In this document: positions 1 through 64,000 of the stretch, in pieces
Position numbering within the stretch: the stretch's first letter is position 1
Layout: the number at the start of each line of letters is the position of its first letter
From: Candidatus Methanophagales archaeon
GTDB lineage: Archaea; Halobacteriota; Syntropharchaeia; Alkanophagales; Methanospirareceae
Direction: 5' to 3'
Assembly (NCBI GenBank): GCA_024699715.1
Contig: JANPRD010000011.1
Span: 62,001 to 126,000 of the forward strand
Length of the DNA stretch: 64,000 nucleotides
Translations under genes and position numbers: made by a program
The notes under the pieces: generated by a model
What the model saw: the letters and a program-made list of their open reading frames with translations, nothing else
Databases searched by the model: none
What the model was told of the DNA's origin: nothing

Positions 1-2
1 GC

Positions 3-308
3 AAAGATGCAATCGCATGGGCGAAGGAGGTTGAGGAGCTCGGTGCTGGCGAGATTCTGCTCACGAGCATGGACAGGGACGGCACAAAGGACGGCTACGA
101 CATTGCACTCACGAAAGCGGTCTGCGACGCCGTCAGAATTCCAGTGATCGCATCAGGCGGTTGCGGCTCGCCTGAACATATCGCAGAAGTATTCAAAAAA
201 ACAGATGCAAGTGCAGCACTCGCAGCCTCTATATTCCACTTCAACGAGTTCACTGTGCGAGATGTGAAGGAATTCCTGAAAAAGCAAGGCATACCCGTGA
301 GACTTTAA
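3..308 (+). CDS. hisF: Imidazole glycerol phosphate synthase, cyclase subunit HisF (C-terminal part)
   Basis: The reading frame is open from the first full codon of the window and stops at 306-308, so the 5' part lies outside. About 100 C-terminal residues are visible. They include [15 protein letters not shown] and [13 protein letters not shown], the (beta/alpha)8-barrel phosphate-binding motifs of HisF. The SMDRDGT Asp corresponds to one of the two catalytic aspartates of the family. HisF joins ammonia from HisH to PRFAR, making IGP and AICAR in histidine synthesis. The end [13 protein letters not shown] is typical. No other his gene is visible, so operon context cannot be judged. Confidence 0.93.
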
Positions 309-440
309 ATGCATCTGAACTTCATTTGCAACTTCCTCACACTTAAATATGCTTTTTCATTCCCTTTATCAAACACCTTCTCCTCTTATTCACATATCAC
401 AAGGAATTTTTACGCTCATAACTAATAATAACACTAGAAG

Positions 441-2063
441 ATGGCGACAGAAGTGGAGGAGGAGCGTCGCAGATACGAGGAGGCTTGCAAGGAAATAGCG
501 AGGCTCGCATTGAGCAAGCGAGCAGAAGAGCTGAACCTGAACAGGCTGAAGAAGGAAGTGAGCAGGAAATATGGATTGAGCAGCATTCCGAAGAACTCGG
601 ATGTGCTGAACATCGGCATTTCAATGCTACGAGGCGAGGAGGGTGCTGGTAGTGGTGGCGTTGCAGTCGCAAGCGTCGCTGAAGAGCTGCGAGAGCGTTT
701 GAGGAGGAAGCCGATGCGGACTGCTTCAGGAGTTGCGCCTGTTGCAGTGATGACTTCTCCGCATCCTTGCCCGCATGGTCGTTGCGTGATGTGTCCTGGC
801 GGTCCTTACTCCGAGTTCAAATCTCCGCAGAGTTATGTCGGCAGAGAACCCGCAGCAGCAAGAGCATCTCAGCATCATTTTGACCCTTACGAGCAGGTGC
901 TTGCTCGCCTTCGCCAGTTGGAAGAAATAGGGCATGACTACGACAAAGTAGAGCTCATTTTAATGGGAGGAACGCTCACAGCGAGGAGCGAAGCATACCA
1001 GCGATGGTTCGTTAAGCGATGCCTTGACGCCCTCAACGACTTCGGCGCAGCAAGAAAGCGAGCAGTGAGGAACACGGGCATCACATTTGAAACCCGTCCT
1101 GACTACGCAAGAGAACCTCAGATTGACCTTATGCTTGAGCTCGGAGCGACGAAGGTTGAAATCGGCGTCCAGCATGTCAGAGACGAAATACTTCAAAAAA
1201 TCAAGCGGGGACACACAGTCGCAGACACCGTCGCAGCGAATCAAAAACTGAGGGACTCCGCCCTGAAGGTCGGCTTCCATGTCATGCTCGGTCTTCCCGG
1301 AAGCTCTGTGGAGACTGACAAAGAAATGTTTGAGCAGATTTTCAACGACGAGAGGTTCAAGCCTGACTTCCTCAAAATATACCCGACGCTTGTCGTTAAA
1401 GGCACTGAACTATATGAAATGTGGAAGCGTGGCGAATACGAGCCTCTTGATGTTGAAGATGCTGTTGAAATCATTGCTTATGCGAAGAAGATAGTGCCTC
1501 GTTGGGTTCGCATTCAGCGAATTCAGCGAGATATTCCCGCAAAATTCATAGAAGCAGGCGTTAAGAAGAGCAATTTGCGTCAATTAGTGCATGAAAGACT
1601 TGCGAAGGAAGGTCGTAAATGCATGTGTGTGCGGTGTCGTGAGGCGGGTTTGAGGGCTTTGCGAGGAGAAATGCCTGACGCTGAAAATGTGAGATTGTGT
1701 TGCGAGTCTTACGAGGCTTGCGGCGGCACAGAGTTCTTCCTGTCTTACGAGGACACCGCAAATGACATTCTTGTCGCTCTGCTGCGACTCCGTCTGCCTT
1801 GCGAGCCTCACAGAGCGGAGCTTAAGGGCGCTGCTTTGGTGCGAGAGCTGCATGTTTACGGCGAGCTCGTCCCTCTCGGAGAGCGTAAAGAGAGAAGTTG
1901 GCAGCATCGTGGCTACGGCGCTAAATTGCTTGCGAAAGCAGAGGAAATTGCGTCTGCGGAGGGATGCAAAAAAGTTGCGATAATGAGCGGAATAGGCGTC
2001 AGAGAATACTACAAAAGGTTCGGATATGTGCAAGAAGGACCATATATGGTGAAAAAATTATGA
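441..2063 (+). CDS. elp3: Elp3-type tRNA uridine-34 acetyltransferase (radical SAM + GNAT)
   Basis: The 540-residue protein has the archaeal Elp3 architecture. An N-terminal helical tRNA-binding part is followed by a radical-SAM domain with the Cys cluster PHPCPHGRCVMC at about residues 108-120. A GNAT acetyltransferase domain forms the C-terminus (about 430-540), ending in RGYGAKLLAKAEEIA and YYKRFGYVQEGPYMVKKL. The family builds cm5U-type modifications at the wobble uridine from acetyl-CoA. Archaea use Elp3 alone, without the other Elongator subunits, as here. Residues about 63-72 contain a short Gly/Ser/Ala stretch (GAGSGGVAVASVA), one of several low-complexity loops in this window. The gene is monocistronic, facing a convergent argG 43 bases downstream. 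Confidence 0.95.
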   Translation: MATEVEEERRRYEEACKEIARLALSKRAEELNLNRLKKEVSRKYGLSSIPKNSDVLNIGISMLRGEEGAGSGGVAVASVAEELRERLRRKPMRTASGVAPVAVMTSPHPCPHGRCVMCPGGPYSEFKSPQSYVGREPAAARASQHHFDPYEQVLARLRQLEEIGHDYDKVELILMGGTLTARSEAYQRWFVKRCLDALNDFGAARKRAVRNTGITFETRPDYAREPQIDLMLELGATKVEIGVQHVRDEILQKIKRGHTVADTVAANQKLRDSALKVGFHVMLGLPGSSVETDKEMFEQIFNDERFKPDFLKIYPTLVVKGTELYEMWKRGEYEPLDVEDAVEIIAYAKKIVPRWVRIQRIQRDIPAKFIEAGVKKSNLRQLVHERLAKEGRKCMCVRCREAGLRALRGEMPDAENVRLCCESYEACGGTEFFLSYEDTANDILVALLRLRLPCEPHRAELKGAALVRELHVYGELVPLGERKERSWQHRGYGAKLLAKAEEIASAEGCKKVAIMSGIGVREYYKRFGYVQEGPYMVKKL

Positions 2064-2106
2064 AATTGTCATTAAAAAGCATCAGTGAAGTAATGTGGAT
2101 AAAAAT

Positions 2107-3342
2107 TCACAAAGTAGGGAAGAAATTGCACATTTTTGCTTTTATTCTTGCTTGCAATGCGTGGTAGAAGGAGAAGCCTTCAGCCATTTTCTGCTCTGTT
2201 TTCGCATCAAAAGACACTTCCTTCGTGAAAAGTGCATGAGGAGATTTCCTACCGACGACGATTGCGTTTCCTCTGTGCAGTTTCACGAACACAGAACCGC
2301 TGACTCTTTCTTGCGTCTTGTCAATGAATGCGTTCAACGCATCGTAAAGCGGGTCAACAGTCAAGCCTTTATATACCAAATCGCTCCAGACGGCATCAAC
2401 AATGCTCTTGAATTGCAGTTCAGCCCTCGTGAGAACTAAACGCTCCAAATCCGCATGTGCGCTCAAGAGGATTGTTGCTGCGGGATGCTCGTAAATCTCT
2501 CTGGATTTGAATCCGAGAACTCTGTCTTCAATTATATCTGTGCGACCGACGCCGTGCAGACCTCCGATTTCATTCAGGGTGCGAATGAGCGAGACGCCGT
2601 CCATGCGAGTGCCGTTTAGCGAGACTGGGATGCCACGCTCAAATCCGATTTCAATGATTTCAGGTTCAGCGGGTGCGTCCTCAGGTGATTTCGTCCAGCG
2701 AAAAATCTCTTCAGGCGGCTGAAATTCAGGATTTTCAAGCTCAGAGCCTTCAATGCTCCTGCTCCAGAGGTTCTCGTCTATGCTGAAGCGATGCTGCTCT
2801 TCGCAGGGAATGCCATGCTCTTCCGCATATGCACGCTCCTCTGCCCTCGTGAGGTTCAAATCACGAATTGGCGCAACAAGCTCAAAGCGAGAAGTGCGAA
2901 AGACGGCGTCAAACCGCAGTTGGTCGTTTCCCTTGCCTGTGCAACCGTGAGCGACAGCATCCGCATCCTCGTAAGCGGCGACCTCAAGCACCTTCCTCGC
3001 AATAAGCGGTCTTGAGAGGGCAGTTCCCAAGACATAACCCTCGTAGTTTGCGTTCGCCTTCACCGCTCTGAATATGTATTGGACGAACTCCTCCTTCGCA
3101 TCCACAACGACATGCCTCTCGCACAAATTTGATGCTCGCTCCTTTGCTCGCTCAATCTCAGCAGGCGGCTGTCCTACATCCACAGTGACGGCGATGACCT
3201 CCTCAAACCCGTATTTCTCACGCAGCAAGGGAATGCACACAGTCGTGTCCAGACCGCCAGAGTAGGCAAGAACGACTTTCTTCCTCCTTCTTCTCCCGCT
3301 TTCTCCTTTCACTCCTTCTCCGCTGCTCTCGCCAACGCTCAT
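2107..3342 (-). CDS. argG: Argininosuccinate synthase
   Basis: The 411-residue product matches argininosuccinate synthase throughout. The ATP pyrophosphatase motif VLAYSGGLDTTVCIP is near residues 24-38, then AVTVDVGQP, and HGCTGKGNDQLRFD for aspartate/citrulline binding. It joins citrulline and aspartate with ATP hydrolysis to AMP in arginine synthesis. Length is normal for the family (about 400). The first 20 residues (GESSGEGVKGESGRRRRKK) are a low-complexity extension not needed by the fold, so a slightly later start is possible. argH is not in the window. The gene lies 17 bases downstream of the flavin reductase gene, so the two may be co-transcribed. Confidence 0.96.
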   Translation of the reverse strand: MSVGESSGEGVKGESGRRRRKKVVLAYSGGLDTTVCIPLLREKYGFEEVIAVTVDVGQPPAEIERAKERASNLCERHVVVDAKEEFVQYIFRAVKANANYEGYVLGTALSRPLIARKVLEVAAYEDADAVAHGCTGKGNDQLRFDAVFRTSRFELVAPIRDLNLTRAEERAYAEEHGIPCEEQHRFSIDENLWSRSIEGSELENPEFQPPEEIFRWTKSPEDAPAEPEIIEIGFERGIPVSLNGTRMDGVSLIRTLNEIGGLHGVGRTDIIEDRVLGFKSREIYEHPAATILLSAHADLERLVLTRAELQFKSIVDAVWSDLVYKGLTVDPLYDALNAFIDKTQERVSGSVFVKLHRGNAIVVGRKSPHALFTKEVSFDAKTEQKMAEGFSFYHALQARIKAKMCNFFPTL

Positions 3343-3359
3343 TTTTCCGTTATTTTTCC

Positions 3360-3911
3360 CTATTTCGCACGCTTGTATTTAGCGATTCGCATGCCTTCGG
3401 CGAAGAACTCTCCGCTGATGTGTGCGAGTATTTCAGCACGCTCAACATTCAGCACGCCGTTCCAGAATTCATCCTTCACTTCCGCACAGAGAACCCTTCC
3501 GACAATCCAAATGTGGTCGCCGAGCTCTACGCTACGCTCCATTTTGCACTCAATCCAAGCCTTCGCCTCTTTTATGCGTGGCGGCTTCACTTTCTTCGCA
3601 GCGACCTCCGTGAGAGATGCATGCTTCAACTCGTTCTCCTCGTAAGGGAAATCTTGCTCAAGAATATGCATTTTTTCGCCCAAATCTCGCCCGACGACAT
3701 TCGCAACGAACTCGCCATTCGCCTGAATGTTCTTCCAAGTGTCATGTTCGGGACTGCAAGAGAAGCCGAAGAGCGGTGGCTCAAAGCTGATCGGCGAAGA
3801 GAAGCTGAAAGGCGCCGCATTCGGTATGCCCCGCTCTGAGACCGTCGTGACGACAATCACAGGACGGACAAGCAACTTCGGAAACGCATTCGCCTCTATT
3901 TCCATTTCCAC
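3360..3911 (-). CDS. Flavin reductase-like (flavoredoxin family) protein
   Basis: The 183-residue protein has the FMN-binding split-barrel signature of the flavin reductase/flavoredoxin family. Examples are VVTTVSERGIPNAAPFSFSSPISFEPPLFGF at the N-terminus, abbreviated here as TTVSERGIPNAAPFS, and the family's DTWKNIQANGEFVANVVG. Such proteins bind FMN and move electrons, or reduce flavin, in anaerobes; the partner is not evident. The start ATG lies beside an AT-rich upstream region. It is divergent from thi4 and upstream of argG on the same strand. The exact electron donor or acceptor cannot be inferred from sequence. Confidence 0.85.
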   Translation of the reverse strand: MEMEIEANAFPKLLVRPVIVVTTVSERGIPNAAPFSFSSPISFEPPLFGFSCSPEHDTWKNIQANGEFVANVVGRDLGEKMHILEQDFPYEENELKHASLTEVAAKKVKPPRIKEAKAWIECKMERSVELGDHIWIVGRVLCAEVKDEFWNGVLNVERAEILAHISGEFFAEGMRIAKYKRAK

Positions 3912-3999
3912 CCCCTAATTAGTGCGACACATAAAAATTTATGCTTTCGCCTGCTGAAACTGCAGATTTTAAATCTATCGTAAGTTATGTTTGAGGCAA

Positions 4000-4833
4000 A
4001 TGAATGAGTTGGACGAGGTGAAGGTCTCTGAGGCGATTGTCCGAAGCTACACGAATGCGTTCTTGGATGCTTTGGAATTGGATGTCGCAGTCGTCGGAGC
4101 GGGACCTTCGGGAATGACCGCTGCATACTACGCAGCAAAAAACGGTGCGAAGGTCGCAATATTTGAGCGGGGTTTGAGTGTCGGCGGGGGGATGCCCGGC
4201 GGCGGAATGATGTTTTCTCGTGTCGTTTTTGAGCGAGATGCGAGAGAAATTTTGGATGAGTTAGAGATTCGTGTTGAGGAGTTTGGCGAATACTTGGTTG
4301 CGGATGCCCTTGAGGCAGTTGCGATGCTCTGTGTGAAGTGCTTGAAGGCGGGTGTCCGCATTTTCAATCTATTGAGCGTTGAGGATGTCGTATTCCGTGA
4401 GAAAGGCGTCAGTAGTGGCGGTGGTAGTAGTGGTAATGGTGAGTGTGATTTTGAGATTTGCGGAGTTGTGCTGAATTGGACAGCGGTAGAGAGGGCGAGG
4501 TTGCATGTAGACCCGCTTGTTGCCCGCTCAAAAGTGGTAATTGACGCAACAGGACACGATGCTGAGATTTGCAGGATAGTTGAGCGGAAGTTAGGTGCGA
4601 AACTGCAAACTGCGACGGGAAAAGTAATCGGAGAGCGTTCAATGTGGGCTGAGAAAGGCGAGAACGAACTGCTTGAAAACACTAAAGAGGTCTTCCCAGG
4701 TCTGATTGTTGCGGGAATGGCTGCAAATGCGGTCGCAGGCTCGCCGAGAATGGGCGCTGTATTCGGCGGTATGCTACTCAGCGGTAAGAAAGCTGCTGAA
4801 ATCGCTATAAAAATCGTAAAGAAAGGAAAGTGA
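4000..4833 (+). CDS. thi4: Thiamine thiazole synthase Thi4, sulfide-dependent archaeal type
   Basis: The product has the Rossmann FAD/NAD motif VVGAGPSGMTAAYYAAKNGA, then GGGMPGGGMMF, and ends VAGMAANAVAGSPRMGAVFGGMLLSGKKAAE, all diagnostic of Thi4. Yeast Thi4 uses a Cys (CMDP context) as a suicide sulfur donor. Here the matching site reads RLHVDPL, with His. That is the archaeal version known to work catalytically with free sulfide, and its presence suggests a sulfide-rich anaerobic habitat. Residues about 130-143 form a Gly/Ser loop (SSGGGSSGNG) expanded by trinucleotide repeats. I chose the ATG at 4000, with GAGG just upstream, over the in-frame TTG at 3991. It precedes sufC by 65 bases. 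Confidence 0.93.
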   Translation: MNELDEVKVSEAIVRSYTNAFLDALELDVAVVGAGPSGMTAAYYAAKNGAKVAIFERGLSVGGGMPGGGMMFSRVVFERDAREILDELEIRVEEFGEYLVADALEAVAMLCVKCLKAGVRIFNLLSVEDVVFREKGVSSGGGSSGNGECDFEICGVVLNWTAVERARLHVDPLVARSKVVIDATGHDAEICRIVERKLGAKLQTATGKVIGERSMWAEKGENELLENTKEVFPGLIVAGMAANAVAGSPRMGAVFGGMLLSGKKAAEIAIKIVKKGK

Positions 4834-4898
4834 GAAAATGCTTTCAATACATGCACTCCGCTACTTTATATTAATGTAGGTGAAAGTGCGTTGGGGAA

Positions 4899-5699
4899 AT
4901 GCTTGAGATAAGGGATTTAGCGGTGGAAGTCGCAGGAAAATTAATTTTGAAGGGTATAAACCTGCACATCGGCGAGGGCGAGGTTCACGCACTCCTCGGA
5001 CCGAACGGCTCTGGTAAGACTTCACTAATCATGGCGATTCTCGGCTTCCCTGAATACAAAGTTGTGAGAGGCTCAATAAAATTCAAGGGTGTTGAGCTCA
5101 CTTCTCTCACGACGGATGAGCGTGTTAGGCTCGGAATCGGCGTCGCATTCCAGCGACCTCCCGAAATTCGTGGCGTGAAACTCGCAGACATGCTTATTCT
5201 ATGCAAAAAAACACGGCAAAAGAAGAAGGGGAGGACAGGAGAAACGAAGGCAGTGGAGGGAGAGCCTCTGGACGAGGATGTGCTGAACGCTGCGAAGAGG
5301 CTGAAATTCAGTGAGGATTTCCTGCGGAGGGATGTGAATCTCGGATTCTCAGGCGGAGAGGCGAAGAGAGCGGAAATCCTGCAGTTGTTGATTCAAGACC
5401 CTGATTTCTTTTTATTTGACGAGCCTGATTCTGGCGTTGACATAGAGAATGTTGAGCTCATAGGAGAAGTCATAAACGAGATGCTTCAGCGGGGTAAGAA
5501 GCCTTCACAACGCAAAAAATCCGCTTTAATCATCACTCACACGGGCTTCATTTTCAATTATGTGAAGGCAGACCGAGCGCATGTGCTTCTCGACGGAAAA
5601 ATCGCATGCTCAGGAATGCCTGATGAAATAATCAGGCAAATAATGGAAGAAGGCTTTGAGAAGTGTGTCCGTGAATGCTTAACGAAAGAAAACACATAA
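4899..5699 (+). CDS. sufC: SufC, Fe-S cluster assembly ATPase
   Basis: A 266-residue ABC-type ATPase. Walker A is GPNGSGKT (34-41), the signature is LGFSGGEAKRAEI (near 148), and Walker B is FLFDEPDSGVD (near 172). The GGEAKRAE form of the signature and the absence of membrane segments are typical of SufC rather than a transporter ATPase. It drives Fe-S cluster assembly with SufB, encoded 39 bases downstream. A TATA-like run CTTTATATTA lies at about 4864-4873, suitably placed for a promoter of a sufC-sufB transcript. No cysteine desulfurase or SufE/SufU is nearby, as in many sulfide-using archaea. Confidence 0.95.
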   Translation: MLEIRDLAVEVAGKLILKGINLHIGEGEVHALLGPNGSGKTSLIMAILGFPEYKVVRGSIKFKGVELTSLTTDERVRLGIGVAFQRPPEIRGVKLADMLILCKKTRQKKKGRTGETKAVEGEPLDEDVLNAAKRLKFSEDFLRRDVNLGFSGGEAKRAEILQLLIQDPDFFLFDEPDSGVDIENVELIGEVINEMLQRGKKPSQRKKSALIITHTGFIFNYVKADRAHVLLDGKIACSGMPDEIIRQIMEEGFEKCVRECLTKENT

Positions 5700-5738
5700 G
5701 GGGCGCAGCAGCGCCTGCCCGTCGCAACGCAATGCAAA

Positions 5739-6893
5739 ATGAAGCGTGAAGAGGTGGGAGAAGTGGAAAGGGCAGAGAACGAGAAGCAGCTCGTAGAGTT
5801 TCCGGATGAACATAAGGAGCGTCTTCTGATGTCAGGTGTGGATTTGAGCGGTAAGGAGCGTTCAGGCTCTTTCATTCAGAAAGACACTCAAATTTTACTC
5901 GCTCTCGCAAGACATGCGGGCTTGGAGGTCATGCCGATTGCGGAAGCGCTTGAAACTCACGAATGGCTCGCTGAATACTTCTGGAAGGCAGTTCCTGCGG
6001 ATGCGGATGCTTACACGAAGGCAACTCACAGGGAGAAAGAGGTGAAAGGTGTGTTTGTGCGTGCAAAAAGGGGCGTTAAAATACCTTTTCCCGTGCAAGC
6101 TTGCTTCTTCATCGCCTCTGAACACACCGCTCAAAAGGTTCATAACATTATTATTGCGGAAGAAGATGCGGAATTGCACCTTATTACGGGATGTGCCACA
6201 CCTGAAAAGTTCGGAAGTGCCGTTCACATAGGCGTTTCAGAATTTTATGTGGGTAAAAATGCGAAAATGTCTTTCGCTATGATTCATAATTGGTCAAGTG
6301 ATGTCGGAGTTAGACCGAGAAGCGCTGCAATTGTTGAAGAAAATGGCACTTTTATCAGCAATTATGTGTGCATGGAGCCCGCTAAGAGCATTCAGATGTA
6401 TCCCTCCGCCCTCCTCGTAGGTGAGAATGCCCTCGCCACATTCCAGTCTATATTGTATGGCAGGGGGAACGCAAAAATAGATGTGGGTTCAAAAGCGGTT
6501 CTCGCAGCGAAAGGCTCTCGTGCTGAAATCATATCAAGGGCGGTCGCAACCGAAAACGCTGAAATAACAGCGAGGGGCGAGATTGTCGGCAATTCCGCAG
6601 GCGTTAAAGGGCATCTTGAGTGCAGAGGGCTTCTCCTCTCCTCTTCAGCGAAGATTCATGCAATTCCCGCACTGCGAGCTTCGCACAGCGATGTTGAGCT
6701 TTCGCACGAGGCTGCCGTCGGTAAAATTGCGGAAGAAGAAGTCAGATACCTGATGGCTCGTGGATTAAGCGAGGAAGAGGCTACTTCTTTCATCATTCGT
6801 GGCTTCTTGAGCATTGACATAAAAGGTCTGCCTCCAAAACTCGCATCACAAGTGCAAAGAATGGTGCAATTGAGTGCCGAAAAACTGCTTTAA
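5739..6893 (+). CDS. sufB: SufB/SufD-family Fe-S cluster scaffold
   Basis: The 384-residue protein is a SufB/SufD beta-helix scaffold. It contains PFPVQACFFIASEHTAQKVHN and ends with the conserved SHEAAVGKIAEEEVRYLMARGLSEEEA followed by IIRGF. Together with SufC it makes the minimal SufBC system common in anaerobic archaea, where one SufB-like protein forms the scaffold without a separate SufD. It follows sufC by 39 bases on the same strand, so they are almost certainly one operon. Nearness to a sulfide-type thi4 suggests sulfur assimilation directly from sulfide; that link is inference. Confidence 0.93.
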   Translation: MKREEVGEVERAENEKQLVEFPDEHKERLLMSGVDLSGKERSGSFIQKDTQILLALARHAGLEVMPIAEALETHEWLAEYFWKAVPADADAYTKATHREKEVKGVFVRAKRGVKIPFPVQACFFIASEHTAQKVHNIIIAEEDAELHLITGCATPEKFGSAVHIGVSEFYVGKNAKMSFAMIHNWSSDVGVRPRSAAIVEENGTFISNYVCMEPAKSIQMYPSALLVGENALATFQSILYGRGNAKIDVGSKAVLAAKGSRAEIISRAVATENAEITARGEIVGNSAGVKGHLECRGLLLSSSAKIHAIPALRASHSDVELSHEAAVGKIAEEEVRYLMARGLSEEEATSFIIRGFLSIDIKGLPPKLASQVQRMVQLSAEKLL

Positions 6894-6962
6894 CGCAGCC
6901 ACTCCGTTCTTCATAGAGATCACCGCAAGGAGACCACCGAGACGGGTGGAGGATGGGTAGCC

Positions 6963-6970
6963 TTTAAATA
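6963..6970 (+). promoter_or_regulatory. TATA box for the structured RNA candidate
   Basis: TTTAAATA at 6963-6970 matches an archaeal TATA box. It lies 25-30 bases before the first nested stem (6997), the usual TATA-to-start spacing in archaea. No open reading frame on the + strand follows, so it most likely drives a non-coding transcript. Confidence 0.45.
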
Positions 6971-6991
6971 CTTTATTGCTAATAATACTAA

Positions 6992-7135
6992 GCTGAGCTG
7001 GAAGGTTTCCGGTGATGAGGCTCTCAAGGCTGGATGGCTCTGAGGCGAAGTCCTCAGGGTCATGGGCTGCGTAAACCAGCCATTGCCGGAGCTCCAGCCG
7101 TGATGAAGGCATAAAGCCACCCATGGGTGGTAGTT
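6992..7135 (+). ncRNA. Candidate structured non-coding RNA of unknown class
   Basis: The 312 bases between sufB and the K+ channel gene hold no credible protein gene but contain a nested set of perfect complementary segments. GCTGGA (6997-7002) pairs with TCCAGC (7093-7098). Inside it TCCGG (7008-7012) pairs with CCGGA (7086-7090), then GGCTGG (7028-7033) with CCAGCC (7076-7081), and innermost CTGAGG (7040-7045) with CCTCAG (7052-7057). Downstream is a hairpin CCACCCATGGGTGG near 7118-7131. A TATA box sits at the right distance upstream. I could not match it to SRP RNA, RNase P RNA, 5S rRNA or a complete C/D box RNA. Class and function are unknown. Confidence 0.45.
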
Positions 7136-7205
7136 TACTCTTCCAAAGTAAGCAAGTGAAGGTGTGTAGGCAAGTGAAATGTGTGCGACGCTGAACGCAA
7201 AGCGA

Positions 7206-8207
7206 TTAGAAGAATTCAAGCTCTTCAAGCCTTTTCAGCGCCTTTTTGCTGCCGATGAAGACGACGGTGTCTCCTGCTTTAATTTCCTCTTCAGGCGAGA
7301 TGTTTGAGATGATTTTTCCGCCTCTGATTATTGCGATGACCATCGCTCCCGTTCGCTCACGCAGTCGCAAGTCCTTCATTTTCTTTCCCGCAATCTTCAT
7401 GTGAGGCTCAACTGTGAGGCTCTCAAGTGAAGTCTCGCCGACGCCTGCGGTCACGAAATCAACAAAATCTAAAATTGCGGGCTTTAGCAGGCTCTTTGCA
7501 AGTCTTCTGCCGCCGATGGCTTCAACCATCACGACCCTGTTCGCACCGATGCTTCGGAGACGCTTTGCAGCCTCTTCGGAGCTTGCCCTTGTTGCAATCT
7601 CAATGCGTGGGTTCAAGTCCCTTGCGGAGATGCACAGCAGTATGTTATCGCAATCTGAAGGTAGCGTGGAAACAAGCCCAGAAGCACGCTCAACGCCCGC
7701 CTCTCGCAGCACTTCGTCCTTCGTTGCATCGCCTTCAACGACAGGAATCCCTCTGCGACGCAAATCCGCAACGATGCGAGAATTCCGCTCAATCACGACA
7801 AATTCAACCCCTTCTCGCAGAAACTCCTCTATTACAACCTTTCCTGTGCGACCCGCACCGCATATAATCTTGTGATTCTTCATTTTTGAGATGCTCTTCT
7901 TCGCTCTCACGATGCCGAATGCCTCGCTGAGGCGACCTTCAAACATCATCTCTACTATTGCGGTCAGTGCATAAAGTCCGACGCCGACACCTGAAATCAT
8001 GAGAGCGGTTGCGAATATTCTGCCTGCATATGTTTCTGGATGCACATCTCCATATCCTACGGTCGTGAGCGTCGCAACTGTCAAATACAACGCCTTCAGA
8101 GGTTCAAGTCCCTCAAAGTAAGAGAAGCCTGCAACGCCCGCCACAGCGAGCGCCGAAAGTGCTGAAAATGCGAGCAGTGCATGCCTCAAAGGCTCCATTT
8201 CCTTCAA
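7206..8207 (-). CDS. Two-TM potassium channel with RCK (TrkA-N/TrkA-C) domains
   Basis: The 333-residue protein starts with a hydrophobic helix, a pore region carrying the K+ selectivity filter TTVGYGD (near residue 45), and a second helix. This is the MthK/Kch-like two-transmembrane channel layout. A cytoplasmic TrkA-N domain follows (KIICGAGRTGKVVIEEF, near 113), and a TrkA-C domain forms the C-terminus (VIAIIRGGKIISNISPEEEIKAGD). It probably forms a ligand-gated K+ channel in the cytoplasmic membrane. Its start codon overlaps the stop codon of the moaD-like gene by four bases, so the genes are translationally coupled even though the functions look unrelated. Confidence 0.92.
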   Translation of the reverse strand: MKEMEPLRHALLAFSALSALAVAGVAGFSYFEGLEPLKALYLTVATLTTVGYGDVHPETYAGRIFATALMISGVGVGLYALTAIVEMMFEGRLSEAFGIVRAKKSISKMKNHKIICGAGRTGKVVIEEFLREGVEFVVIERNSRIVADLRRRGIPVVEGDATKDEVLREAGVERASGLVSTLPSDCDNILLCISARDLNPRIEIATRASSEEAAKRLRSIGANRVVMVEAIGGRRLAKSLLKPAILDFVDFVTAGVGETSLESLTVEPHMKIAGKKMKDLRLRERTGAMVIAIIRGGKIISNISPEEEIKAGDTVVFIGSKKALKRLEELEFF

Positions 8208-8530
8208 CCGCCTGATGCGGGTGGGAATATTGAAATCTCGTCTCCATCCTCAAGTTTTGTAAAAATATCTTGAACATACCTCCTATTACGCAAAACAACA
8301 ACATAATCTCGCAATTTTTTCGCAGATGCATCCTCAAAAATCTTATCACATGCATCCTCAAATACTTTCAAGAGAACATCCCGTAAAGTATCTTCTGCGT
8401 TTAACTCAACCTCCACCTCAGATGCCCCTACGAGTTCCCTAAAGGAAGCGAAGAGCCTCACTCTTACCCTCAGAGGAGACACCCCTGCGTCCCTTCTCTC
8501 CTCACCTTCACCGCTCTCCCAAGTCTTCAA
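8204..8530 (-). CDS. moaD: MoaD/ThiS-family ubiquitin-like sulfur carrier
   Basis: This small beta-grasp protein ends in IFPPASGG. The terminal Gly-Gly is the adenylated and thiocarboxylated tail of MoaD, ThiS and archaeal SAMP proteins. The conserved ending DGDEISIFPPASGG fits MoaD, the small subunit of molybdopterin synthase. The neighbouring E1-like enzyme (8565-9386) and MoaE (9926-10327) support this. The listed TTG start gives 108 residues. A GTG at 8482 would give 92, closer to the family norm, because the first 16 residues are poorly conserved in character. A role in tRNA thiolation is a reasonable alternative. Confidence 0.85.
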   Translation of the reverse strand: MKTWESGEGEERRDAGVSPLRVRVRLFASFRELVGASEVEVELNAEDTLRDVLLKVFEDACDKIFEDASAKKLRDYVVVLRNRRYVQDIFTKLEDGDEISIFPPASGG

Positions 8531-8564
8531 TCTTCCAACGCATGAAAAGCTCCTCGCCTGCTCC

Positions 8565-9386
8565 TCACAATCTAAACGCCCTCAGCGCCCCACCACCGCA
8601 GTCCTCACATTTCGGATTTCTTCGCAGTGAAATTTCTTCAATTCTCGCATTAAGCCCGTCCCACCACAACATTCGGTTCTCAAGCAGCGAACCTCGGCGA
8701 AGCAAATACTTCAGCACCTCAGAAACTTGAATGCTCGCAACTACGCCGCATGTCGCTCCTACGACTGGCGTCTCACCCGCACCCGAAGGTGCTTTCGGGA
8801 AAATGCAACGCAAGCATGCCGTCCTTTCAGGTATAATTGTCGTGATTTGACCCTCAAATCCATAGACAGCACCGTGAAATAGCGGTATTTTCTTGCGTAT
8901 CGCACACTTATTCAGCGCATATCTCGCTTGAAAATTGTCCATTGCATCCACTATTAGCTCTGAATCGCCGACTATTGCATCCACATTCTCTTCAGTTATG
9001 CTCTCCGCCAATATTTCAATATCCACTTCAGGATTCAAACGCTCCAATTTCTCCTTCGCCGAAATCACCTTTTGCTTTCCAATATCTTCGTGGAAGTGAA
9101 GGATTTGCCTGTTCAGGTTGCTCTCCTCAACGGTGTCGCAATCTGCGATCCTTATTCTGCCGATGCCCGCAGCGGTAAGGTAAAGTAAAGAGGCGGAGCC
9201 GAGACCTCCTGCGCCTGCAACGAAAATTTTTGCGGAGCGCAAGCGTTTCTGCCCTTCTTCCCCAAAAAGAATTAGTTGCCGACGGTATCTCTCACTTCTC
9301 ATTCGCTCCATTTTTTCTCGCTCTCTTGCTCTCACTCCCGCCTTAAGCCTCTCGTCCCACGCACCACCCTCTCGCCACCTGCTCAC
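8565..9386 (-). CDS. moeB: ThiF/MoeB-family E1-like adenylyltransferase
   Basis: The 273-residue product has the E1 nucleotide-binding motif VAGAGGLGSASLLYLTAAGIG, the NLNRQILH arginine segment, and the zinc-binding pairs CLRC and CEDC. GATCGVVAS surrounds the cysteine position usual for MoeB/ThiF. It activates the C-terminal glycine of a ubiquitin-like carrier, presumably the MoaD-like protein 34 bases downstream. The ATG at 9386 overlaps the stop of the zinc-ribbon gene (ATGA). A second Met after about 25 residues, just before the conserved RYRRQLILFGEEGQ, is an alternative start. Confidence 0.92.
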   Translation of the reverse strand: MSRWREGGAWDERLKAGVRAREREKMERMRSERYRRQLILFGEEGQKRLRSAKIFVAGAGGLGSASLLYLTAAGIGRIRIADCDTVEESNLNRQILHFHEDIGKQKVISAKEKLERLNPEVDIEILAESITEENVDAIVGDSELIVDAMDNFQARYALNKCAIRKKIPLFHGAVYGFEGQITTIIPERTACLRCIFPKAPSGAGETPVVGATCGVVASIQVSEVLKYLLRRGSLLENRMLWWDGLNARIEEISLRRNPKCEDCGGGALRAFRL

Positions 9387-9523
9387 TCATAGCTACCGCT
9401 GATCTGCATCTGCTCACTCGCTATCTCCTGCAACATTTTCTTGTAGCATTCCTCGCAAAGCAGCATATTCCCAACTCTCTTCAGCGGCTTCCCTCGCTTC
9501 CCACACCTGTCGCAACTGACCAT
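9383..9523 (-). CDS. Small zinc-ribbon protein (46 residues)
   Basis: A 46-residue protein begins with MVSCDRCGKRGKP and contains a second pair, LLCEECYKKM, giving a CxxC...CxxC zinc ribbon. I chose the ATG at 9521-9523 because GGAGGTGGT lies just upstream, a strong ribosome site. The longer in-frame extension upstream reads through the nifU gene in another frame and looks non-coding. The gene overlaps the E1-like gene by four bases and follows nifU by 56 bases. The ribbon resembles the C-terminal zinc ribbon of the CBS protein at 38008-38565 in spacing and in residues LCExC. Function is unknown. Confidence 0.75.
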   Translation of the reverse strand: MVSCDRCGKRGKPLKRVGNMLLCEECYKKMLQEIASEQMQISGSYE

Positions 9524-9579
9524 TTTAACCACCTCCTCTGCTGAAAGCCCTCTCTCTCCCGCCCTGTGTCTTCGCTCTT

Positions 9580-9840
9580 TCAGAATTGGAAGAAGCCGAC
9601 GACACTTCCAACGGGGACGACTTGCTTGACCTCTGGCACTTTTTCTTTGAGTGTCGCCTCTACGAAGTTTGAGAGCGTGATTTGGCTGAATGGGCATCCT
9701 GCGCAAGTCCCTCGCAGTCTCACCTTAACGACACCGTCCTCAACGCTCACGAGCTCAATGTCTCCGCCTTCCATCGCAAGAAGCGGTTTAATGTCCTGCT
9801 CAATTACTTCACGCACTCGCTCTTCCACGCTCTTTTCCAT
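9580..9840 (-). CDS. NifU C-terminal domain Fe-S scaffold protein
   Basis: The 86-residue protein matches the stand-alone NifU C-terminal (Nfu) domain. The start EERVREVIEQDIKPLLAMEGGDIELVSV and the cluster-binding motif GTCAGCPFSQITL are clear, the latter with the invariant CxxC. Nfu proteins carry [4Fe-4S] clusters to target apoproteins. It sits at the head of the zinc ribbon-E1-MoaD run. That placement would suit supply of clusters to molybdenum-cofactor or tRNA-thiolation enzymes, an inference from position only. Confidence 0.92.
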   Translation of the reverse strand: MEKSVEERVREVIEQDIKPLLAMEGGDIELVSVEDGVVKVRLRGTCAGCPFSQITLSNFVEATLKEKVPEVKQVVPVGSVVGFFQF

Positions 9841-9925
9841 ACCTTCCTATTTCGCCTCCCACCTTATATTTGCTTGTCGCCTCCTTCTCTCCCGCACTCT
9901 CCGACGGCGACGCAGAAACTCGTCA

Positions 9926-10327
9926 CTATATGTAATGCGCAGCGCTAAATGCACAACGGAAAGCGCTCACTTCACATCCTCCTTCCATATCGGAACCCTT
10001 CTTTCTCAACTCATCTATCAAAAATTCACATGCTTTGAACGCTTCTTTCCTGTGTGATGCTCCGACAAGAATCGCAACAATGTTCTCTCCCACGCTCAAA
10101 AATCCCTTCCTATGCAGTATTTGAATATCTACAACGCCGAACTTCTCCTTCGCCTCCTCGCACAACGCCTCTAATTCCTTCAACGCCTCCTCATCTGATT
10201 CTACATTTAAACCCTTTATTTCGTCGTCTCTGCGGACGATGCCCAAAAATGCGACGATGCATCCCATCTCAGGCTTCTTCATCCTCGCCACAAGCTCGTC
10301 AAGCGAAAAATCTTCTTCCGTGAGCAT
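9926..10327 (-). CDS. moaE: Molybdopterin synthase catalytic subunit MoaE
   Basis: MoaE family features are GCIVAFLGIVRRDDEIKGL, then IQILHRKGFLSVGENIVAILVGASHRKEAF and the lysine-containing ELRKKGSDMEGG. MoaE combines with thiocarboxylated MoaD to insert the dithiolene sulfurs into precursor Z. I start at the ATG at 10327 (MLTEEDFSLDEL), which has GGGAGGGG six bases upstream, and not the longer frame from 10381, whose first residues look random. It lies 85 bases upstream of nifU. moaA, moaC and moeA are not in the window. Confidence 0.9.
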   Translation of the reverse strand: MLTEEDFSLDELVARMKKPEMGCIVAFLGIVRRDDEIKGLNVESDEEALKELEALCEEAKEKFGVVDIQILHRKGFLSVGENIVAILVGASHRKEAFKACEFLIDELRKKGSDMEGGCEVSAFRCAFSAAHYI

Positions 10328-10377
10328 TCTTTCCCCTCCCGCTTTTATGTTTGTTACACCACTCACACATACGCAAT

Positions 10378-10665
10378 TCAAGGCATTTGAACGACTTTCT
10401 CCGCAATTTTACTCACAACTTCAGCAGGAATCTCAACTGTATCACGACCTCTTGCCAGCAAACTGCCCAAATTCATCGCAACCCATGTGTTCAACGCCGT
10501 GAATACAGTGAGAATTGCCTGCCTGTCTTCCGTTATTTCTGTTATTGCATTTATGATTTCTCGCTTGTTCGCTATTTCAATGCCGTATGCTGACTCTATT
10601 ATGCGAAGCATCGCCACCGCTTCCGCCTCCGCCTCAGATTGCATATATTTTACATGCGTCTTCAA
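10378..10665 (-). CDS. Hypothetical 95-residue protein
   Basis: I do not recognise this 95-residue protein. It is soluble and mostly helical in character, with an Ala/Glu-rich start (QSEAEAEAVAMLRI) and no Cys or clear catalytic motif. It lies between a TPR gene, 10 bases upstream on the same strand, and moaE. It is therefore probably part of the same leftward transcript. The frame is kept by codon character rather than by recognised homology. Confidence 0.55.
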   Translation of the reverse strand: MKTHVKYMQSEAEAEAVAMLRIIESAYGIEIANKREIINAITEITEDRQAILTVFTALNTWVAMNLGSLLARGRDTVEIPAEVVSKIAEKVVQMP

Positions 10666-10675
10666 TTAAGATAAT

Positions 10676-11083
10676 TCACTCAAGCGTGTCGCTCTGCGTG
10701 ACCCAGCAGTGGTAGAGCTCCTCTTGCAGCACTTCTCCTTTCTCCCTGCATTCCTTCGCCTTTTTGCTGTTACCGACGATTTCGTAGACACGAGCGAGGT
10801 TAAAGTATGTTCTCGCACCGAAGTCAACCAAATATCTGCGTAGTTCTATTGCCTTTTCAAAATATTCAATCGCCTTCTCGTATTTGCCGAGCTCTGCGTA
10901 TGCGATTCCGCAGCTGTTGTAAGCCTTCGCTTTGAAAGTCAGCCCTTTCTCTCGCTCAATAAGGGCTTCAAACAGCTCAATTGCACGCTCAAATTCACCC
11001 ATCTGAAGCAACTCGTTACCCATGTCTATCAGCATTCCGGGGTCCGCAGAAGGCAGTTTGCGCTGCTTCACGCTCTCTTCCAT
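10676..11083 (-). CDS. Tetratricopeptide-repeat protein
   Basis: A 135-residue protein made of about three TPR units: GNELLQMGEFERAIELFEALI, AYNSCGIAYAELGKYEKAIEYFEKAI, and TYFNLARVYEIVGNSKKAKEC (shown in abbreviated form as GEFERAIELFEAL, GKYEKAIEYFEKA and NLARVYEIVGNSKKA). TPR proteins are protein-protein scaffolds, and the partner cannot be told. It lies 118 bases downstream of htpX and 10 bases upstream of the hypothetical gene, in one leftward cluster. Confidence 0.85.
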   Translation of the reverse strand: MEESVKQRKLPSADPGMLIDMGNELLQMGEFERAIELFEALIEREKGLTFKAKAYNSCGIAYAELGKYEKAIEYFEKAIELRRYLVDFGARTYFNLARVYEIVGNSKKAKECREKGEVLQEELYHCWVTQSDTLE

Positions 11084-11201
11084 ATTTTATCTGCTACGGC
11101 ATGAGAGTAAAAATGTCTTTCCTTTTTTCTCGCCTTTCGGCGTTCAGCAGCAGTGTCAGGGTGGCGGCAGCAGCATCACAGCGGGGCATGAAAGAGAGCG
11201 G

Positions 11202-12179
11202 TCAGATGTATTCTGCGAGCCTTTTCAGCCTGTTCACAGGATGCGGATGCGTTGAGAATATTTCCAAGAGCCTTTCGCTGAAGCTCAGCTTTGCACGAGC
11301 AGCGAACTCCTGAAGCTCGTAAGCATCTATGCGACCGTTCCTGTCGAAGTCTGCTTGACGGAGGTCGCTGAGGTCTCTTCTTGCGCTCATCGGGTCAGCT
11401 GCGAAGAAAGCACGCATGCTCCCCAGCTCCTTCTTGAACTGCTCCGCTCTCGCTGTTGCGTTCCCGTATATGATTTTGTAGAGTGCGGATGCGAGAGCCT
11501 GCGGCTTCCTCGTGATTTCAGCGCTGCCTGCGTCTGCGTAGAACTCACGGATGCGTGAGGCATAGAGCAGAATCAGATTGCTAATGAAATAAGCGATGAA
11601 TGCGATTGCTGCGATTGCAAACGCAAAAGCACCATTCTCTCTGCGTTCTCCTCCGCCTCCGAAGATGCCTGACCAGAAGAATGAGATGTAAATAAAGTAG
11701 CATATCATCGGAATAACGCTTAAAGCGGTGATTACGGCGACATCTCTGTGCTTAATATGCGAAATCTCGTGAGCGAGAACGCCCTCAAGCTCATCTCTGT
11801 CAAGCATCTGAAGGAGTTTCCTCGTGACGCATACACGGGCATTCCGCTTTGATGTGCCGAAGGCGAAAGCATTCGGAACTGGAATCTCTGATATTCCGAC
11901 TTTCGGCTTCGGTATGCCCGCTCTCATTGCCAAATCACTGACAATCTGGTGCAGTTCGGGATACTCGCTCTCCGAAACATAGCGGATGTGCATCGTCGCT
12001 TCAACAATCTTCGGTCCGATGAAAAACTGCGCTGCTACAACGACAGCGGCGAGAACCGCAAAGACAATCGGCGTGCCTGCGCCCGTGAGCACAGCAATAA
12101 GCGAAAGGACACCGTAAATGAGTGCGAACAGGAGCAGGACACAGAGCCACATCCGCGCCAAAAGCCACGCATTACGCAT
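11202..12179 (-). CDS. htpX: HtpX-like M48 zinc metalloprotease with C-terminal EF-hand
   Basis: Two N-terminal hydrophobic helices are followed by the M48 catalytic motif LAHEISHIKH (near residue 135). A further membrane segment precedes the third zinc ligand region SRIREFYADAGSAEI, giving the HtpX membrane protease layout. HtpX degrades damaged membrane proteins. Unusually, near residues 275-287 there is ADFDRNGRIDAYEL, a complete 12-residue EF-hand loop (D, D, N, R, D, E at positions 1, 3, 5, 7, 9, 12), inserted before the usual STHPHPVNRLKRL end. I chose the ATG at 12179, preceded by GGGGGAGG. An upstream extension would run through tRNA-Asp. Confidence 0.92.
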   Translation of the reverse strand: MRNAWLLARMWLCVLLLFALIYGVLSLIAVLTGAGTPIVFAVLAAVVVAAQFFIGPKIVEATMHIRYVSESEYPELHQIVSDLAMRAGIPKPKVGISEIPVPNAFAFGTSKRNARVCVTRKLLQMLDRDELEGVLAHEISHIKHRDVAVITALSVIPMICYFIYISFFWSGIFGGGGERRENGAFAFAIAAIAFIAYFISNLILLYASRIREFYADAGSAEITRKPQALASALYKIIYGNATARAEQFKKELGSMRAFFAADPMSARRDLSDLRQADFDRNGRIDAYELQEFAARAKLSFSERLLEIFSTHPHPVNRLKRLAEYI

Positions 12180-12254
12180 TTTTTCCACGCCTCCCCCCTC
12201 TCTACTTTTTCCTTTTATCCGCTGTCTTGTTAGTGTTAGAGAATGAGAGGAAGC

Positions 12255-12326
12255 GCCCAGGTCGGGATTTGAACCCGAGTCGGAGCCTCGACAGGGCTCC
12301 ATGATAGGCCACTACACCACCCGGGC
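12255..12326 (-). tRNA. tRNA-Asp (GTC)
   Basis: Read on the minus strand, the 72-base gene folds as a cloverleaf. The acceptor stem is GCCCGGG/CCTGGGC, the anticodon stem GAGCC/GGCTC has loop CTGTCGA (anticodon GTC), and the T arm is CTCGGGTTCAAATCCCGA. No intron and no encoded CCA, as is usual in archaea. An AT-rich TATA-like run (ATAAATATTTA) lies about 60 bases upstream. Confidence 0.96.
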
Positions 12327-12527
12327 ACACAGGGCACGCACCGCAAACCCCTCACTCTTGTCTCCCTTCTTTCTCTCCCCCATCATAAATATTTATCGCT
12401 GCTTGGTGACTGACCGCCCCCCTGTCTGCACGCACCACCTTACACCGCTGCTTTGCCACAGTCCGCCTGACATAAAACTAAAAAAACAAAGGAATGGAGA
12501 GAAGAAGAGGGAAGGGGGAGAGGGGAA

Positions 12528-13034
12528 GTGACCGTTTTCATTCGCCCTGCGAGAGATGCCGACCTACCGCAAATAATCTGTGTGTGGCAACGCAACATTA
12601 GGACTGCGAACACCGCAGAGGACATCGCCGAACTCTTCTCGCAGTTCAAAAAATTCTTCTTCGTTGCGTCGTTGCACGCTTCAACGCAAGAAGCGGAAAG
12701 AGCAGAAAAGGCTGAAGGAGCTGCTGGAGGAAAGGCTGAGATCGTAGGCTTTGTTGCGGGCTCCGTGAAGGAAGACTGCGGTGAGCCGCAAGGGCATATC
12801 TCAGGTATTGCGGTTGAGCCTGCGTTCAGGCGTAGAGGCATCGCAACCGCCCTTCTCAAGCGGTGCGAGGAGGCTTTCAGGCGAGAAGGCTTCAAACGCA
12901 TTTCCCTTGAGGTCAGACCGAGCAACAGCGCCGCCCGTTCGCTCTACGAGAAATTCGGCTTCAAGCCCGCTTTTGTTGTCCGTCGCTACTACGCAGACGG
13001 CGAAGATGCTTTAGTCTACGAGAAGCATATTTGA
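12528..13034 (+). CDS. GNAT acetyltransferase, RimI/Ard1-like
   Basis: The 168-residue protein has GNAT motif A (GHISGIAVEPAFRRRGIATALLKRCEE), here shown as FRRRGIATALL, and motif B (ISLEVRPSNSAARSLYEKFGFKP). These match N-terminal protein acetyltransferases of the RimI/Ard1 group. The start is GTG at 12528 with a purine-rich GGGGAGAGGGGAA upstream. A low-complexity loop of Ala/Glu (AERAEKAEGAAGGKAE, near residue 55-70) sits where the family has a short turn, encoded by GCAGAA-like repeats. The stop lies two bases before the purM start, so the genes are probably co-translated. Confidence 0.88.
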   Translation: MTVFIRPARDADLPQIICVWQRNIRTANTAEDIAELFSQFKKFFFVASLHASTQEAERAEKAEGAAGGKAEIVGFVAGSVKEDCGEPQGHISGIAVEPAFRRRGIATALLKRCEEAFRREGFKRISLEVRPSNSAARSLYEKFGFKPAFVVRRYYADGEDALVYEKHI

Positions 13035-13036
13035 AC

Positions 13037-14035
13037 ATGCGTTGGACTTATGCGAAGGCGGGTGTGGACATCGCAAAGGAGGATGCGTTTGTCCGCTCGC
13101 TTCTTTCTGCCGCTTCCACAGGTTCAACCGCGGAAATCAGGGGCTTCGCCTCACTTTTTGACCTCGGTGAAAGCATGCTCGCAATCTCAACGGATGGCGT
13201 AGGGACGAAGATTTTAGTGGCGAAGGAGTTGGAGAAGTGGGACACGATTGGCATTGACTGCGTTGCGATGAATGTGAATGATGTTTTGTGCGTTGGAGCG
13301 AAGCCTTTATGCTTCGTGGATTACCTTGCGGTTGAGCGTCTTGACGAGCGCATCGCAAGGGAAATCGGGAAGGGATTGCAGCGTGGCGCAGAAATTGCAG
13401 GTGTGCAATGGATAGGCGGAGAGACCGCAACGCTTCCTGAAATCGTGCGAGGTTTTGACCTCTCAGGCACTTGCGTCGGTTTGGTCGCAAAGGAAAAGGT
13501 CATTCGCCCGAGAATTGAGCGAGGCGACTTGATTCTCGGCATACCGTCAAGCGGAATTCACTGCAACGGTCTCACACTCGCTCGCAAAGTCATTAAACAT
13601 GCGGGATTCTCGCTGAAAGACCCTTTTCCCTTTGACGAAGAGAAGAGCATAGGCGAGGAACTCCTGACGCCCACTCGCATATACACCGCAGAAATCCTTT
13701 CTCTTCTTGATTCTTGCGAAATTCACGGTCTCGCACACATAACAGGCGGAGGATTCCTGAAGTTGCGGAGACTGCTCACCACCGCCGAGCTTGGCATTCA
13801 CATTTATGACCCTTTGCCCATGCCGCCGATTTACGAATTTCTGCAAGAATGCGGGAATATTCCGCTTGAAGAAATGCTTCGCACATTCAACTGCGGTATG
13901 GGATTTGCAGTCGTCATTCCGAGAGGCGAGGAGAGGGAGGCGCTGCGTGTGGTGAAAGACGGTAAGATTGTAGGTGAGGTCGTCAGCGAACCGCACATCC
14001 GTGTGGATTTTGCAGATGCTTCTGTGAGCATTTGA
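13037..14035 (+). CDS. purM: Phosphoribosylformylglycinamidine cyclo-ligase (AIR synthase)
   Basis: The protein matches PurM from end to end. It opens with YAKAGVDIAKED, then STDGVGTKI for ATP binding, MNVNDVLCVGAKPLCFVDYLA, GGETATLPEI, and GIPSSGIHCNGLTLARK. It closes formylglycinamidine ribotide to AIR with ATP in purine synthesis. The ATG at 13037 (MRWTYAKAGVD) is preferred over the TTG at 13031 that overlaps the previous stop. purC (45600-46734) and two purS copies (53.4 and 61.0 kb) are elsewhere in the window, so purine genes are scattered. Confidence 0.95.
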   Translation: MRWTYAKAGVDIAKEDAFVRSLLSAASTGSTAEIRGFASLFDLGESMLAISTDGVGTKILVAKELEKWDTIGIDCVAMNVNDVLCVGAKPLCFVDYLAVERLDERIAREIGKGLQRGAEIAGVQWIGGETATLPEIVRGFDLSGTCVGLVAKEKVIRPRIERGDLILGIPSSGIHCNGLTLARKVIKHAGFSLKDPFPFDEEKSIGEELLTPTRIYTAEILSLLDSCEIHGLAHITGGGFLKLRRLLTTAELGIHIYDPLPMPPIYEFLQECGNIPLEEMLRTFNCGMGFAVVIPRGEEREALRVVKDGKIVGEVVSEPHIRVDFADASVSI

Positions 14036-14147
14036 GCTTTCACTGCCGTTGCGGTGAGAAGGCGTGTGTGTGGGCGGTGTGTTGAGGAGCGTAAGGCACC
14101 CTTCTTAAAGTCAAACTTTTTAAATATTTTGGTGAGGAATCCAAGAT

Positions 14148-15479
14148 ATGAATTATGTGAGGTATGCGGTTGAGGATTTTCTGCGATTAGAGGATTTTGC
14201 GGTCGCAGGGAAGACGGTTCTGCTGCGTGTGGACATAAATTCAAGAGTGGATGATGGGAAGCTGCGGATGACGGAGAAAATAGAGAAGCATGCGAAGACG
14301 ATGCGAGAATTGAGCGAGAGAGGTGCGAAAACAGTCGTGCTTTCACACCAAGGAAGAGTAGGAGACGCTCGTTTCATGCCTTTGGAACAGCATGCAGCAC
14401 TTTTGAACGAATTTGTGCGTGTGAATTATGTGGATGACATCATCGGACCTGCGGCACGAGAAGCGATAAGAGGGATGTGGGAGGGCGAAGTGCTGCTCTT
14501 GGATAATGTGCGTCTGCTTGCGGAGGAGACGCTGAACAGGAGTGCGGAGGAGCATGCCCGCTCAATTTTTGTGCGTAAGCTCGCACCGCTCTGCGATTTA
14601 TACATAAACGATGCGTTTGAGACATCTCACCGCTCACACGCCTCGCTTGTCGGCTTCCCGTATGTGCTGCCCGCTGGAATAGGTCTCGTCACAGAGGAAG
14701 AATTGAGGTCGCTGGCGAGATTGGCTGAATTTGAGCGTGAGGGTTTCGTCGTTTATGTGCTTGGCGGTAGCAAGTTAGGGGATGTTCTGCCTTTCATTAA
14801 GCGCTTAATAGCATCAAAATCATGCATTATCCTGACTGCTGGGCGGGTAGCGAATGCATTTTTGGCAGCAAAGGAAGGTATTAGCTGCGGCGTTGAGCCT
14901 GAATATGTTGAGTTTGCAGCGGAAATACTGCAAATGTCGGGTGCAGAGAAGATAAAAATACCGAAAGATGTTGCAATTGAGCGTGGTAATGAGCGAGAGG
15001 AAATCGCAGTGAGCGAGCTGAAAGCGGAGATTCAAGGAGAGCAGGGCAAGCATGAGGAGGAAGGTGCTGCGTCTGCGGTGTCTTCGGCATCTTCGGCATC
15101 TTCGGCGTCTTCGTCCTCTTCGGCGTCTTCGTCGTCTCCGACATCAAATGAGTTTCGCATTTACGACATCGGTGCGGAGACATGCGACGAGTATATTTCG
15201 CTGTTAAGCGCTGCTGACGCAATTTTGGTGAAGGGACCTGCAGGCATCTACGAGAAGGAGGGTTTTGCCGAAGGCACTGCTCGTATTTTCAACGCAGTGG
15301 CACGCTCAAACGCATTCACCGTTCTCGGAGGAGGCGACACGACTTCAGCGTTGAATGCGGTAGGGATAAGCGAAAATGCGTTTTCCTATGTGAGCCTCGC
15401 AGGTGGCGCCCTGCTGAAGTTCTTGCTCGGCGAGGAGCTCCCCGCTCTTGAGGTATTGAAAAGCAGGCGGAAGAGTTGA
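14148..15479 (+). CDS. pgk: Phosphoglycerate kinase with Ser/Ala repeat insertion
   Basis: PGK motifs include VLLRVDINSRVDDGKL, TVVLSHQGRVGD, VYVLGGSKLGD and FTVLGGGDTTSALN. The enzyme transfers phosphate between 1,3-bisphosphoglycerate and ADP in glycolysis or gluconeogenesis. At 443 residues it is about 30 longer than typical archaeal PGK. The excess is a Ser/Ala tract at about residues 308-332, encoded by near-perfect 9-base repeats (GCATCTTCG type) at 15073-15140, inside the C-terminal domain. The frame stays open across the tract. A TATA-like TTTTTAAATATTTT lies at about 14117-14130, close to the start. gdpD follows with a one-base gap. Confidence 0.94.
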   Translation: MNYVRYAVEDFLRLEDFAVAGKTVLLRVDINSRVDDGKLRMTEKIEKHAKTMRELSERGAKTVVLSHQGRVGDARFMPLEQHAALLNEFVRVNYVDDIIGPAAREAIRGMWEGEVLLLDNVRLLAEETLNRSAEEHARSIFVRKLAPLCDLYINDAFETSHRSHASLVGFPYVLPAGIGLVTEEELRSLARLAEFEREGFVVYVLGGSKLGDVLPFIKRLIASKSCIILTAGRVANAFLAAKEGISCGVEPEYVEFAAEILQMSGAEKIKIPKDVAIERGNEREEIAVSELKAEIQGEQGKHEEEGAASAVSSASSASSASSSSSASSSSPTSNEFRIYDIGAETCDEYISLLSAADAILVKGPAGIYEKEGFAEGTARIFNAVARSNAFTVLGGGDTTSALNAVGISENAFSYVSLAGGALLKFLLGEELPALEVLKSRRKS

Positions 15480-15480
15480 G

Positions 15481-16230
15481 ATGCTTGTTATTGCGCACAG
15501 GGGAGCAAGTACGGAAGAGCCTGAGAACACGCTCAGAGCGCTCAGAAGGGCGGCAGAATGCAAAGCGGATGCGGTTGAGGTAGATGCGAGAAGATGCAAG
15601 AGCGGAGAGATTGTCGTCATTCACGACGAGACGCTTGAGCGGACAACAGACGGTAAAGGATTGGTGAGAGAGCATACACTCGCAGCGTTGAAATCGCTGA
15701 ACGCAGGTTCAGGCGAAAGAATACCGACACTCTCGGAGGTATTACAGCTCGCAAAGAGCCTGCGCATGAAAATTGTCGTTGAAATGAAGGAAGAAGGCAT
15801 AGAGAAGGATGTTTTGAGCGAGATTAAGCGTGCTGGAATGGAAAATAACACAATTATTTCTTCCTTCTACCACCGCTCTCTCCTTCGTTTAAAGGAGCTT
15901 TCGGGTGCTGAAGAGATAAAAACAGGCATAATTATCGCTTCCTTGCCTGTGAATCCATTAAATCTCGCATTTGAAGCGAAGGCAGATGCGATTTTTGCGA
16001 GGTATCCGAGGTTGGACGAGAGGATGGTGAAGGAGGCTCATGAGCATCGCATTGAAATTTTCCCTTGGACGGTGAATGACGAGAGAGCGCTGCGGGATGT
16101 GCTGAGAATGGGCGTTGACGGCTTCGTCACGGATGACCCATGCGAGATGCGACGCATTTTGAGTGAAATTGAGGAGAATGGAGGAAACGGAGGTAAAAGA
16201 GGAAGGAATGAGCAGAATTTCAGTGCTTGA
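15481..16230 (+). CDS. Glycerophosphodiester phosphodiesterase
   Basis: The 249-residue TIM-barrel enzyme starts MLVIAHRGASTEEPENTLRA, the HRG...PENT signature of the GDPD family. It continues with AVEVDARRCKSGEIVVIHDETLERTTDGKG, whose E-D and H residues form the metal and catalytic site. The end IEIFPWTVNDERALRDVLRMGVDGFVTDDP is also typical. No signal peptide is visible, so it acts in the cytoplasm. It releases glycerol phosphate from glycerophosphodiesters. The last 23 bases overlap the start of mutL, and the C-terminal NGGNGGKRGRNEQ is low complexity. Confidence 0.93.
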   Translation: MLVIAHRGASTEEPENTLRALRRAAECKADAVEVDARRCKSGEIVVIHDETLERTTDGKGLVREHTLAALKSLNAGSGERIPTLSEVLQLAKSLRMKIVVEMKEEGIEKDVLSEIKRAGMENNTIISSFYHRSLLRLKELSGAEEIKTGIIIASLPVNPLNLAFEAKADAIFARYPRLDERMVKEAHEHRIEIFPWTVNDERALRDVLRMGVDGFVTDDPCEMRRILSEIEENGGNGGKRGRNEQNFSA

Positions 16231-18010
16231 CGGCGAGACAGTGAGGAAGATAGCAGCAGGAGAGGTGATTGAGCGACCGGCATCGGTGGTGAAGGAGTTA
16301 ATAGAGAATTCAATAGATGCATGCTGCAAGCGAGTAGTTGTTGAAATTGGAAAAGGCGGTAAGGATTTCATTCGTGTCTCCGACGATGGTCACGGCATTC
16401 TCGCCGATGATGTTGAACTCGCATTCGTGAGGCACGCAACGAGCAAAATTCGGCGGATTGAAGACCTCTCTTCGTTAAGAACGCTCGGCTTCAGGGGAGA
16501 GGCACTGCCAAGCATCGCAGCCGTCTCAACGGTTGAAATGCGAACAAGGCACGAAAGCGAGAGCTTCGGCACTTACTTGCGTGTTGAAGGGGGTGTTGTG
16601 AAGGAGAAGAGGCGGATTTCAAGGGGAGTAGGCACGACTGTTGATGTGAAACGCATTTTCTACAACATGCCTGCGAGGGCAGCAACGCTGAAATCAAGAA
16701 TTGTTGAGTTCAGACACATCTTGAATGTGTTCACGAGGCTCGCATTGATTCATTCTGATGTGAAATTTGAACTTTTCCACGACGGAAAAATCGTCGCAAG
16801 CACACCTGGGAACGGTAAAATGCTTGACGCTGTCGTCAGCCTCTTCGGCGTCAGTGTCGGGAAAAATCTAATTGAGGTGAACTACGCTGATAAATATCGT
16901 ATATTTGGCTTCATTAGCAAACCTTCAAATCTATACAGCACGAAAAAGTTCATGTTTATGTTTGTGAATGGGCGATATGTCCACAGTGAGACGATGGAGA
17001 ATGCAGTAAGGCGAGCATACGGGACGCTTCTGCCTAAAAATAAGCATCCTTTTGCGATTATTTCGCTTGAAATTCCTCCTAAAGATGTGGATGTGAATGT
17101 TCATCCACGAAAAGAAGATGTTCGTTTCAGAAATGAGCGGGATGTCGCATACTCAATCACGGAAGCGGTGTCCGAAGCGTTGAAATCGGCGGAATTGATG
17201 CCTGAAATGGCAGTCAGCGATACACGCACTCACGCAAGCACCCTCGCCACTCACCCCTCTTCTCATTATTTGAGGGGGAGAGCGGAGCAGACGCAAGTGA
17301 GCGAAGAAGCGCTTGTGAATGAGGAGGCGGGAGTGAGAGGTGCGGTTGCTGGAGCGGAGGAGGAGAGCGTTGAAGAGAATGAGCGCTTGGACATCTCACT
17401 CTTTCCGCTCTACCAATTACTTGATTCTTACATCGTCGCTCAAAATGATGCGGGCGATATTATCATAATTGACCAGCACGCCGCTGCAGAACGCATAAAT
17501 TATGAGCGATTGCTTGAGAAATATGGGAAAGGTGCGGGGAAACAAGCCCTATTGAAGCCAATTATTCCAGATTTAAGTCCTCATCAGGCTCAGTTATTGA
17601 GGGAGAATGAGGATTTATTACGAGAAATGGGGTTTGATTTGGAGAAGTTTGGGGATGACGCATACATAATAAGGGCGATTCCAGCAGTTTTCAACGATTT
17701 AGTTGAGAAATGGCGAGAGAGCAAAGGCGAAAGCAGATTTGAAGGAGAGCGGGAGCAAGAGGAGATTTTAGGAGTGCTTGAGCGCATTCTTGAGGAGAGG
17801 AGCGTGAGAGAGGAGCGTTTGCATACACTTTTAAGCACTGCTGCTTGCGTTGCGAGTGTGAAAGCGGGCGAGAAGTTGAGCTACGAGGAGATGCGGGCGA
17901 TTGTTGAAGCCTTAAGGAAGACTAAAATGCCTTTCACTTGCCCACACGGCAGACCGACGATGATTCGGCTGAGCAGGCGTGAGCTTGAAAGGCGTTTCAA
18001 ACGCCGTTAG
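16208..18010 (+). CDS. mutL: DNA mismatch repair protein MutL with endonuclease motif
   Basis: The GHKL ATPase domain shows VRKIAAGEVIERPASVVKEL, ENSIDA, DDGHGI and TLGFRGEALPSI. The C-terminal dimerisation part holds DQHAAAERINYE near residue 420, the DQHA(X)2E(X)4E nicking motif of MutL homologues from organisms without MutH. CPHGRPT near the end is also conserved. I start at the ATG at 16208 (MSRISVLDGETV), with GGAGGT 12 bases upstream. The linker near residues 335-395 is low complexity. No mutS is visible. MutS/MutL are patchy in archaea and usually seen as bacterial acquisitions; that is family knowledge, not shown here. Confidence 0.95.
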   Translation: MSRISVLDGETVRKIAAGEVIERPASVVKELIENSIDACCKRVVVEIGKGGKDFIRVSDDGHGILADDVELAFVRHATSKIRRIEDLSSLRTLGFRGEALPSIAAVSTVEMRTRHESESFGTYLRVEGGVVKEKRRISRGVGTTVDVKRIFYNMPARAATLKSRIVEFRHILNVFTRLALIHSDVKFELFHDGKIVASTPGNGKMLDAVVSLFGVSVGKNLIEVNYADKYRIFGFISKPSNLYSTKKFMFMFVNGRYVHSETMENAVRRAYGTLLPKNKHPFAIISLEIPPKDVDVNVHPRKEDVRFRNERDVAYSITEAVSEALKSAELMPEMAVSDTRTHASTLATHPSSHYLRGRAEQTQVSEEALVNEEAGVRGAVAGAEEESVEENERLDISLFPLYQLLDSYIVAQNDAGDIIIIDQHAAAERINYERLLEKYGKGAGKQALLKPIIPDLSPHQAQLLRENEDLLREMGFDLEKFGDDAYIIRAIPAVFNDLVEKWRESKGESRFEGEREQEEILGVLERILEERSVREERLHTLLSTAACVASVKAGEKLSYEEMRAIVEALRKTKMPFTCPHGRPTMIRLSRRELERRFKRR

Positions 18011-18069
18011 TGGCTTTCGGCGAGCAACAAAGCAGCGGAGAGAGCAGCGGAGAAGGCATGGAGGAGAGT

Positions 18070-18151
18070 GCGGAGGAGGGGATTCGAACCCCCGAACCCC
18101 TACGGGATGAGGCCCTGAACCTCACGCCTTTGTCCTCTCGGCAACCTCCGC
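18070..18151 (-). tRNA. tRNA-Leu (CAG)
   Basis: On the minus strand the 82-base gene has acceptor stem GCGGAGG/CCTCCGC, anticodon stem TGAGG/CCTCA with loop TTCAGGG (anticodon CAG), a long variable arm (class II), and T arm GGGGGTTCGAATCCCC. No CCA is encoded and no intron is seen. Confidence 0.95.
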
Positions 18152-18243
18152 CCTACTATTTCATTTAACGCCAAATTTAAAAATGTGAGGCGGAGAGCCA
18201 GCAAAAGGCAGCAAGAGGCAGCGGCAGGACGGCGGGGAGGGAA

Positions 18244-18675
18244 ATGTCAGAGGCTTTAATTGAAAATTTGCGGAAGGATTTTGAGAGGCTGCTCAAATTC
18301 TCTGCTGTTGGTGCGTTTGGAGCCTGCATAAACACTTTTTTCCTTTGGTTTCTCACCGAAATCGCAAATATTTTCTACCTTTTTGCGTCTCCGATAGCGA
18401 TAGAAATTGCGATTTTTGTGCAATTCATGCTGAACGACAGATGGACATTCCACGAAAGAAGGACAAAAGGGTGGAGCGAATTCTTAAAACGCATTCTGAA
18501 AAGCAATATTTGGCGTGCTGGAGGAATCGCACTGAACATCGCAGTTCTCTTCTTATTGACGGAATATGCACACATTTATTACCTGCTCTCAAATATTTTC
18601 GGCATCCTTTGCGCCTTCATCTCAAATTATATACTTGAAAGCAGGCTGACTTGGGGCGTAGGTTGGGAGAAGTGA
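18244..18675 (+). CDS. GtrA-family membrane protein
   Basis: A 143-residue protein with four predicted membrane helices, opening with LLKFSAVGAFGACINTFFLWFL. It contains FVQFMLNDRWTFHERR and ends in NYILESRLTW, matching the GtrA family. These small proteins are thought to help move lipid-linked sugars across the membrane during glycan decoration. No glycosyltransferase is next to it. Context is neutral, between tRNA-Leu on the other strand and gyrB. Confidence 0.88.
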   Translation: MSEALIENLRKDFERLLKFSAVGAFGACINTFFLWFLTEIANIFYLFASPIAIEIAIFVQFMLNDRWTFHERRTKGWSEFLKRILKSNIWRAGGIALNIAVLFLLTEYAHIYYLLSNIFGILCAFISNYILESRLTWGVGWEK

Positions 18676-18770
18676 TGCGAGAGCGGTAGAGAATAAGCGA
18701 GAAATCCACTCCTTCTGTTCTCTTGTTTTCTATGCGTTTGCGTTTTTCATGGGAAAATGAGTTGCAGGGA

Positions 18771-18780
18771 ATATAAATTT
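18771..18780 (+). promoter_or_regulatory. Probable TATA box of gyrB
   Basis: ATATAAATTT at 18771-18780 is the best TATA match in the 133 bases before gyrB. It lies about 29-38 bases upstream of the ATG at 18809, implying a very short leader. GAGGAG directly abuts the start codon. Confidence 0.45.
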
Positions 18781-18808
18781 ATATTTTTGTTGATGTTAAG
18801 TTGAGGAG

Positions 18809-20901
18809 ATGGAGGCGAGGAAGTCGGCAGGGGGCGGCGGCAACAACATTAACGGAATGGAATCTGCGGTGGCTTCGGAGGAATCCGCATACACGGCGAA
18901 GGACATTCAGGTGCTTGAGGATTTAGAGGCGGTGAGGAAGCGTCCTGCGATGTATATTGGGGACACTGGCTCAAGAGGACTGCACCATTTGCTCAATGAA
19001 GTCTTGGACAACAGCATAGATGAGGCTTCCGCAGGCTTCTGCGACGCTGTTGAGGTCATTTTGCATTCAGACGGTAGCGCAACTGTCTGCGACAACGGCA
19101 GGGGCATCCCAGTTGACTTCCACGAGGAGTTCAAAGCGCCTGCGGTTCAGGTCGTTCTCACGAAGTTGCACGCAGGTGGAAAATTCGGTAGCAAGGCATA
19201 CAAGGTCGCTGGAGGTCTGCACGGCGTCGGCATCTCCGTCGTTAACGCTCTTTCCTCGTGGTTGGAAGTCACGGTCAAGCGAAACGGTAAAATTTACTGG
19301 CAGAAATACGAGCGAGGCAAGCCCGTCTGCGAGCTTAAAGAGTTCGCAACATTCGACGAATACGAAAACGCAGTCAAAGATGCGGATTCGCTGCTGAAAA
19401 CTGCGAAGACAGGCACGAAAATCAGGTTCAAGCCAGACAGCGAGATTTTCAGGGACACTCGCTTCGACTTCAGCATAATTTCAGAGCGTTTGAGGGAACT
19501 CGCATTCCTGAACGAAGGTCTCAGCCTCTCCCTGCTTGACGAGCGGAGTGGAGAGCGAGTATCTTTCAAATATGACGGCGGAATCGCATCTTTCGTTGAA
19601 TACTTGAACAAGAACAAGCGAAAATTGCATGAACCTCTCGTTTTTAAGGCGGAGAAGAATGGAATTATTGTTGAAATTGGCATGCAATACAGCAGTTCTT
19701 ATGCTGAAAACATCCTTTCTTTTGTGAATAATGTGAAGACTGTGGAGGGAGGCACGCATTTGAGTGGTTTCAAGTCGGCACTCACAAGAGTTTTGAACGA
19801 GTATGCTCGTGAGCGAGGCTTTCTGAAGAAGAAGCTTTCGCTGGAGGGCGAGGATGTCAGGGAAGGACTCTCAGCAGTGATTTCGGTGAAGATGCGAGAA
19901 CCGCAGTTTGAAGGTCAGACAAAAACGAAGCTGGGAAATGCGGAGGTGCGAGGCGTCGTTGAGTCTGTCGTCAGGGAGCATTTACGCAATTTCCTTGAGG
20001 AGCATCCGAGAGAGGCGGAAGAGATTTTAATGAAGGCGATTTCGGCTGCGAAGGCTCGTGAGGCTGCGAGACAGGCGAGAGAGCTTGCACGCAGGAAAGA
20101 AGCGGTGAGCGTTTCAATGCCCGGAAAATTGGCTGACTGCTCAGAGAGAGACATTGAAAAGCGGGAGATATTCATCGTTGAAGGAGATTCCGCAGGCGGT
20201 TCAGCAAAGCAAGCGAGAGATAAGAACTTTCAGGCTGTTCTGCCCATAAGGGGCAAAATTCTGAATGTAGAGAAGGCAAACATGGAGAAAATACTCAAAA
20301 ATAACGAGATAAGGGCGCTAATCACCGCTTTAGGTGCGGGAATAGGCGAAGATTTCGATATTAAAAAGGTGAGATATGGTAAGGTTATAATAATGAGTGA
20401 TGCGGATGTTGACGGTGCGCACATAAGAACGCTCCTGCTAACGCTATTCTACCGATATATGCGTCCTTTAATCGCTGAAAGGAGGGTTTATATCGCACTT
20501 CCACCGCTTTACATGATTCAGAAGGGAAAGGAGCGTAGGTATGCGTTCTCTGAAGAGGAGGCAAGAAGAATACTCGCAGATTTCGGCGAGCAACCAGCGA
20601 CACAATCTGCGGCATCTTCGGCGTCTTCAGCGTCTTCAGCGTCTTCGGCATCTTCGCATCTTCGTCGTCTGAGAGCAAAGGCAAAGTGAGGGTGCAACGC
20701 TACAAAGGTCTGGGGGAAATGAATCCGGAGCAGTTGTGGGAGACGACGATGAATCCGGCGACGAGATGTTTGAAGCTTGTTACGCTGCGAGATGCGGAGT
20801 ATGCTGACCGCATATTCTCCGTTCTGATGGGCGAAGATGTGGAACCTCGCAAGAATTTCATCCAAAACCACGCTAAAGAGGTCGTGAATTTGGATGTTTA
20901 A
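18809..20901 (+). CDS. gyrB: DNA gyrase subunit B, interrupted by a one-base frameshift
   Basis: ATPase ([41 protein letters not shown]), transducer and TOPRIM ([14 protein letters not shown] near 456; [10 protein letters not shown] near 530) are all present. Frame 1 ends at 20689 in LRRLRAKAK. The conserved tail [18 protein letters not shown] continues in another frame from about 20686 to 20901. The break lies in a 9-base repeat encoding Ala-Ser-Ser (20609-20656). There TTCGCATC at 20654 lacks one G compared with the preceding TTCGGCATC; restoring it rejoins the frames. It may be a sequencing error, slippage variant or real split. The N-terminus carries a low-complexity [16 protein letters not shown] extension. 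It pairs with gyrA downstream. Confidence 0.93.
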
Positions 20902-21045
20902 GCACGAAGATTTTGACTGGAATCTTTGAAAGTCCTCAACCCTTAAGGCAATTTTCTTGCTTTATGCCTCACTGCTTTTACTGAGAGGAAGCGAGTAAGT
21001 AAAGAAGCGGGTAAGTAAATTAAATAAGACATTCAATACTTAAAT

Positions 21046-23592
21046 ATGGCATTTCTGGGCGAACGCATCGTAGAGGTCAGCGTAGAGGAAGAGATGAAGA
21101 CTTCTTACTTGGAGTATGCGATGAGCGTTATCGTCGGGAGGGCGCTTCCTGATGCGAGAGACGGCTTGAAACCCGTTCAAAGAAGAATTCTCTACGCAAT
21201 GCACGAGCTCGGATTGACGCATGAGAAACCGCACAAGAAGTCCGCTCGCATCGTCGGCGAGGTGCTTGGAAAATATCATCCGCACGGAGATGCCGCCGTT
21301 TACGATGCGATGGTGCGCCTCGCTCAAGATTTCACGCTGCGCTACCCGCTTATTGAAGGTCAAGGCAACTTCGGCAGTATTGACGGCGATGCTCCCGCTG
21401 CGATGCGATACACGGAGGCTCGCCTCTCTAAGATTGCGGAAGAGATGCTCGCAGACTTGGAAAAGGACACTGTTTCGTGGAGAAGCAACTTCGACAACAC
21501 GCTGAAAGAGCCTGAAGTGCTTCCAGCGAAATTCCCGAACCTTCTCGTTAACGGCTCTTCGGGCATCGCAGTCGGAATGGCAACAAATATACCGCCTCAC
21601 AACCTTTCAGAAGTCGTTGATGGCATAATAAAAGTCATAGATAACCCAGATGTGAGTGTTGAAGAGTTAATGGAAGTGATTAAAGGTCCTGATTTCCCCA
21701 CAGGAGGCATAATTGTTGGGACTGAAGGCATAAAAAGTGCATACAAAACGGGAAGAGGAAGCATTAGAATAAGGGCGAAGGTTGAAATAGAGCGTTCAGG
21801 ACACAGAGAACGCATCGTCATTCGTGAGATTCCTTATCAAGTGAACAAGAGCCGACTTCTTGAAGAGATTGCGGAATTCTTGAAGAGCAGCAGCACGCAG
21901 AGCATCTCTTCGCTACGAGACGAATCCGACAGGCGGGGCATGCGAATCGTTTTGGATTTGAAGCCACATGCATCCGCAGAAATCGTGCTTAACAATCTTT
22001 TCAAGCACACGCCTCTCGAAACGACATTCGGCATCATTAATCTCGCACTCATTGACGGAGAACCTCGCATTTTATCGCTTAAGGACATGATTGAGTGCTA
22101 TTTGAGGCATCGTAAAGATGTGGTGAGGCGGAGGCTTGAATATGAATTGCGACAAGCGGAGAGCGAGAAGCACATTCTTGAAGGCTTTTTAACTGCGATT
22201 TCGCATATTGACGATGTTATTTCGCTTGTTAAATCTGCGAAGGATGCTGAAAGTGCCGTTAATGCGTTGACAAATCGCTTCGGATTGAGCGAGAAGCAGG
22301 CATCTGCGATATTGAAAATGCGTATTTCAAGACTTTCTACTGCTGAGCGGGAGCGGATTGCTGCGAAGAGTGAAGAGCTTGCTGCGAAGATTGAGCATTT
22401 GAGAGGCGTGCTTGCGAGTGAGCGACGCATCCTTGAGATAATTCGTGAGGAGTTGCTTGATTTGAAGCGGAGGTTCGGGGATGCTCGTCGCACTGAAATA
22501 GTAGAGGAGGCGCCGCAGAAGTTGAGTGAGCGGGACTTTATTGAGGATATTGAAGTTCTGCTCATATTCACGGATAAAGGCGTGAAAAGGCTCCCTTTAA
22601 TATTTAAAAGGCAGAGCAGAGGCGGAAAGGGGACAAGTGTGCTAAAAGATGGTCATGCGGAGAGGATTTTGCGTGTTGTCTCTGCGACGACGCGACAGAA
22701 ATTGCTCATTTTCACATCAAAAGGCAGAGCATTCCAAGCATTCGCTTACGAGATTCCTGAACGCAGCAGGAATTCCGCAGTGCAGAGGCTTCCAAGCATC
22801 CCTTCGCTCTCTTCTCTCGCTGCAGATGAGGTCTCTGCGGTTCTTCCGATTCCAGAGGAGGTTGAGCGCTGCGAGGAAGAATATGCGGTTGTTTTCGCAA
22901 CGAAGCGAGGAATAGTGAAGCAGATGCCACTCTCCGAGCTCAGAGCAATTAGAAGCACGGGTGTCGTTGCGGTGAAGATTGCGGATGGCGACGCTCTTGC
23001 GGATGTCGCACTACTGCGAAGGATGAGCGATGCAGCAGCAAAAAAAGAGGAAGAAGGAGAGTGGCAGTGGCGAAGCAGCAAGGAGCAGGTAAGAGCGAAA
23101 GAAGACGAAGAGCAGTGCATTTTCCTCGCCACGAAGAAGGGTAAGGCAATCCTTTTCAACGCTGCGGAAATCAGGGAGATGGGTAAATACGCTGCAGGAG
23201 TCAGAGGAATGCTACTCGCTCCAGATGACGAGGTCGTCGCAGTTGAGGTCGTCGCCACAGGGGCATCGTTGCGTCGTCGCTCACGCCGAAAGCGAGAGCA
23301 GTATATTCTCACAGTTACGGAGCGGGGCTTCGGGAAGCGCACACCAGTCAGTGCTTACCGAGAGACGCACAGAGGTGGAAAAGGCATACTCAACTTCAGA
23401 GTGAGTGAGAAAACAGGCGATGTCGTCGGCGTTAAAGCAGTGAGAGAGGAGGATGTCTTCATAGCGAGTGAAGCAGGCATGCTCATCCGCATCTCAGCGA
23501 GAAACATTCCCTCGCAAGGCAGAAACACGCAGGGCGTTAAACTCCTCAGCCTCAAAAACACAGACAAAATCGCAGCAGTTGAATGCAGATAA
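21046..23592 (+). CDS. gyrA: DNA gyrase subunit A
   Basis: The 848-residue protein has the breakage-reunion domain with the catalytic tyrosine in [10 protein letters not shown] at residue 122, the same number as in E. coli. It also has [16 protein letters not shown] and [19 protein letters not shown]. The C-terminal beta-pinwheel carries the GyrA-box QSRGGKGTS and the later repeat [12 protein letters not shown] charged insertion [25 protein letters not shown] lies near residue 665-690 between blades. With GyrB it introduces negative supercoils, and gyrase is found in euryarchaea of bacterial-like ancestry. An AT-rich promoter AAATTAAATAAG precedes the ATG by about 25 bases. Confidence 0.96.
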
Positions 23593-23766
23593 AAAAACTC
23601 TCGAACCCAATCCGCATCCACAACTCCTTTTTCATCTCCTCTTTACGCATATGTCAGCAATTTGCACTATGTTCAACTACATATTGAAAGTATTTTGAAA
23701 AAATTCTTAAAAAATTTTTAGAACTTTGTGAGGTTTTAAATATTCCTTTCCGAGGAAGGAAGAGTG

Positions 23767-24036
23767 ATGTTGGCAAAAGCGGAAGAGTTGAGGGAGACGG
23801 AGTGGGAGATGCCGCAGAGGAGCAGTGCGGGTGAAATTCTGGACGAAATTCTGGAGATGCTTCGCAAGGAACCGCTTTCTGTTGAGGAAATAAGCGAAAG
23901 ACTCGGCATTGAGCGCAGAAAAGTGCTTGCAGCGCTGCAATTCCTGTCAAATTTTGATTTTATTGAGTTGCGTGGCAACACGGCAAAAATAAAAACAGCG
24001 GGTCTGGAACTGTTAGAACTGCCAGAAGTCGCTTAA
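23767..24036 (+). CDS. Small winged-helix DNA-binding protein
   Basis: An 89-residue protein whose centre, EMLRKEPLSVEEISERLGIERRKVLAALQFLSNFDFIEL, reads as a winged helix-turn-helix: helix, turn LSVEEISERLGI, recognition helix, then the wing RGNTAKIKT. Short single-domain proteins of this kind are common archaeal transcription regulators, and the target is not known. The ATG at 23767 is preferred to the GTG one codon earlier. TTTTAAATATTCC at about 23735-23747 gives a TATA box about 20-30 bases upstream, so the mRNA is nearly leaderless. Confidence 0.78.
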   Translation: MLAKAEELRETEWEMPQRSSAGEILDEILEMLRKEPLSVEEISERLGIERRKVLAALQFLSNFDFIELRGNTAKIKTAGLELLELPEVA

Positions 24037-24068
24037 CGACGGCGAACACGAGAGCAAAGCGAGAGGCA

Positions 24069-25820
24069 TTAATGCTTATGCTTCAGCATGCTAAGCATTT
24101 CACGCAAACTGCGAGTATTCACGACATCTTCAGGCGAGAGCCAGCCTCTCCTTGCGGTTGCAATGCCATACCGAATGACCTCACGCATCTGAACGGCGTC
24201 GTGGGCATCCGTTGAGATTGCGATTTTCACTCCTCGCTCCTTCGCCATCTTGCAGTGAATATCTCGCAAGTCAAGCCTGTCTGGATAAGAATTCAATTCA
24301 AGAACGACGCCATTGTCGTGAGCAGCATCCATTACTCGTTCAATATCCAGCGAATAAGCCTCTCTTTTCCCTAAAATTCTGCCAGTAGGATGTGCAATAA
24401 TATCAACATAAGGATTTTCTATTGCGGAAATGATGCGTCTCGTCATCGTTTCCCTGTCTTGCGAGAGTTTTGAGTGAATCGCAGCGATGACAACATCCAA
24501 ATCCCGCAGAATCTCATCCGAGAAATCCAATTTGAAGTCCGACTTAATGTCAACCTCAACCGCAGACAAGACCCTGAAATTTATACCTGCTGATTCAAAT
24601 CTCTCATTCAACCGCTCTATTTCCTTCTGTCGCTTGCGCAACTTCTCCTCGTCCATTCCACCCGCAATCCCAACCGCTTTAGAGTGGTCAGCAACCGCAA
24701 TATATTCATAGCCGAGAGAAATAGCGGCTTTAGCCATCTCTTCTATGCTGTTTTTACCATCACTGTAATTCGTATGGACATGCAAATCGCCCTTTAAGTC
24801 CTTCATTTCTATCAATTTCGGTAGTTTTCCTGCCTGTGCAGCCTCTATTTCGCCCCAATCTTCCCTCAGCTCTGGAGGAATGAAAGGCAAATTCACCGCA
24901 GCGAACACATCTTCTTCCCGCTCACCGCCAATCCGCTCTTCTCCCCTGAATATGCCATACTCGTTTATTTTGAGTCCTTTCTTCACGCCGAGCTCACGAA
25001 TGCGGATGTTGTGCTGTTTTGAGCCTGTGAAGTAGTGCGTCGCAGCGCCGAAGGACTCCGGCGGGACGACACGCAAATCCGCATTTATGCCTCTGAAAAT
25101 CACACTTGATTTCGTTTCGCCTTTCGCAAGCACTTCCTCAACGCCATCCAAACGAGTGAATGCGTCCATTACCTCTGAAGGATTCTCAGAGACAACGAGA
25201 ATGTCAATATCGCCGATTGTGTCTTTCCAGCGACGAAGACTTCCCGCAATAACGATTTTACGCACGGATTTCAACGATTTCAGCGCTTCAACTATGGCTT
25301 CAGCATAAGGAAGCGCCTTCGCTATCGGCACTCTCCCCTTCTGCTTCCTGTATTGCTCTATTCCCTTAAGAATTTTCTCCTCCGCTTTTCTGCCGAGTCC
25401 TGCGATTCTCGCCAATTTATGCCTTCTCGCCGCTTCTTCCAACTCTTCTATCGTGCTTATGCCAAGTTCTTTATGCACTTTCGCTATTGTTTTCGGTCCA
25501 ACATGAGGAATTTTGAGCAGTTCAACGAGAGAAGGATTGACTTCAGAGCGCAAACTCTCCAATTTAGAGCTTCTACCCGTCTTCACGATTTCGTAAATCT
25601 TCTTCGCAATCCCTTCTCCTATGCCTGGGATTTTTGTTAGCTCTCTCACAGCATCCGCCTCGCTTTTTGAACGCTCAACGATGCTCCGAAGGTCAAGCGT
25701 GAGTGTCTCTATGGTGCGTGCTGCCCTTCTGTATGCTCTCACTCTGAACGGATTCTCACCTTTTATCTCCGAAAGGTCCGCAATCTCGTCAAAAATCCGC
25801 GCAATATCCAAATTTATCAT
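24069..25820 (-). CDS. polX: Family X DNA polymerase with PHP domain (PolX)
   Basis: The 583-residue protein has an N-terminal helical 8-kDa-like part. Helix-hairpin-helix segments (IPGIGEGIAKKIYEI, IPHVGPKTIAKVHKEL) and the nucleotidyltransferase site GSLRRWKDTIGDIDILV follow. The C-terminal PHP domain begins DLHVHTNYSDGKNSIEEM and contains VADHSKAV and ISTDAHD. This is the full PolX layout, combining gap-filling polymerase with a metal-dependent 3'-5' exonuclease or AP-site activity for base excision repair. Length matches the family (about 570-580). It stands alone on the minus strand, 54 bases from the divergent larB. Confidence 0.95.
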   Translation of the reverse strand: MINLDIARIFDEIADLSEIKGENPFRVRAYRRAARTIETLTLDLRSIVERSKSEADAVRELTKIPGIGEGIAKKIYEIVKTGRSSKLESLRSEVNPSLVELLKIPHVGPKTIAKVHKELGISTIEELEEAARRHKLARIAGLGRKAEEKILKGIEQYRKQKGRVPIAKALPYAEAIVEALKSLKSVRKIVIAGSLRRWKDTIGDIDILVVSENPSEVMDAFTRLDGVEEVLAKGETKSSVIFRGINADLRVVPPESFGAATHYFTGSKQHNIRIRELGVKKGLKINEYGIFRGEERIGGEREEDVFAAVNLPFIPPELREDWGEIEAAQAGKLPKLIEMKDLKGDLHVHTNYSDGKNSIEEMAKAAISLGYEYIAVADHSKAVGIAGGMDEEKLRKRQKEIERLNERFESAGINFRVLSAVEVDIKSDFKLDFSDEILRDLDVVIAAIHSKLSQDRETMTRRIISAIENPYVDIIAHPTGRILGKREAYSLDIERVMDAAHDNGVVLELNSYPDRLDLRDIHCKMAKERGVKIAISTDAHDAVQMREVIRYGIATARRGWLSPEDVVNTRSLREMLSMLKHKH

Positions 25821-25874
25821 TCCTTCTCTCTTTCTTCACCACGCTTTAAATTTTTTCGCTCTCTTTCTTTTTGA

Positions 25875-26825
25875 ATGGGAGCAGAAGAGGAGGCAGAGAA
25901 AGAGGCTTTGGAATCGGATGAGATGCTCCTCACCATTTTAGAGAGCCTTGCGAGTGGTGAGATAAGTGTCAAATCCGCTTATGAGGCATTAAAGCGTCTG
26001 CGAAGTCTTCGCATTTTAAAGAATTTTGCGAGGATAGATACTGCGAGAAAGGAGCGAACAGGCATTCCTGAAATCATCTTAGCGACGGGAAAGAGCGAGG
26101 AGCAGGTCGCTGAAATTGCTCTCGCACTCGCAGAATCGCAAGGCTTCGCACTCGTCACGAGGGCTTCCTCACCTTCTTATGCGAAAGCGGTGAGAGAAAA
26201 AGCGGAAAGAGCGGGTTTTCATGTTGAGGAGAACAAAGTTGCGAGGACAATACTCGTGAAGCATCCCGCTTACGAATTCAAAAAGGTGGGTAAAATTGCG
26301 ATTCTTTCGGCTGGAACTGCCGACATTAAAGTTGCGGAAGAGGCAAAAATTGTTGCTCAAGTCTGTGGATGCGAGGTTCTCACCGCTTACGATGTCGGAA
26401 TCGCAGGGCTTCATCGCCTTTCAGAGCCTTTGGAGAGGATTTTGAGCGAAGGAGTCGTTGCGATTATTGTAGTTGCAGGCATGGAAGGTGCATTACCATC
26501 AGTTGTTGCCTCTCTCGTTGACATTCCCGTTATTGCTGTTCCTACCTCTGTCGGCTACGGTCTCGGCGGTGGAGGCATCGCCGCAATCCTCTCCATGATT
26601 CAGTCATGCACGCCCGGCGTAGCAGTCGTTAATATAGACAACGGCGTCGCAGCAGGAGCACTCGCAGCAAGAATCGCAAGGGTCGCAGCAGTAGCAACAA
26701 GCAAAAGAAACAGCAAAAGAAGCGGAGAAAGAAGCGGAAAAAGAAGAAAAAGAAGACTAACGCACTATGCACTCTTCCACATATCTCTCCAATTCTCGTC
26801 GCATGTCCTCAAATTCCGCATCTGA
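25875..26825 (+). CDS. larB: LarB-like AIR-carboxylase-fold protein
   Basis: The 316-residue protein has a PurE-like domain but matches LarB better. It contains PEIILATGKSEEQVAEIA, KIAILSAGTADIKVAEEA, GVAAIIVVAGMEGALPSVVASLVD-type text and ends VVNIDNGVAAGALAARIAR. LarB carboxylates and hydrolyses NaAD in nickel-pincer cofactor synthesis; LarA, LarC and LarE are not in the window. The last 45 residues are a basic, low-complexity tail ([19 protein letters not shown]) followed by sequence overlapping the 3' end of the convergent nrdG by 69 bases. The tail is outside the family fold. Confidence 0.88.
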   Translation: MGAEEEAEKEALESDEMLLTILESLASGEISVKSAYEALKRLRSLRILKNFARIDTARKERTGIPEIILATGKSEEQVAEIALALAESQGFALVTRASSPSYAKAVREKAERAGFHVEENKVARTILVKHPAYEFKKVGKIAILSAGTADIKVAEEAKIVAQVCGCEVLTAYDVGIAGLHRLSEPLERILSEGVVAIIVVAGMEGALPSVVASLVDIPVIAVPTSVGYGLGGGGIAAILSMIQSCTPGVAVVNIDNGVAAGALAARIARVAAVATSKRNSKRSGERSGKRRKRRLTHYALFHISLQFSSHVLKFRI

Positions 26826-27434
26826 ATATGTCTTCGCCGTTCTGAATCTCCCATTTAAAACTTTCTCTGTTCGCACTTTTTGAAGCACGAACCTCTTCGC
26901 ACCCTTTAGCATGCGACCTATTTCAATAATGTCCTCCTTGCTCAACTCACTGCGAACAACAGTTGTGCGAAATTCATAATCTACACCCGAATTCATAATG
27001 ATTTCTATGCTCTTCTTTATTTTTTCTTCATTAATGTTGACGCCAACAACGCTCTTGTATTTGTAAAGAGGGGCTTTCACATCCATCGCAACATAGTCCA
27101 GTTCATCCAAAAGCGAAGAAAGTCGCTCTGGAAAACTGCCATTCGTGTCAAGTTTCACGGAAAATCCTTTTTCTTTGACCTTTCTGATGAAATCAGCGAT
27201 GTCCTCCTGAAGCAAAGGCTCTCCGCCTGTGATTGTCACAGCATCCAAGAGAGAACGACGACGCTCAAGGAAAGAGAGCACCGCTTCCTCTGAAATTTTT
27301 CCTTCGGTGCGAGGGACGAGCTCGGGATTGTGGCAGTAGCCGCAGCGGAAGTTGCATCCCTGCGTGAATACTACCGCACAGATTTTCCCAGGATAATCAA
27401 TCAGCGAGAAACGCTGAAATCCCCCTATTCGCAT
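26757..27434 (-). CDS. nrdG: Anaerobic ribonucleotide reductase activating enzyme (radical SAM)
   Basis: The 225-residue protein starts MRIGGFQRFSLIDYPGKI, then FTQGCNFRCGYCHNPEL with the radical-SAM CxxxCxxC cluster. TITGGEPLLQEDI binds SAM. It belongs to the NrdG/PflA-like group that installs a glycyl radical on a partner. The partner is most likely NrdD at 32082-34175 on the same strand. The two genes would normally be adjacent but are separated here by the two cassettes of 27447-32098, so nrdG now lies directly beside repeat R1. It converges on larB with a 69-base overlap. Confidence 0.92.
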   Translation of the reverse strand: MRIGGFQRFSLIDYPGKICAVVFTQGCNFRCGYCHNPELVPRTEGKISEEAVLSFLERRRSLLDAVTITGGEPLLQEDIADFIRKVKEKGFSVKLDTNGSFPERLSSLLDELDYVAMDVKAPLYKYKSVVGVNINEEKIKKSIEIIMNSGVDYEFRTTVVRSELSKEDIIEIGRMLKGAKRFVLQKVRTEKVLNGRFRTAKTYSDAEFEDMRRELERYVEECIVR

Positions 27435-27446
27435 CTCTTCTCGCTC

Positions 27447-27998
27447 GCCTCCTACATCCCTCTACAAAAAGAAATTGCGACCCCTGTCTTTCTCCTTTTC
27501 CATTTTTGCTTTTCGTCAAGACCTCATGATTTCTGTCTGCTTACTGAATTCTCATCGTGATGGGCTAAAATATTCTTATGTGCAATGGTATGCCTTCGCC
27601 CCTCATTTTTAAATATGTAAAAGAAGTTGTTGCTTTCTGAAGTCAGCGATTGGCTTGCCACTTAGCATAAGAAAGAGATTCTGCGATGCGCAAAAGCAAT
27701 CGGAACACTCCCAGAGAAAGTCATTTTCATCTTTTGTGGCACAGGTGCTAAAGACGAATGGCGTGCGTGAGCAGCGTTGCAGAACGACACCATTTACAAT
27801 CACTTAATTTCCTTTTGTATATATTTAAATATCCAGTATGCAAAGCAGGTGAAATGGGGATAAGGGGGGAAGGTATGGCGCCGTCGTGTCGTGCGGTGGC
27901 AGTTTCAATAGTAGAGACGCTTTTCAACAGAATGGACATAAAAGCTCAAAAACGACAGGAATTTATACTCATGTTGTGATGAAAGATTTAAGGAAGAT
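27447..27998 (+). repeat. Cassette flank repeat R1, copy 1 (non-coding)
   Basis: About 550 bases with no credible gene begin 12 bases upstream of the nrdG start. Most of it recurs at 30800-31196: the stretch from GCCTCCTACATCCCTCTAC to ATATTCTTATGTG, and the stretch from GTGGCACAGGTGCTAAAG to AAAGATTTAAGGAAGA. Copy 1 has about 150 extra bases (27583-27733) missing from copy 2. A TATA-like TGTATATATTTAAAT lies near 27815. Between copies, small indels change the frame of any ORF read through it (TGCGGTGGC against TGCTGGTGGC), so it behaves as non-coding leader. Confidence 0.85.
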
Positions 27999-28033
27999 TA
28001 AAAGTCCATTGGATTTAATGGGAGGTGGGAAGG

Positions 28034-28168
28034 ATGAATAAGTTCGTATATCCTTCCAAATTGGAACAAAATGTGATTATATATAAGTTAAGTGAAATGC
28101 CCGATGCACCAAGATTAGGAATAGAGGGTGAAAATAATGGGATTGCTGGAATTCCTAAACGAAAATAG
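28034..28168 (+). CDS. Possible 44-residue small protein at the head of cassette 1
   Basis: An ATG at 28034 is preceded by GGAGGT seven bases upstream, the strongest ribosome site in the cassette. The frame runs 44 codons (MNKFVYPSKLEQN... to GIAGIPKRK) to a TAG at 28166. It overlaps the start of the membrane-protein gene by 32 bases. No family is recognised. It may be a leader peptide, or the site may belong to a gene remnant. It has no counterpart in cassette 2. Confidence 0.35.
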   Translation: MNKFVYPSKLEQNVIIYKLSEMPDAPRLGIEGENNGIAGIPKRK

Positions 28169-28875
28169 GGGAGATTTTGCTGTAATATTTTCAGCAGTTG
28201 TAGCCATTGCTATTATAGTATATGCCATTTTGACAGGGAAACTGGAATTATTTTCAGCAGTTGTAGCCTTTGCAACTGTAGTGTATGCTACTTTAACGTA
28301 TATATTGGTCTCAGAAACTAAAAAAATGAGAGAGGCACAAACAGAACCAAAAGTTTCTGTAACTATTCAACCAAGAGAAGAATGGATAAATCTCATAGAT
28401 ATGGTCATACAAAACATAGGGTTAGGACCGGCCTACAATATAAAATTTGAGATTAACCCAGATTTTGAATATATGAAAGGTAAATTCCTATCTGAGTTGG
28501 GTTTTATGAAAAATGGTCTAAAATACCTTGCTCCTAACCAAAAACTACAATTTTTTTTTAACAAGCATGATTGAGAATTTTGAAGAAAAAACAAAAAAGC
28601 CTTTTGAAATTAAGGTTACTTATCAAAATAGCATAGGTAAAACATACAAGGATGTATATATGATTGATTTTTCTCAGCTAATTGGTTTAAGCCAATTGGG
28701 TGAACCACCTCTATACAAAATAGCTAAAAATGTAGAAGAAATCAAAAAAGATATTCACCATCTTTCTACTGGGTTAATAAAAGTAATTAGATATACAAAG
28801 GAAGATATAGAGGAAGAAGAAACAAAACAATTGTTAGAACGATCTAAGCAACCGAAAAAGGAGGATGAGGTATAA
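28137..28875 (+). pseudogene. Two-TM membrane-anchored hypothetical protein, frameshifted at a poly-T tract
   Basis: The first frame encodes two membrane helices (VIFSAVVAIAIIVYAIL and FSAVVAFATVVYATLTYIL) and a soluble part, up to APNQKLQFFF. It stops shortly after T9 at 28551-28559. The second frame carries on with LTSMIENFEEKTKKPFEIKVTY, GKTYKDVYMIDFS and a Lys/Glu-rich end at 28875. Removing one T gives QFFLTSMIENFEE and one protein of about 245 residues, a known widespread but uncharacterised layout. The start is ATG 28137. The gene is clearly more AT-rich than flanking housekeeping genes. Frameshift could be an indel error in the homopolymer. Confidence 0.75.
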
Positions 28876-28876
28876 T

Positions 28877-29000
28877 GCTGTTGTGCATCGGGCACTCTGC
28901 GGTGCTTCGCACCTTGCCCCTATCAGGGGCACTTAACAGGAGTGGCTCGCTAATGCTCGCCCAAATTTCGCAAGGCGAAACTTCACATATCCCCAGAACG
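28877..29000. repeat. Palindrome-rich element after cassette gene
   Basis: Short inverted repeats follow the cargo gene: GGTGCTTCGCACC, GCCCCTATCAGGGGC and TTTCGCAAGGCGAAA. The segment CCCAAATTTCGCAAGGCGAAACTTCACATATCCCC also occurs, with one visible change, after the methyltransferase gene (41549-41580). No open frame here looks real. It may be a terminator cluster or a recombination site. Confidence 0.6.
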
Positions 29001-29100
29001 TTAAGTGAAAGAATTTTTTTAGGATGTGCAAAATTATATATACGAGAATTAGGATGTGATGGGATTGCGAGTTTGCTAAAGCAGGAGAGAGGTGAAAACG

Positions 29101-30399
29101 ATGATTGAAGTAATCCTGTTGATAGTAGGAATAGTGATAGGTTTTATTGCAGGATTTTTCCTTGGTAAAGTAAAAGCATATCAATCCGCGGATATATCGG
29201 CACAGATGTCTGTAATGAATAATTTGTCCACTCAAATTGCCGAGATGAAAGTAAAATTTGAAGAAGTAGAAAAAGCAAGACGTGAAATTGAAAAGCAGAG
29301 AGAAAAGTTTGATGAAGAACGAGAGAAAAGATTCAGAGAATTTGTAAATAATGTTCATAAACTATTTGAAGAGTTGACTGAAAAGACGACAAAACTTGAT
29401 GAAGAAAAGGATAAACGGATTGAGGAATTGATGGAGCATATGAAAAAATTCTTTGAAGAATTTGATGAGGAACGGGATAAAAGATTTAGAGAATTCGTAG
29501 ATAATATTCATAGATTATTTAAAGAGCTGAGTGAAAAGACGACAAAACTTGACGAAGAAAAAGATAAACGGATTAAGGAATTAATGGAGCAAATGAAAAA
29601 ATTCTTTGAAGAACAGAAAAGACATACTGAGCAGTTTTTGTTAGAGCAGGGAAAATCACGAGAAGAAATCGAGAAAAGGCGAGATGCTCAGATAGAGGAT
29701 ATGAAAAGAATGATTTCTATGTTCACAAAGGCAATATCTGGAACAAAAACTCGAGGATTGACCGGAGAAATACTATTAAGAGAGGCATTAAAGGAATCTA
29801 TAAAAGTTGGTTTAATAAAGTGCAATTTAAAAACAGATAATGGAGAGGTTGAATTTGCTTGGGATTTGGGAGATGGGAAATATATACCCATTGATTCAAA
29901 AATGCCTGATGTTTTTGAAATTCTACAAAAATACAATACAACTAATGATACTAAAGAGCAAGAAAATTACAAAAAGATAATAATAGATAAAATAAGGAAA
30001 GAAATAAAAAGGGTTCAAAAATATCAGAATCTATCAAACACTACAGATAGCTGTATTTTAGTTGTGCCAGAAGGTATTTTAGATATTGCACCTGAATTGA
30101 TAAGTATGGGGGAACAGAACAATGTGTTTATTTGTAGCTATAAAGATGTGTTTCTCATAGCACACACGCTTCAGGATCAATATATCCGTTTAAAAGAAGA
30201 AGGTGATGTTGGAAAATATAAACAAATAATTAAGTCTCTATTTCAAATTCTCGATAACATCAACAAAAAAACAGAATCTATTGAAAAAGCATTGACTACA
30301 ATTCGTAACGCAAATGAAAAAATAAAAATAGAAGTGATTAAAGGAAAGAGAGCGGAGGAATATGTATCTGAAGAAGACGTGGAGGAGATCTATGGATAG
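29101..30399 (+). CDS. rmuC: RmuC-like nuclease-domain protein with coiled coil
   Basis: An N-terminal membrane helix (VILLIVGIVIGFIAGFFLG) is followed by a long coiled coil (residues about 30-200) and the RmuC domain. The latter contains GLTGEILLREALK near 218 and IPIDSKMPDVFEIL near 263, the latter with the D-x-K of the PD-(D/E)XK-like fold. RmuC limits recombination at inverted repeats in bacteria; its role in archaea is unknown. The coil contains a 51-residue tandem repeat (DEEREKRFREFV... and DEERDKRFREFV...). ATG 29101 is chosen with GAGGTG upstream, over GTG 29092. The gene is AT-rich and sits in cassette 1. Confidence 0.85.
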   Translation: MIEVILLIVGIVIGFIAGFFLGKVKAYQSADISAQMSVMNNLSTQIAEMKVKFEEVEKARREIEKQREKFDEEREKRFREFVNNVHKLFEELTEKTTKLDEEKDKRIEELMEHMKKFFEEFDEERDKRFREFVDNIHRLFKELSEKTTKLDEEKDKRIKELMEQMKKFFEEQKRHTEQFLLEQGKSREEIEKRRDAQIEDMKRMISMFTKAISGTKTRGLTGEILLREALKESIKVGLIKCNLKTDNGEVEFAWDLGDGKYIPIDSKMPDVFEILQKYNTTNDTKEQENYKKIIIDKIRKEIKRVQKYQNLSNTTDSCILVVPEGILDIAPELISMGEQNNVFICSYKDVFLIAHTLQDQYIRLKEEGDVGKYKQIIKSLFQILDNINKKTESIEKALTTIRNANEKIKIEVIKGKRAEEYVSEEDVEEIYG

Positions 30400-30524
30400 G
30401 GGTGGCAAACTCGCAACTCTTCGTTTCACATCGGGGCTCACGCCCTCGCTTAACAGGCGGGTATCTGGTAATAAGAAATGAATTAAATGTTAAGAAAGAA
30501 GCAAAATCGCCCGTCGCCCGCAAC

Positions 30525-30800
30525 TCTCCGCTACGGTGCTTTCGCACGCTGAAAACAAGTGGGCGGTACGCTCACTCAAACCCTCACGGGCTTCGCATAC
30601 CCGCCAGACGGATATACACCCATTAATAGGAAAAATACCTTGTTGTTGCGGATTTAACCAAAATATAGAGAAGGTTTTATATACACGGACAATATTATAT
30701 GGACATAACTGGAGGATTATATTCGTATAAGTAGAAGAGGTGCAGTTATTCTTTGTGGGAATATTCCCAAAGTTTATAAATAATTAAACAATTTTAAATG
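30525..30800 (+). repeat. Cassette flank repeat R2, copy 1
   Basis: The stretch from CTCTCCGCT and TTTCGCACGCTGAAAACAAG, through CACGGGCTTCGCATACCCGC and GACGGATATACACCCATTAA, to AAACAATTTTAAATG recurs at 31813-32098. It includes a perfect palindrome TGGGAATATTCCCA (30758-30771) and TATA-like TTTATAAATAATTAAAC. The last 17 bases duplicate the end of nrdD (codons for TFKIV and stop). The preceding interval 30400-30524 has related palindromic sequence and no gene. Confidence 0.85.
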
Positions 30801-31196
30801 CCTCCTACATCCCTCTACAAAAAGAATTTGCGACCCCAGTCTTTCTCCCTTTCCATTTTTGCTTTTCGTCAAGACCTCCTGATTTCTGTCTGCTTACTGA
30901 ATTCTCATCGTGATGGGCTAAAATATTCTTATGTGTATTTCCGTTGTGGCACAGGTGCTAAAGACGAATGGCGTGCGTGAGCAGCGTTGCAGAACGACAC
31001 TTAATTTCCTTTTGTATATATTTAAATTCCAGTATGCAAAGCAGGTGAAATGGGGATAAGGAGGGAAGGTATGACGCCGTCGTGTCATGCTGGTGGCAGT
31101 TTCAATAGTAGAGACGCTTTTCAACAGAATGGACATAAAAGCTCAAAAACGACAGGAATTTCTACCCATATTGGGATGAAAGATTTAAGGAAGAAC
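30800..31196 (+). repeat. Cassette flank repeat R1, copy 2
   Basis: This is the second copy of R1, joined directly to the end of R2 copy 1 (AATTTTAAATG then CCTCCTACATCCC). The R2/R1 junction shows that the cassettes are tandem duplicates with different cargo. It lacks the 150-base insert of copy 1 and ends just before the next cargo gene. Confidence 0.85.
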
Positions 31197-31213
31197 TGTA
31201 GAGGTGTGTGTAA

Positions 31214-31702
31214 ATGGATAAGAAGAGCATCAAAACATTAATTGAAGAGGCATTGAAGGAATTGATTAGAAGAGATAAAGGTTTAATTCATCGTAAAGTA
31301 AGAGAGGAATGCATTAACCATAGATTGGCGTGTTATTTGGAACAGTTTTTGAGTGAATATAAATGTGAGATTAAGTATAGTGTAGATTTAGAATACAACA
31401 AAAATTATAATGATCCTAAAAGGATACAAATTGACGATAAAAATAAAAATACAAAAGCTATCAGACCGGACATAATAATTCATAAAAGAGAAACCAATGA
31501 CAATAATTTAATTGCTTTTGAAATAAAGAAAAATTACACAGACAGACATGACTTAGAAAAGATAAGAGGATTATTTAGAAGCCCATATAATTATAAGTAT
31601 GGATGCTTAATATCTTACTTACCTGAAAAAGAGTACATCAAAGTCAAATTACTGTCTAACCAAGGCGATGTGGAGGAATTCAGGGTCAATAAAAATAAAT
31701 AG
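31214..31702 (+). CDS. Putative PD-(D/E)XK nuclease-like protein (cassette 2 cargo)
   Basis: This AT-rich 162-residue protein contains IRPDIIIHKR (PD near residue 84) and LIAFEIKKN (E-x-K at about 102-104). That is the spacing of a PD-(D/E)XK nuclease core. It opens with a helical segment (KTLIEEALKELIRRDKG) and INHRLACYLEQFL. The family is not one I can name. The ATG at 31214 follows GAGGTG by seven bases. It is the only gene between R1 copy 2 and R2 copy 2. A role in defence or element mobility is inference from the fold and the context. Confidence 0.6.
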   Translation: MDKKSIKTLIEEALKELIRRDKGLIHRKVREECINHRLACYLEQFLSEYKCEIKYSVDLEYNKNYNDPKRIQIDDKNKNTKAIRPDIIIHKRETNDNNLIAFEIKKNYTDRHDLEKIRGLFRSPYNYKYGCLISYLPEKEYIKVKLLSNQGDVEEFRVNKNK

Positions 31703-31812
31703 GGCGGTGCCAGCGTATTTATGCATATAGCTCATGGAGTTATCTTAAGGGTAGAAATTAAAGATTAGAAATAAGGAGGTATGATGCTAATAAAAATAAC
31801 CCTCCGTCCACG

Positions 31813-32098
31813 ACTCTCCGCTTGCTGTCGCTCGCTTCGGTGCTTTCGCAAGCTGAAAACAAGAGGGCAGGGCGCTCACTCAAACCCTCACGGGCTTCGC
31901 ATACCCGCCAGACGGATATACACCCATTAAAAAATACCTTGTTGTTGCGGATTTAACAAAAATATAGAGGGAGTTTTATATACACGGACAATATTATATG
32001 GATAAAACCGGAGGGTTATATTCGTATAAGTAGAAGAGGTGCAGTTATTCTTTGTGGGAATATCCCAAAGTTTATAAATAATTAAACAATTTTAAATG
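31813..32098 (+). repeat. Cassette flank repeat R2, copy 2
   Basis: Second copy of R2 with small differences from copy 1 (TGGGAATATCCCA for TGGGAATATTCCCA). It ends inside the nrdD coding region, so its last 17 bases are the true nrdD 3' end. The region 31703-31812 between the cargo gene and R2 contains no gene that I can support. Confidence 0.85.
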
Positions 32099-34175
32099 TC
32101 TTCCGCATCTTAAACTCTTCTTGCTTACCTGCGTTCCACTGCGAGACGGGGCGTAAATAGCCGACGACACGCGAATAAACTTCGCAGTCCCGACCGCAGC
32201 GAGGGCATTTCTCGTGCCTTCCTGCGATGTAGCCGTGAGCGGGGCATATTGAGAATGTCGGCGTGATTGTAAAGTAAGGTATGCGGAAATTCTCGCAGAT
32301 TTTCCTCACAAGACGCTTCACAACACTATAATCTGTTATTTCTTCGCCCACATAGACATGAAAGACCGTTCCACCCGTGTATTTGGTCTGTATTTCTTCT
32401 TGTAGTTCAAGAGCCTCAAAGACATCATCCGTGTAATTCACTGGAAGTTGAGAAGAATTTGTGTAAAAAGGCTCCGCCCCTTTCCTGTATTCCTCCTCAT
32501 TTGCACAAATTATGTCAGGAAATCTTTCTTTGTCGAGTAGAGCGAGCCTGTAAGAGCAACCTTCGGCGGGAGTCGCCTCCAAATTGTAGAGGTTTCCCGT
32601 CTCTTCTTGAAATTCAACAAGCTTTTCTCGCATGAAATCCAGCACTTTGAGCGTGAACTTACGACCCTCTACGCTTGCGATGTTCTCTCCGAGCAAATTA
32701 ATGCACGCTTCGTTCATTCCCACAAGCCCAATCGTTGAGAAGTGATTCTTCCAGTATTCTCCAAACCTCTCTTTTATGCCTTTCAGGTAATATTTTGAGT
32801 AAGGATATAAATCAGCATCGGTGAATCGCTCCAAAACCTTCCTCTTTATCTCCAAACTTTCCTTCGCAAGCATCATTAATCGCTCCAAACGCTCAAAAAA
32901 TTCGCTCTCATCCGAAGATAAGTATCCTAAACGGGGCATATTTATCGTAACGACGCCTATGCTTCCCGTCATGGGACTCGCTCCGAAGAGACCTCCGCCA
33001 CGACGCTCAAGCTTCTTCAAATCCAAGCGGAGCCGACAGCACATTGAACGGGCATCTTCAGGTCGCATATCAGAATTGATGAAATTGCTGAAGTAAGGAA
33101 TTCCGTATTTTGCAGTCACTTCCCAGAGCAGTTCAATGCATTCGTCATCCCAGCGGAAGTCTTTAGTTATGTTATAAGTCGGGATTGGGAAAGTAAATAC
33201 CCTTCCTTTTGCGTCTCCTTCAAGCAAAACCTTCAAAAATGCACGGTTAAACATGTCCATTTCGTCTTGAAAGTCTGCATAAGTCTCTGAACGAGGCTCG
33301 CCTCCGATAACAACGGGCATATCCGCAAATGTCGTAGGCACATTTACATCAAGCGTTATATTCGTGAATGGCGTCTGAAATCCGACTCTCGTAGGCACAT
33401 TTATGTTGAATACGAACTCTTGGAGTGCCTGCTCAACATCTCGCTCGCTCAAATTATCGTAGCGAATGAATGGACTTAAGAGCGTATCGAAGTTTGAGAA
33501 TGCTTGAGCTCCTGCGGATTCACCCTGGAGCGTGTAAAAGTAATTTACGACCTGCCCCAATGCGCTTCTGAAGTGTCTTGCGGGTTTTGATTCTATTTTG
33601 CCCGGAACTCCTCCGAAACCACGCAAAAGAAGGTCGTATAAGTCCCAGCCAACACAATAAACGGCGAGCAAGTTGAGATCGTGGATATGAAAATCACCCT
33701 CTACATGCGCCTTCTTCACCTCAGGAGGATATATCTTGTTCAACCAATATATCCTGCTTATCTGCGAAGAGATGTAATTGTTCAATCCTTGGAGTGAGAA
33801 AGTCATGTTGCTGTTCTCACGCACCTGCCAATCCAATTTCTGCAGGTATTGGTCAACAAGCGAGACATCCGCTCGCTCTACGATTTCACGAATTTTCGCA
33901 TGCTGGTCCCTGTAAATGATGTATGCTTTCGCAGTTTTCTTGTATGGAGATGTGAGAAGAACCTCCTCTACAATATCTTGAATCTCCTCAACAGTCGGAA
34001 TATCGCTCTTTATCACCTCTTCTGCGAGACTTAAGACCTTAATAGTGAGCTTCTTCGCAACTTCCCTGTCAAATTCTCCCGTCGCTGCGCCCGCTTTCGC
34101 TATCGCATTCGTTATCTTCTCCGCCTTGAATTCTTCAACACGACCATCTCTCTTCCTTATCTTCTTAAATCTCAT
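32082..34175 (-). CDS. nrdD: Anaerobic ribonucleoside-triphosphate reductase
   Basis: The 697-residue enzyme has an N-terminal ATP-cone (IRKRDGRVEEFKAEKITNAI), an active-site Cys region (SMCCRLRLDL) and a C-terminal zinc site (CPAHGYIAGRHEKCPRCG). The glycyl-radical loop RVVGYLRPVSQWNAGK has Gly near residue 671. It reduces ribonucleotides without oxygen using formate or a thioredoxin-like donor and needs NrdG for activation. Length is typical. nrdG lies 4.6 kb downstream on the same strand beyond the cassettes, so any original nrdD-nrdG operon has been split. Confidence 0.96.
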   Translation of the reverse strand: MRFKKIRKRDGRVEEFKAEKITNAIAKAGAATGEFDREVAKKLTIKVLSLAEEVIKSDIPTVEEIQDIVEEVLLTSPYKKTAKAYIIYRDQHAKIREIVERADVSLVDQYLQKLDWQVRENSNMTFSLQGLNNYISSQISRIYWLNKIYPPEVKKAHVEGDFHIHDLNLLAVYCVGWDLYDLLLRGFGGVPGKIESKPARHFRSALGQVVNYFYTLQGESAGAQAFSNFDTLLSPFIRYDNLSERDVEQALQEFVFNINVPTRVGFQTPFTNITLDVNVPTTFADMPVVIGGEPRSETYADFQDEMDMFNRAFLKVLLEGDAKGRVFTFPIPTYNITKDFRWDDECIELLWEVTAKYGIPYFSNFINSDMRPEDARSMCCRLRLDLKKLERRGGGLFGASPMTGSIGVVTINMPRLGYLSSDESEFFERLERLMMLAKESLEIKRKVLERFTDADLYPYSKYYLKGIKERFGEYWKNHFSTIGLVGMNEACINLLGENIASVEGRKFTLKVLDFMREKLVEFQEETGNLYNLEATPAEGCSYRLALLDKERFPDIICANEEEYRKGAEPFYTNSSQLPVNYTDDVFEALELQEEIQTKYTGGTVFHVYVGEEITDYSVVKRLVRKICENFRIPYFTITPTFSICPAHGYIAGRHEKCPRCGRDCEVYSRVVGYLRPVSQWNAGKQEEFKMRKTFKIV

Positions 34176-34340
34176 CCTCCCGCCCCTTCTTTTTTTAATG
34201 GGATTTAAGCAAGTTCAAATGCCATCGCATAAAACTTTCGGTTGCATTTCCACTGGAAAAACCGAGCAGAGAGCGAAAAAGCAAGAAAGGGTGTAGAGAG
34301 AAGCGTGTCGTTAAGGAAAAGCGGAGAGCATCCAGAGCAT

Positions 34341-35534
34341 TCACGAAGCCCTCACTTTCTTTGCGATTTCATCTCCGACATCTGAGGTCTTTGAAGAGCC
34401 TCCGAGGTCGGGTGTGAGAACCTTTCGCTCTCTTAAAACTTCCGAAATCGCTTTTAACACGATTTCCGCTGCCTTTCGCTCGCCGAGCTGCTCAAGCATG
34501 AGAGAGCCTGCCCAGATTGTAGCGATGGGGTTTGCGATGCCTTTCCCTGCGTATTTCGGTGCTGAGCCGTGAATGGGTTCGAACATTGAGACGCCTTCGG
34601 GATTTATGTTAGCGCCGGGTGCAAGCCCCAAACCGCCCTGAATCATCGCTCCCAAGTCCGTGAGGATGTCTCCGAACATGTTAGGTGTGACAACAACATC
34701 AAAATTCTCAGGATTCTTCACAAACCACATCGCAACCGCATCAACAAACGCAAATTCCGTCTCAATTTCAGGATATTCTTTCGCAATCTCGCTGAAAATT
34801 TCACGCCAAAAGCCGTAAGCATGTGTGAGAACATTCGCCTTGTCCACGCTCGTTACCTTCTTCCTTCCTGCGGACTCACCGCCTCTTCTCGCTCTCGCAA
34901 ATTCAAAAGCGAAGCGGATGACTCGCTCGCAGCCCTTCCTTGAGAGAACTCCTATTTGGTAAGCAATCTCGTCTGCGTCGCCCTCAATTTCAAGCCCGAA
35001 TTTCAGTTGGTAGAGAGAGCGCTTGATTTCCAGCACTTGTCGCTCCACTCCTTTTCCTTTTGCTGCTCCTCTTTCTGCTCTTTGTTTTGATGCGTTTGCG
35101 AGTTTTACCCTACCGCCAGCACCGACATAGAAGTCTTCAGTGTTCTCCCTGACGACACAGAAGTCAATATCTTCAGGTCGCTTACCTGCGAGAGGCGTTG
35201 GCACGCCCTCAAACAACTTCACGGGTCTCAAATTCACGAATTGGTCAAAGTAGAAGCGGAGCGTGAGTAGGATGCCCTGCTCTAAAACGCCAGTAGGCAC
35301 ACGGGGGTCGCCGATGCTTCCGAAGTAAATTGCGTCGCAGCGTTCAATCTCCTTTAGCGTTTCCTCGCCGAGCAGTTCGCCTGTCTTCAAGTAGTGCTCT
35401 GCACCGTGAGGGAACTCCCGCCATTCAATCTCAAAATTCTCAACCTCTGAAACGGCGTCAAGCACCTTCCTGCCCTCTGAAATCACTTCCGGTCCGACGC
35501 CGTCACCCGGAATAACAGCAATTTTGTATGCCAT
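34341..35534 (-). CDS. leuB: 3-isopropylmalate dehydrogenase family enzyme
   Basis: The 397-residue protein belongs to the isocitrate/isopropylmalate dehydrogenase family: [57 protein letters not shown] and [18 protein letters not shown]. Family members differ in substrate. Location 70 bases downstream of a 2-isopropylmalate synthase-like gene supports LeuB, which oxidises and decarboxylates 3-isopropylmalate in leucine synthesis. Two short low-complexity loops ([24 protein letters not shown]) lengthen it relative to the usual 330-370. Confidence 0.88.
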
Positions 35535-35604
35535 ACCCCTTCTTCCTTTTCGCTTTAAATTCTACCTTTCCCTCCTTTTAATTTCTCATTTTTCTAATTC
35601 AATT

Positions 35605-37198
35605 TCACATTTGCATTAACAATAAGCGATTAACGGCATTCAGGAAAGCCTCAACGGAAGCGAGAACGATGTCTTCTCTGACGCCTCTTGCGGTAACGGT
35701 TTTACCTGCATGCTCAACGCCGACGATTACTTCAGCAAGCGCATCTGAACCGCCTGTGATCGCCTCAATTCTGAAATCTTTAAGTTTGACTGCGCCGCCG
35801 AGCTCGTCGCTGATTGCATCTTGAATCGCCTTTATTGCAGCGTCCACAGGTCCGACGCCGATGCGAGAGAGTTTGCATTCCTTACCTCGCACCTCCACTC
35901 TGATTGAAGCAGTCGGAAGCATGTTATTACCTGTCATTACAGAGAGCTCCTTCAACTTCACCGCCTGCTCATGCCTCGCAACTTCGCCTGTGACGACCTC
36001 CGCAATTGAGAACAAATCGTCGTCGGTCACGACCTTTCCGCTTGCGCCGAGCCTCTTCACTCGCTCAAGAATCTCGTTCAACTGCTCTTTCGTCGGGTGA
36101 ATGCCGAATTCTGCGAGCTTCCGCTCAACAGAGTGGCGACCCGTGTGCTTTCCAAGCACAATCCTTCGGCGATGCCCGACCATCTCAGGCGTCATTATTC
36201 CGGGCTCAAATGTCTCGCTCTTCTCCAAGACGCCGTGTGCGTGTATTCCAGATTCGTGAGAGAACGCATTCTCGCCGACAATCGGCTTGTTCGGCGGTAT
36301 TTGAATGCCCGAGAAGCGTTCAACCATCTTTGCGGTCTCAAACAGAAGCTCCGTTTTTATGCTCGTCTTGCATCCCAAGATTGAAATGAGACCCATGACC
36401 GTCTCCGTGAGGTCTGCGTTACCTGCACGCTCTCCTATGCCGTTAACTGTGACTTGAACCTGCGATGCACCCGCTTTCACCGCTGCGAGCGAGTTTGCAA
36501 CCGCCAAGCCGAAATCGTTGTGGCAATGAACGCTGAGCGGAACTTCTCACCGCATCATGAATCGCAGACACGAGTTTGAACATCGTGAAAGGCTCCGCAA
36601 CACCAACAGTGTCAGGAATGTTTAAAATGTCCGCACCTGCCTCCTCCGCAATGCGAAAAACTTCAATTAGGAAGTCAAGTTTTGTGCGAGTTGCGTCCAT
36701 TGCTGAGAACATGCACTCGCATCCATGCTCCTTAACATACTTAACCATGTCGTAAGTGACCTCTTTCACCTCCTCATCGCTCATTTTCGTCGTGTATTTG
36801 CGTTGAATTTCGGAAGTGGAGACGAAAATGTGAACGAGGTCGACGCCGCAGTCAATGCAAGCGTCTATGTCCTTCGGAAGCACTCTTGCGAGACCGCAGA
36901 TTTTCGCATTCAGACCGGCGGAGCAGATTTCCTTCACCGCATCCGCTTCCTCCTTCGCACTAATAGGAAAGCCCGCCTCAATCACATTCACGCCGAGCTT
37001 GTCAAGCTGCGCTGCAATAATCTTCTTCTGCTCCTTCGTGAAAGAGATGCCCGGCGTCTGCTCTCCGTCACGCAGCGTCGTGTCAAATATTTCAATGAAC
37101 CTGCCTCTACATGCATTCAATTTCTCCGCTTCCTCCGCTCCTTCCGCTCTCTCCGCTTCAGGCGTTGCACCACCCGCCCTTTCGCTGTCGTCTGTCAT
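35605..37198 (-). CDS. leuA: 2-isopropylmalate synthase, interrupted by a frameshift
   Basis: The first part (37198-36540) has EIFDTTLRDGEQTPGISFTKEQK and AMDATRTKLDFLIEVF. After SAIHDAVRS the frame breaks. The second part (to 35605) resumes with NSLAAVKAGASQVQVTVNGIGERAGN, then SHESGIHAHG and the leucine-regulatory C-terminus (VGPVDAAIKAIQDA). The conserved HCHNDFG is encoded in the second frame, so the break is near 36544 where one extra T (or two lost bases) changes frame. The N-terminus carries an Ala/Glu tract (AERAEGAEEAEK). A second family member is at 46875-48368. leuB is downstream. Confidence 0.88.
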
Positions 37199-37264
37199 GT
37201 CTGTGCGAATAAATACGCAAACTATTTTTAATTTTTCTATTTGAGCGGAGAATGGTGGCGTGAA

Positions 37265-37798
37265 ATGTCGGAGGAGAAGAAGACGGGAATTGTTGGCTTC
37301 ACAGCGTCATTCAGAGAAGTAATGGCGGATGTGCCTTCAGGCTCAAAAGTCGTTTTCGCAGGTTCTGTCGCAGTATGCACGCCTTTCATTGAACTGCTCG
37401 CTTACACCGTTCGTGACAAGAATTACGAGATGCTTTATGTGCCGAGAGCGGAGGCAGCGGAGGCTCGCAAAATCAGGGAGGTGAAAAATATAGGATTCTG
37501 CGTTGTTGACGAGAAAGGCGACCCTTCAAATCCAGCAGCAATTGTCATTTTGGGCGGACTGGCGATGCCTAAATTCGGCGTCCCGCCTGAGAATGTGCTG
37601 AACATGATAAAAGAAATTTCGGGATACGATGCAAGCGCAGAAGAGAAAGAAGAGGCGAAGGAAGAGGCAGAAGCGGAGAAGGGAAAGCCGAAAATCATCG
37701 GTGTATGCTTCATGAACATATTTGAGCGGGCAAATTGGTTGAGTAAAATAAAATTTGATGTCATAACGGACACAACGATGGAGACGGTGGTGAAGTGA
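37265..37798 (+). CDS. DUF2124-like conserved archaeal protein
   Basis: A 177-residue protein, with SKVVFAGSVAVCTPFIELLAYTVRDK and VCFMNIFERANW-type text, fits an uncharacterised euryarchaeal family (DUF2124). It has a Glu/Ala/Lys-rich loop near residues 127-142 (EEKEEAKEEAEAEKGK). The ATG at 37265 (MSEEKKTGIVGF) follows GGTGGCGTG. It is divergent from leuA with a 66-base promoter region. No function is known; the family name is a recollection without a search. Confidence 0.7.
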   Translation: MSEEKKTGIVGFTASFREVMADVPSGSKVVFAGSVAVCTPFIELLAYTVRDKNYEMLYVPRAEAAEARKIREVKNIGFCVVDEKGDPSNPAAIVILGGLAMPKFGVPPENVLNMIKEISGYDASAEEKEEAKEEAEAEKGKPKIIGVCFMNIFERANWLSKIKFDVITDTTMETVVK

Positions 37799-38007
37799 AG
37801 CTCCCGTTCCACGCTTTTCTTTTTCCTTCTTTTTGTTGTCGTTTTAGTTTTTGTTTTAGTTTTTGAGGGGGTTAGGCTAAGTTAAAGAGTGTAATTCTTT
37901 TTCTCTTTCTGCTGTCGGGTCAGACAGGTTTATCCACTCTACTATTGCTATCCCGCTTCCACTAACTAAGAGCAAAAAGGGGGAAGCATCTCAAGTGTCG
38001 TCTGCTC

Positions 38008-38565
38008 TCACTGCTCACCCTCTTCATCTCTGCAGCTCTCGCAGAGCATCATTCCGCCTACGAGCTTCAAATCGCTTGAGAAAGCACCGCATCTCTCGCA
38101 GATACCTTGAGAGACCTCTTCAGATGCACTTGGAATCTCCCTTCCGATGCTCATCTCAACTAACTCCGCAAGAATAGAGTTCATTTCGGAGGAGAATGCG
38201 AGTATGTCCACATCAGAGACGAAGCCGACGAGTTTTCCGTTCTCAACGACGGGCATTTTGCGGATGCGAAGCGTCGCCATCTTCCTTGCGGTCTCAAGCA
38301 GGCTGTCGTCAGGCGAGACGGTGATGAGCGGAGAAGTCATTATATCCTTCAGTTTCACTTCACTCGGCTTCAAATCACGCTTCACAACGCCGTCCAAAAT
38401 GTCTCCTTCGGTGACGATGCCCACAGGCTCGCCATGATTCGTCACGATTATGCTGTTAACATCGTAGCGACGCATGATTTCAACCGCTTCTTGAACGGTG
38501 AGGTTCGCATCCCCCTTCACTACCTCCCGAACCATCACCTCCCGCACAGGCACATCCGTCTCCAT
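38008..38565 (-). CDS. CBS-domain pair protein with C-terminal zinc ribbon
   Basis: Two CBS motifs occupy residues 5-125: VQEAVEIMRRYDVNSIIVTNHGEPVGIVTEGDIL and ETARKMATLRIRKMPVVENGKLVGFVSDVDIL-type segments, with the typical GxxTxxDI ends. A short C-terminal zinc ribbon follows, CERCGAFSS and MMLCESCRDEE. CBS pairs bind adenine nucleotides or SAM and sense energy state. The gene stands alone on the minus strand, between the DUF2124 gene and apgM. The ribbon resembles the stand-alone 46-residue zinc ribbon at 9383-9523. Confidence 0.9.
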   Translation of the reverse strand: METDVPVREVMVREVVKGDANLTVQEAVEIMRRYDVNSIIVTNHGEPVGIVTEGDILDGVVKRDLKPSEVKLKDIMTSPLITVSPDDSLLETARKMATLRIRKMPVVENGKLVGFVSDVDILAFSSEMNSILAELVEMSIGREIPSASEEVSQGICERCGAFSSDLKLVGGMMLCESCRDEEGEQ

Positions 38566-38664
38566 CTATGCCATCACCTTCAAATATTGAAAATGAAGAA
38601 CTTTAAAATATTTGCGTGTGCGTGAAGTCTGCTTTTAGCATAGGAGAAAGCGTGGGGAAGAGGA

Positions 38665-39933
38665 ATGAAATATGTTGTTTTGATTGGCGACGGGATGGCA
38701 GACCGCCCAGCGATGACCTCCGCAACTAATTCTTCTGCTGAAATCAGCGGTGCTGCTGAAACGCCTTTGCATGTTGCAGACACGCCGAACATGGATTTCA
38801 TCGCATCTGCGGGAAAAATGGGTCTCGCAAGGACGATTCCAGAGGGCTGCCCCGCTGGAAGCGACATCGCCATACTCTCAATTTTGGGCTACGACCCCCG
38901 CAAATACTACACGGGCAGAGGTCCGCTTGAGGCTCTCGGCATGGGCATCCCCCTACAAAAAAACGATATTGTGTTCAGGTGCAACCTCGCAACTGTCCAA
39001 AACGGTAGAATTACAGACTACAGCGGCGGACATATATCCACAGAAGAGGCGAAAGTGCTTATTTCCGCACTGAACGAGGGCATAAAAGAGCGTTTGAAGG
39101 AGCGAGGAATGGGTGAAATTGCAGGCAAAATCAAGTTTTATGCGGGTGTCAGTTACCGAAATGTGCTTGTTCTCAGCGGTTTTCCTCGCAGTGCTGAGAT
39201 TGTGAGAGGTGGTAGCGCCCCGCCACACGAAATAGTCGGCGAGCGCATTGAGGAGCACCTGCCGAAAGCGGAAGTGCTGCGTGAAATTGTGCTTGCCTCT
39301 CACGAGATTTTGGAAGCTCACGAGTTGAACGCTGCGAGGTCGCAGGCAGGTAAGAATAAGGCGAATATTGTTTGGCTCTGGAGCGGTGGCGTCGCACCCA
39401 CGATGCCTGCATTCAAGCAGAAATACGGCGTCGGCGGTGGCGTCGTCTCTGCGGTGATGCTCGTTAAAGGCATAGGCAGGTGCATCGGCTTGGAAGTCGC
39501 AGAAGTTGAGGGCGCAACAGGCTTCTTAGACACGAACTACGAGGGAAAAGTGCAACACGCCTCAGCCATTCTGCGCCGCTCAGACTTCGTGCTTTTGCAT
39601 GTTGAAGCACCTGACGAGGCTTCGCATCTCGGCGATTTTGAATTGAAGGTGAAGGCAATTGAAGATTTTGACAAGAGAGTCGTCGGAAGGATGCTTGACA
39701 ACCTCTCTGCATTTGACGAGGATTTCCGCATATTGCTAATGCCTGACCATGCGACGCCAGTATCGCTGAAAGTGCATACGAAAGAGCCCGTTCCTTTCGC
39801 TATTTACGACTCAAGAACAAATAAGAACGCAAAGGAAAGGCGAGGTTTTGACGAGAAATCCGCATCTGCAGGCGAGCTTGGGGTTGTTGATGCGTTAGAT
39901 TTGATGAATATGCTTTTGAAACAAAAGAAATAA
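38665..39933 (+). CDS. apgM: 2,3-bisphosphoglycerate-independent phosphoglycerate mutase (archaeal)
   Basis: The 422-residue protein opens MKYVVLIGDGMADRP and has the alkaline-phosphatase-type metal site with the nucleophile Ser in CPAGSDIAILSILGYDP. YYTGRGPLEALGMGI and HVEAPDEASHLGDFELKVKAIEDFDKRVV are also conserved. It interconverts 2- and 3-phosphoglycerate and partners the pgk product in the same pathway. Length and motif order are typical of archaeal ApgM. Its TAA overlaps the first base of the next small ORF's ATG. Confidence 0.95.
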   Translation: MKYVVLIGDGMADRPAMTSATNSSAEISGAAETPLHVADTPNMDFIASAGKMGLARTIPEGCPAGSDIAILSILGYDPRKYYTGRGPLEALGMGIPLQKNDIVFRCNLATVQNGRITDYSGGHISTEEAKVLISALNEGIKERLKERGMGEIAGKIKFYAGVSYRNVLVLSGFPRSAEIVRGGSAPPHEIVGERIEEHLPKAEVLREIVLASHEILEAHELNAARSQAGKNKANIVWLWSGGVAPTMPAFKQKYGVGGGVVSAVMLVKGIGRCIGLEVAEVEGATGFLDTNYEGKVQHASAILRRSDFVLLHVEAPDEASHLGDFELKVKAIEDFDKRVVGRMLDNLSAFDEDFRILLMPDHATPVSLKVHTKEPVPFAIYDSRTNKNAKERRGFDEKSASAGELGVVDALDLMNMLLKQKK

Positions 39934-40058
39934 TGGCGGGATTTATAAAGAAAACATTACCTAAATGGCAGGCGATAGACACTTCGCATATTTACGAATC
40001 GTTAGGCGTAATCGGTGGCTTAAAGGAAAGATTAAAAAAGAGAGAAAATTATAGATGA
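39933..40058 (+). CDS. Possible 41-residue protein coupled to the methyltransferase
   Basis: An ATG at 39933 opens a 41-codon frame (MAGFIKKTLPKW to LKKRENYR). Its TGA overlaps the ATG of the methyltransferase gene (ATGA at 40055-40058), and its start overlaps the apgM stop. The tidy start/stop overlap on both sides argues for a translated, coupled ORF. No family is recognised. It is basic and could be a remnant of a larger restriction-modification component. Confidence 0.4.
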   Translation: MAGFIKKTLPKWQAIDTSHIYESLGVIGGLKERLKKRENYR

Positions 40059-41467
40059 AGAAAATGCAAACAAAGCAAGCAACATTACTTGGATTGAGAA
40101 CGCCCGAACAAGAATACTGGGAATTAATTAACGGTAATTATTCTTTTTCAGAGGCATTACAAATATTGGATAAAATTGATTGGGATTTTAAGGACTTCAC
40201 CACTCAATACTTAACCCATAAGTTTCATTCATATCCCGCAAGGTTTATCCCACAAATTCCCTTGACATTTATAAAACTATTCACAAAAGAGGGGGAAACT
40301 GTGCTTGACCCAATGTGCGGGTGTGGAACGACTTTAGTGGAAGCTTTCTTAAATAATAGAAATTCAATCGGCAATGATTTTAATCCACTCGCTACTTTGA
40401 TAAGCAAAGTTAAAGTTACGCTAATACCAGATGCAGAGTTTAGGTATCTGAAAAACAAACTGCGAAAAATGAAAAGGTATTTAGATCTTGACTATAAAAG
40501 GATTGATAAACGATTGGAATCTCTACCGAACAGGAAAATAAGCAGAATATTTAACAGAGTAGTAATATCAAAATTAGAGGTTATAAGAGAAACTCTCCTT
40601 GAAATCAAAGAGGAAGGCGGACATGATGACATTTATGATTTAGGGAGAGTTGCTTTATCTTCTACCATATGGTCATTAGTGGAAAATGGCGGAGGACTTG
40701 ATGTAGATGATTTATTCTTAAAGAAAATAAATTCTATGGAAAAGGAACTAAAAAAGATGGCAAAAATTGTAAAAAATCCACCAAAAGTGAAGATTATCAC
40801 AGGAGATGCGAGAAAACTTGAAGTTGAGAGCAATTCTGTTGATTTGATTGTTACTTCTCCACCTTATGTTAATGCATTAGATTATTATAGAGTCCACATG
40901 TATAATATGCTTTGGCTGGGTATGGATTTTGACTTATTCAGAAAACATGAAATTGGTGCTCATTCCCATTTTATTTATAATCGTTTTAGATTACTTTCTG
41001 AATATCTGGGAGATATGCTTAGAGCGATGATAGAAATGAATCGTGTGCTTAAAAAGGGCAAGTTATGCGTAATCGTTGTCGGAAACTCAAGTTTAGAATA
41101 TGAATTAATAGAAAGTCATAAATTCTTTGCTGAAATGTCAAAGTTTATAGGATTCAAACCTATAAAAACCTATTTCAGAAATATAGATAAGACGAGAAAA
41201 TATACCAGTGCAGACATCGGGAAAATTGATGATGAGTATATTTTAATTCTACAAAAGGTAGCCGATTCTGATGTAACGGCAGATAACGATGATTTTATAG
41301 CAGATGTAGTAACTCAACAAATGACGAAGTTCAAGAAGCAGATAGAAAAGGTTCAAGGAACATCAATCAGGGGTAGAAGACCTACAAAAGAAAGATTGCG
41401 GAAAAACATAGATAAAATAGAGGAGGCGATTCAACATATCCGTGAAGATATAAAAATAAAGAGGTGA
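40055..41467 (+). CDS. Orphan DNA methyltransferase (SPPY type)
   Basis: The 470-residue protein has SAM motif I DPMCGCGTTLVEAF (near 85) and catalytic motif IV TSPPYVNALDYY (near 266). SPPY is usual for N4-cytosine enzymes. YPARFIPQIPLTFIKLF before motif I is a conserved beta-class-like segment. No endonuclease gene is next to it, so it may be an orphan or a solitary methylase. A tRNA-modifying role is a less likely alternative. It is AT-rich compared with apgM and aconitase X on either side and is followed by palindromic sequence shared with the nrd cassettes, which argues for lateral acquisition. Confidence 0.87.
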   Translation: MKKMQTKQATLLGLRTPEQEYWELINGNYSFSEALQILDKIDWDFKDFTTQYLTHKFHSYPARFIPQIPLTFIKLFTKEGETVLDPMCGCGTTLVEAFLNNRNSIGNDFNPLATLISKVKVTLIPDAEFRYLKNKLRKMKRYLDLDYKRIDKRLESLPNRKISRIFNRVVISKLEVIRETLLEIKEEGGHDDIYDLGRVALSSTIWSLVENGGGLDVDDLFLKKINSMEKELKKMAKIVKNPPKVKIITGDARKLEVESNSVDLIVTSPPYVNALDYYRVHMYNMLWLGMDFDLFRKHEIGAHSHFIYNRFRLLSEYLGDMLRAMIEMNRVLKKGKLCVIVVGNSSLEYELIESHKFFAEMSKFIGFKPIKTYFRNIDKTRKYTSADIGKIDDEYILILQKVADSDVTADNDDFIADVVTQQMTKFKKQIEKVQGTSIRGRRPTKERLRKNIDKIEEAIQHIREDIKIKR

Positions 41468-41489
41468 AATCTTAAAGAAATTGAAGGAG

Positions 41490-41585
41490 TTGACAAAATG
41501 ACGCCGCCCGACTCTCCGTTCGCTCGCTTCGGGTCTATCGCTCACCCAAATTTCGCAAGGCGAAACTCCACATATCCCCATTAAA
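41490..41585. repeat. Palindromic element shared with the nrd cassettes
   Basis: This stretch contains CGACTCTCCGTTCGCTCGCTTCGG, shared in part with R2 (31813), and CCCAAATTTCGCAAGGCGAAACTCCACATATCCCC. The latter is almost the same as 28957-28996. The TTTCGCAAGGCGAAA hairpin is common to both. No gene is present in 41468-41658. Confidence 0.6.
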
Positions 41586-41658
41586 CCACAATCCGCTGGA
41601 GGAGCTGAAGAAATGGAAGAGAAGTATTTTAAAGAAAGAGCGAGGAAGTGAGAAGGGG

Positions 41659-42276
41659 ATGGAGAGACGGCGGAGGGTCGTGGTGCGTGGAGAAGTTCAA
41701 GATGTCGGCTTCCGTCTATTTTTGTATGAGAATGCGTCTGCGATGGACATTTCCGAGTTTTATGCTCGGAACATCCCTGAAGGCGTTGAAGTCCTCGTTG
41801 GCGGTCCTGACGCAGAGAAGTTTGTTGCGTTTGTGCGAGATGCGAGATTTGAGCGTGGGGAAATCAGAGAAGTCGTAGCGGAGGAATACACGGGCAAAAT
41901 AATGCCGATTGAGCGCTTCGCTCAAAATTTCATGCTATCTCAAATGAGCAAGTTCGTGAGCGTGGGTTTGGATATGCTCAAAACGCAGCGAGAAATGCTC
42001 GAAAATCAGCGTAAAATGCTTGAAAACCAGCATAAGATGCTTGAGAAGCAGGATAAAATGCTTGAAAATCAGCGTAAGATGCTTGAGAAGCAGGACCTAA
42101 TGCTCGAGAAACAAGATAAAATGCTTGAGAAACAGGACTTAATGCTTGAGAAGCAGGACGAGACGGTGAAGGAGATAAGAGCGTTAAGGCAAGATTTGAA
42201 AGCATACATGGAAGAGAGATTTGCGAAGATAGAGCGGGAAATAGCGGAGATTAAATCAAAATTGGGCATGTTGTGA
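41659..42276 (+). CDS. Acylphosphatase-domain protein with heptad coiled coil
   Basis: The first 75 residues match acylphosphatase: VVVRGEVQDVGFRLFLY carries the catalytic Arg in VGFR, and ARNIPEGVEVLVGG carries the Asn. The next part contains nine exact 7-residue repeats of the type MLEKQDK/MLENQRK (residues 106-168; 21-base DNA repeats at 41974-42162). A charged helical end follows, EERFAKIEREIAEIKSKL. The heptads give a parallel coiled coil, so the protein is probably oligomeric. Small acylphosphatases hydrolyse acyl phosphates; the coil suggests a structural or regulatory role. The cellular role is unknown. Confidence 0.8.
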   Translation: MERRRRVVVRGEVQDVGFRLFLYENASAMDISEFYARNIPEGVEVLVGGPDAEKFVAFVRDARFERGEIREVVAEEYTGKIMPIERFAQNFMLSQMSKFVSVGLDMLKTQREMLENQRKMLENQHKMLEKQDKMLENQRKMLEKQDLMLEKQDKMLEKQDLMLEKQDETVKEIRALRQDLKAYMEERFAKIEREIAEIKSKLGML

Positions 42277-42345
42277 GCTTTTTTTAATTTCGCTGCTTAT
42301 TCACAGAATTGAGAAGATGCTGCCTGCTGTGGAAGAAGCAATAAT

Positions 42346-43599
42346 ATGTATCTGACGAGTGAGGAGGAGCGGATATACGAAGGAGAGCGTGGCTGGACGC
42401 TTCAGAAGGCGATGCAGATATTGGTGGCGATTGGCGAATTGAATGGTGCGGAGCGTCTGATTCCGATAAAGAGTGCGCATGTCTCTGGAGCGTCTTACAA
42501 GACAATCGGCGATGCATACGAGTTTGTTGAGCGCCTTCAAGGCAGGGTTGCGGTGAGAACGACGCTGAACCCTGTCGGTATGGATTTGGAGCGTTGGCGT
42601 GAGATGCTCATTGACGAAGATTTTGCGAAGAAGCAGCGTGCAGTCCTCTCTGCTTACGAGAAGCTCGGCATACTCGCTGAATGCACTTGCGTCCCCTACG
42701 AAATTCCCCCTCCTCGCTCACACCCCTTAGAGACCTCACTTGCTTCTTCACCGTTCAGACCGAGAGAGGGCGAGCATATCGCTTGGTCGGAGAGTTCTGC
42801 GGTGATTTTCGCAAATTCCGTGCTTGGAGCGAGGACGAACATGGAGGGCGCACCTTCGGCGCTTGCAGCGGCACTTCTCGGTAAGACACCGCTCTACGGC
42901 TTGCACATCCCTGAGAACAGAAATGCGACGGTGAAATTGCTCATTTGTGATGAGATTTCTGATGCTGATTTCGGCGCTTTGGGGCTTCTCACAGGCGAAA
43001 TCGTGGGAGACAGCGTCCCGCTTTTTGAATTCAAAGGAATTCCGAGTGAGGATGAATTGAAGCAGCTCGCAGCAGGCATCGGAGCAACAGGCTCCGTCGG
43101 AATATTCCATGTGAAAGGCGTCACGCCAGAAGCGAAAGAGGACATGATTTCAGAGGTCGTGCATGTTGAACGCTCACAATTGAGGGATTTCCTTGAAAGT
43201 TGCGGTGATGCTGGCGCTGGCGTCGGAAGCAGCGGTGGTGGTGGCGAGCCGGATGTCGTTGCGATAGGATGTCCCCACTGCTCTTTGAACGAATTAAGGC
43301 GTATTTACAAGATATTAAAGGAGGAGAGCAAGCGCTCACGCAGAAGTAAAGTGGCGTTGCCTTTCTTCATATTCACTGCAAGAGCGTTCAGAGGGAGCGA
43401 AATTGTGCGTCGCATTGAAAATTTCGGCGTTAAAGTCTTCTGCGACACTTGCTTCGTCGTTTCTCCTGCATTTGAGCGCTTCTCATGCATACTCACGAAC
43501 TCCGGAAAAATGTGGCGTTACGCACCCCTGCTTTCACAACGAAGACCGAAAGTCATACTCGCAAGCACCGAAGAATGCGTGAAACGGGCTTTCTCGTGA
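42346..43599 (+). CDS. acnX: Aconitase X catalytic subunit (phosphomevalonate dehydratase large subunit)
   Basis: The 417-residue protein starts MYLTSEEERIYEGERGWTLQKAMQILVAIGE, then SAHVSGASYKTIGDAYEFV and CTCVPYE. CPHCSLNELRRI is near 305, an AcnX iron-sulfur-type motif. In archaea this enzyme dehydrates 5-phosphomevalonate in the modified mevalonate pathway, making isoprenoids for membrane lipids. The small subunit is not in the window. A Gly/Ser tract (GDAGAGVGSSGGGG) is inserted near 285-298. Confidence 0.9.
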   Translation: MYLTSEEERIYEGERGWTLQKAMQILVAIGELNGAERLIPIKSAHVSGASYKTIGDAYEFVERLQGRVAVRTTLNPVGMDLERWREMLIDEDFAKKQRAVLSAYEKLGILAECTCVPYEIPPPRSHPLETSLASSPFRPREGEHIAWSESSAVIFANSVLGARTNMEGAPSALAAALLGKTPLYGLHIPENRNATVKLLICDEISDADFGALGLLTGEIVGDSVPLFEFKGIPSEDELKQLAAGIGATGSVGIFHVKGVTPEAKEDMISEVVHVERSQLRDFLESCGDAGAGVGSSGGGGEPDVVAIGCPHCSLNELRRIYKILKEESKRSRRSKVALPFFIFTARAFRGSEIVRRIENFGVKVFCDTCFVVSPAFERFSCILTNSGKMWRYAPLLSQRRPKVILASTEECVKRAFS

Positions 43600-43609
43600 C
43601 CTCCTCCCC

Positions 43610-44772
43610 TCACTGAAGTGAGCCAGCAAGAGGAGGTTCCTGCTTCGTTGAGGCGACTTGCCCCACGATCACCGAAGAAGCGGTGACGTGGAGTAGAGGT
43701 CTCCTCTCAGCAGGCTCAAAGGGCAGGCCCAGCCCCAGCTTCTCCAATCCTCTTTTCAGTATTCTACATGCAGATGTGTAATCTCGCAGCGGATCGCTCC
43801 GAGATAGACCTTCGGATGTGCCTCTTGGAGAAACCTTCACGACCGTCTTACCAGCTCTCTCAGCCTTGTAAGACAGGTAGTGAAGGAACTTACTCCAAGA
43901 GGCGTCTGAAATTTCGGATGAGAGATTGTGGTTTCTCTTCATGTTTTCCACTTTCAAGGCTTCGACCACGATGAGATCGTAGTTATCAACGTAGAATCGT
44001 GAGAGTTTATGCAGAAAATCATCCCTCTTCCGCTCTATTTTCTCATATACCTTGCACAACCTTCGCAGCTGCTTCAGCCAGTTCTTCGAGCGTCTCTTCT
44101 TCCTCGAAAGTTTGCGGTGCTCTATTCTCAAACGCTCCAAGTCTCGCTCATAGCACTTCGGATTCTCTATGGCTCTTCCATCAGAGTCTGTGAGATAGCT
44201 TCTTATGCCTAAGTCTATGCCTATTGCACGCTCTATCTCCTTCTTCGGAACTTCAGCATCTTCGACGCATATAAGAGCGATACCACGCTCCGCTTCCATA
44301 GCGCTTTATGATCACTTGCTTTATCTTTCCTTCAACGGGGCGGTGAATTCTTATTGGAACTTCTCCGACCTTTGATATGTATAACCTATCCAACCTATTC
44401 CCTGTCTTGATGAGCTTGAAGCCTGACTGGTTCAGAATGAAGCTCTTGAACTTTCCGTATTTCTTATATCGCAGCTTTCCGACCTTCTTACCCTTCTTCT
44501 TCAGTTCCGCCAAAGCCTTCAGGTTGTTATAAAGCATGAAAACGACCATTTGCAAGGTCTTAGCGTTCACTTCTCTTCAGTTCAGATCGTTCTTCCTTTA
44601 GCTTTGGGAGCAAGGATTGCATCTTGCGTTTTGGTGGTGTGCTCTTACTCTCGTTTATGATTGAAAGCAGCTTGTTATAGACCCACCTGCACTGTTCTAA
44701 TATGAGCAGCAATTTCTCCTCTTGCTCCTTCGTAGGATATAATCTGAACTTTTGAGCGATAGATAGTCATTT
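43610..44772 (-). pseudogene. tnpB: Decayed IS605/IS1341-type transposon gene tnpB
   Basis: Pieces of one TnpB lie in successive frames. The N-terminal part AQKFRLYPTKEQEEKLLLIL (44770-44575) is followed by NAKTLQMVVFMLYNNLKALAELKKKGKK (44570-44280) and then by AIGIDLGIRSYLTDSDG with IVVEALKVENMKRNH (RuvC D and E). Three frame changes are needed, near 44755, 44575 and 44285. The C-terminus RGTSEGLSRSDPLRDYTSACRIL has the RuvC Asp region but no CxxC pairs, so it is a zinc-finger-less variant. ATG 44772 follows GGTGAA. A hairpin CTCACTGAAGTGAG (43609-43622) at the gene end looks like the right end. No tnpA is present. Confidence 0.85.
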
Positions 44773-44985
44773 CACCTTCTACCTCTCTATATACTCTTAT
44801 TGTTTCCTTTGTGTATCCCACCCACTTCCCCTGCTCCACATTTGAAAGGGAATTAGCAGCAACATCTTCTTAAAAAGTAATTTGCAACTGATAGAATTAA
44901 TCCGGTGGGTATAGTAGTAGGGTATAACAACACCGAAATAATAATTCCTATGGCAGTCAGTTCTTTCTTTGTTTTTGACCAATTT

Positions 44986-45549
44986 TCAACGCCTCTCATT
45001 TTTCCCAACGAAGTCGCTTTTCACGAACAACGCATGATGCTCCACACCGATTCCTTCCAATTTTTCCCTCGCACCCTCCTCCCTTTCAATTACTGAAATG
45101 ACCTTAACAACAGTGCATCCTTTCTTCTGAACCTCTTCTATTGCCTTCAGCACACTACTGCCTGTCGTCGTGACATCCTCAACAATTACGACCTTCGCCC
45201 CGCTTTCCAAGTTACCTTCAATCGTTTTCATCGTTCCTCGTGGCTTCCGCTCCTTGCGAACATAAAAACCTCGCATCGGACGACCTTTCTTCCAGCTTAA
45301 CATGCAAATTGCCGCTACAATTGGGATTGCACCCGACTCTAAACCCCCTATATATTCCGCATTGCATCCCTTTATATGCTCATACATGCATTCAGCAATC
45401 AAATTGAGACCTTCAGCATCTAACAGAACAGGCTTTAAGTCAAAGTAATAATGACTTCTCTTACCACTCGCAAGCGTAAAACCTTCCTCACTGTAAAGAA
45501 GGGCTCGCTCTTTAATTAACTCCTTCAATCTCTCCATCTGCTCCGCCAT
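44986..45549 (-). CDS. pyrE: Orotate phosphoribosyltransferase
   Basis: The 187-residue protein carries the PRPP-binding motif KVVIVEDVTTTGSSVLKAIE, FTLASGKRSHYYFDLKPVLL at the start and EYIGGLESGAIPI. It transfers orotate to PRPP to give OMP in pyrimidine synthesis. Length and motif order match archaeal PyrE. It lies 50 bases downstream of purC on the same strand, making a small nucleotide-synthesis pair. The interval 44773-44985 up to tnpB contains no recognisable gene. Confidence 0.95.
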   Translation of the reverse strand: MAEQMERLKELIKERALLYSEEGFTLASGKRSHYYFDLKPVLLDAEGLNLIAECMYEHIKGCNAEYIGGLESGAIPIVAAICMLSWKKGRPMRGFYVRKERKPRGTMKTIEGNLESGAKVVIVEDVTTTGSSVLKAIEEVQKKGCTVVKVISVIEREEGAREKLEGIGVEHHALFVKSDFVGKNERR

Positions 45550-45599
45550 TCCCCCCCATGCATTTTCATGTCTTACCCACTACTCACATGATTAAAACG

Positions 45600-46734
45600 C
45601 TAACTCAAAAATTCTCTCAACTCTTCCATGATTTCCCGCAGCGAAGGGACATCTTCAAACCAAATTCTGCCCGTTATTTCATTGCAGAACGCTTTGTATA
45701 GCGAAGATGTGAGGTTTTTAAGCGTAGTGGGCAGTGCAGGAGGCTCGCTTTTCACAAAATCCCGCCAATTCAACGCATCTCGCTTCTTCGCAGCCTCCAC
45801 TTCCTCAAACCAAGCGGTTCTTCGGTAGAATGCTCGCAAAACTTCCTTGCTCACTGGCATTCCTCCGTAGGAGTAGCGACACTCGTCAGGCGTTCCGACG
45901 GCGTCTACGACTAAAAGTCTGCGATGCTCGTCAAAGCCGAACTCCACCTTACCGTCCTCAACTGTGAGACCCGCTCTGCTCGCTGCTTTCCTCACGCACT
46001 CATTTATTTTCAGCGTAATTCGTTTGATTTCCTCAACTTCAGCGTCGCTCAACCCCGCAATCTCACAAGCCTCGCTCCAACTCAAATATCTGTCCTTTGC
46101 TTCCAACTTCGTTGAAACTTCCAAGAACGGCTCCTTAAAGACGAAACCCGGCGGAGGTATTTCATCCAAGCCCAAATCTGAAACGCTCAAACTGCCTTCT
46201 CGCAACCTCCTGAACACGCTTGAGCCTTCAGGCAGGGCGTTCCTCCAAATTACTTCAAGCGGAATGAGAAAATTCCCCCGCTCACTTTTGTAAATTGAGT
46301 AGTCGTAGCGAAGAGATGCTTCTCCCGCATTCTCCCTCGCCAGCTCCTCCCTCAAACTCTCTACTTGCTTCACCTGCTCCACCTGCTACGCCTGCTACGC
46401 TTGCTCCACTCGCTCCACTTGCACTCACCACAGCAGGCTTCAAAACACGCAGCAGTTTTATCTCCATGCATGCCTGCGGCTTCTTAAGTTCGGACAATTC
46501 CTTGACTTTTCCATCCTCAACTACACCCAAATAATGCGTTTCTATGCCGATTTCATGCAATTTCTCAAAGAAGAATGCGGATGTTATGCATAGAGAAGCT
46601 CCTTTCCCATCTATTCTGTCGGGCATCTCGCCCCAATCAAATACAGAATAGCGGTCAGTGAAAAGGAATCTTCCACGACCCGCCTTCTCCCTGCGAGGCG
46701 CTTCAAGCACAATGATGTCTTTCACACTGCCCAT
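45600..46734 (-). CDS. purC: SAICAR synthetase PurC, frameshifted at a repeat tract
   Basis: The N-terminal frame has FLFTDRYSVFDWGEMPDRIDGKG and HYLGVVEDGK (ATP site). The C-terminal frame (from about 46382) has YDYSIYKSERGNFLIPLEVIW, TKLEAKDRYLS and VDAVGTPDECRY. Between them is a Gly/Ala/Ser tract (SASGASGASVAGVAGGAGEAS) encoded by short repeats (46366-46435), open in both frames. The needed shift is one base, inside or just after the tract. PurC adds aspartate to CAIR. The start ATG is at 46734 (MGSVKDI), 12 bases inside a longer GTG-initiated frame. A real break or a sequencing indel cannot be told apart. Confidence 0.88.
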
Positions 46735-46874
46735 CCCCGCTCTCACCCGTCAATCCCGCAATTTGTTTTGTGCGAAAGTGGCGTTGCTTTGTGGGTGGAA
46801 TTCTTCCTATTGAAATAAAAGAGTAGGTAAAAAAGAGAGAAAGAGTGAGGGAAAGGAGTGAGGAGGAAGGGGGA

Positions 46875-48368
46875 ATGGAGCGAGAGAGGCGAGTGGGCGT
46901 GCTTGACACGACGCTGCGAGACGGAGAGCAGACGCCGGGCATCTCTTTCACGCCAGAGGCGAAGTTGAAGATTGCATTGCAGTTGGACGAAATAGGCGTT
47001 GACATTGTAGAGGCGGGAACGGCAATTGTCTCGGAAGGAGAGAGGAAGGCGATTAAAGAAATTGCGAATGCGGGGCTGAAAGCGAAGGTCTGCTCTTTTG
47101 CGAGGATGCTTCGTGAGGATTTGGACGCTGCTTTGGACTGCGATGTTGATGCTGTGAATATTGTTGTGCCTGTTTCAGATGCACACATTCAGAAAAAACT
47201 GAGAATTGACAGGGAGACGCTGCGAGAGAGAGCGATTGAGGCTGCGGAATATGTGAAAAAGCACGGAGTTGAGGTTGAAATCAGTGCAGAAGATGCATCA
47301 AGGGCGGACTTCTCATTCTTAAAGTCGCTTTTTCAAGATTTAGCGAGTGTTGCTGACAGACTTTGCGTTTGCGACACCGTGGGCGTGCTGACGCCAGAGC
47401 GAGCGAAGGAGATTTTCAGCGAGTTGAGCGGTATGGGTTTCACGCTCTCCGCACACTGCCACAACGATTTCGGAATGGCAACCGCAAACTCAATCGCAGC
47501 GGTGCTTTCAGGTGCGGAATATGTGCATGTGACGGTGAACGGCATGGGCGAAAGGGCGGGGAATGCTCCGCTTGAGGAGGTCGTCGTTGCGTTAGAGCTC
47601 TTATACGGCATAAAAACGGGCATAAAAAAGGAGAAGATTTACGAGACTTCACGGTTAGTGCGAAACCTTGCGAAGATGCCTGTTGCGCCGAACAAGGCGT
47701 TAGTGGGCGATAACGCATTCACGCATGAATCAGGTATGCATGTTCACGGCACGCTCGCAGATGAACGCCTTTACGAGCCTTTTGACCCCAAAATCATAGG
47801 ACGCACACGCAGATTCGCATTCGGAAAGCACACAGGCAAGGCATCTGTGAAGATGGCGTTGGAAGAGATGGGCATTCCAGCCGAAAATGTGAGCGAATCG
47901 CATATAAGAAGCATCATTGAGCGTGTAAAAGAGCTCGGAGACAAGGGAAAATTGGTGACGGATGCGGACTTTCAGGCGATTGTTGAGGATGTCCTTCAGA
48001 TTGAGCGGGAGGAACGCATAAAACTGCTTGACCTCTCTGTTGTTTCTGGTAAGAGCGTTCAGCCGACCGCATCCTTGCGTTTGAGCGTGAATGGCGATGA
48101 GATTGTTGTTGCGGATGTCGGCGTCGGTCCTGTGGATGCTGCGATTAATGCACTCCGAAAGGCAATTTCTGGCAGAGGAATGAACGATTTGCGCCTTGAG
48201 GAATACCATGTTGACGCAATTACTGGCGGAACTGATGCACTCGTGAATGTAGTTGTGAGAGTAAGCAGGGGAGACAAGACAATAACTGCGAGCGGCGTCA
48301 GCGAAGATATTGTGCTTGCATCAGTTCAAGCGATGATTAATGGAATAAATCGGCTATACCGATACTGA
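46875..48368 (+). CDS. cimA: LeuA/CimA-family acyltransferase (isopropylmalate or citramalate synthase)
   Basis: The 497-residue enzyme has VLDTTLRDGEQTPGISFTPEAK, SAHCHNDFGMATANSIAAVLSGA and the VNGMGERAGNAPLEEV and FTHESGMHVHG motifs. The regulatory LeuA dimer domain (VGPVDAAINALRKA) forms the end. It joins acetyl-CoA to a 2-oxo acid. With a separate LeuA at 35605-37198 it may be citramalate synthase (pyruvate, isoleucine route) or a second isopropylmalate synthase; homocitrate synthase is less likely because of the C-terminal domain. ATG 46875 with GGAGGAAGG upstream is preferred to the GTG at 46845. Confidence 0.87.
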   Translation: MERERRVGVLDTTLRDGEQTPGISFTPEAKLKIALQLDEIGVDIVEAGTAIVSEGERKAIKEIANAGLKAKVCSFARMLREDLDAALDCDVDAVNIVVPVSDAHIQKKLRIDRETLRERAIEAAEYVKKHGVEVEISAEDASRADFSFLKSLFQDLASVADRLCVCDTVGVLTPERAKEIFSELSGMGFTLSAHCHNDFGMATANSIAAVLSGAEYVHVTVNGMGERAGNAPLEEVVVALELLYGIKTGIKKEKIYETSRLVRNLAKMPVAPNKALVGDNAFTHESGMHVHGTLADERLYEPFDPKIIGRTRRFAFGKHTGKASVKMALEEMGIPAENVSESHIRSIIERVKELGDKGKLVTDADFQAIVEDVLQIEREERIKLLDLSVVSGKSVQPTASLRLSVNGDEIVVADVGVGPVDAAINALRKAISGRGMNDLRLEEYHVDAITGGTDALVNVVVRVSRGDKTITASGVSEDIVLASVQAMINGINRLYRY

Positions 48369-48394
48369 CGAGGAAGGAGGGGGAAGCGGTCAGA

Positions 48395-48467
48395 AGCCTT
48401 GGGCGGGATTCGAACCCGCGATCTCCACCTTACCAAGGTGGCGCATTACCGCTATGCTACCAAGGCT
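48395..48467 (-). tRNA. tRNA-Thr (GGT)
   Basis: The minus strand folds with acceptor stem AGCCTTG/CAAGGCT, anticodon stem CCACC/GGTGG with loop TTGGTAA (anticodon GGT), and T arm GCGGGTTCGAATCCCGC. There is no intron and no CCA. It lies just outside the left edge of the tandem duplication. Confidence 0.95.
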
Positions 48468-48500
48468 CATTCCTCTGATTTCTCTTCACTTAAATTTATC

Positions 48501-51500
48501 TTACGCCTCGCCGCTGAGTGCAGAGCGCAAGGCATTTTTCCACACCAAATTCTCAATCCTTTCAATTAGAGAACGCCTGTTTCCCACATATTCCGCTATT
48601 TTCTTGCGAACTGCCTCACGAGTTTTGAGATAAGATTGCACTGCTCGCCTCACCGCATCCTTATCCTTCGGAATTTTGATGCGCCTGCGACCACTTTTAA
48701 CCGCAATTTCTATGTATTTCGCCTCCTCTCTCGTCTCACATCTCAACTTCAGCGTGCGAAAATTCACGAATATGCCTTCAAGCGAGGATTCCAACGAAGG
48801 CTCTCCCTCCTCCTCCGGAATATAAATCTCTTCGCACTCCTCCCCCTCAATATACCCCTCAGGAAATCTTAATTCACCACCGAACTCCCGCAAGACATCC
48901 GCAGCAATCTCCTCCACAGCCACATCTCCTTTCCTACCTCGCCTCTCAACACTCCTCGCTTTCTCTAACCTTGAACGCACTAAATCAACCACCGCTCTGT
49001 AAACCTCCAACTGCTCCTCCTCGCTTAATCCCAAAATCTCTCCCATCACAATGCGGTCAAGTTCTCTGCGGTCTGGTTTTACTTTGTCTAAGGAAACTTC
49101 TTCTGGCGTGTTTGCTCCTATTTCTTCGAAAACTGAGTCGATTGGACGTTTAGATAAATTGTCAAAGGCTTTCTCAAGTTTTTTGATTTGAGATTTAGAG
49201 AATCACATCAGGATTAATAATCGGAACGTGGTTTCATCTCAGGTCCATAATTTATCAAAAGCCCCTTGTCCCATTACAGTTCTCCCATATAATTCAACAA
49301 TCATGGTTATAAATTGTCGAATTTAACAGTGCAGCTATCACTTTAGAGAGTTTCTTGTCTTTTAGGCACAAATACCATAAAAAGTATGATCTGTCGGACT
49401 ATCAGTCATTTTAAATGGCAAGTTAATAGGTCACATTCAAACAATTGTCTAAATACAAATATCAGCTTGTGGCAACTCTGGCAAATCATACCATCTCTTC
49501 CTCGAAGCGCAGGTAGGTCTTTTGTGAAACTCTCTCGGTTTTCTTCACCCCACTCAATATATTTCAGCACATTTGTTCCCCTCAAATCCTCCTTATCTTT
49601 ATGAATGAGAAGCACTCTGAACTTTAAATCTTTCGGGTTTATGACGATTGACTTGCATTCTCTCGGCGATTTTATCACATAATTCGGAATCCAATATACA
49701 AATCCATCGTTCCGTAAGACTTCTTCAAGCGAGAAATCTTCAGCGTATTGCGAATTTTTGAAGTATTCACCGCCTTTGTCCTTCCAGACATCTTCAGCAA
49801 CAGGAGGCTCTTCCCACTTACGCAAAGGATGCATCCAAAATTCCCGCTCTATCCCCCACGCCTTTATCTGCTCCTCCGTTAGGTAGAAGAACTCGTTCGC
49901 TCCCGTTGTAAATCCTCTTCGGACTTCTGCGACTGCTTTAAGCGGAACAAACAAATCCTTTCCCTTCTCTAAAATCTTGAAGAATATTGAAGGCGCTCTC
50001 AGGTATTTTCCCCATTTTGAACCCACATATTTTTCAGCGTCGGCGTCAAAGCCTTCTTCCCAGAGTTTCCGCTGCTCAACGACGAAAATACGCATGCTTT
50101 CGTTTTCCTCGTAAGATGTGCAACGCTCTATTTGAGAGGCAAGCATCTCCGCATTCTTCCAATGCCTCGCCTCGCTCTCACCCTCCCTAACGCTCACTCG
50201 CAGGAATTCACGCAGAGGCTTCTTCAACTGCACAAACCTCACGAAATTCCGCATCCTTTCTTCAGAGGAACTGCACTTCTCAAGCACTGTTATGCATGTA
50301 TTCACATCCGCTGCTGAAAACCATCGCTCTACTTTGCTCTCTATTATCGCAATAATCTTGAAGTTTTTGAGCAGGAATTCCTGAATATACCTGCCGTAAT
50401 CAACATCTAACCAAGAGTTTGAAGTGATAAGAGCCATTCTTCCCCCTTCTTTGAGGAATTTTGCGCCGTGAATGAAGAAATAACCGTAAATGCTCATTCG
50501 CTTTCCCGCATCAATTCCCGCCTCTTCTCTCGCAATTTTCCTCAATCTCTCCTTGTAGCCTTTCGGGAATATGTCTTCTATTTCTTCCTGACGGGTGTAG
50601 GGCGGGTTCGTGATGACAACATCAAAAAGTTCTGCGGAAGCGGAAGGAGGAAGGACATTGAAAAAGTCATCGTGCTGAATGTCTGCGTTGAACGCTGCGA
50701 AGACATTTTTAATTGCGAGGTTCATTTTCGTCAAATAACAAGCAAATTCTGAGATGTCTATACCTTTCAATTCATGCAAAATCTCCTCGTGCCTCTTTTT
50801 ACCTTTCAGGCGTTTCAGTGCGTAAGCCCTCGTCAAGAAAGTTCCCGCACCACACGCAGGGTCCAAGATGCGTTCATTTCCGCTCTTAACGCAGAAACAG
50901 AGCATAAAATCAACGACAGATGAGGGAGTGAAGTATTGACCGAATTTATGCCTTTCCTCGTCTGGAATCAAATTCTCAAAAATAGAGCCGAGAACATCGT
51001 ATTCTATTTTTGAGAGGTCGTAGCGTTCAATCTCACGCACAAACTCACCGAATTGCTCCGAAAAATCCTTATCTGCGGGAAAAGGCAAATCATCCAAGAA
51101 CTCTCGCTTGAAAATTCCGACGGGACAACGCTCAAAATACTCATTCAAAACGGACAGAATGGAAGAGCCTGCGGGTATTTGAATCTCTGGCAATTTGAAT
51201 CCCTTGGCGACGCTCCTTAAGAAGTTGTAAAAGAGGAGTTTCGCAACGAGAATTAAAATGCAAAGGCGTGCAACCCTGTCAAAATCCGCCTCATTTCCAT
51301 GAAAAACCCATTTCTGCTCCCTGAACCAAGCACGCAAACGCTCCTTGAATGCAGCATCCTTCTCTGCGAGGCGCTGAAGATGCTCAGAAAGCGGAATGTA
51401 GAATGTGTTCACTGCTGATTTGAGACGCTCAATGAACATGCGGTCAAGTGGAAGCGCAGGTAAGCGCCGCCTCTCGTATATCTCGTGGAACTCACGCAGA

Positions 51501-51991
51501 AAACGCCTCAGAAAATCCTTTATTTTCGCTTGAACATCGTTCCTTCGCACCTCTGCCATCCGTTTCACTGAAACGACATCTCTGTGCAGGCGACGACGCT
51601 CAAGCAGTGGCGTCCCCTCTTTGAAAGTCTCCCAGAGGACGAACTCACGCACATTCCAAGTAGCAAAGAACGGAGCGCCGAGCAGAGAAGCCTTGCGCAT
51701 CGCATTCTCGGTGAGTGAAAGCGAGTAACCGTTGAACGAGGGACGCTTCAACTCCAAAATACACGCTGGCTTCCTGACAACTGCGCCTCCTGCGCCTCCT
51801 GCGCCCTCTGCACCCTTTGCGCCCTCACGCTTTTTGAAAATCACGATGTCTGCTTTCAGTGGTGCTGCTCCTTCGCCTGTCCGAATGGGAAATTCCTGCT
51901 CAAATTCAAAAGGTAAGCCTTCCTCTGACGCTATTTCACTCAACCACCGCAGCACAAAGCCCTGAAATTGCGGCTCAATGACGCTATTCAT
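48501..51991 (-). pseudogene. Type IIG-like restriction-modification gene, copy A (broken)
   Basis: The 861-residue N-terminal part (51991-49406) has a PD-(D/E)XK-type site (LKADIVIFKK and ACILELKRP), SAM motif ILDPACGAGTFLTRAY and NPPY motif VVITNPPYTRQEEIED for N6-adenine methylation. A target-recognition region (49500-49060) follows, and the C-terminal part (48501-49200: LDRIVMGEILGLSEEEQLEVYRA) is open again. Frame is lost near 49540, where copy B keeps it, and several stops follow. It would cut and methylate DNA when intact. Here the recognition and tail parts cannot be read in one frame. An Ala/Gly tract lies at 51783-51832. It lies eight bases downstream of trpS copy A. Confidence 0.88.
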
Positions 51992-51999
51992 CTTTCATA

Positions 52000-53394
52000 T
52001 TACAAATAACTCAACCATCTCCTACCAAAATCATATTCTTTCAGCACTTCTTTCGCATTTTCCCGCTCTTCTTGATGCCTCTTCAAGAATTTCTGCATCA
52101 ATTCAGCGGCGAGTTCCTTGCAAGAGCGGCAAATTCTTCGCCCCGTTTTGCATTCTTCGTAGATTTCTCGCACAAAAGCGTCATCCTCAATCAAATGCGT
52201 GAGCAGGAGCTCGTAAACTGCGCATTTCTCAGGTTCGCCTCCGAGACGGCGCTGCTCCTCTGCTGTTGCTCTTCCGCCTGTCAGAGCGTTCTTCACCTTG
52301 CGAGCAGCCTCTTCAGGCGGTTCTGTTAGCGAAATGACACTTTGAGGGTTGCTTGACGACATTTTTCCACCTGTTAAGCCACGCATGAACTTGTGGTAAG
52401 TGGAAGCAGGGAGAAAAAAACCGTAGCCTCCTCTGCTGACCTCAACTTCTCGCACAATTCGCTCAACTTCCCTCACTTTCTCTTCAAAATTCTCATCATC
52501 GTCAAACCAAACATCCAAATGCATCTCATACAAGCGTGTCTTCTTTGCTGAATCTAAGCGAGCAAGGACATCATTCAACGCACTTCTGTCCGCTTTTTTC
52601 AAGCGGATGCTCACATAATTTTCGCCATCAAAGCGACGACGCTCAACTGTGAACATGCGAAGACGAGATGCGACATCCCTCGTCAGACGAATGTGCGGGT
52701 CTTGGTCCGCTCCGACAGGCACGACCGTCGGTTTAGGACCGCCGAAGTCCTTGTGTTGAGGCTGCAGTATGTCTGCGATTTGGACGAGGACGCTGAACAT
52801 GTGCGAGATTTTGACATCAGAGCGGAAGCCGTAAATTGCACTCATCTCGCTGAAATTCACTTCTGTTCCCGCCTCAACTGCGAGGTCTTGCACCCGCTTG
52901 TTCTCAGATTGGAAGTATAAGAAGCCACGATTGATGTCAAAACCGAGAGCGATAAGGCTTAAAATGTATTCACCGACGCCTAAACGCTTGCATTTCTCCC
53001 ACGAAATTCCTCTAACTGAGTGAGATTCAATGTCTGCGATGCAAGAGAATGCGTAAGCACCACGCTTCTGATGCCATATTATCTCGTCCATGACCATTTT
53101 ATTCCCGATATGAACCTTTCCTGAAGGCATGAAACCGCTGATTACTGCGAAATCATCGCCATTTCGCATCGCTTCTAACACTTCTTCGTAGCCACGATGA
53201 CCGAAAATGATGCCTCTTCGCATGTATAAATGCGGATTCTCTATTTTAGAGCGGATTTCTGCGAATGGAGAGATGCCGAATTCTTTGAGGAGGCGCTCGT
53301 AGTCCTCAATCGCTGCGACACTCCAAGGGTCTAACTTCTCACGCCCCCCGCTTCTTTCGTTCAAAACCCTCTCACCTCTCCTCGCCCTACTCAC
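52000..53394 (-). CDS. trpS: Tryptophanyl-tRNA synthetase, copy A
   Basis: The 464-residue class I synthetase has GFMPSGKVHIGNKMVMDEI (HIGH-type motif) and GGKMSSSNPQSVI (KMSKS-type motif) near residue 340. DQDPHIRLTRDVA and YHKFMRGL are typical of archaeal/eukaryotic TrpRS. It charges tRNA-Trp. The ATG overlaps the purS stop by eight bases. The copy at 59584-60978 differs at only a few residues that I could see (for example SLIAL/SLLAL, KEVLKE/KELLKE, KRHQ/KMHQ). Having two near-identical trpS genes is unusual. Confidence 0.95.
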   Translation of the reverse strand: MSRARRGERVLNERSGGREKLDPWSVAAIEDYERLLKEFGISPFAEIRSKIENPHLYMRRGIIFGHRGYEEVLEAMRNGDDFAVISGFMPSGKVHIGNKMVMDEIIWHQKRGAYAFSCIADIESHSVRGISWEKCKRLGVGEYILSLIALGFDINRGFLYFQSENKRVQDLAVEAGTEVNFSEMSAIYGFRSDVKISHMFSVLVQIADILQPQHKDFGGPKPTVVPVGADQDPHIRLTRDVASRLRMFTVERRRFDGENYVSIRLKKADRSALNDVLARLDSAKKTRLYEMHLDVWFDDDENFEEKVREVERIVREVEVSRGGYGFFLPASTYHKFMRGLTGGKMSSSNPQSVISLTEPPEEAARKVKNALTGGRATAEEQRRLGGEPEKCAVYELLLTHLIEDDAFVREIYEECKTGRRICRSCKELAAELMQKFLKRHQEERENAKEVLKEYDFGRRWLSYL

Positions 53395-53647
53395 GAGCCT
53401 GCTGCCCTCTGATTTTTATTTCATATTCTTGAATTACGGGGTTTGCGAGCAGTTTCTTGCACATTTCCTCCGCCTCTCGCAGAGCATCTTCCTCGGATGC
53501 ACCGTTCAACGAGACTAAAAAGACTTTCTCGGTTCTCACGCTTCGCACATTGAATCCGAGCAGGTTCAGAGCCTTCTTCGTGTTCTCGCCTTCAGGGTCT
53601 GCAACGCCTCGCTTCAGGCGAACCCGCACCTCCACCTCAAACAACAT
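53387..53647 (-). CDS. purS: PurS subunit of phosphoribosylformylglycinamidine synthase, copy A
   Basis: The 86-residue protein matches PurS, with FEVEVRVRLKRGVADPEGENT at the start and KKLLANPVIQEYEIKI at the end. It is the small linker subunit of the FGAM synthase complex with PurL and PurQ, neither of which is in the window. The start MLFEVEVRV (53647) is preferred, because residues before it in the longer frame are read through non-coding sequence near RNase P RNA. Its stop overlaps the trpS start. Confidence 0.88.
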   Translation of the reverse strand: MLFEVEVRVRLKRGVADPEGENTKKALNLLGFNVRSVRTEKVFLVSLNGASEEDALREAEEMCKKLLANPVIQEYEIKIRGQQARE

Positions 53648-53705
53648 CCACAGAAATTGGAGTGAGGATGTGAAAAGCATGGGGAAGAAAAAAGAAAAGA
53701 GAAAG

Positions 53706-53996
53706 GGAGGGGGGAGTGATGGTAGTAAGCCCCCTTCTGTTTCAGGCGGCATTCATCTCGGCGCCAAAAGGCTTGCACCCACGGGGACGGTCGTTCCATC
53801 CGAGACCTTGCGACCTCATCCTTTCGGAATCATCGCACACGCAAGGCTCGGTATCGTTTCTGCGCCGTTGCCAGGGCTCTCGCCCTGTGCCTTTCGGCAC
53901 CCGTGCTTTTGCGGTGGGGGGACTTTCCTCAGCTCCTCTTCACGCCCCTGCGGGCGCTCGGAGGAACCGGCAGCCGCCCTCCATCTCTCCCCCTCC
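53706..53996 (-). ncRNA. rnpB: RNase P RNA, copy A
   Basis: Read on the minus strand, the sequence has the universal CR-I GAGGAAAGUCC (53920-53930) and CR-V ACAGAAGGGGGCUUAC (near 53725-53740). P1 is formed by GGAGGGGG and GAUGG at the 5' end with CCAUC and CCCCCCUCC at the 3' end. Internal hairpins GUGCCGAAAGGCAC and AGGGCGAGAGCCCU are also as expected. It is about 291 bases, type A-like archaeal RNase P RNA. It processes the 5' leaders of pre-tRNAs with archaeal protein subunits. It lies between purS and ftsZ. Confidence 0.93.
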
Positions 53997-54077
53997 TTCA
54001 ATAATTGAGCGAAAATTAATTTCCTTTTCGCCTCTTCCCGCTCCGCACACGCTCCTTGCGTGCTTGCTCTGCGCCGC

Positions 54078-55202
54078 TCAGCGGTAGAAAGGAATTATAT
54101 CTGTGAGGCGCTCGCGGTCTCCTCTTCTGCTCATGTCTCTAACCAAGCCACCTCTACTACCACTGCTTCTTGAGAATTCTTCCTGCTCCTCGTATCTGCC
54201 GCCGAAAATCCATTTAGGCTCGACGCCCGTCATAATTGCGACGACTTTCACCTTGCCGTCGTATTCCTTTTTTATGCGTGCGCCCCAAATCACATTCGCA
54301 TCAGGGCTTAACTCGTAAGTTAGCAGCTCAACAATGTCGTTTGTTTCCTTCATCGTGAGGTCAGTCCCGCCTGTAATGTGAATGAGCGCACCTTTCGCAC
54401 CTCTGTAGTCCGCCTCAAGCAGCGGATGGTTCAACGCCTCCTCAACAACCGCCTCTGGCTTGTTCTCCGTCTTTGAGGTCTGACCGACGAGCATGACTGC
54501 GACGCCCCCTTCTTCCATCACCGCCTTCAAGTCCGCAAAGTCAATATTAACGAGGGAAGGCTGCGTGATTGTCTCTGAAATGCCCTGAATTGTCGTCGCT
54601 ATCAGCATATCCATCGTCTTGAACGCATCATTAACGGGCAAATTCGGCGCATACTTTATCAATTTGTCGTTCTCAAGCACAATAACCGTGTCTGTTACCC
54701 TGCTCAATTCCCTTATTCCTTCAATCGCCTTCTTTCTGCGTATGCGTTCAGCCTCAAAAGGAAAAGAAACCATCGCAACAACGATTGCACCCATCTCTTT
54801 CGCAATCTCAGCGACAACAGGAGACGCACCTGTGCCTGTTCCTCCGCCCATTCCCGCAGTCAAGAAGACAAAATGCTTGTCACGAAGCACTTCCTCCAAT
54901 TTCTCCCTGTCAAGTTCCGCAGCCTTCCTACCTATCTCGGGAGAGCCTCCCGTTCCGAGACCATGAGTGAGCGACTTACCAATCAACACCTTCTTCTCGC
55001 ACCGTATTGAGTCAAGATGCAATTTGTCCGTGTTTATCGCCACTCGCTCTATGTTCCCAAGACCGCCGAGCTGCTCAAGCCTGTCCATTGAATTGTTCCC
55101 CGCTCCGCCCACGCCTACAACCATTATCCTCGGAACGCCAAATAACTCCTCTTCCCCCTCCTCTCTACTCTCAAATATTTGCTCCGCCATTTGCTCCGCC
55201 AT
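54078..55202 (-). CDS. ftsZ: Cell division protein FtsZ, copy A
   Basis: The protein has the tubulin/FtsZ GTP-binding motif [21 protein letters not shown]-terminal [22 protein letters not shown], and NVIWGARI for the T7 loop side. It forms the cytokinetic ring. ATG 55202 is chosen because GGAGGGAG lies upstream. A TATA-like ATATTAATAT (about 55262-55272) would start transcription downstream of the earlier ATG at 55250 (390 residues). It differs from copy B by one residue that I could see (IRELS against IKELS). The two copies are not the FtsZ1/FtsZ2 pair common in archaea. Confidence 0.95.
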
Positions 55203-55403
55203 TTCTCCCTCCCTTCTCCTTCCATTCAGGCTTTCGGTATTCCTCCTCATGAAATAAACCCTATATTAATATTGCGGAGCATCTTCATTTTTATTAAGCA
55301 AGACGAGAGGTCTTAAACAAGAAAGCACTGACGCCTCACACCGCCCCTCCGCACATGCGACACACGCCCAATGGCTCTGCGCTCCCGCTTGCCGACGACC
55401 TGC

Positions 55404-56060
55404 TCAAAGTGCCGCCTCAAAGTCCTCAATCTTGTATTCAAACGAGAATTCCTCCTCTTTACCTTCTCGCTTCATCCGCTCACGCAGCGTCTCCCTTGCG
55501 AGCAGCCAGTAAACGGTGGCGAGTGAGCGCCTGCCCTTGTTGTTCGCAGGAATCACAAGGTCAACATTTGAAACGGAGTTGTTCGTGTCGCAGAGTGCAA
55601 CGATGGGGATGCCGAGCGAGGAAGCCTCTCGCAGCGCTTGGTGGTCGCTCATCGGGTCTGTAAGAAGAACAACAGAAGGCTCAACAAAATGCTCACTCTG
55701 CGGGTTCGTGAGCGTCCCTGGGATGAATCTGCCGACGATTGCCTTTGCACCTGTGACCTTTGCGAACATGCTCACCGGCTTCTGACCGTATTCCCTCGTT
55801 GAGACCGCAAGAATCTCGTCAGGTTGGAAGCGTGAGAGAAATTTCGCAGCAATCCGCAGTCGCTCATCAATCTTGCGAATGTCCAGCAGATAGAGACCGT
55901 CAGGTCGCACTTGGTAAATGAATCTTTTCATGTATGATGTCCTCTGCTGCGTCCCGATGTGAACGCCTCTTGTCAAATACTCCGTGTGCGGAATGAGCAA
56001 TGCCGTCTCTTCCCACTCCTTTCCCCGCTCTGCACCTGTCCCAGCCTCCGCCGCAGACAT
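55404..56060 (-). CDS. rps2: Small ribosomal subunit protein uS2, copy A
   Basis: The 218-residue protein has [45 protein letters not shown] and [24 protein letters not shown], as archaeal/eukaryotic uS2 (S2P/SA). It is part of the small ribosomal subunit. In most archaea rps2 follows enolase; here its upstream neighbour in copy A is the duplication joint. I see no residue difference from copy B. It reads toward ftsZ. Confidence 0.94.
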
Positions 56061-56130
56061 GATTCTTCACCGCCGAGATGTTCTCAGACCGTGCCTTCAG
56101 TCCAGCACGGAACCCCCGAAGAGCTCCGCC

Positions 56131-59100
56131 CTAAAGGCGTCTCCAACTTACTTTTCTCCACACTAAATTCTCAATCCTTTCAATTAGAGAACGCCTGTTT
56201 CCCACATATTCCGCTATTTTCTTGCGAACTGCCTCACGAGTTTTGAGATAAGATTGCACTGCTCGCCTCACCGCATCCTTATCCTTCGGAATTTTTATGC
56301 GCCTGCGACCACTTTTAACCGCAATTTCTATGTATTTCGCCTCCTCTCTCGTCTCACATCTCAACTTCAGCGTGCGAAACTTCACGAATATGCCTTCAAG
56401 CGAGGATTCCAACGAAGGCTCTCCCTCCTCCTTCGGAATATAAATCTCTTCGCACTCCTCCCCCTCAATATACCCCTCAGGAAATCTTAATTCACCACCG
56501 AACTCCCGCAAGACATCCGCAGCAATCTCCTCCACAGCCACATCTCCTTTCCTACCTCGCCTCTCAACACTCCTCGCTTTCTCTAACCTTGAACGCACTA
56601 AATCAACCACCGCTCTGTAAACTTCTAACTGCTCCTCCTCGCTTAATCCCAAAATCTCTCCCATCACAATGCGGTCAAGTCTCTCGGCGGTCTTCTTTCA
56701 CTTTCTCTAACGAAACTTCCTCTGGCGTGTCCGCTCCGAGCTCTTCAAAAATTTCTGAATTCGTCTTCCGACACAACTCTTTTAATGTTTCTGAAATCTC
56801 CTTCTCTTCTTAACGACAGTTCTATTCAACGGAATGCCAAGCTTTTCCAACCAATATACATTTGTATATACAGCATCCCTCCCCTAAATTCGTAAATACC
56901 ATCAATCTCTATGAGGAGTGGAATTAATGAACTATGCAAATAACCCTCTACTTCAAGCACATTCTTTGTGTATATATAGAAAAATCTTTGATCAGCCCAT
57001 GTTTTTCTCGTATTAAAAACTGCAAATCGTGTATTGTATGCATCAGACCATATTAAATCAGGTTTTTCCCATTTTCCCAAGTCATACCAACGCTCTCTCG
57101 CTCTGCAAGTAGGTCTTTTGTGAAACTCTCTCGGCTTTTCTTCGCCCCACTCAATATATTTCAGCACATTTGTTCCCCTCAAATCCTCCTTATCTTTATG
57201 AATAAGAAGCACTCTGAACTTTAAATCCTTCGGGTTTATGACGATTGACTTGCATTCTCTCGGCGATTTTATCACATAATTCGGAATCCAATATACAAAA
57301 CCATCGTTCCGTAAGACTTCTTCAAGCGAGAAATCTTCAGCGTATTGCGAATTTTTGAAGTATTCACCGCCTTTGTCCTTCCAGACATCTTCAGCAACAG
57401 GAGGCTCTTCCCACTTACGCAAAGGATGCATCCAAAATTCCCGCTCTATTCCCCACGCTTTTATCTGCTCTTCCGTGAGGTAGAAGAACTCGTTCGCTCC
57501 CGTTGTAAATCCTCTTCGGACTTCTGCGACTGCTTTAAGCGGAACAAACAAATCCTTTCCTTTCTCTAAAATCTTGAAGAATATTGAAGGCGCTCTCAAG
57601 TATTTTCCCCATTTTGAACCCACATATTTTTCAGCGTCGGCGTCAAAGCCTTCTTCCCAGAGTTTCCGCTGCTCAACGACGAAAATACGCATGCTTTCGT
57701 TTTCCTCGTAAGATGTGCAACGCTCTATTTGAGAGGCAAGCATCTCCGCATTCTTCCAATGCCTCGCCTCGCTCTCACCCTCCCTAACGCTCACTCGCAG
57801 GAATTCACGCAGAGGCTTCTTCAACTGCACAAACCTCACGAAATTCCGCATCCTTTCTTCAGAGGAACTGCACTTCTCAAGCACTGTTATGCATGTATTC
57901 ACATCCGCTGCTGAAAACCATCGCTCCACTTTGCTCTCTATTATCGCAATAATCTTGAAGTTTTTGAGCAGGAATTCCTGAATATACCTGCCGTAATCAA
58001 CATCTAACCAAGAGTTTGAAGTGATAAGAGCCATTCTTCCCCCTTCTTTGAGGAATTTTGCGCCGTGAATGAAGAAATAACCGTAAATGCTCATTCGCTT
58101 TCCCGCATCAATTCCCGCCTCTTCTCTCGCAATTTTCCTCAATCTCTCCTTGTAGCCTTTCGGGAATATGTCTTCTATTTCTTCCTGACGGGTGTAAGGC
58201 GGGTTCGTGATGACAACATCAAAAAGTTCTGCGGAAGCGGAAGGAGGAAGGACATTGAAAAAGTCCTCGTGCTGAATGTCTGCGTTGAACGCTGCGAAGA
58301 CATTTTTAATTGCGAGGTTCATTTTCGTCAAATAACAAGCAAATTCTGAGATGTCTACACCCTTTAACTCTTGCAAAATCTCCTCGTGCCTCTTCTTTCC
58401 TTTCAGGCGTTTCAGTGCGTAAGCCCTCGTCAAGAAAGTTCCCGCACCACACGCAGGGTCCAAGATGCGTTCATTTCCGCTCTTAACGCAGAAACAGAGC
58501 ATAAAATCAACAACAGATGAAGGCGTGAAGTATTGACCGAATTTATGCCTTTCCTCGTCTGGAATCAAATTCTCAAAAATAGAGCCGAGAACATCGTATT
58601 CTATTTTTGAGAGGTCGTAGCGTTCAATCTCACGCACAAACTCACTGAATTGCTCAGAAAAATCCTTATCTGCGGGAAAAGGCAAATCATCCAAGAACTC
58701 TCGCTTGAAAATTCCGACGGGACAACGCTCAAAATACTCATTCAAAACAGACAGAATGGAAGAGCCTGCGGGTATTTGAATCTCTGGCAATTTGAATCCT
58801 TTGGCGACGCTCCTTAAGAAGTTGTAAAAGAGGAGTTTCGCAACGAGAATTAAAATGCAAAGCCTTGAAACCCTGTCAAAATCCGCTTCATTTCCATGAA
58901 AAACCCATTTCTGCTCCCTGAACCAAGCACGCAAACGCTCTTTGAATGCTGCATCTCTGCTGCGAGGCGCTGAAGATGCTCAGAAAGCGGAATGTAGAAT
59001 GTGTTCACTGCTGATTTGAGACGCTCAATGAACATGCGGTCAAGCGGAAGCGCAGGTAAGCGCCGCCTCTCATATATTTCATGGAACTCTCGCAAGAAAC

Positions 59101-59575
59101 GCCTGAGAAATTCCTTTATTCTTTCCTGAACATCTCTGCGTCGCACTTCTTCCATCCGTTTCACTGAAACGACATCTCTGTGCAGGCGACGACGCTCAAG
59201 CAGTGGCGTCCCCTCTTTGAAAGTCTCCCAGAGGACGAACTCACGCACATTCCAAGTAGCAAAGAACGGAGCGCCGAGCAGAGAAGCCTTGCGCATCGCA
59301 TTCTCGGTGAGTGAAAGCGAGTAACCGTTGAACGAGGGACGCTTCAACTCCAAAATACACGCTGGCTTCCTGACAACTGCGCCTCCTGCGCCTTCTGCAC
59401 TTTGCGCCTCACGCTTTTTGAAAATCACGATGTCTGCTTTCAGTGGTGCTGCTCCTTCGCCTGTCCGAATGGGAAATTCCTGCTCAAATTCAAAAGGTAA
59501 GCCTTCCTCTGACGCTATTTCACTCAACCACCGCAGCACAAAGCCCTGAAATTGCGGCTCAATGACGCTATTCAT
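56131..59575 (-). pseudogene. Type IIG-like restriction-modification gene, copy B (broken)
   Basis: Copy B has the same parts as copy A, but its breaks differ. The N-terminal 241 codons (59575-58850) are cut from the methyltransferase part (58934-56826) by a one-base loss near 58955, at GCATCTCTGCTGCG where copy A reads GCATCCTTCTCTGCG. At the right end a further shift near 56690 separates the C-terminal part (56667-56131). Past the point where copy A lost its frame (about 57140), copy B reads on through WYDLGKWEKPDLIWSDAYNT. The 3' end is truncated by the duplication joint, ending LVWRKVSWRRL. Confidence 0.86.
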
Positions 59576-59583
59576 CTTTCATA

Positions 59584-60978
59584 TTACAAATAACTCAACC
59601 ATCTCCTACCAAAATCATATTCTTTCAGCAGCTCTTTCGCATTTTCCCGCTCTTCTTGATGCATCTTCAAGAATTTCTGCATCAATTCAGCGGCGAGTTC
59701 CTTGCAAGAGCGGCAAATTCTTCGCCCCGTTTTGCATTCCTCGTAGATTTCTCGCACAAAAGCGTCATCCTCAATCAAATGCGTGAGCAGGAGCTCGTAA
59801 ACTGCGCATTTCTCAGGTTCGCCTCCGAGACGGCGCTGCTCCTCTGCTGTTGCTCTTCCGCCTGTCAGAGCGTTCTTCACCTTGCGAGCAGCCTCTTCAG
59901 GCGGTTCTGTTAGCGAAATGACACTTTGAGGGTTGCTTGACGACATTTTTCCGCCTGTTAAGCCACGCATGAACTTGTGGTAAGTGGAAGCAGGGAGAAA
60001 AAAACCGTAGCCCCCTCTACTGACCTCAACTTCTCGCACAATTCGCTCAACTTCCTTCACTTTCTCTTCAAAATTCTCATCATCGTCAAACCAAACATCC
60101 AAATGCATCTCATACAAGCGTGTCTTCTTTGCTGAATCTAAGCGAGCAAGGACATCATTCAACGCACTTCTGTCCGCTTTTTTCAAGCGGATGCTCACAT
60201 AATTTTCGCCATCAAAGCGACGACGCTCAACTGTGAACATGCGAAGACGAGATGCGACATCCCTCGTCAGACGAATGTGCGGGTCTTGGTCCGCTCCGAC
60301 AGGCACGACCGTCGGTTTAGGACCGCCGAAGTCCTTGTGTTGAGGCTGCAGTATGTCTGCGATTTGGACGAGGACGCTGAACATGTGCGAGATTTTGACA
60401 TCAGAGCGGAAGCCGTAAATTGCACTCATCTCGCTGAAATTCACTTCTGTTCCCGCCTCAACTGCGAGGTCTTGCACCCGCTTGTTCTCAGATTGGAAGT
60501 ATAAGAAGCCACGATTGATGTCAAAACCGAGAGCGAGAAGGCTTAAAATGTATTCACTGACGCCTAAACGCTTGCATTTCTCCCACGAAATTCCTCTAAC
60601 TGAGTGAGATTCAATATCTGCGATGCAAGAGAATGCGTAAGCACCACGCTTCTGATGCCATATTATCTCGTCCATGACCATTTTATTCCCGATATGAACC
60701 TTTCCTGAAGGCATGAAACCGCTGATTACTGCGAAATCATCGCCATTTCGCATCGCTTCTAACACTTCTTCGTAGCCACGATGACCGAAAATGATGCCTC
60801 TTCGCATGTATAAATGCGGATTCTCTATTTTAGAGCGGATTTCTGCGAATGGAGAGATGCCGAATTCTTTGAGGAGGCGCTCGTAGTCCTCAATCGCTGC
60901 GACACTCCAAGGGTCTAACTTCTCACGCCCCCCGCTTCTTTCGTTCAAAACGCTCTCACCTCTCCTCGCCCTACTCAC
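59584..60978 (-). CDS. trpS: Tryptophanyl-tRNA synthetase, copy B
   Basis: A full-length 464-residue copy with intact HIGN and KMSSS motifs. The visible differences from copy A are conservative (V/S, I/L, R/K, R/M and the like), which suggests selection on both copies or two strain variants. The same neighbours and an eight-base overlap with purS copy B are kept. Confidence 0.95.
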   Translation of the reverse strand: MSRARRGESVLNERSGGREKLDPWSVAAIEDYERLLKEFGISPFAEIRSKIENPHLYMRRGIIFGHRGYEEVLEAMRNGDDFAVISGFMPSGKVHIGNKMVMDEIIWHQKRGAYAFSCIADIESHSVRGISWEKCKRLGVSEYILSLLALGFDINRGFLYFQSENKRVQDLAVEAGTEVNFSEMSAIYGFRSDVKISHMFSVLVQIADILQPQHKDFGGPKPTVVPVGADQDPHIRLTRDVASRLRMFTVERRRFDGENYVSIRLKKADRSALNDVLARLDSAKKTRLYEMHLDVWFDDDENFEEKVKEVERIVREVEVSRGGYGFFLPASTYHKFMRGLTGGKMSSSNPQSVISLTEPPEEAARKVKNALTGGRATAEEQRRLGGEPEKCAVYELLLTHLIEDDAFVREIYEECKTGRRICRSCKELAAELMQKFLKMHQEERENAKELLKEYDFGRRWLSYL

Positions 60979-61231
60979 GAGCCTGCTGCCCTCTGATTTT
61001 TATTTCATATTCTTGAATTACGGGGTTTGCGAGCAGTTTCTTGCACATTTCCTCAGCCTCTCGCAGAGCATCTTCCTCGGATGCACCGTTCAACGAGACT
61101 AAAAAGACTTTCTCGGTTCTCACGCTTCGCACATTGAATCCGAGCAGGTTCAGAGCCTTCTTCGTGTTCTCGCCTTCGGGGTCTGCAACGCCTCGCTTCA
61201 GGCGAACCCGCACCTCCACCTCAAACAACAT
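60971..61231 (-). CDS. purS: PurS, copy B
   Basis: An 86-residue product with no visible difference from copy A. It overlaps the trpS start by eight bases, as in unit A. In this copy the frame upstream of MLFEVEVRV is closed earlier, supporting that methionine as the true start in both copies. Confidence 0.88.
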   Translation of the reverse strand: MLFEVEVRVRLKRGVADPEGENTKKALNLLGFNVRSVRTEKVFLVSLNGASEEDALREAEEMCKKLLANPVIQEYEIKIRGQQARE

Positions 61232-61290
61232 TCACAGAAATTGGAGTGAGGATGTGAAAAGCATGGGGAAGAAAAAAGAAGAAGAGAAAG

Positions 61291-61580
61291 GGAGGGGGGA
61301 GTGATGGTAGTAAGCCCCCTTCTGTTTCAGGCGGCATTCATCTCGGCGCCAAAAGGCTTGCACCCACGGGGACGGTCGTTCCATCCGAGACCTTGCGACC
61401 TCATCCTTTCGGAATCATCGCACACGCAAGGCTCGGTATCGTTTCTGCGCCGTTGCCAGGGCTCTCGCCCTGTGCCTTTCGGCACCCGTGTCCTTGCGGT
61501 GGGGGGACTTTCCTCAGCTCCTCTTCACGCCCCTGCGGGCGCTCGGAGGAACCGGCAGCCGCCCTCCATCTCTCCCCCTC
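61291..61580 (-). ncRNA. rnpB: RNase P RNA, copy B
   Basis: It has the same CR-I, CR-V, P1 pairing and internal hairpins as copy A. A difference is visible in the loop just after CR-I (ACCGCAAGGACACGG against ACCGCAAAAGCACGG in copy A), and another at the 5' end (CCCCCTCTTT against CCCCCTCCTT on the + strand). Two RNase P RNA genes in one archaeal genome are unusual. Confidence 0.92.
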
Positions 61581-61673
61581 TTTCAATAATTGAGCAAAAA
61601 TTAATTTCCTTTTCGCCTCTTCCCGCTCCGCACACGCTCCGCACACGCTCCTTGCGTGCTTGCTCTGCGCCGC

Positions 61674-62798
61674 TCAGCGGTAGAAAGGAATTATATCTGT
61701 GAGGCGCTCGCGGTCTCCTCTTCTGCTCATGTCTCTAACCAAGCCACCTCTACTACCACTGCTTCTTGAGAATTCTTCCTGCTCCTCGTATCTGCCGCCG
61801 AAAATCCATTTAGGCTCGACACCAGTCATAATTGCGACGACTTTCACCTTGCCGTCGTATTCCTTTTTTATGCGTGCGCCCCAAATCACATTCGCATCAG
61901 GGCTTAACTCGTAAGTTAGCAGCTCAACAATGTCGTTTGTTTCCTTCATCGTGAGGTCAGTCCCGCCAGTAATGTGAATGAGCGCACCTTTCGCACCTCT
62001 GTAGTCCGCCTCAAGCAGCGGATGGTTCAACGCCTCCTCAACAACCGCCTCTGGCTTGTTCTCCGTCTTTGAAGTCTGACCGACGAGCATGACTGCGACG
62101 CCTCCTTCTTCCATCACCGCCTTCAAGTCCGCAAAGTCTATATTAACGAGGGAAGGCTGCGTGATTGTCTCTGAAATGCCCTGAATTGTCGTCGCTATCA
62201 GCATATCCATCGTCTTGAACGCATCATTAACGGGCAAATTCGGCGCATACTTTATCAATTTGTCGTTCTCAAGCACAATAACTGTGTCTGTTACCCTGCT
62301 CAATTCCTTTATTCCTTCAATCGCCTTCTTTCTGCGTATGCGTTCAGCCTCAAAAGGAAATGAAACCATCGCAACAACGATTGCACCCATCTCCTTCGCA
62401 ATCTCAGCGACAACAGGAGACGCACCTGTGCCTGTTCCTCCGCCCATTCCCGCAGTCAAGAAGACAAAATGCTTGTCACGAAGCACTTCCTCCAATTTCT
62501 CCCTGTCAAGTTCCGCAGCCTTCCTACCTATCTCGGGAGAGCCTCCCGTTCCGAGACCATGAGTGAGCGACTTACCAATTAACACCTTCTTCTCGCACCT
62601 TATTGAGTCAAGATGCAATTTGTCCGTGTTTATCGCCACTCGCTCTATGTTCCCAAGACCGCCGAGCTGCTCAAGCCTGTCCATTGAATTGTTCCCCGCT
62701 CCGCCCACGCCTACAACCATTATCCTCGGAACGCCAAATAACTCCTCTTCCCCCTCCTCTCTACTCTCAAATATTTGCTCCGCCATTTGCTCCGCCAT
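61674..62798 (-). CDS. ftsZ: Cell division protein FtsZ, copy B
   Basis: Essentially identical to copy A, with GGGTGTG and the other GTPase motifs intact and a Lys in place of Arg in IKELS. The start is chosen as in copy A (62798, alternative ATG 62846). Most nucleotide differences I could spot are silent. Confidence 0.95.
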
Positions 62799-63010
62799 TT
62801 CTCCCTCCCTTCTCCTTCCATTCAGGCTTTCGGTATTCCTCCTCATGAAATAAACCCTATATTAATATTGCGGAGCATCTTCATTTTTATTAAGCAAGAC
62901 GAGAGGTCTTAAACAAGTAAGCACTGACGCCTCACACCGCCTCTCCGCACATGCCGACACACGCCCAAATGCTCTGCGCTCCCGCTTGCCGACGACCTGC
63001 TCAACGCCGC

Positions 63011-63667
63011 TCAAAGTGCCGCCTCAAAGTCCTCAATCTTGTATTCAAACGAGAATTCCTCCTCTTTACCTTCTCGCTTCATCCGCTCACGCAGCGTCTC
63101 CCTTGCGAGCAGCCAGTAAACGGTGGCGAGTGAGCGTCTGCCCTTGTTGTTCGCAGGAATCACAAGGTCAACATTTGAAACGGAGTTGTTCGTGTCGCAG
63201 AGTGCAACGATGGGGATGCCGAGTGAGGAAGCCTCTCGCAGCGCTTGGTGGTCGCTCATCGGGTCTGTAAGAAGAACAACAGAAGGCTCAACAAAATGCT
63301 CACTCTGCGGGTTCGTGAGCGTCCCTGGGATGAATCTGCCGACGATTGCCTTTGCACCTGTGACCTTTGCGAACATGCTCACCGGCTTCTGACCGTATTC
63401 CCTCGTTGAGACCGCAAGAATCTCGTCAGGTTGGAAGCGAGAGAGGAATTTCGCCGCAATCCGCAGACGCTCATCAATCTTGCGAATGTCCAGCAGATAG
63501 AGACCGTCAGGTCGCACTTGGTAAATGAATCTTTTCATGTATGATGTCCTCTGCTGCGTCCCGATGTGAACGCCCCTTGTCAAATACTCCGTGTGCGGAA
63601 TGAGCAATGCCGTCTCTTCCCACTCCTTTCCCCGCTCTGCACCTGTCCCAGCCTCCGCCGCAGACAT
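63011..63667 (-). CDS. rps2: Small ribosomal subunit protein uS2, copy B
   Basis: A 218-residue copy with no residue difference that I could see from copy A. It is the last gene of unit B. The 90 bases upstream of its ATG are conserved with copy A up to the end of the unit, then give way to unique DNA. Confidence 0.94.
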
Positions 63668-63851
63668 GATTCTTCACCGCCGAGATGTTCTCAGACCGTG
63701 CCTTCAGTCCAGCACGGAACCCCCGAAGAGCTCCGCCCTAAAGGCGTCTCCAACTTAGTATGCCCTGTGATATATACCTTATGGCTTCCACCTCCGGCAC
63801 TGTCCAAGGAAAAACTGAAAAATTTTTAAAATAGTTGCTGCTACTACAAAG

Positions 63852-64000
63852 CAGCGGGGTAGGAGAGCGGTTATCACTTTGTCCTTTGCGGACATAGGGC
63901 GGTGCGACAGAAGACATCGCTGAGCCTATGCCCGGCTGAAAGATCGGGCTCAGATGGATGAGGAAACTCCCCCGCTGTTCAGTGAGAGGGGGTCACGGAG
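63852..64000 (+). ncRNA. Candidate structured RNA at the window end (possible group II intron start)
   Basis: After an AT-rich TTTTTAAAATAG (63824-63835) come dense complementary segments: CAGCGGGG with CCCCGCTG, GTCCTTTGCGGAC, CATAGG with CCTATG, GAGCC/CCCG with CGGG/CTC, and CCCCC with GGGGG near the end. GTGCGAC after the GTCC hairpin matches the group II intron 5' consensus GUGYG. The element runs off the window, so class and 3' end are unknown. It is not RNase P RNA, which is present elsewhere. Confidence 0.35.

Follow-up and report, generated by a model that had tools for sequence, protein, structure and literature searches.

What kind of RNA lies between the convergent SufBD gene (5739-6893, forward strand) and TrkA/ion-channel protein gene (7206-8207, reverse strand) of an ANME-1-related archaeal genome (G000; assembly of 1.49 Mb, about 80% complete)? 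The window, by which we mean the whole analysed stretch of 64,000 nucleotides (C13:62001-126000 of G000), had been read before from its letters alone, and this sequence-only reading placed here a promoter-linked RNA of nested stems, of no recognised class, standing alone between convergent genes. The genes are indeed convergent, but the RNA is part of a multicopy mobile element and not a lone gene: positions 6915-7138 are very probably (about 0.88) a PATE, a non-autonomous element of the IS200/IS605 type, and its body consists of a TnpB omega-RNA driven by a promoter. The evidence for this reading comprises the element boundaries, the TTCAT on the left, the terminal hairpins, the TATA box, the omega-RNA homology and the pseudoknot pairing; and also the several copies at unrelated sites and a sister copy representing a tnpB with an internal deletion.

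Anatomy of the element

The features of the locus, all on the forward strand, are as follows.

6910-6914, forward: TTCAT target site immediately left of the element, the presumed transposon-adjacent motif (TAM)
6915-7138, forward: whole element (PATE), 224 bp, bounded after TTCAT and after GTTTAC, with differing flanks outside
6934-6949, forward: left-end hairpin CCACC...GGTGG, read directly
6963-6970, forward: archaeal TATA box TTTAAATA, a putative promoter with a predicted start near 6990-6995
6992-7138, forward: omega-RNA scaffold of about 147 nt, by covariance-model homology to tnpB 3′ ends
7034-7063, forward: first hairpin, 12 bp (7034-7045 with 7052-7063), with covariation
7065-7081, forward: second hairpin GGCUG/CAGCC (7065-7069 with 7077-7081), whose loop GUAAAC (7071-7076) is a pseudoknot strand
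7117-7130, forward: right-end hairpin CCACC-CAUG-GGUGG (7117-7121 with 7126-7130), with covariation
7133-7138, forward: GTTTAC, which ends the element and forms the 3′ strand of the pseudoknot (transposon-encoded motif), exact complement of 7071-7076
7139-7154, forward: predicted 16-nt guide TCTTCCAAAGTAAGCA in the host flank, its putative function by analogy with the ISDra2 reRNA

The order is thus TTCAT target site, left-end hairpin, TATA box, omega-RNA, right-end hairpin and GTTTAC terminus. Comparison of copies set the boundaries: of seven copies, which occupy different genomic sites, five have TTCAT (background frequency 0.0014 per position) at exactly 14 nt before a conserved GGAG, and two have TACAT and TTTAT there, each one base off; and GTTTAC forms the final conserved bases, beyond which the flanks diverge. 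The left-end hairpin reads CCACCCATC...GATGGGTGG in the second copy of G000 and CTCCACGC...GCGTGGAG in the copy of G071, and the right-end palindrome resembles the left-end one, as in IS605-type elements. Each end carries a subterminal palindrome, inverted terminal repeats and a target duplication are lacking (TTCAT is absent on the right), and there is no transposase; the element is multicopy and of IS605-type origin (copies at unrelated sites; locus L048, below). Such palindromes, together with a short target site that is confined to the left side and not duplicated, are the anatomy of the IS200/IS605 type.

The TATA box lies at the right distance from the RNA, as had been noted, and its octamer is identical in four divergent copies (the window copy, copy 2 of G000, G010_C7 and G071); a TATA box is also found at the equivalent place before tnpB genes of these genomes (including L031 and L019). 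The earlier view of a structured RNA with an archaeal promoter of its own, which is presumably active, is upheld.

A relative of the SufBD protein is present in Candidatus Methanoxibalbensis ujae, whose genome we take to be G010. Synteny anchored on this gene recovered no homologous spacer there; SufBD precedes another gene, so the empty site cannot be read in that genome.

The window holds other repeats. Two adjacent 7.6-kb stretches (48535-56150 and 56152-63757) share about 97-98% identity and are either a recent tandem duplication or an assembly artefact; an archaeal RNase P RNA gene lies in each (at 53714-53989 and 61299-61574). Several direct repeats of 136-272 bp (92-97% identity) lie in 27447-32098. 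A tnpB remnant was found by the PF07282 search at 43799-43897 (G000:C13:105799-105897; E 7e-8); it belongs to another omega-RNA type, with the end GGAGGAGGTCACG.

The RNA fold and its comparative support

All four nested complementary pairs reported between 6997 and 7098 are present: GCTGGA (6997-7002) with TCCAGC (7093-7098), CCGG (7009-7012) with 7086-7089, GGCTGG (7028-7033) with CCAGCC (7076-7081), and CTGAGG (7040-7045) with CCTCAG (7052-7057); so is the further terminal hairpin, CCACC/GGTGG at 7117-7130. The fold so drawn missed the pseudoknot, in which the loop GTAAAC (7071-7076), invariant across this omega-RNA family, is exactly complementary to the terminal GTTTAC (7133-7138); and its GGCTGG/CCAGCC pair competes with the second hairpin (7065-7069 with 7077-7081), which carries the pseudoknot strand, the counts giving no preference.

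Folding energy is moderately better than that of dinucleotide shuffles for 6963-7135 (z = -2.41; 3/200), with z = -1.99 (8/200) for 6992-7138. The comparative test, a search for compensatory changes as the sequence-only reading had suggested, is stronger: in a MAFFT alignment of six solo copies, nine pairs are changed on both sides, where 3.1 are expected (more than in any of 500 column shuffles), and 92% of cells are paired, compared with 31-47% in slid registers, exceeding every slide. With tnpB-linked copies added (nine sequences), 93% of cells are paired and there are 17 double-sided changes compared with 9.4 in shuffles (0/500) and at most five in slid registers; fitting this alignment to the structure biases it in that direction, but the six solo copies, aligned independently with MAFFT, lead to the same conclusion.

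Support is uneven among the helices. On these comparisons the first (innermost) hairpin is the best supported: among the solo copies, six of its 12 pairs show double-sided changes, and eight of 12 do so (98% of cells paired) once tnpB-linked copies are included; in the right-end hairpin the fraction is two of five. The outer helix around CCGG has weaker support: three of its pairs are broken in copy 2 of G000, so the fold may be partly decaying, and the outermost GCTGGA/TCCAGC pair is confined to the two G000 copies.

Identity as a TnpB omega-RNA

Judged by homology, the RNA at 6992-7138 is a TnpB omega-RNA. A covariance model (R1) built from only the six tnpB-less copies matches the 3′ ends of tnpB genes in G010 (L033, E 7.4e-11; L041, E 8.5e-9); and at other tnpB loci in these genomes both loop and terminus are altered yet still complementary (GTGACC/GGTCAC, GTGAAC/GTTCAC in L021, TTGACAC/GTGTCAA and GTCAAC/GTTGAC). 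PF07282 matches, to tnpB genes or remnants, number 10 and 14 in G000 and G010, respectively. The RNA therefore has a class, namely one without Rfam recognition here: at gathering and permissive thresholds, Rfam gave no relevant match. The earlier exclusion of RNase P, SRP, 5S and C/D RNAs holds (the C/D scores being far below gathering). A riboswitch, already thought unlikely, is rejected.

The loop-terminus pseudoknot, the right-end hairpin, a terminus at the right-end boundary and a flank that may serve as guide are shared with the TnpB omega-RNAs or reRNAs of ISDra2 and with the sotRNAs of Halobacterium. By its class, this RNA may bind TnpB and guide cleavage. In contrast to such RNAs, it has no attached tnpB gene (SufBD and the TrkA/channel gene flank the element) and has its own TATA box directly upstream; and it has extra conserved 5′ and 3′ segments, which tnpB-linked copies lack. 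An adjoining tnpB on the same strand is typical of the canonical omega-RNA layout and dispensable for function. Stand-alone or trans-acting omega-RNA loci lacking an adjacent nuclease gene are known in IscB systems, but there both the nuclease and the RNA are different; and nuclease-less PATEs occur near IS605 elements of Geobacillus.

Copies, origin and the missing nuclease

There are two copies of the element in G000, six in G010 (Methanoxibalbensis) and one in G071, a third genus. The second G000 copy (G000:C1:27871-28078) is 84% identical over the matched part in a DNA search, and homology among copies spans the left-end hairpin, TATA box, RNA and right-end hairpin, ending after GTTTAC. 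In G010, identity among the copies on C62, C12 and C67 is 83-92%, and those on C76 and C63 share 99-100% identity with C62 over shorter overlaps; these identities suggest fairly recent movement. Among 394 genomes of the phylum we found no copies outside these three, save a weak match in G366 (E 0.006) in an apparent ABC-transporter gene, which we take as chance. Two further candidates were set aside: L003 (G029) has only promoter-like letters in common and does not share the RNA, and L012 (G026) is a short 83% match without flanking structure. A scan of IMG/VR with the RNA core returned zero matches.

The G071 copy (L048) shows how such elements may have originated: it reads TTCAT, left end, TATA box, an ATG start (MQVAKV..), a residual piece of the C-terminal tnpB coding sequence (..NADFNTSATL..), omega-RNA and GTTTAC. 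An internal deletion can therefore fuse a tnpB promoter to the omega-RNA, and by this comparison the solo family can arise by internal tnpB deletion that keeps the promoter. A tnpB element of G010 (L031) has TTCAT, 14 nt, GGAG, a TATA box and an open tnpB frame with a TNB domain; its pseudoknot is GTCAAC/GTTGAC.

Since the element has lost its nuclease gene, a TnpB borrowed from elsewhere in the cell is probably needed. We found neither a TnpB with a matching GTTTAC terminus (the model matches the two solo copies only) nor a TnpA in G000, absences that weigh little because that genome is about 80% complete. In G010 the cognate tnpB copies are cut off by contig ends, and an intact partner could therefore not be read there either; two of four (L023 on C25 and L035 on C3) are without the pseudoknot hairpin loop, keeping the right end.

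A second family with the same layout

A second, unrelated omega-RNA family in relatives has the same layout of promoter and omega-RNA, which makes an accidental pattern less likely. In G037 it has at least five tnpB-less copies (L066, L067, L069, L070 and L071), three of which (L067, L069 and L070) read left end, A/T-rich TATA-like stretch and right end, in the order of the window element. In two genomes of different genera, the omega-RNA of this family is divergent from an intact tnpB, just upstream of it on the opposite strand: G000:C10:5477-5697 (L064, L076) and G011:C1 (L075), where tnpB occupies 1770-2933 on the reverse strand and the omega-RNA lies near 2981 on the forward strand. Its pseudoknot is CTGACC/GGTCAG, and there is no omega-RNA at the 3′ end of that tnpB. 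The TnpB of these loci has a TNB domain and visible D/E/D motifs, and is 78% identical between the two genera; left-end sequence at the tnpB 3′ end in G011 indicates that the element encloses this gene, which is antisense to the omega-RNA.

Proposed working and alternative explanations

In the ISDra2 reRNA, the last ~16 nt derive from flanking DNA (PMC8612924). By analogy with that system, transcription from the TATA box would begin at about 6992, pass through the omega-RNA and continue into the flank; the RNA would then end in a guide copied from 7139-7154, and TTCAT would serve as the TAM (PMC8612924). A TnpB supplied by an autonomous relative may bind this RNA; once TnpA acting in trans had excised the element, TnpB would cut the empty donor joint, where TTCAT is joined to the guide sequence (TTCAT-TCTTCCAAAG), and repair from the sister chromosome would restore the element. 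Through this cycle of cutting and repair, as we propose it, the RNA would keep the mini-element in place without coding any protein. We suggest, tentatively and at somewhat less than even odds, that these PATEs are selfish elements consisting of a guide RNA only, in which a promoter-driven omega-RNA is under selection and a TnpB made elsewhere prevents loss.

The element may instead be a dead relic, its omega-RNA kept only since TnpA needs the right end as a DNA hairpin, with promoter and RNA irrelevant. IS605 deletion derivatives (PATEs) are common in archaea and may retain termini only (PMC3119063), and both the failure of the G000 search to find a partner TnpB and the three broken pairs in copy 2 would fit; yet the first hairpin covaries though far from the right end, the TATA box is retained in four divergent copies, and the second family also keeps a TATA box with its omega-RNA. 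We consider a relic unlikely.

Far less probable is domestication by the host as a trans-acting guide RNA, in which the flank-derived guide would steer TnpB (or a relative with a dead nuclease) to a target in the host or in a virus. TnpB-derived RNA-guided regulators (TldR) exist (PMC13418256), and the site in the window holds a single copy, but the only exact match of TCTTCCAAAGTAAGCA in G000 is its own locus (the next best has two mismatches, and near-matches are fewer than for a reversed control), the guide has zero matches in IMG/VR, and the element is multicopy with guides that differ between copies. It is scarcely credible that the RNA is a guide sRNA, whether of the C/D box or another kind, or that it represents a new and unrelated class: two GATGA motifs are conserved in solo copies and Rfam gives weak matches to sR14 and sR30, but these score 14.7 and 10, where gathering requires 38, the set of C, D, C′ and D′ boxes is lacking, CTGA lies within a covarying stem and is not conserved (it is changed in G010_C7), and the homology to tnpB 3′ ends contradicts such an identity.

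Relation to known elements and significance

PATEs and omega-RNAs are each already known; the parts are familiar and their packaging is unusual. Like the PATEs of Haloquadratum, the window element has IS605-like near-terminal palindromes, no inverted terminal repeats, target duplication or transposase gene, and an origin by core deletion (PMC3119063); it differs in holding a full unit of promoter and omega-RNA, which is not described there, in a paper that predates omega-RNA. In the literature searched, whose coverage is incomplete and makes this a weak statement, we found no PATE with a promoter-driven omega-RNA body.

The guide-RNA-only layout occurs in two unrelated omega-RNA families of ANME-1-related archaea. 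If these omega-RNAs act in trans, non-coding elements would use an RNA-guided nuclease to secure their own retention, and guide and nuclease would evolve as separate units, a step also taken by CRISPR systems. Other structured RNAs of unknown class that have a promoter and lie between archaeal genes may likewise be omega-RNAs outside the coverage of Rfam.
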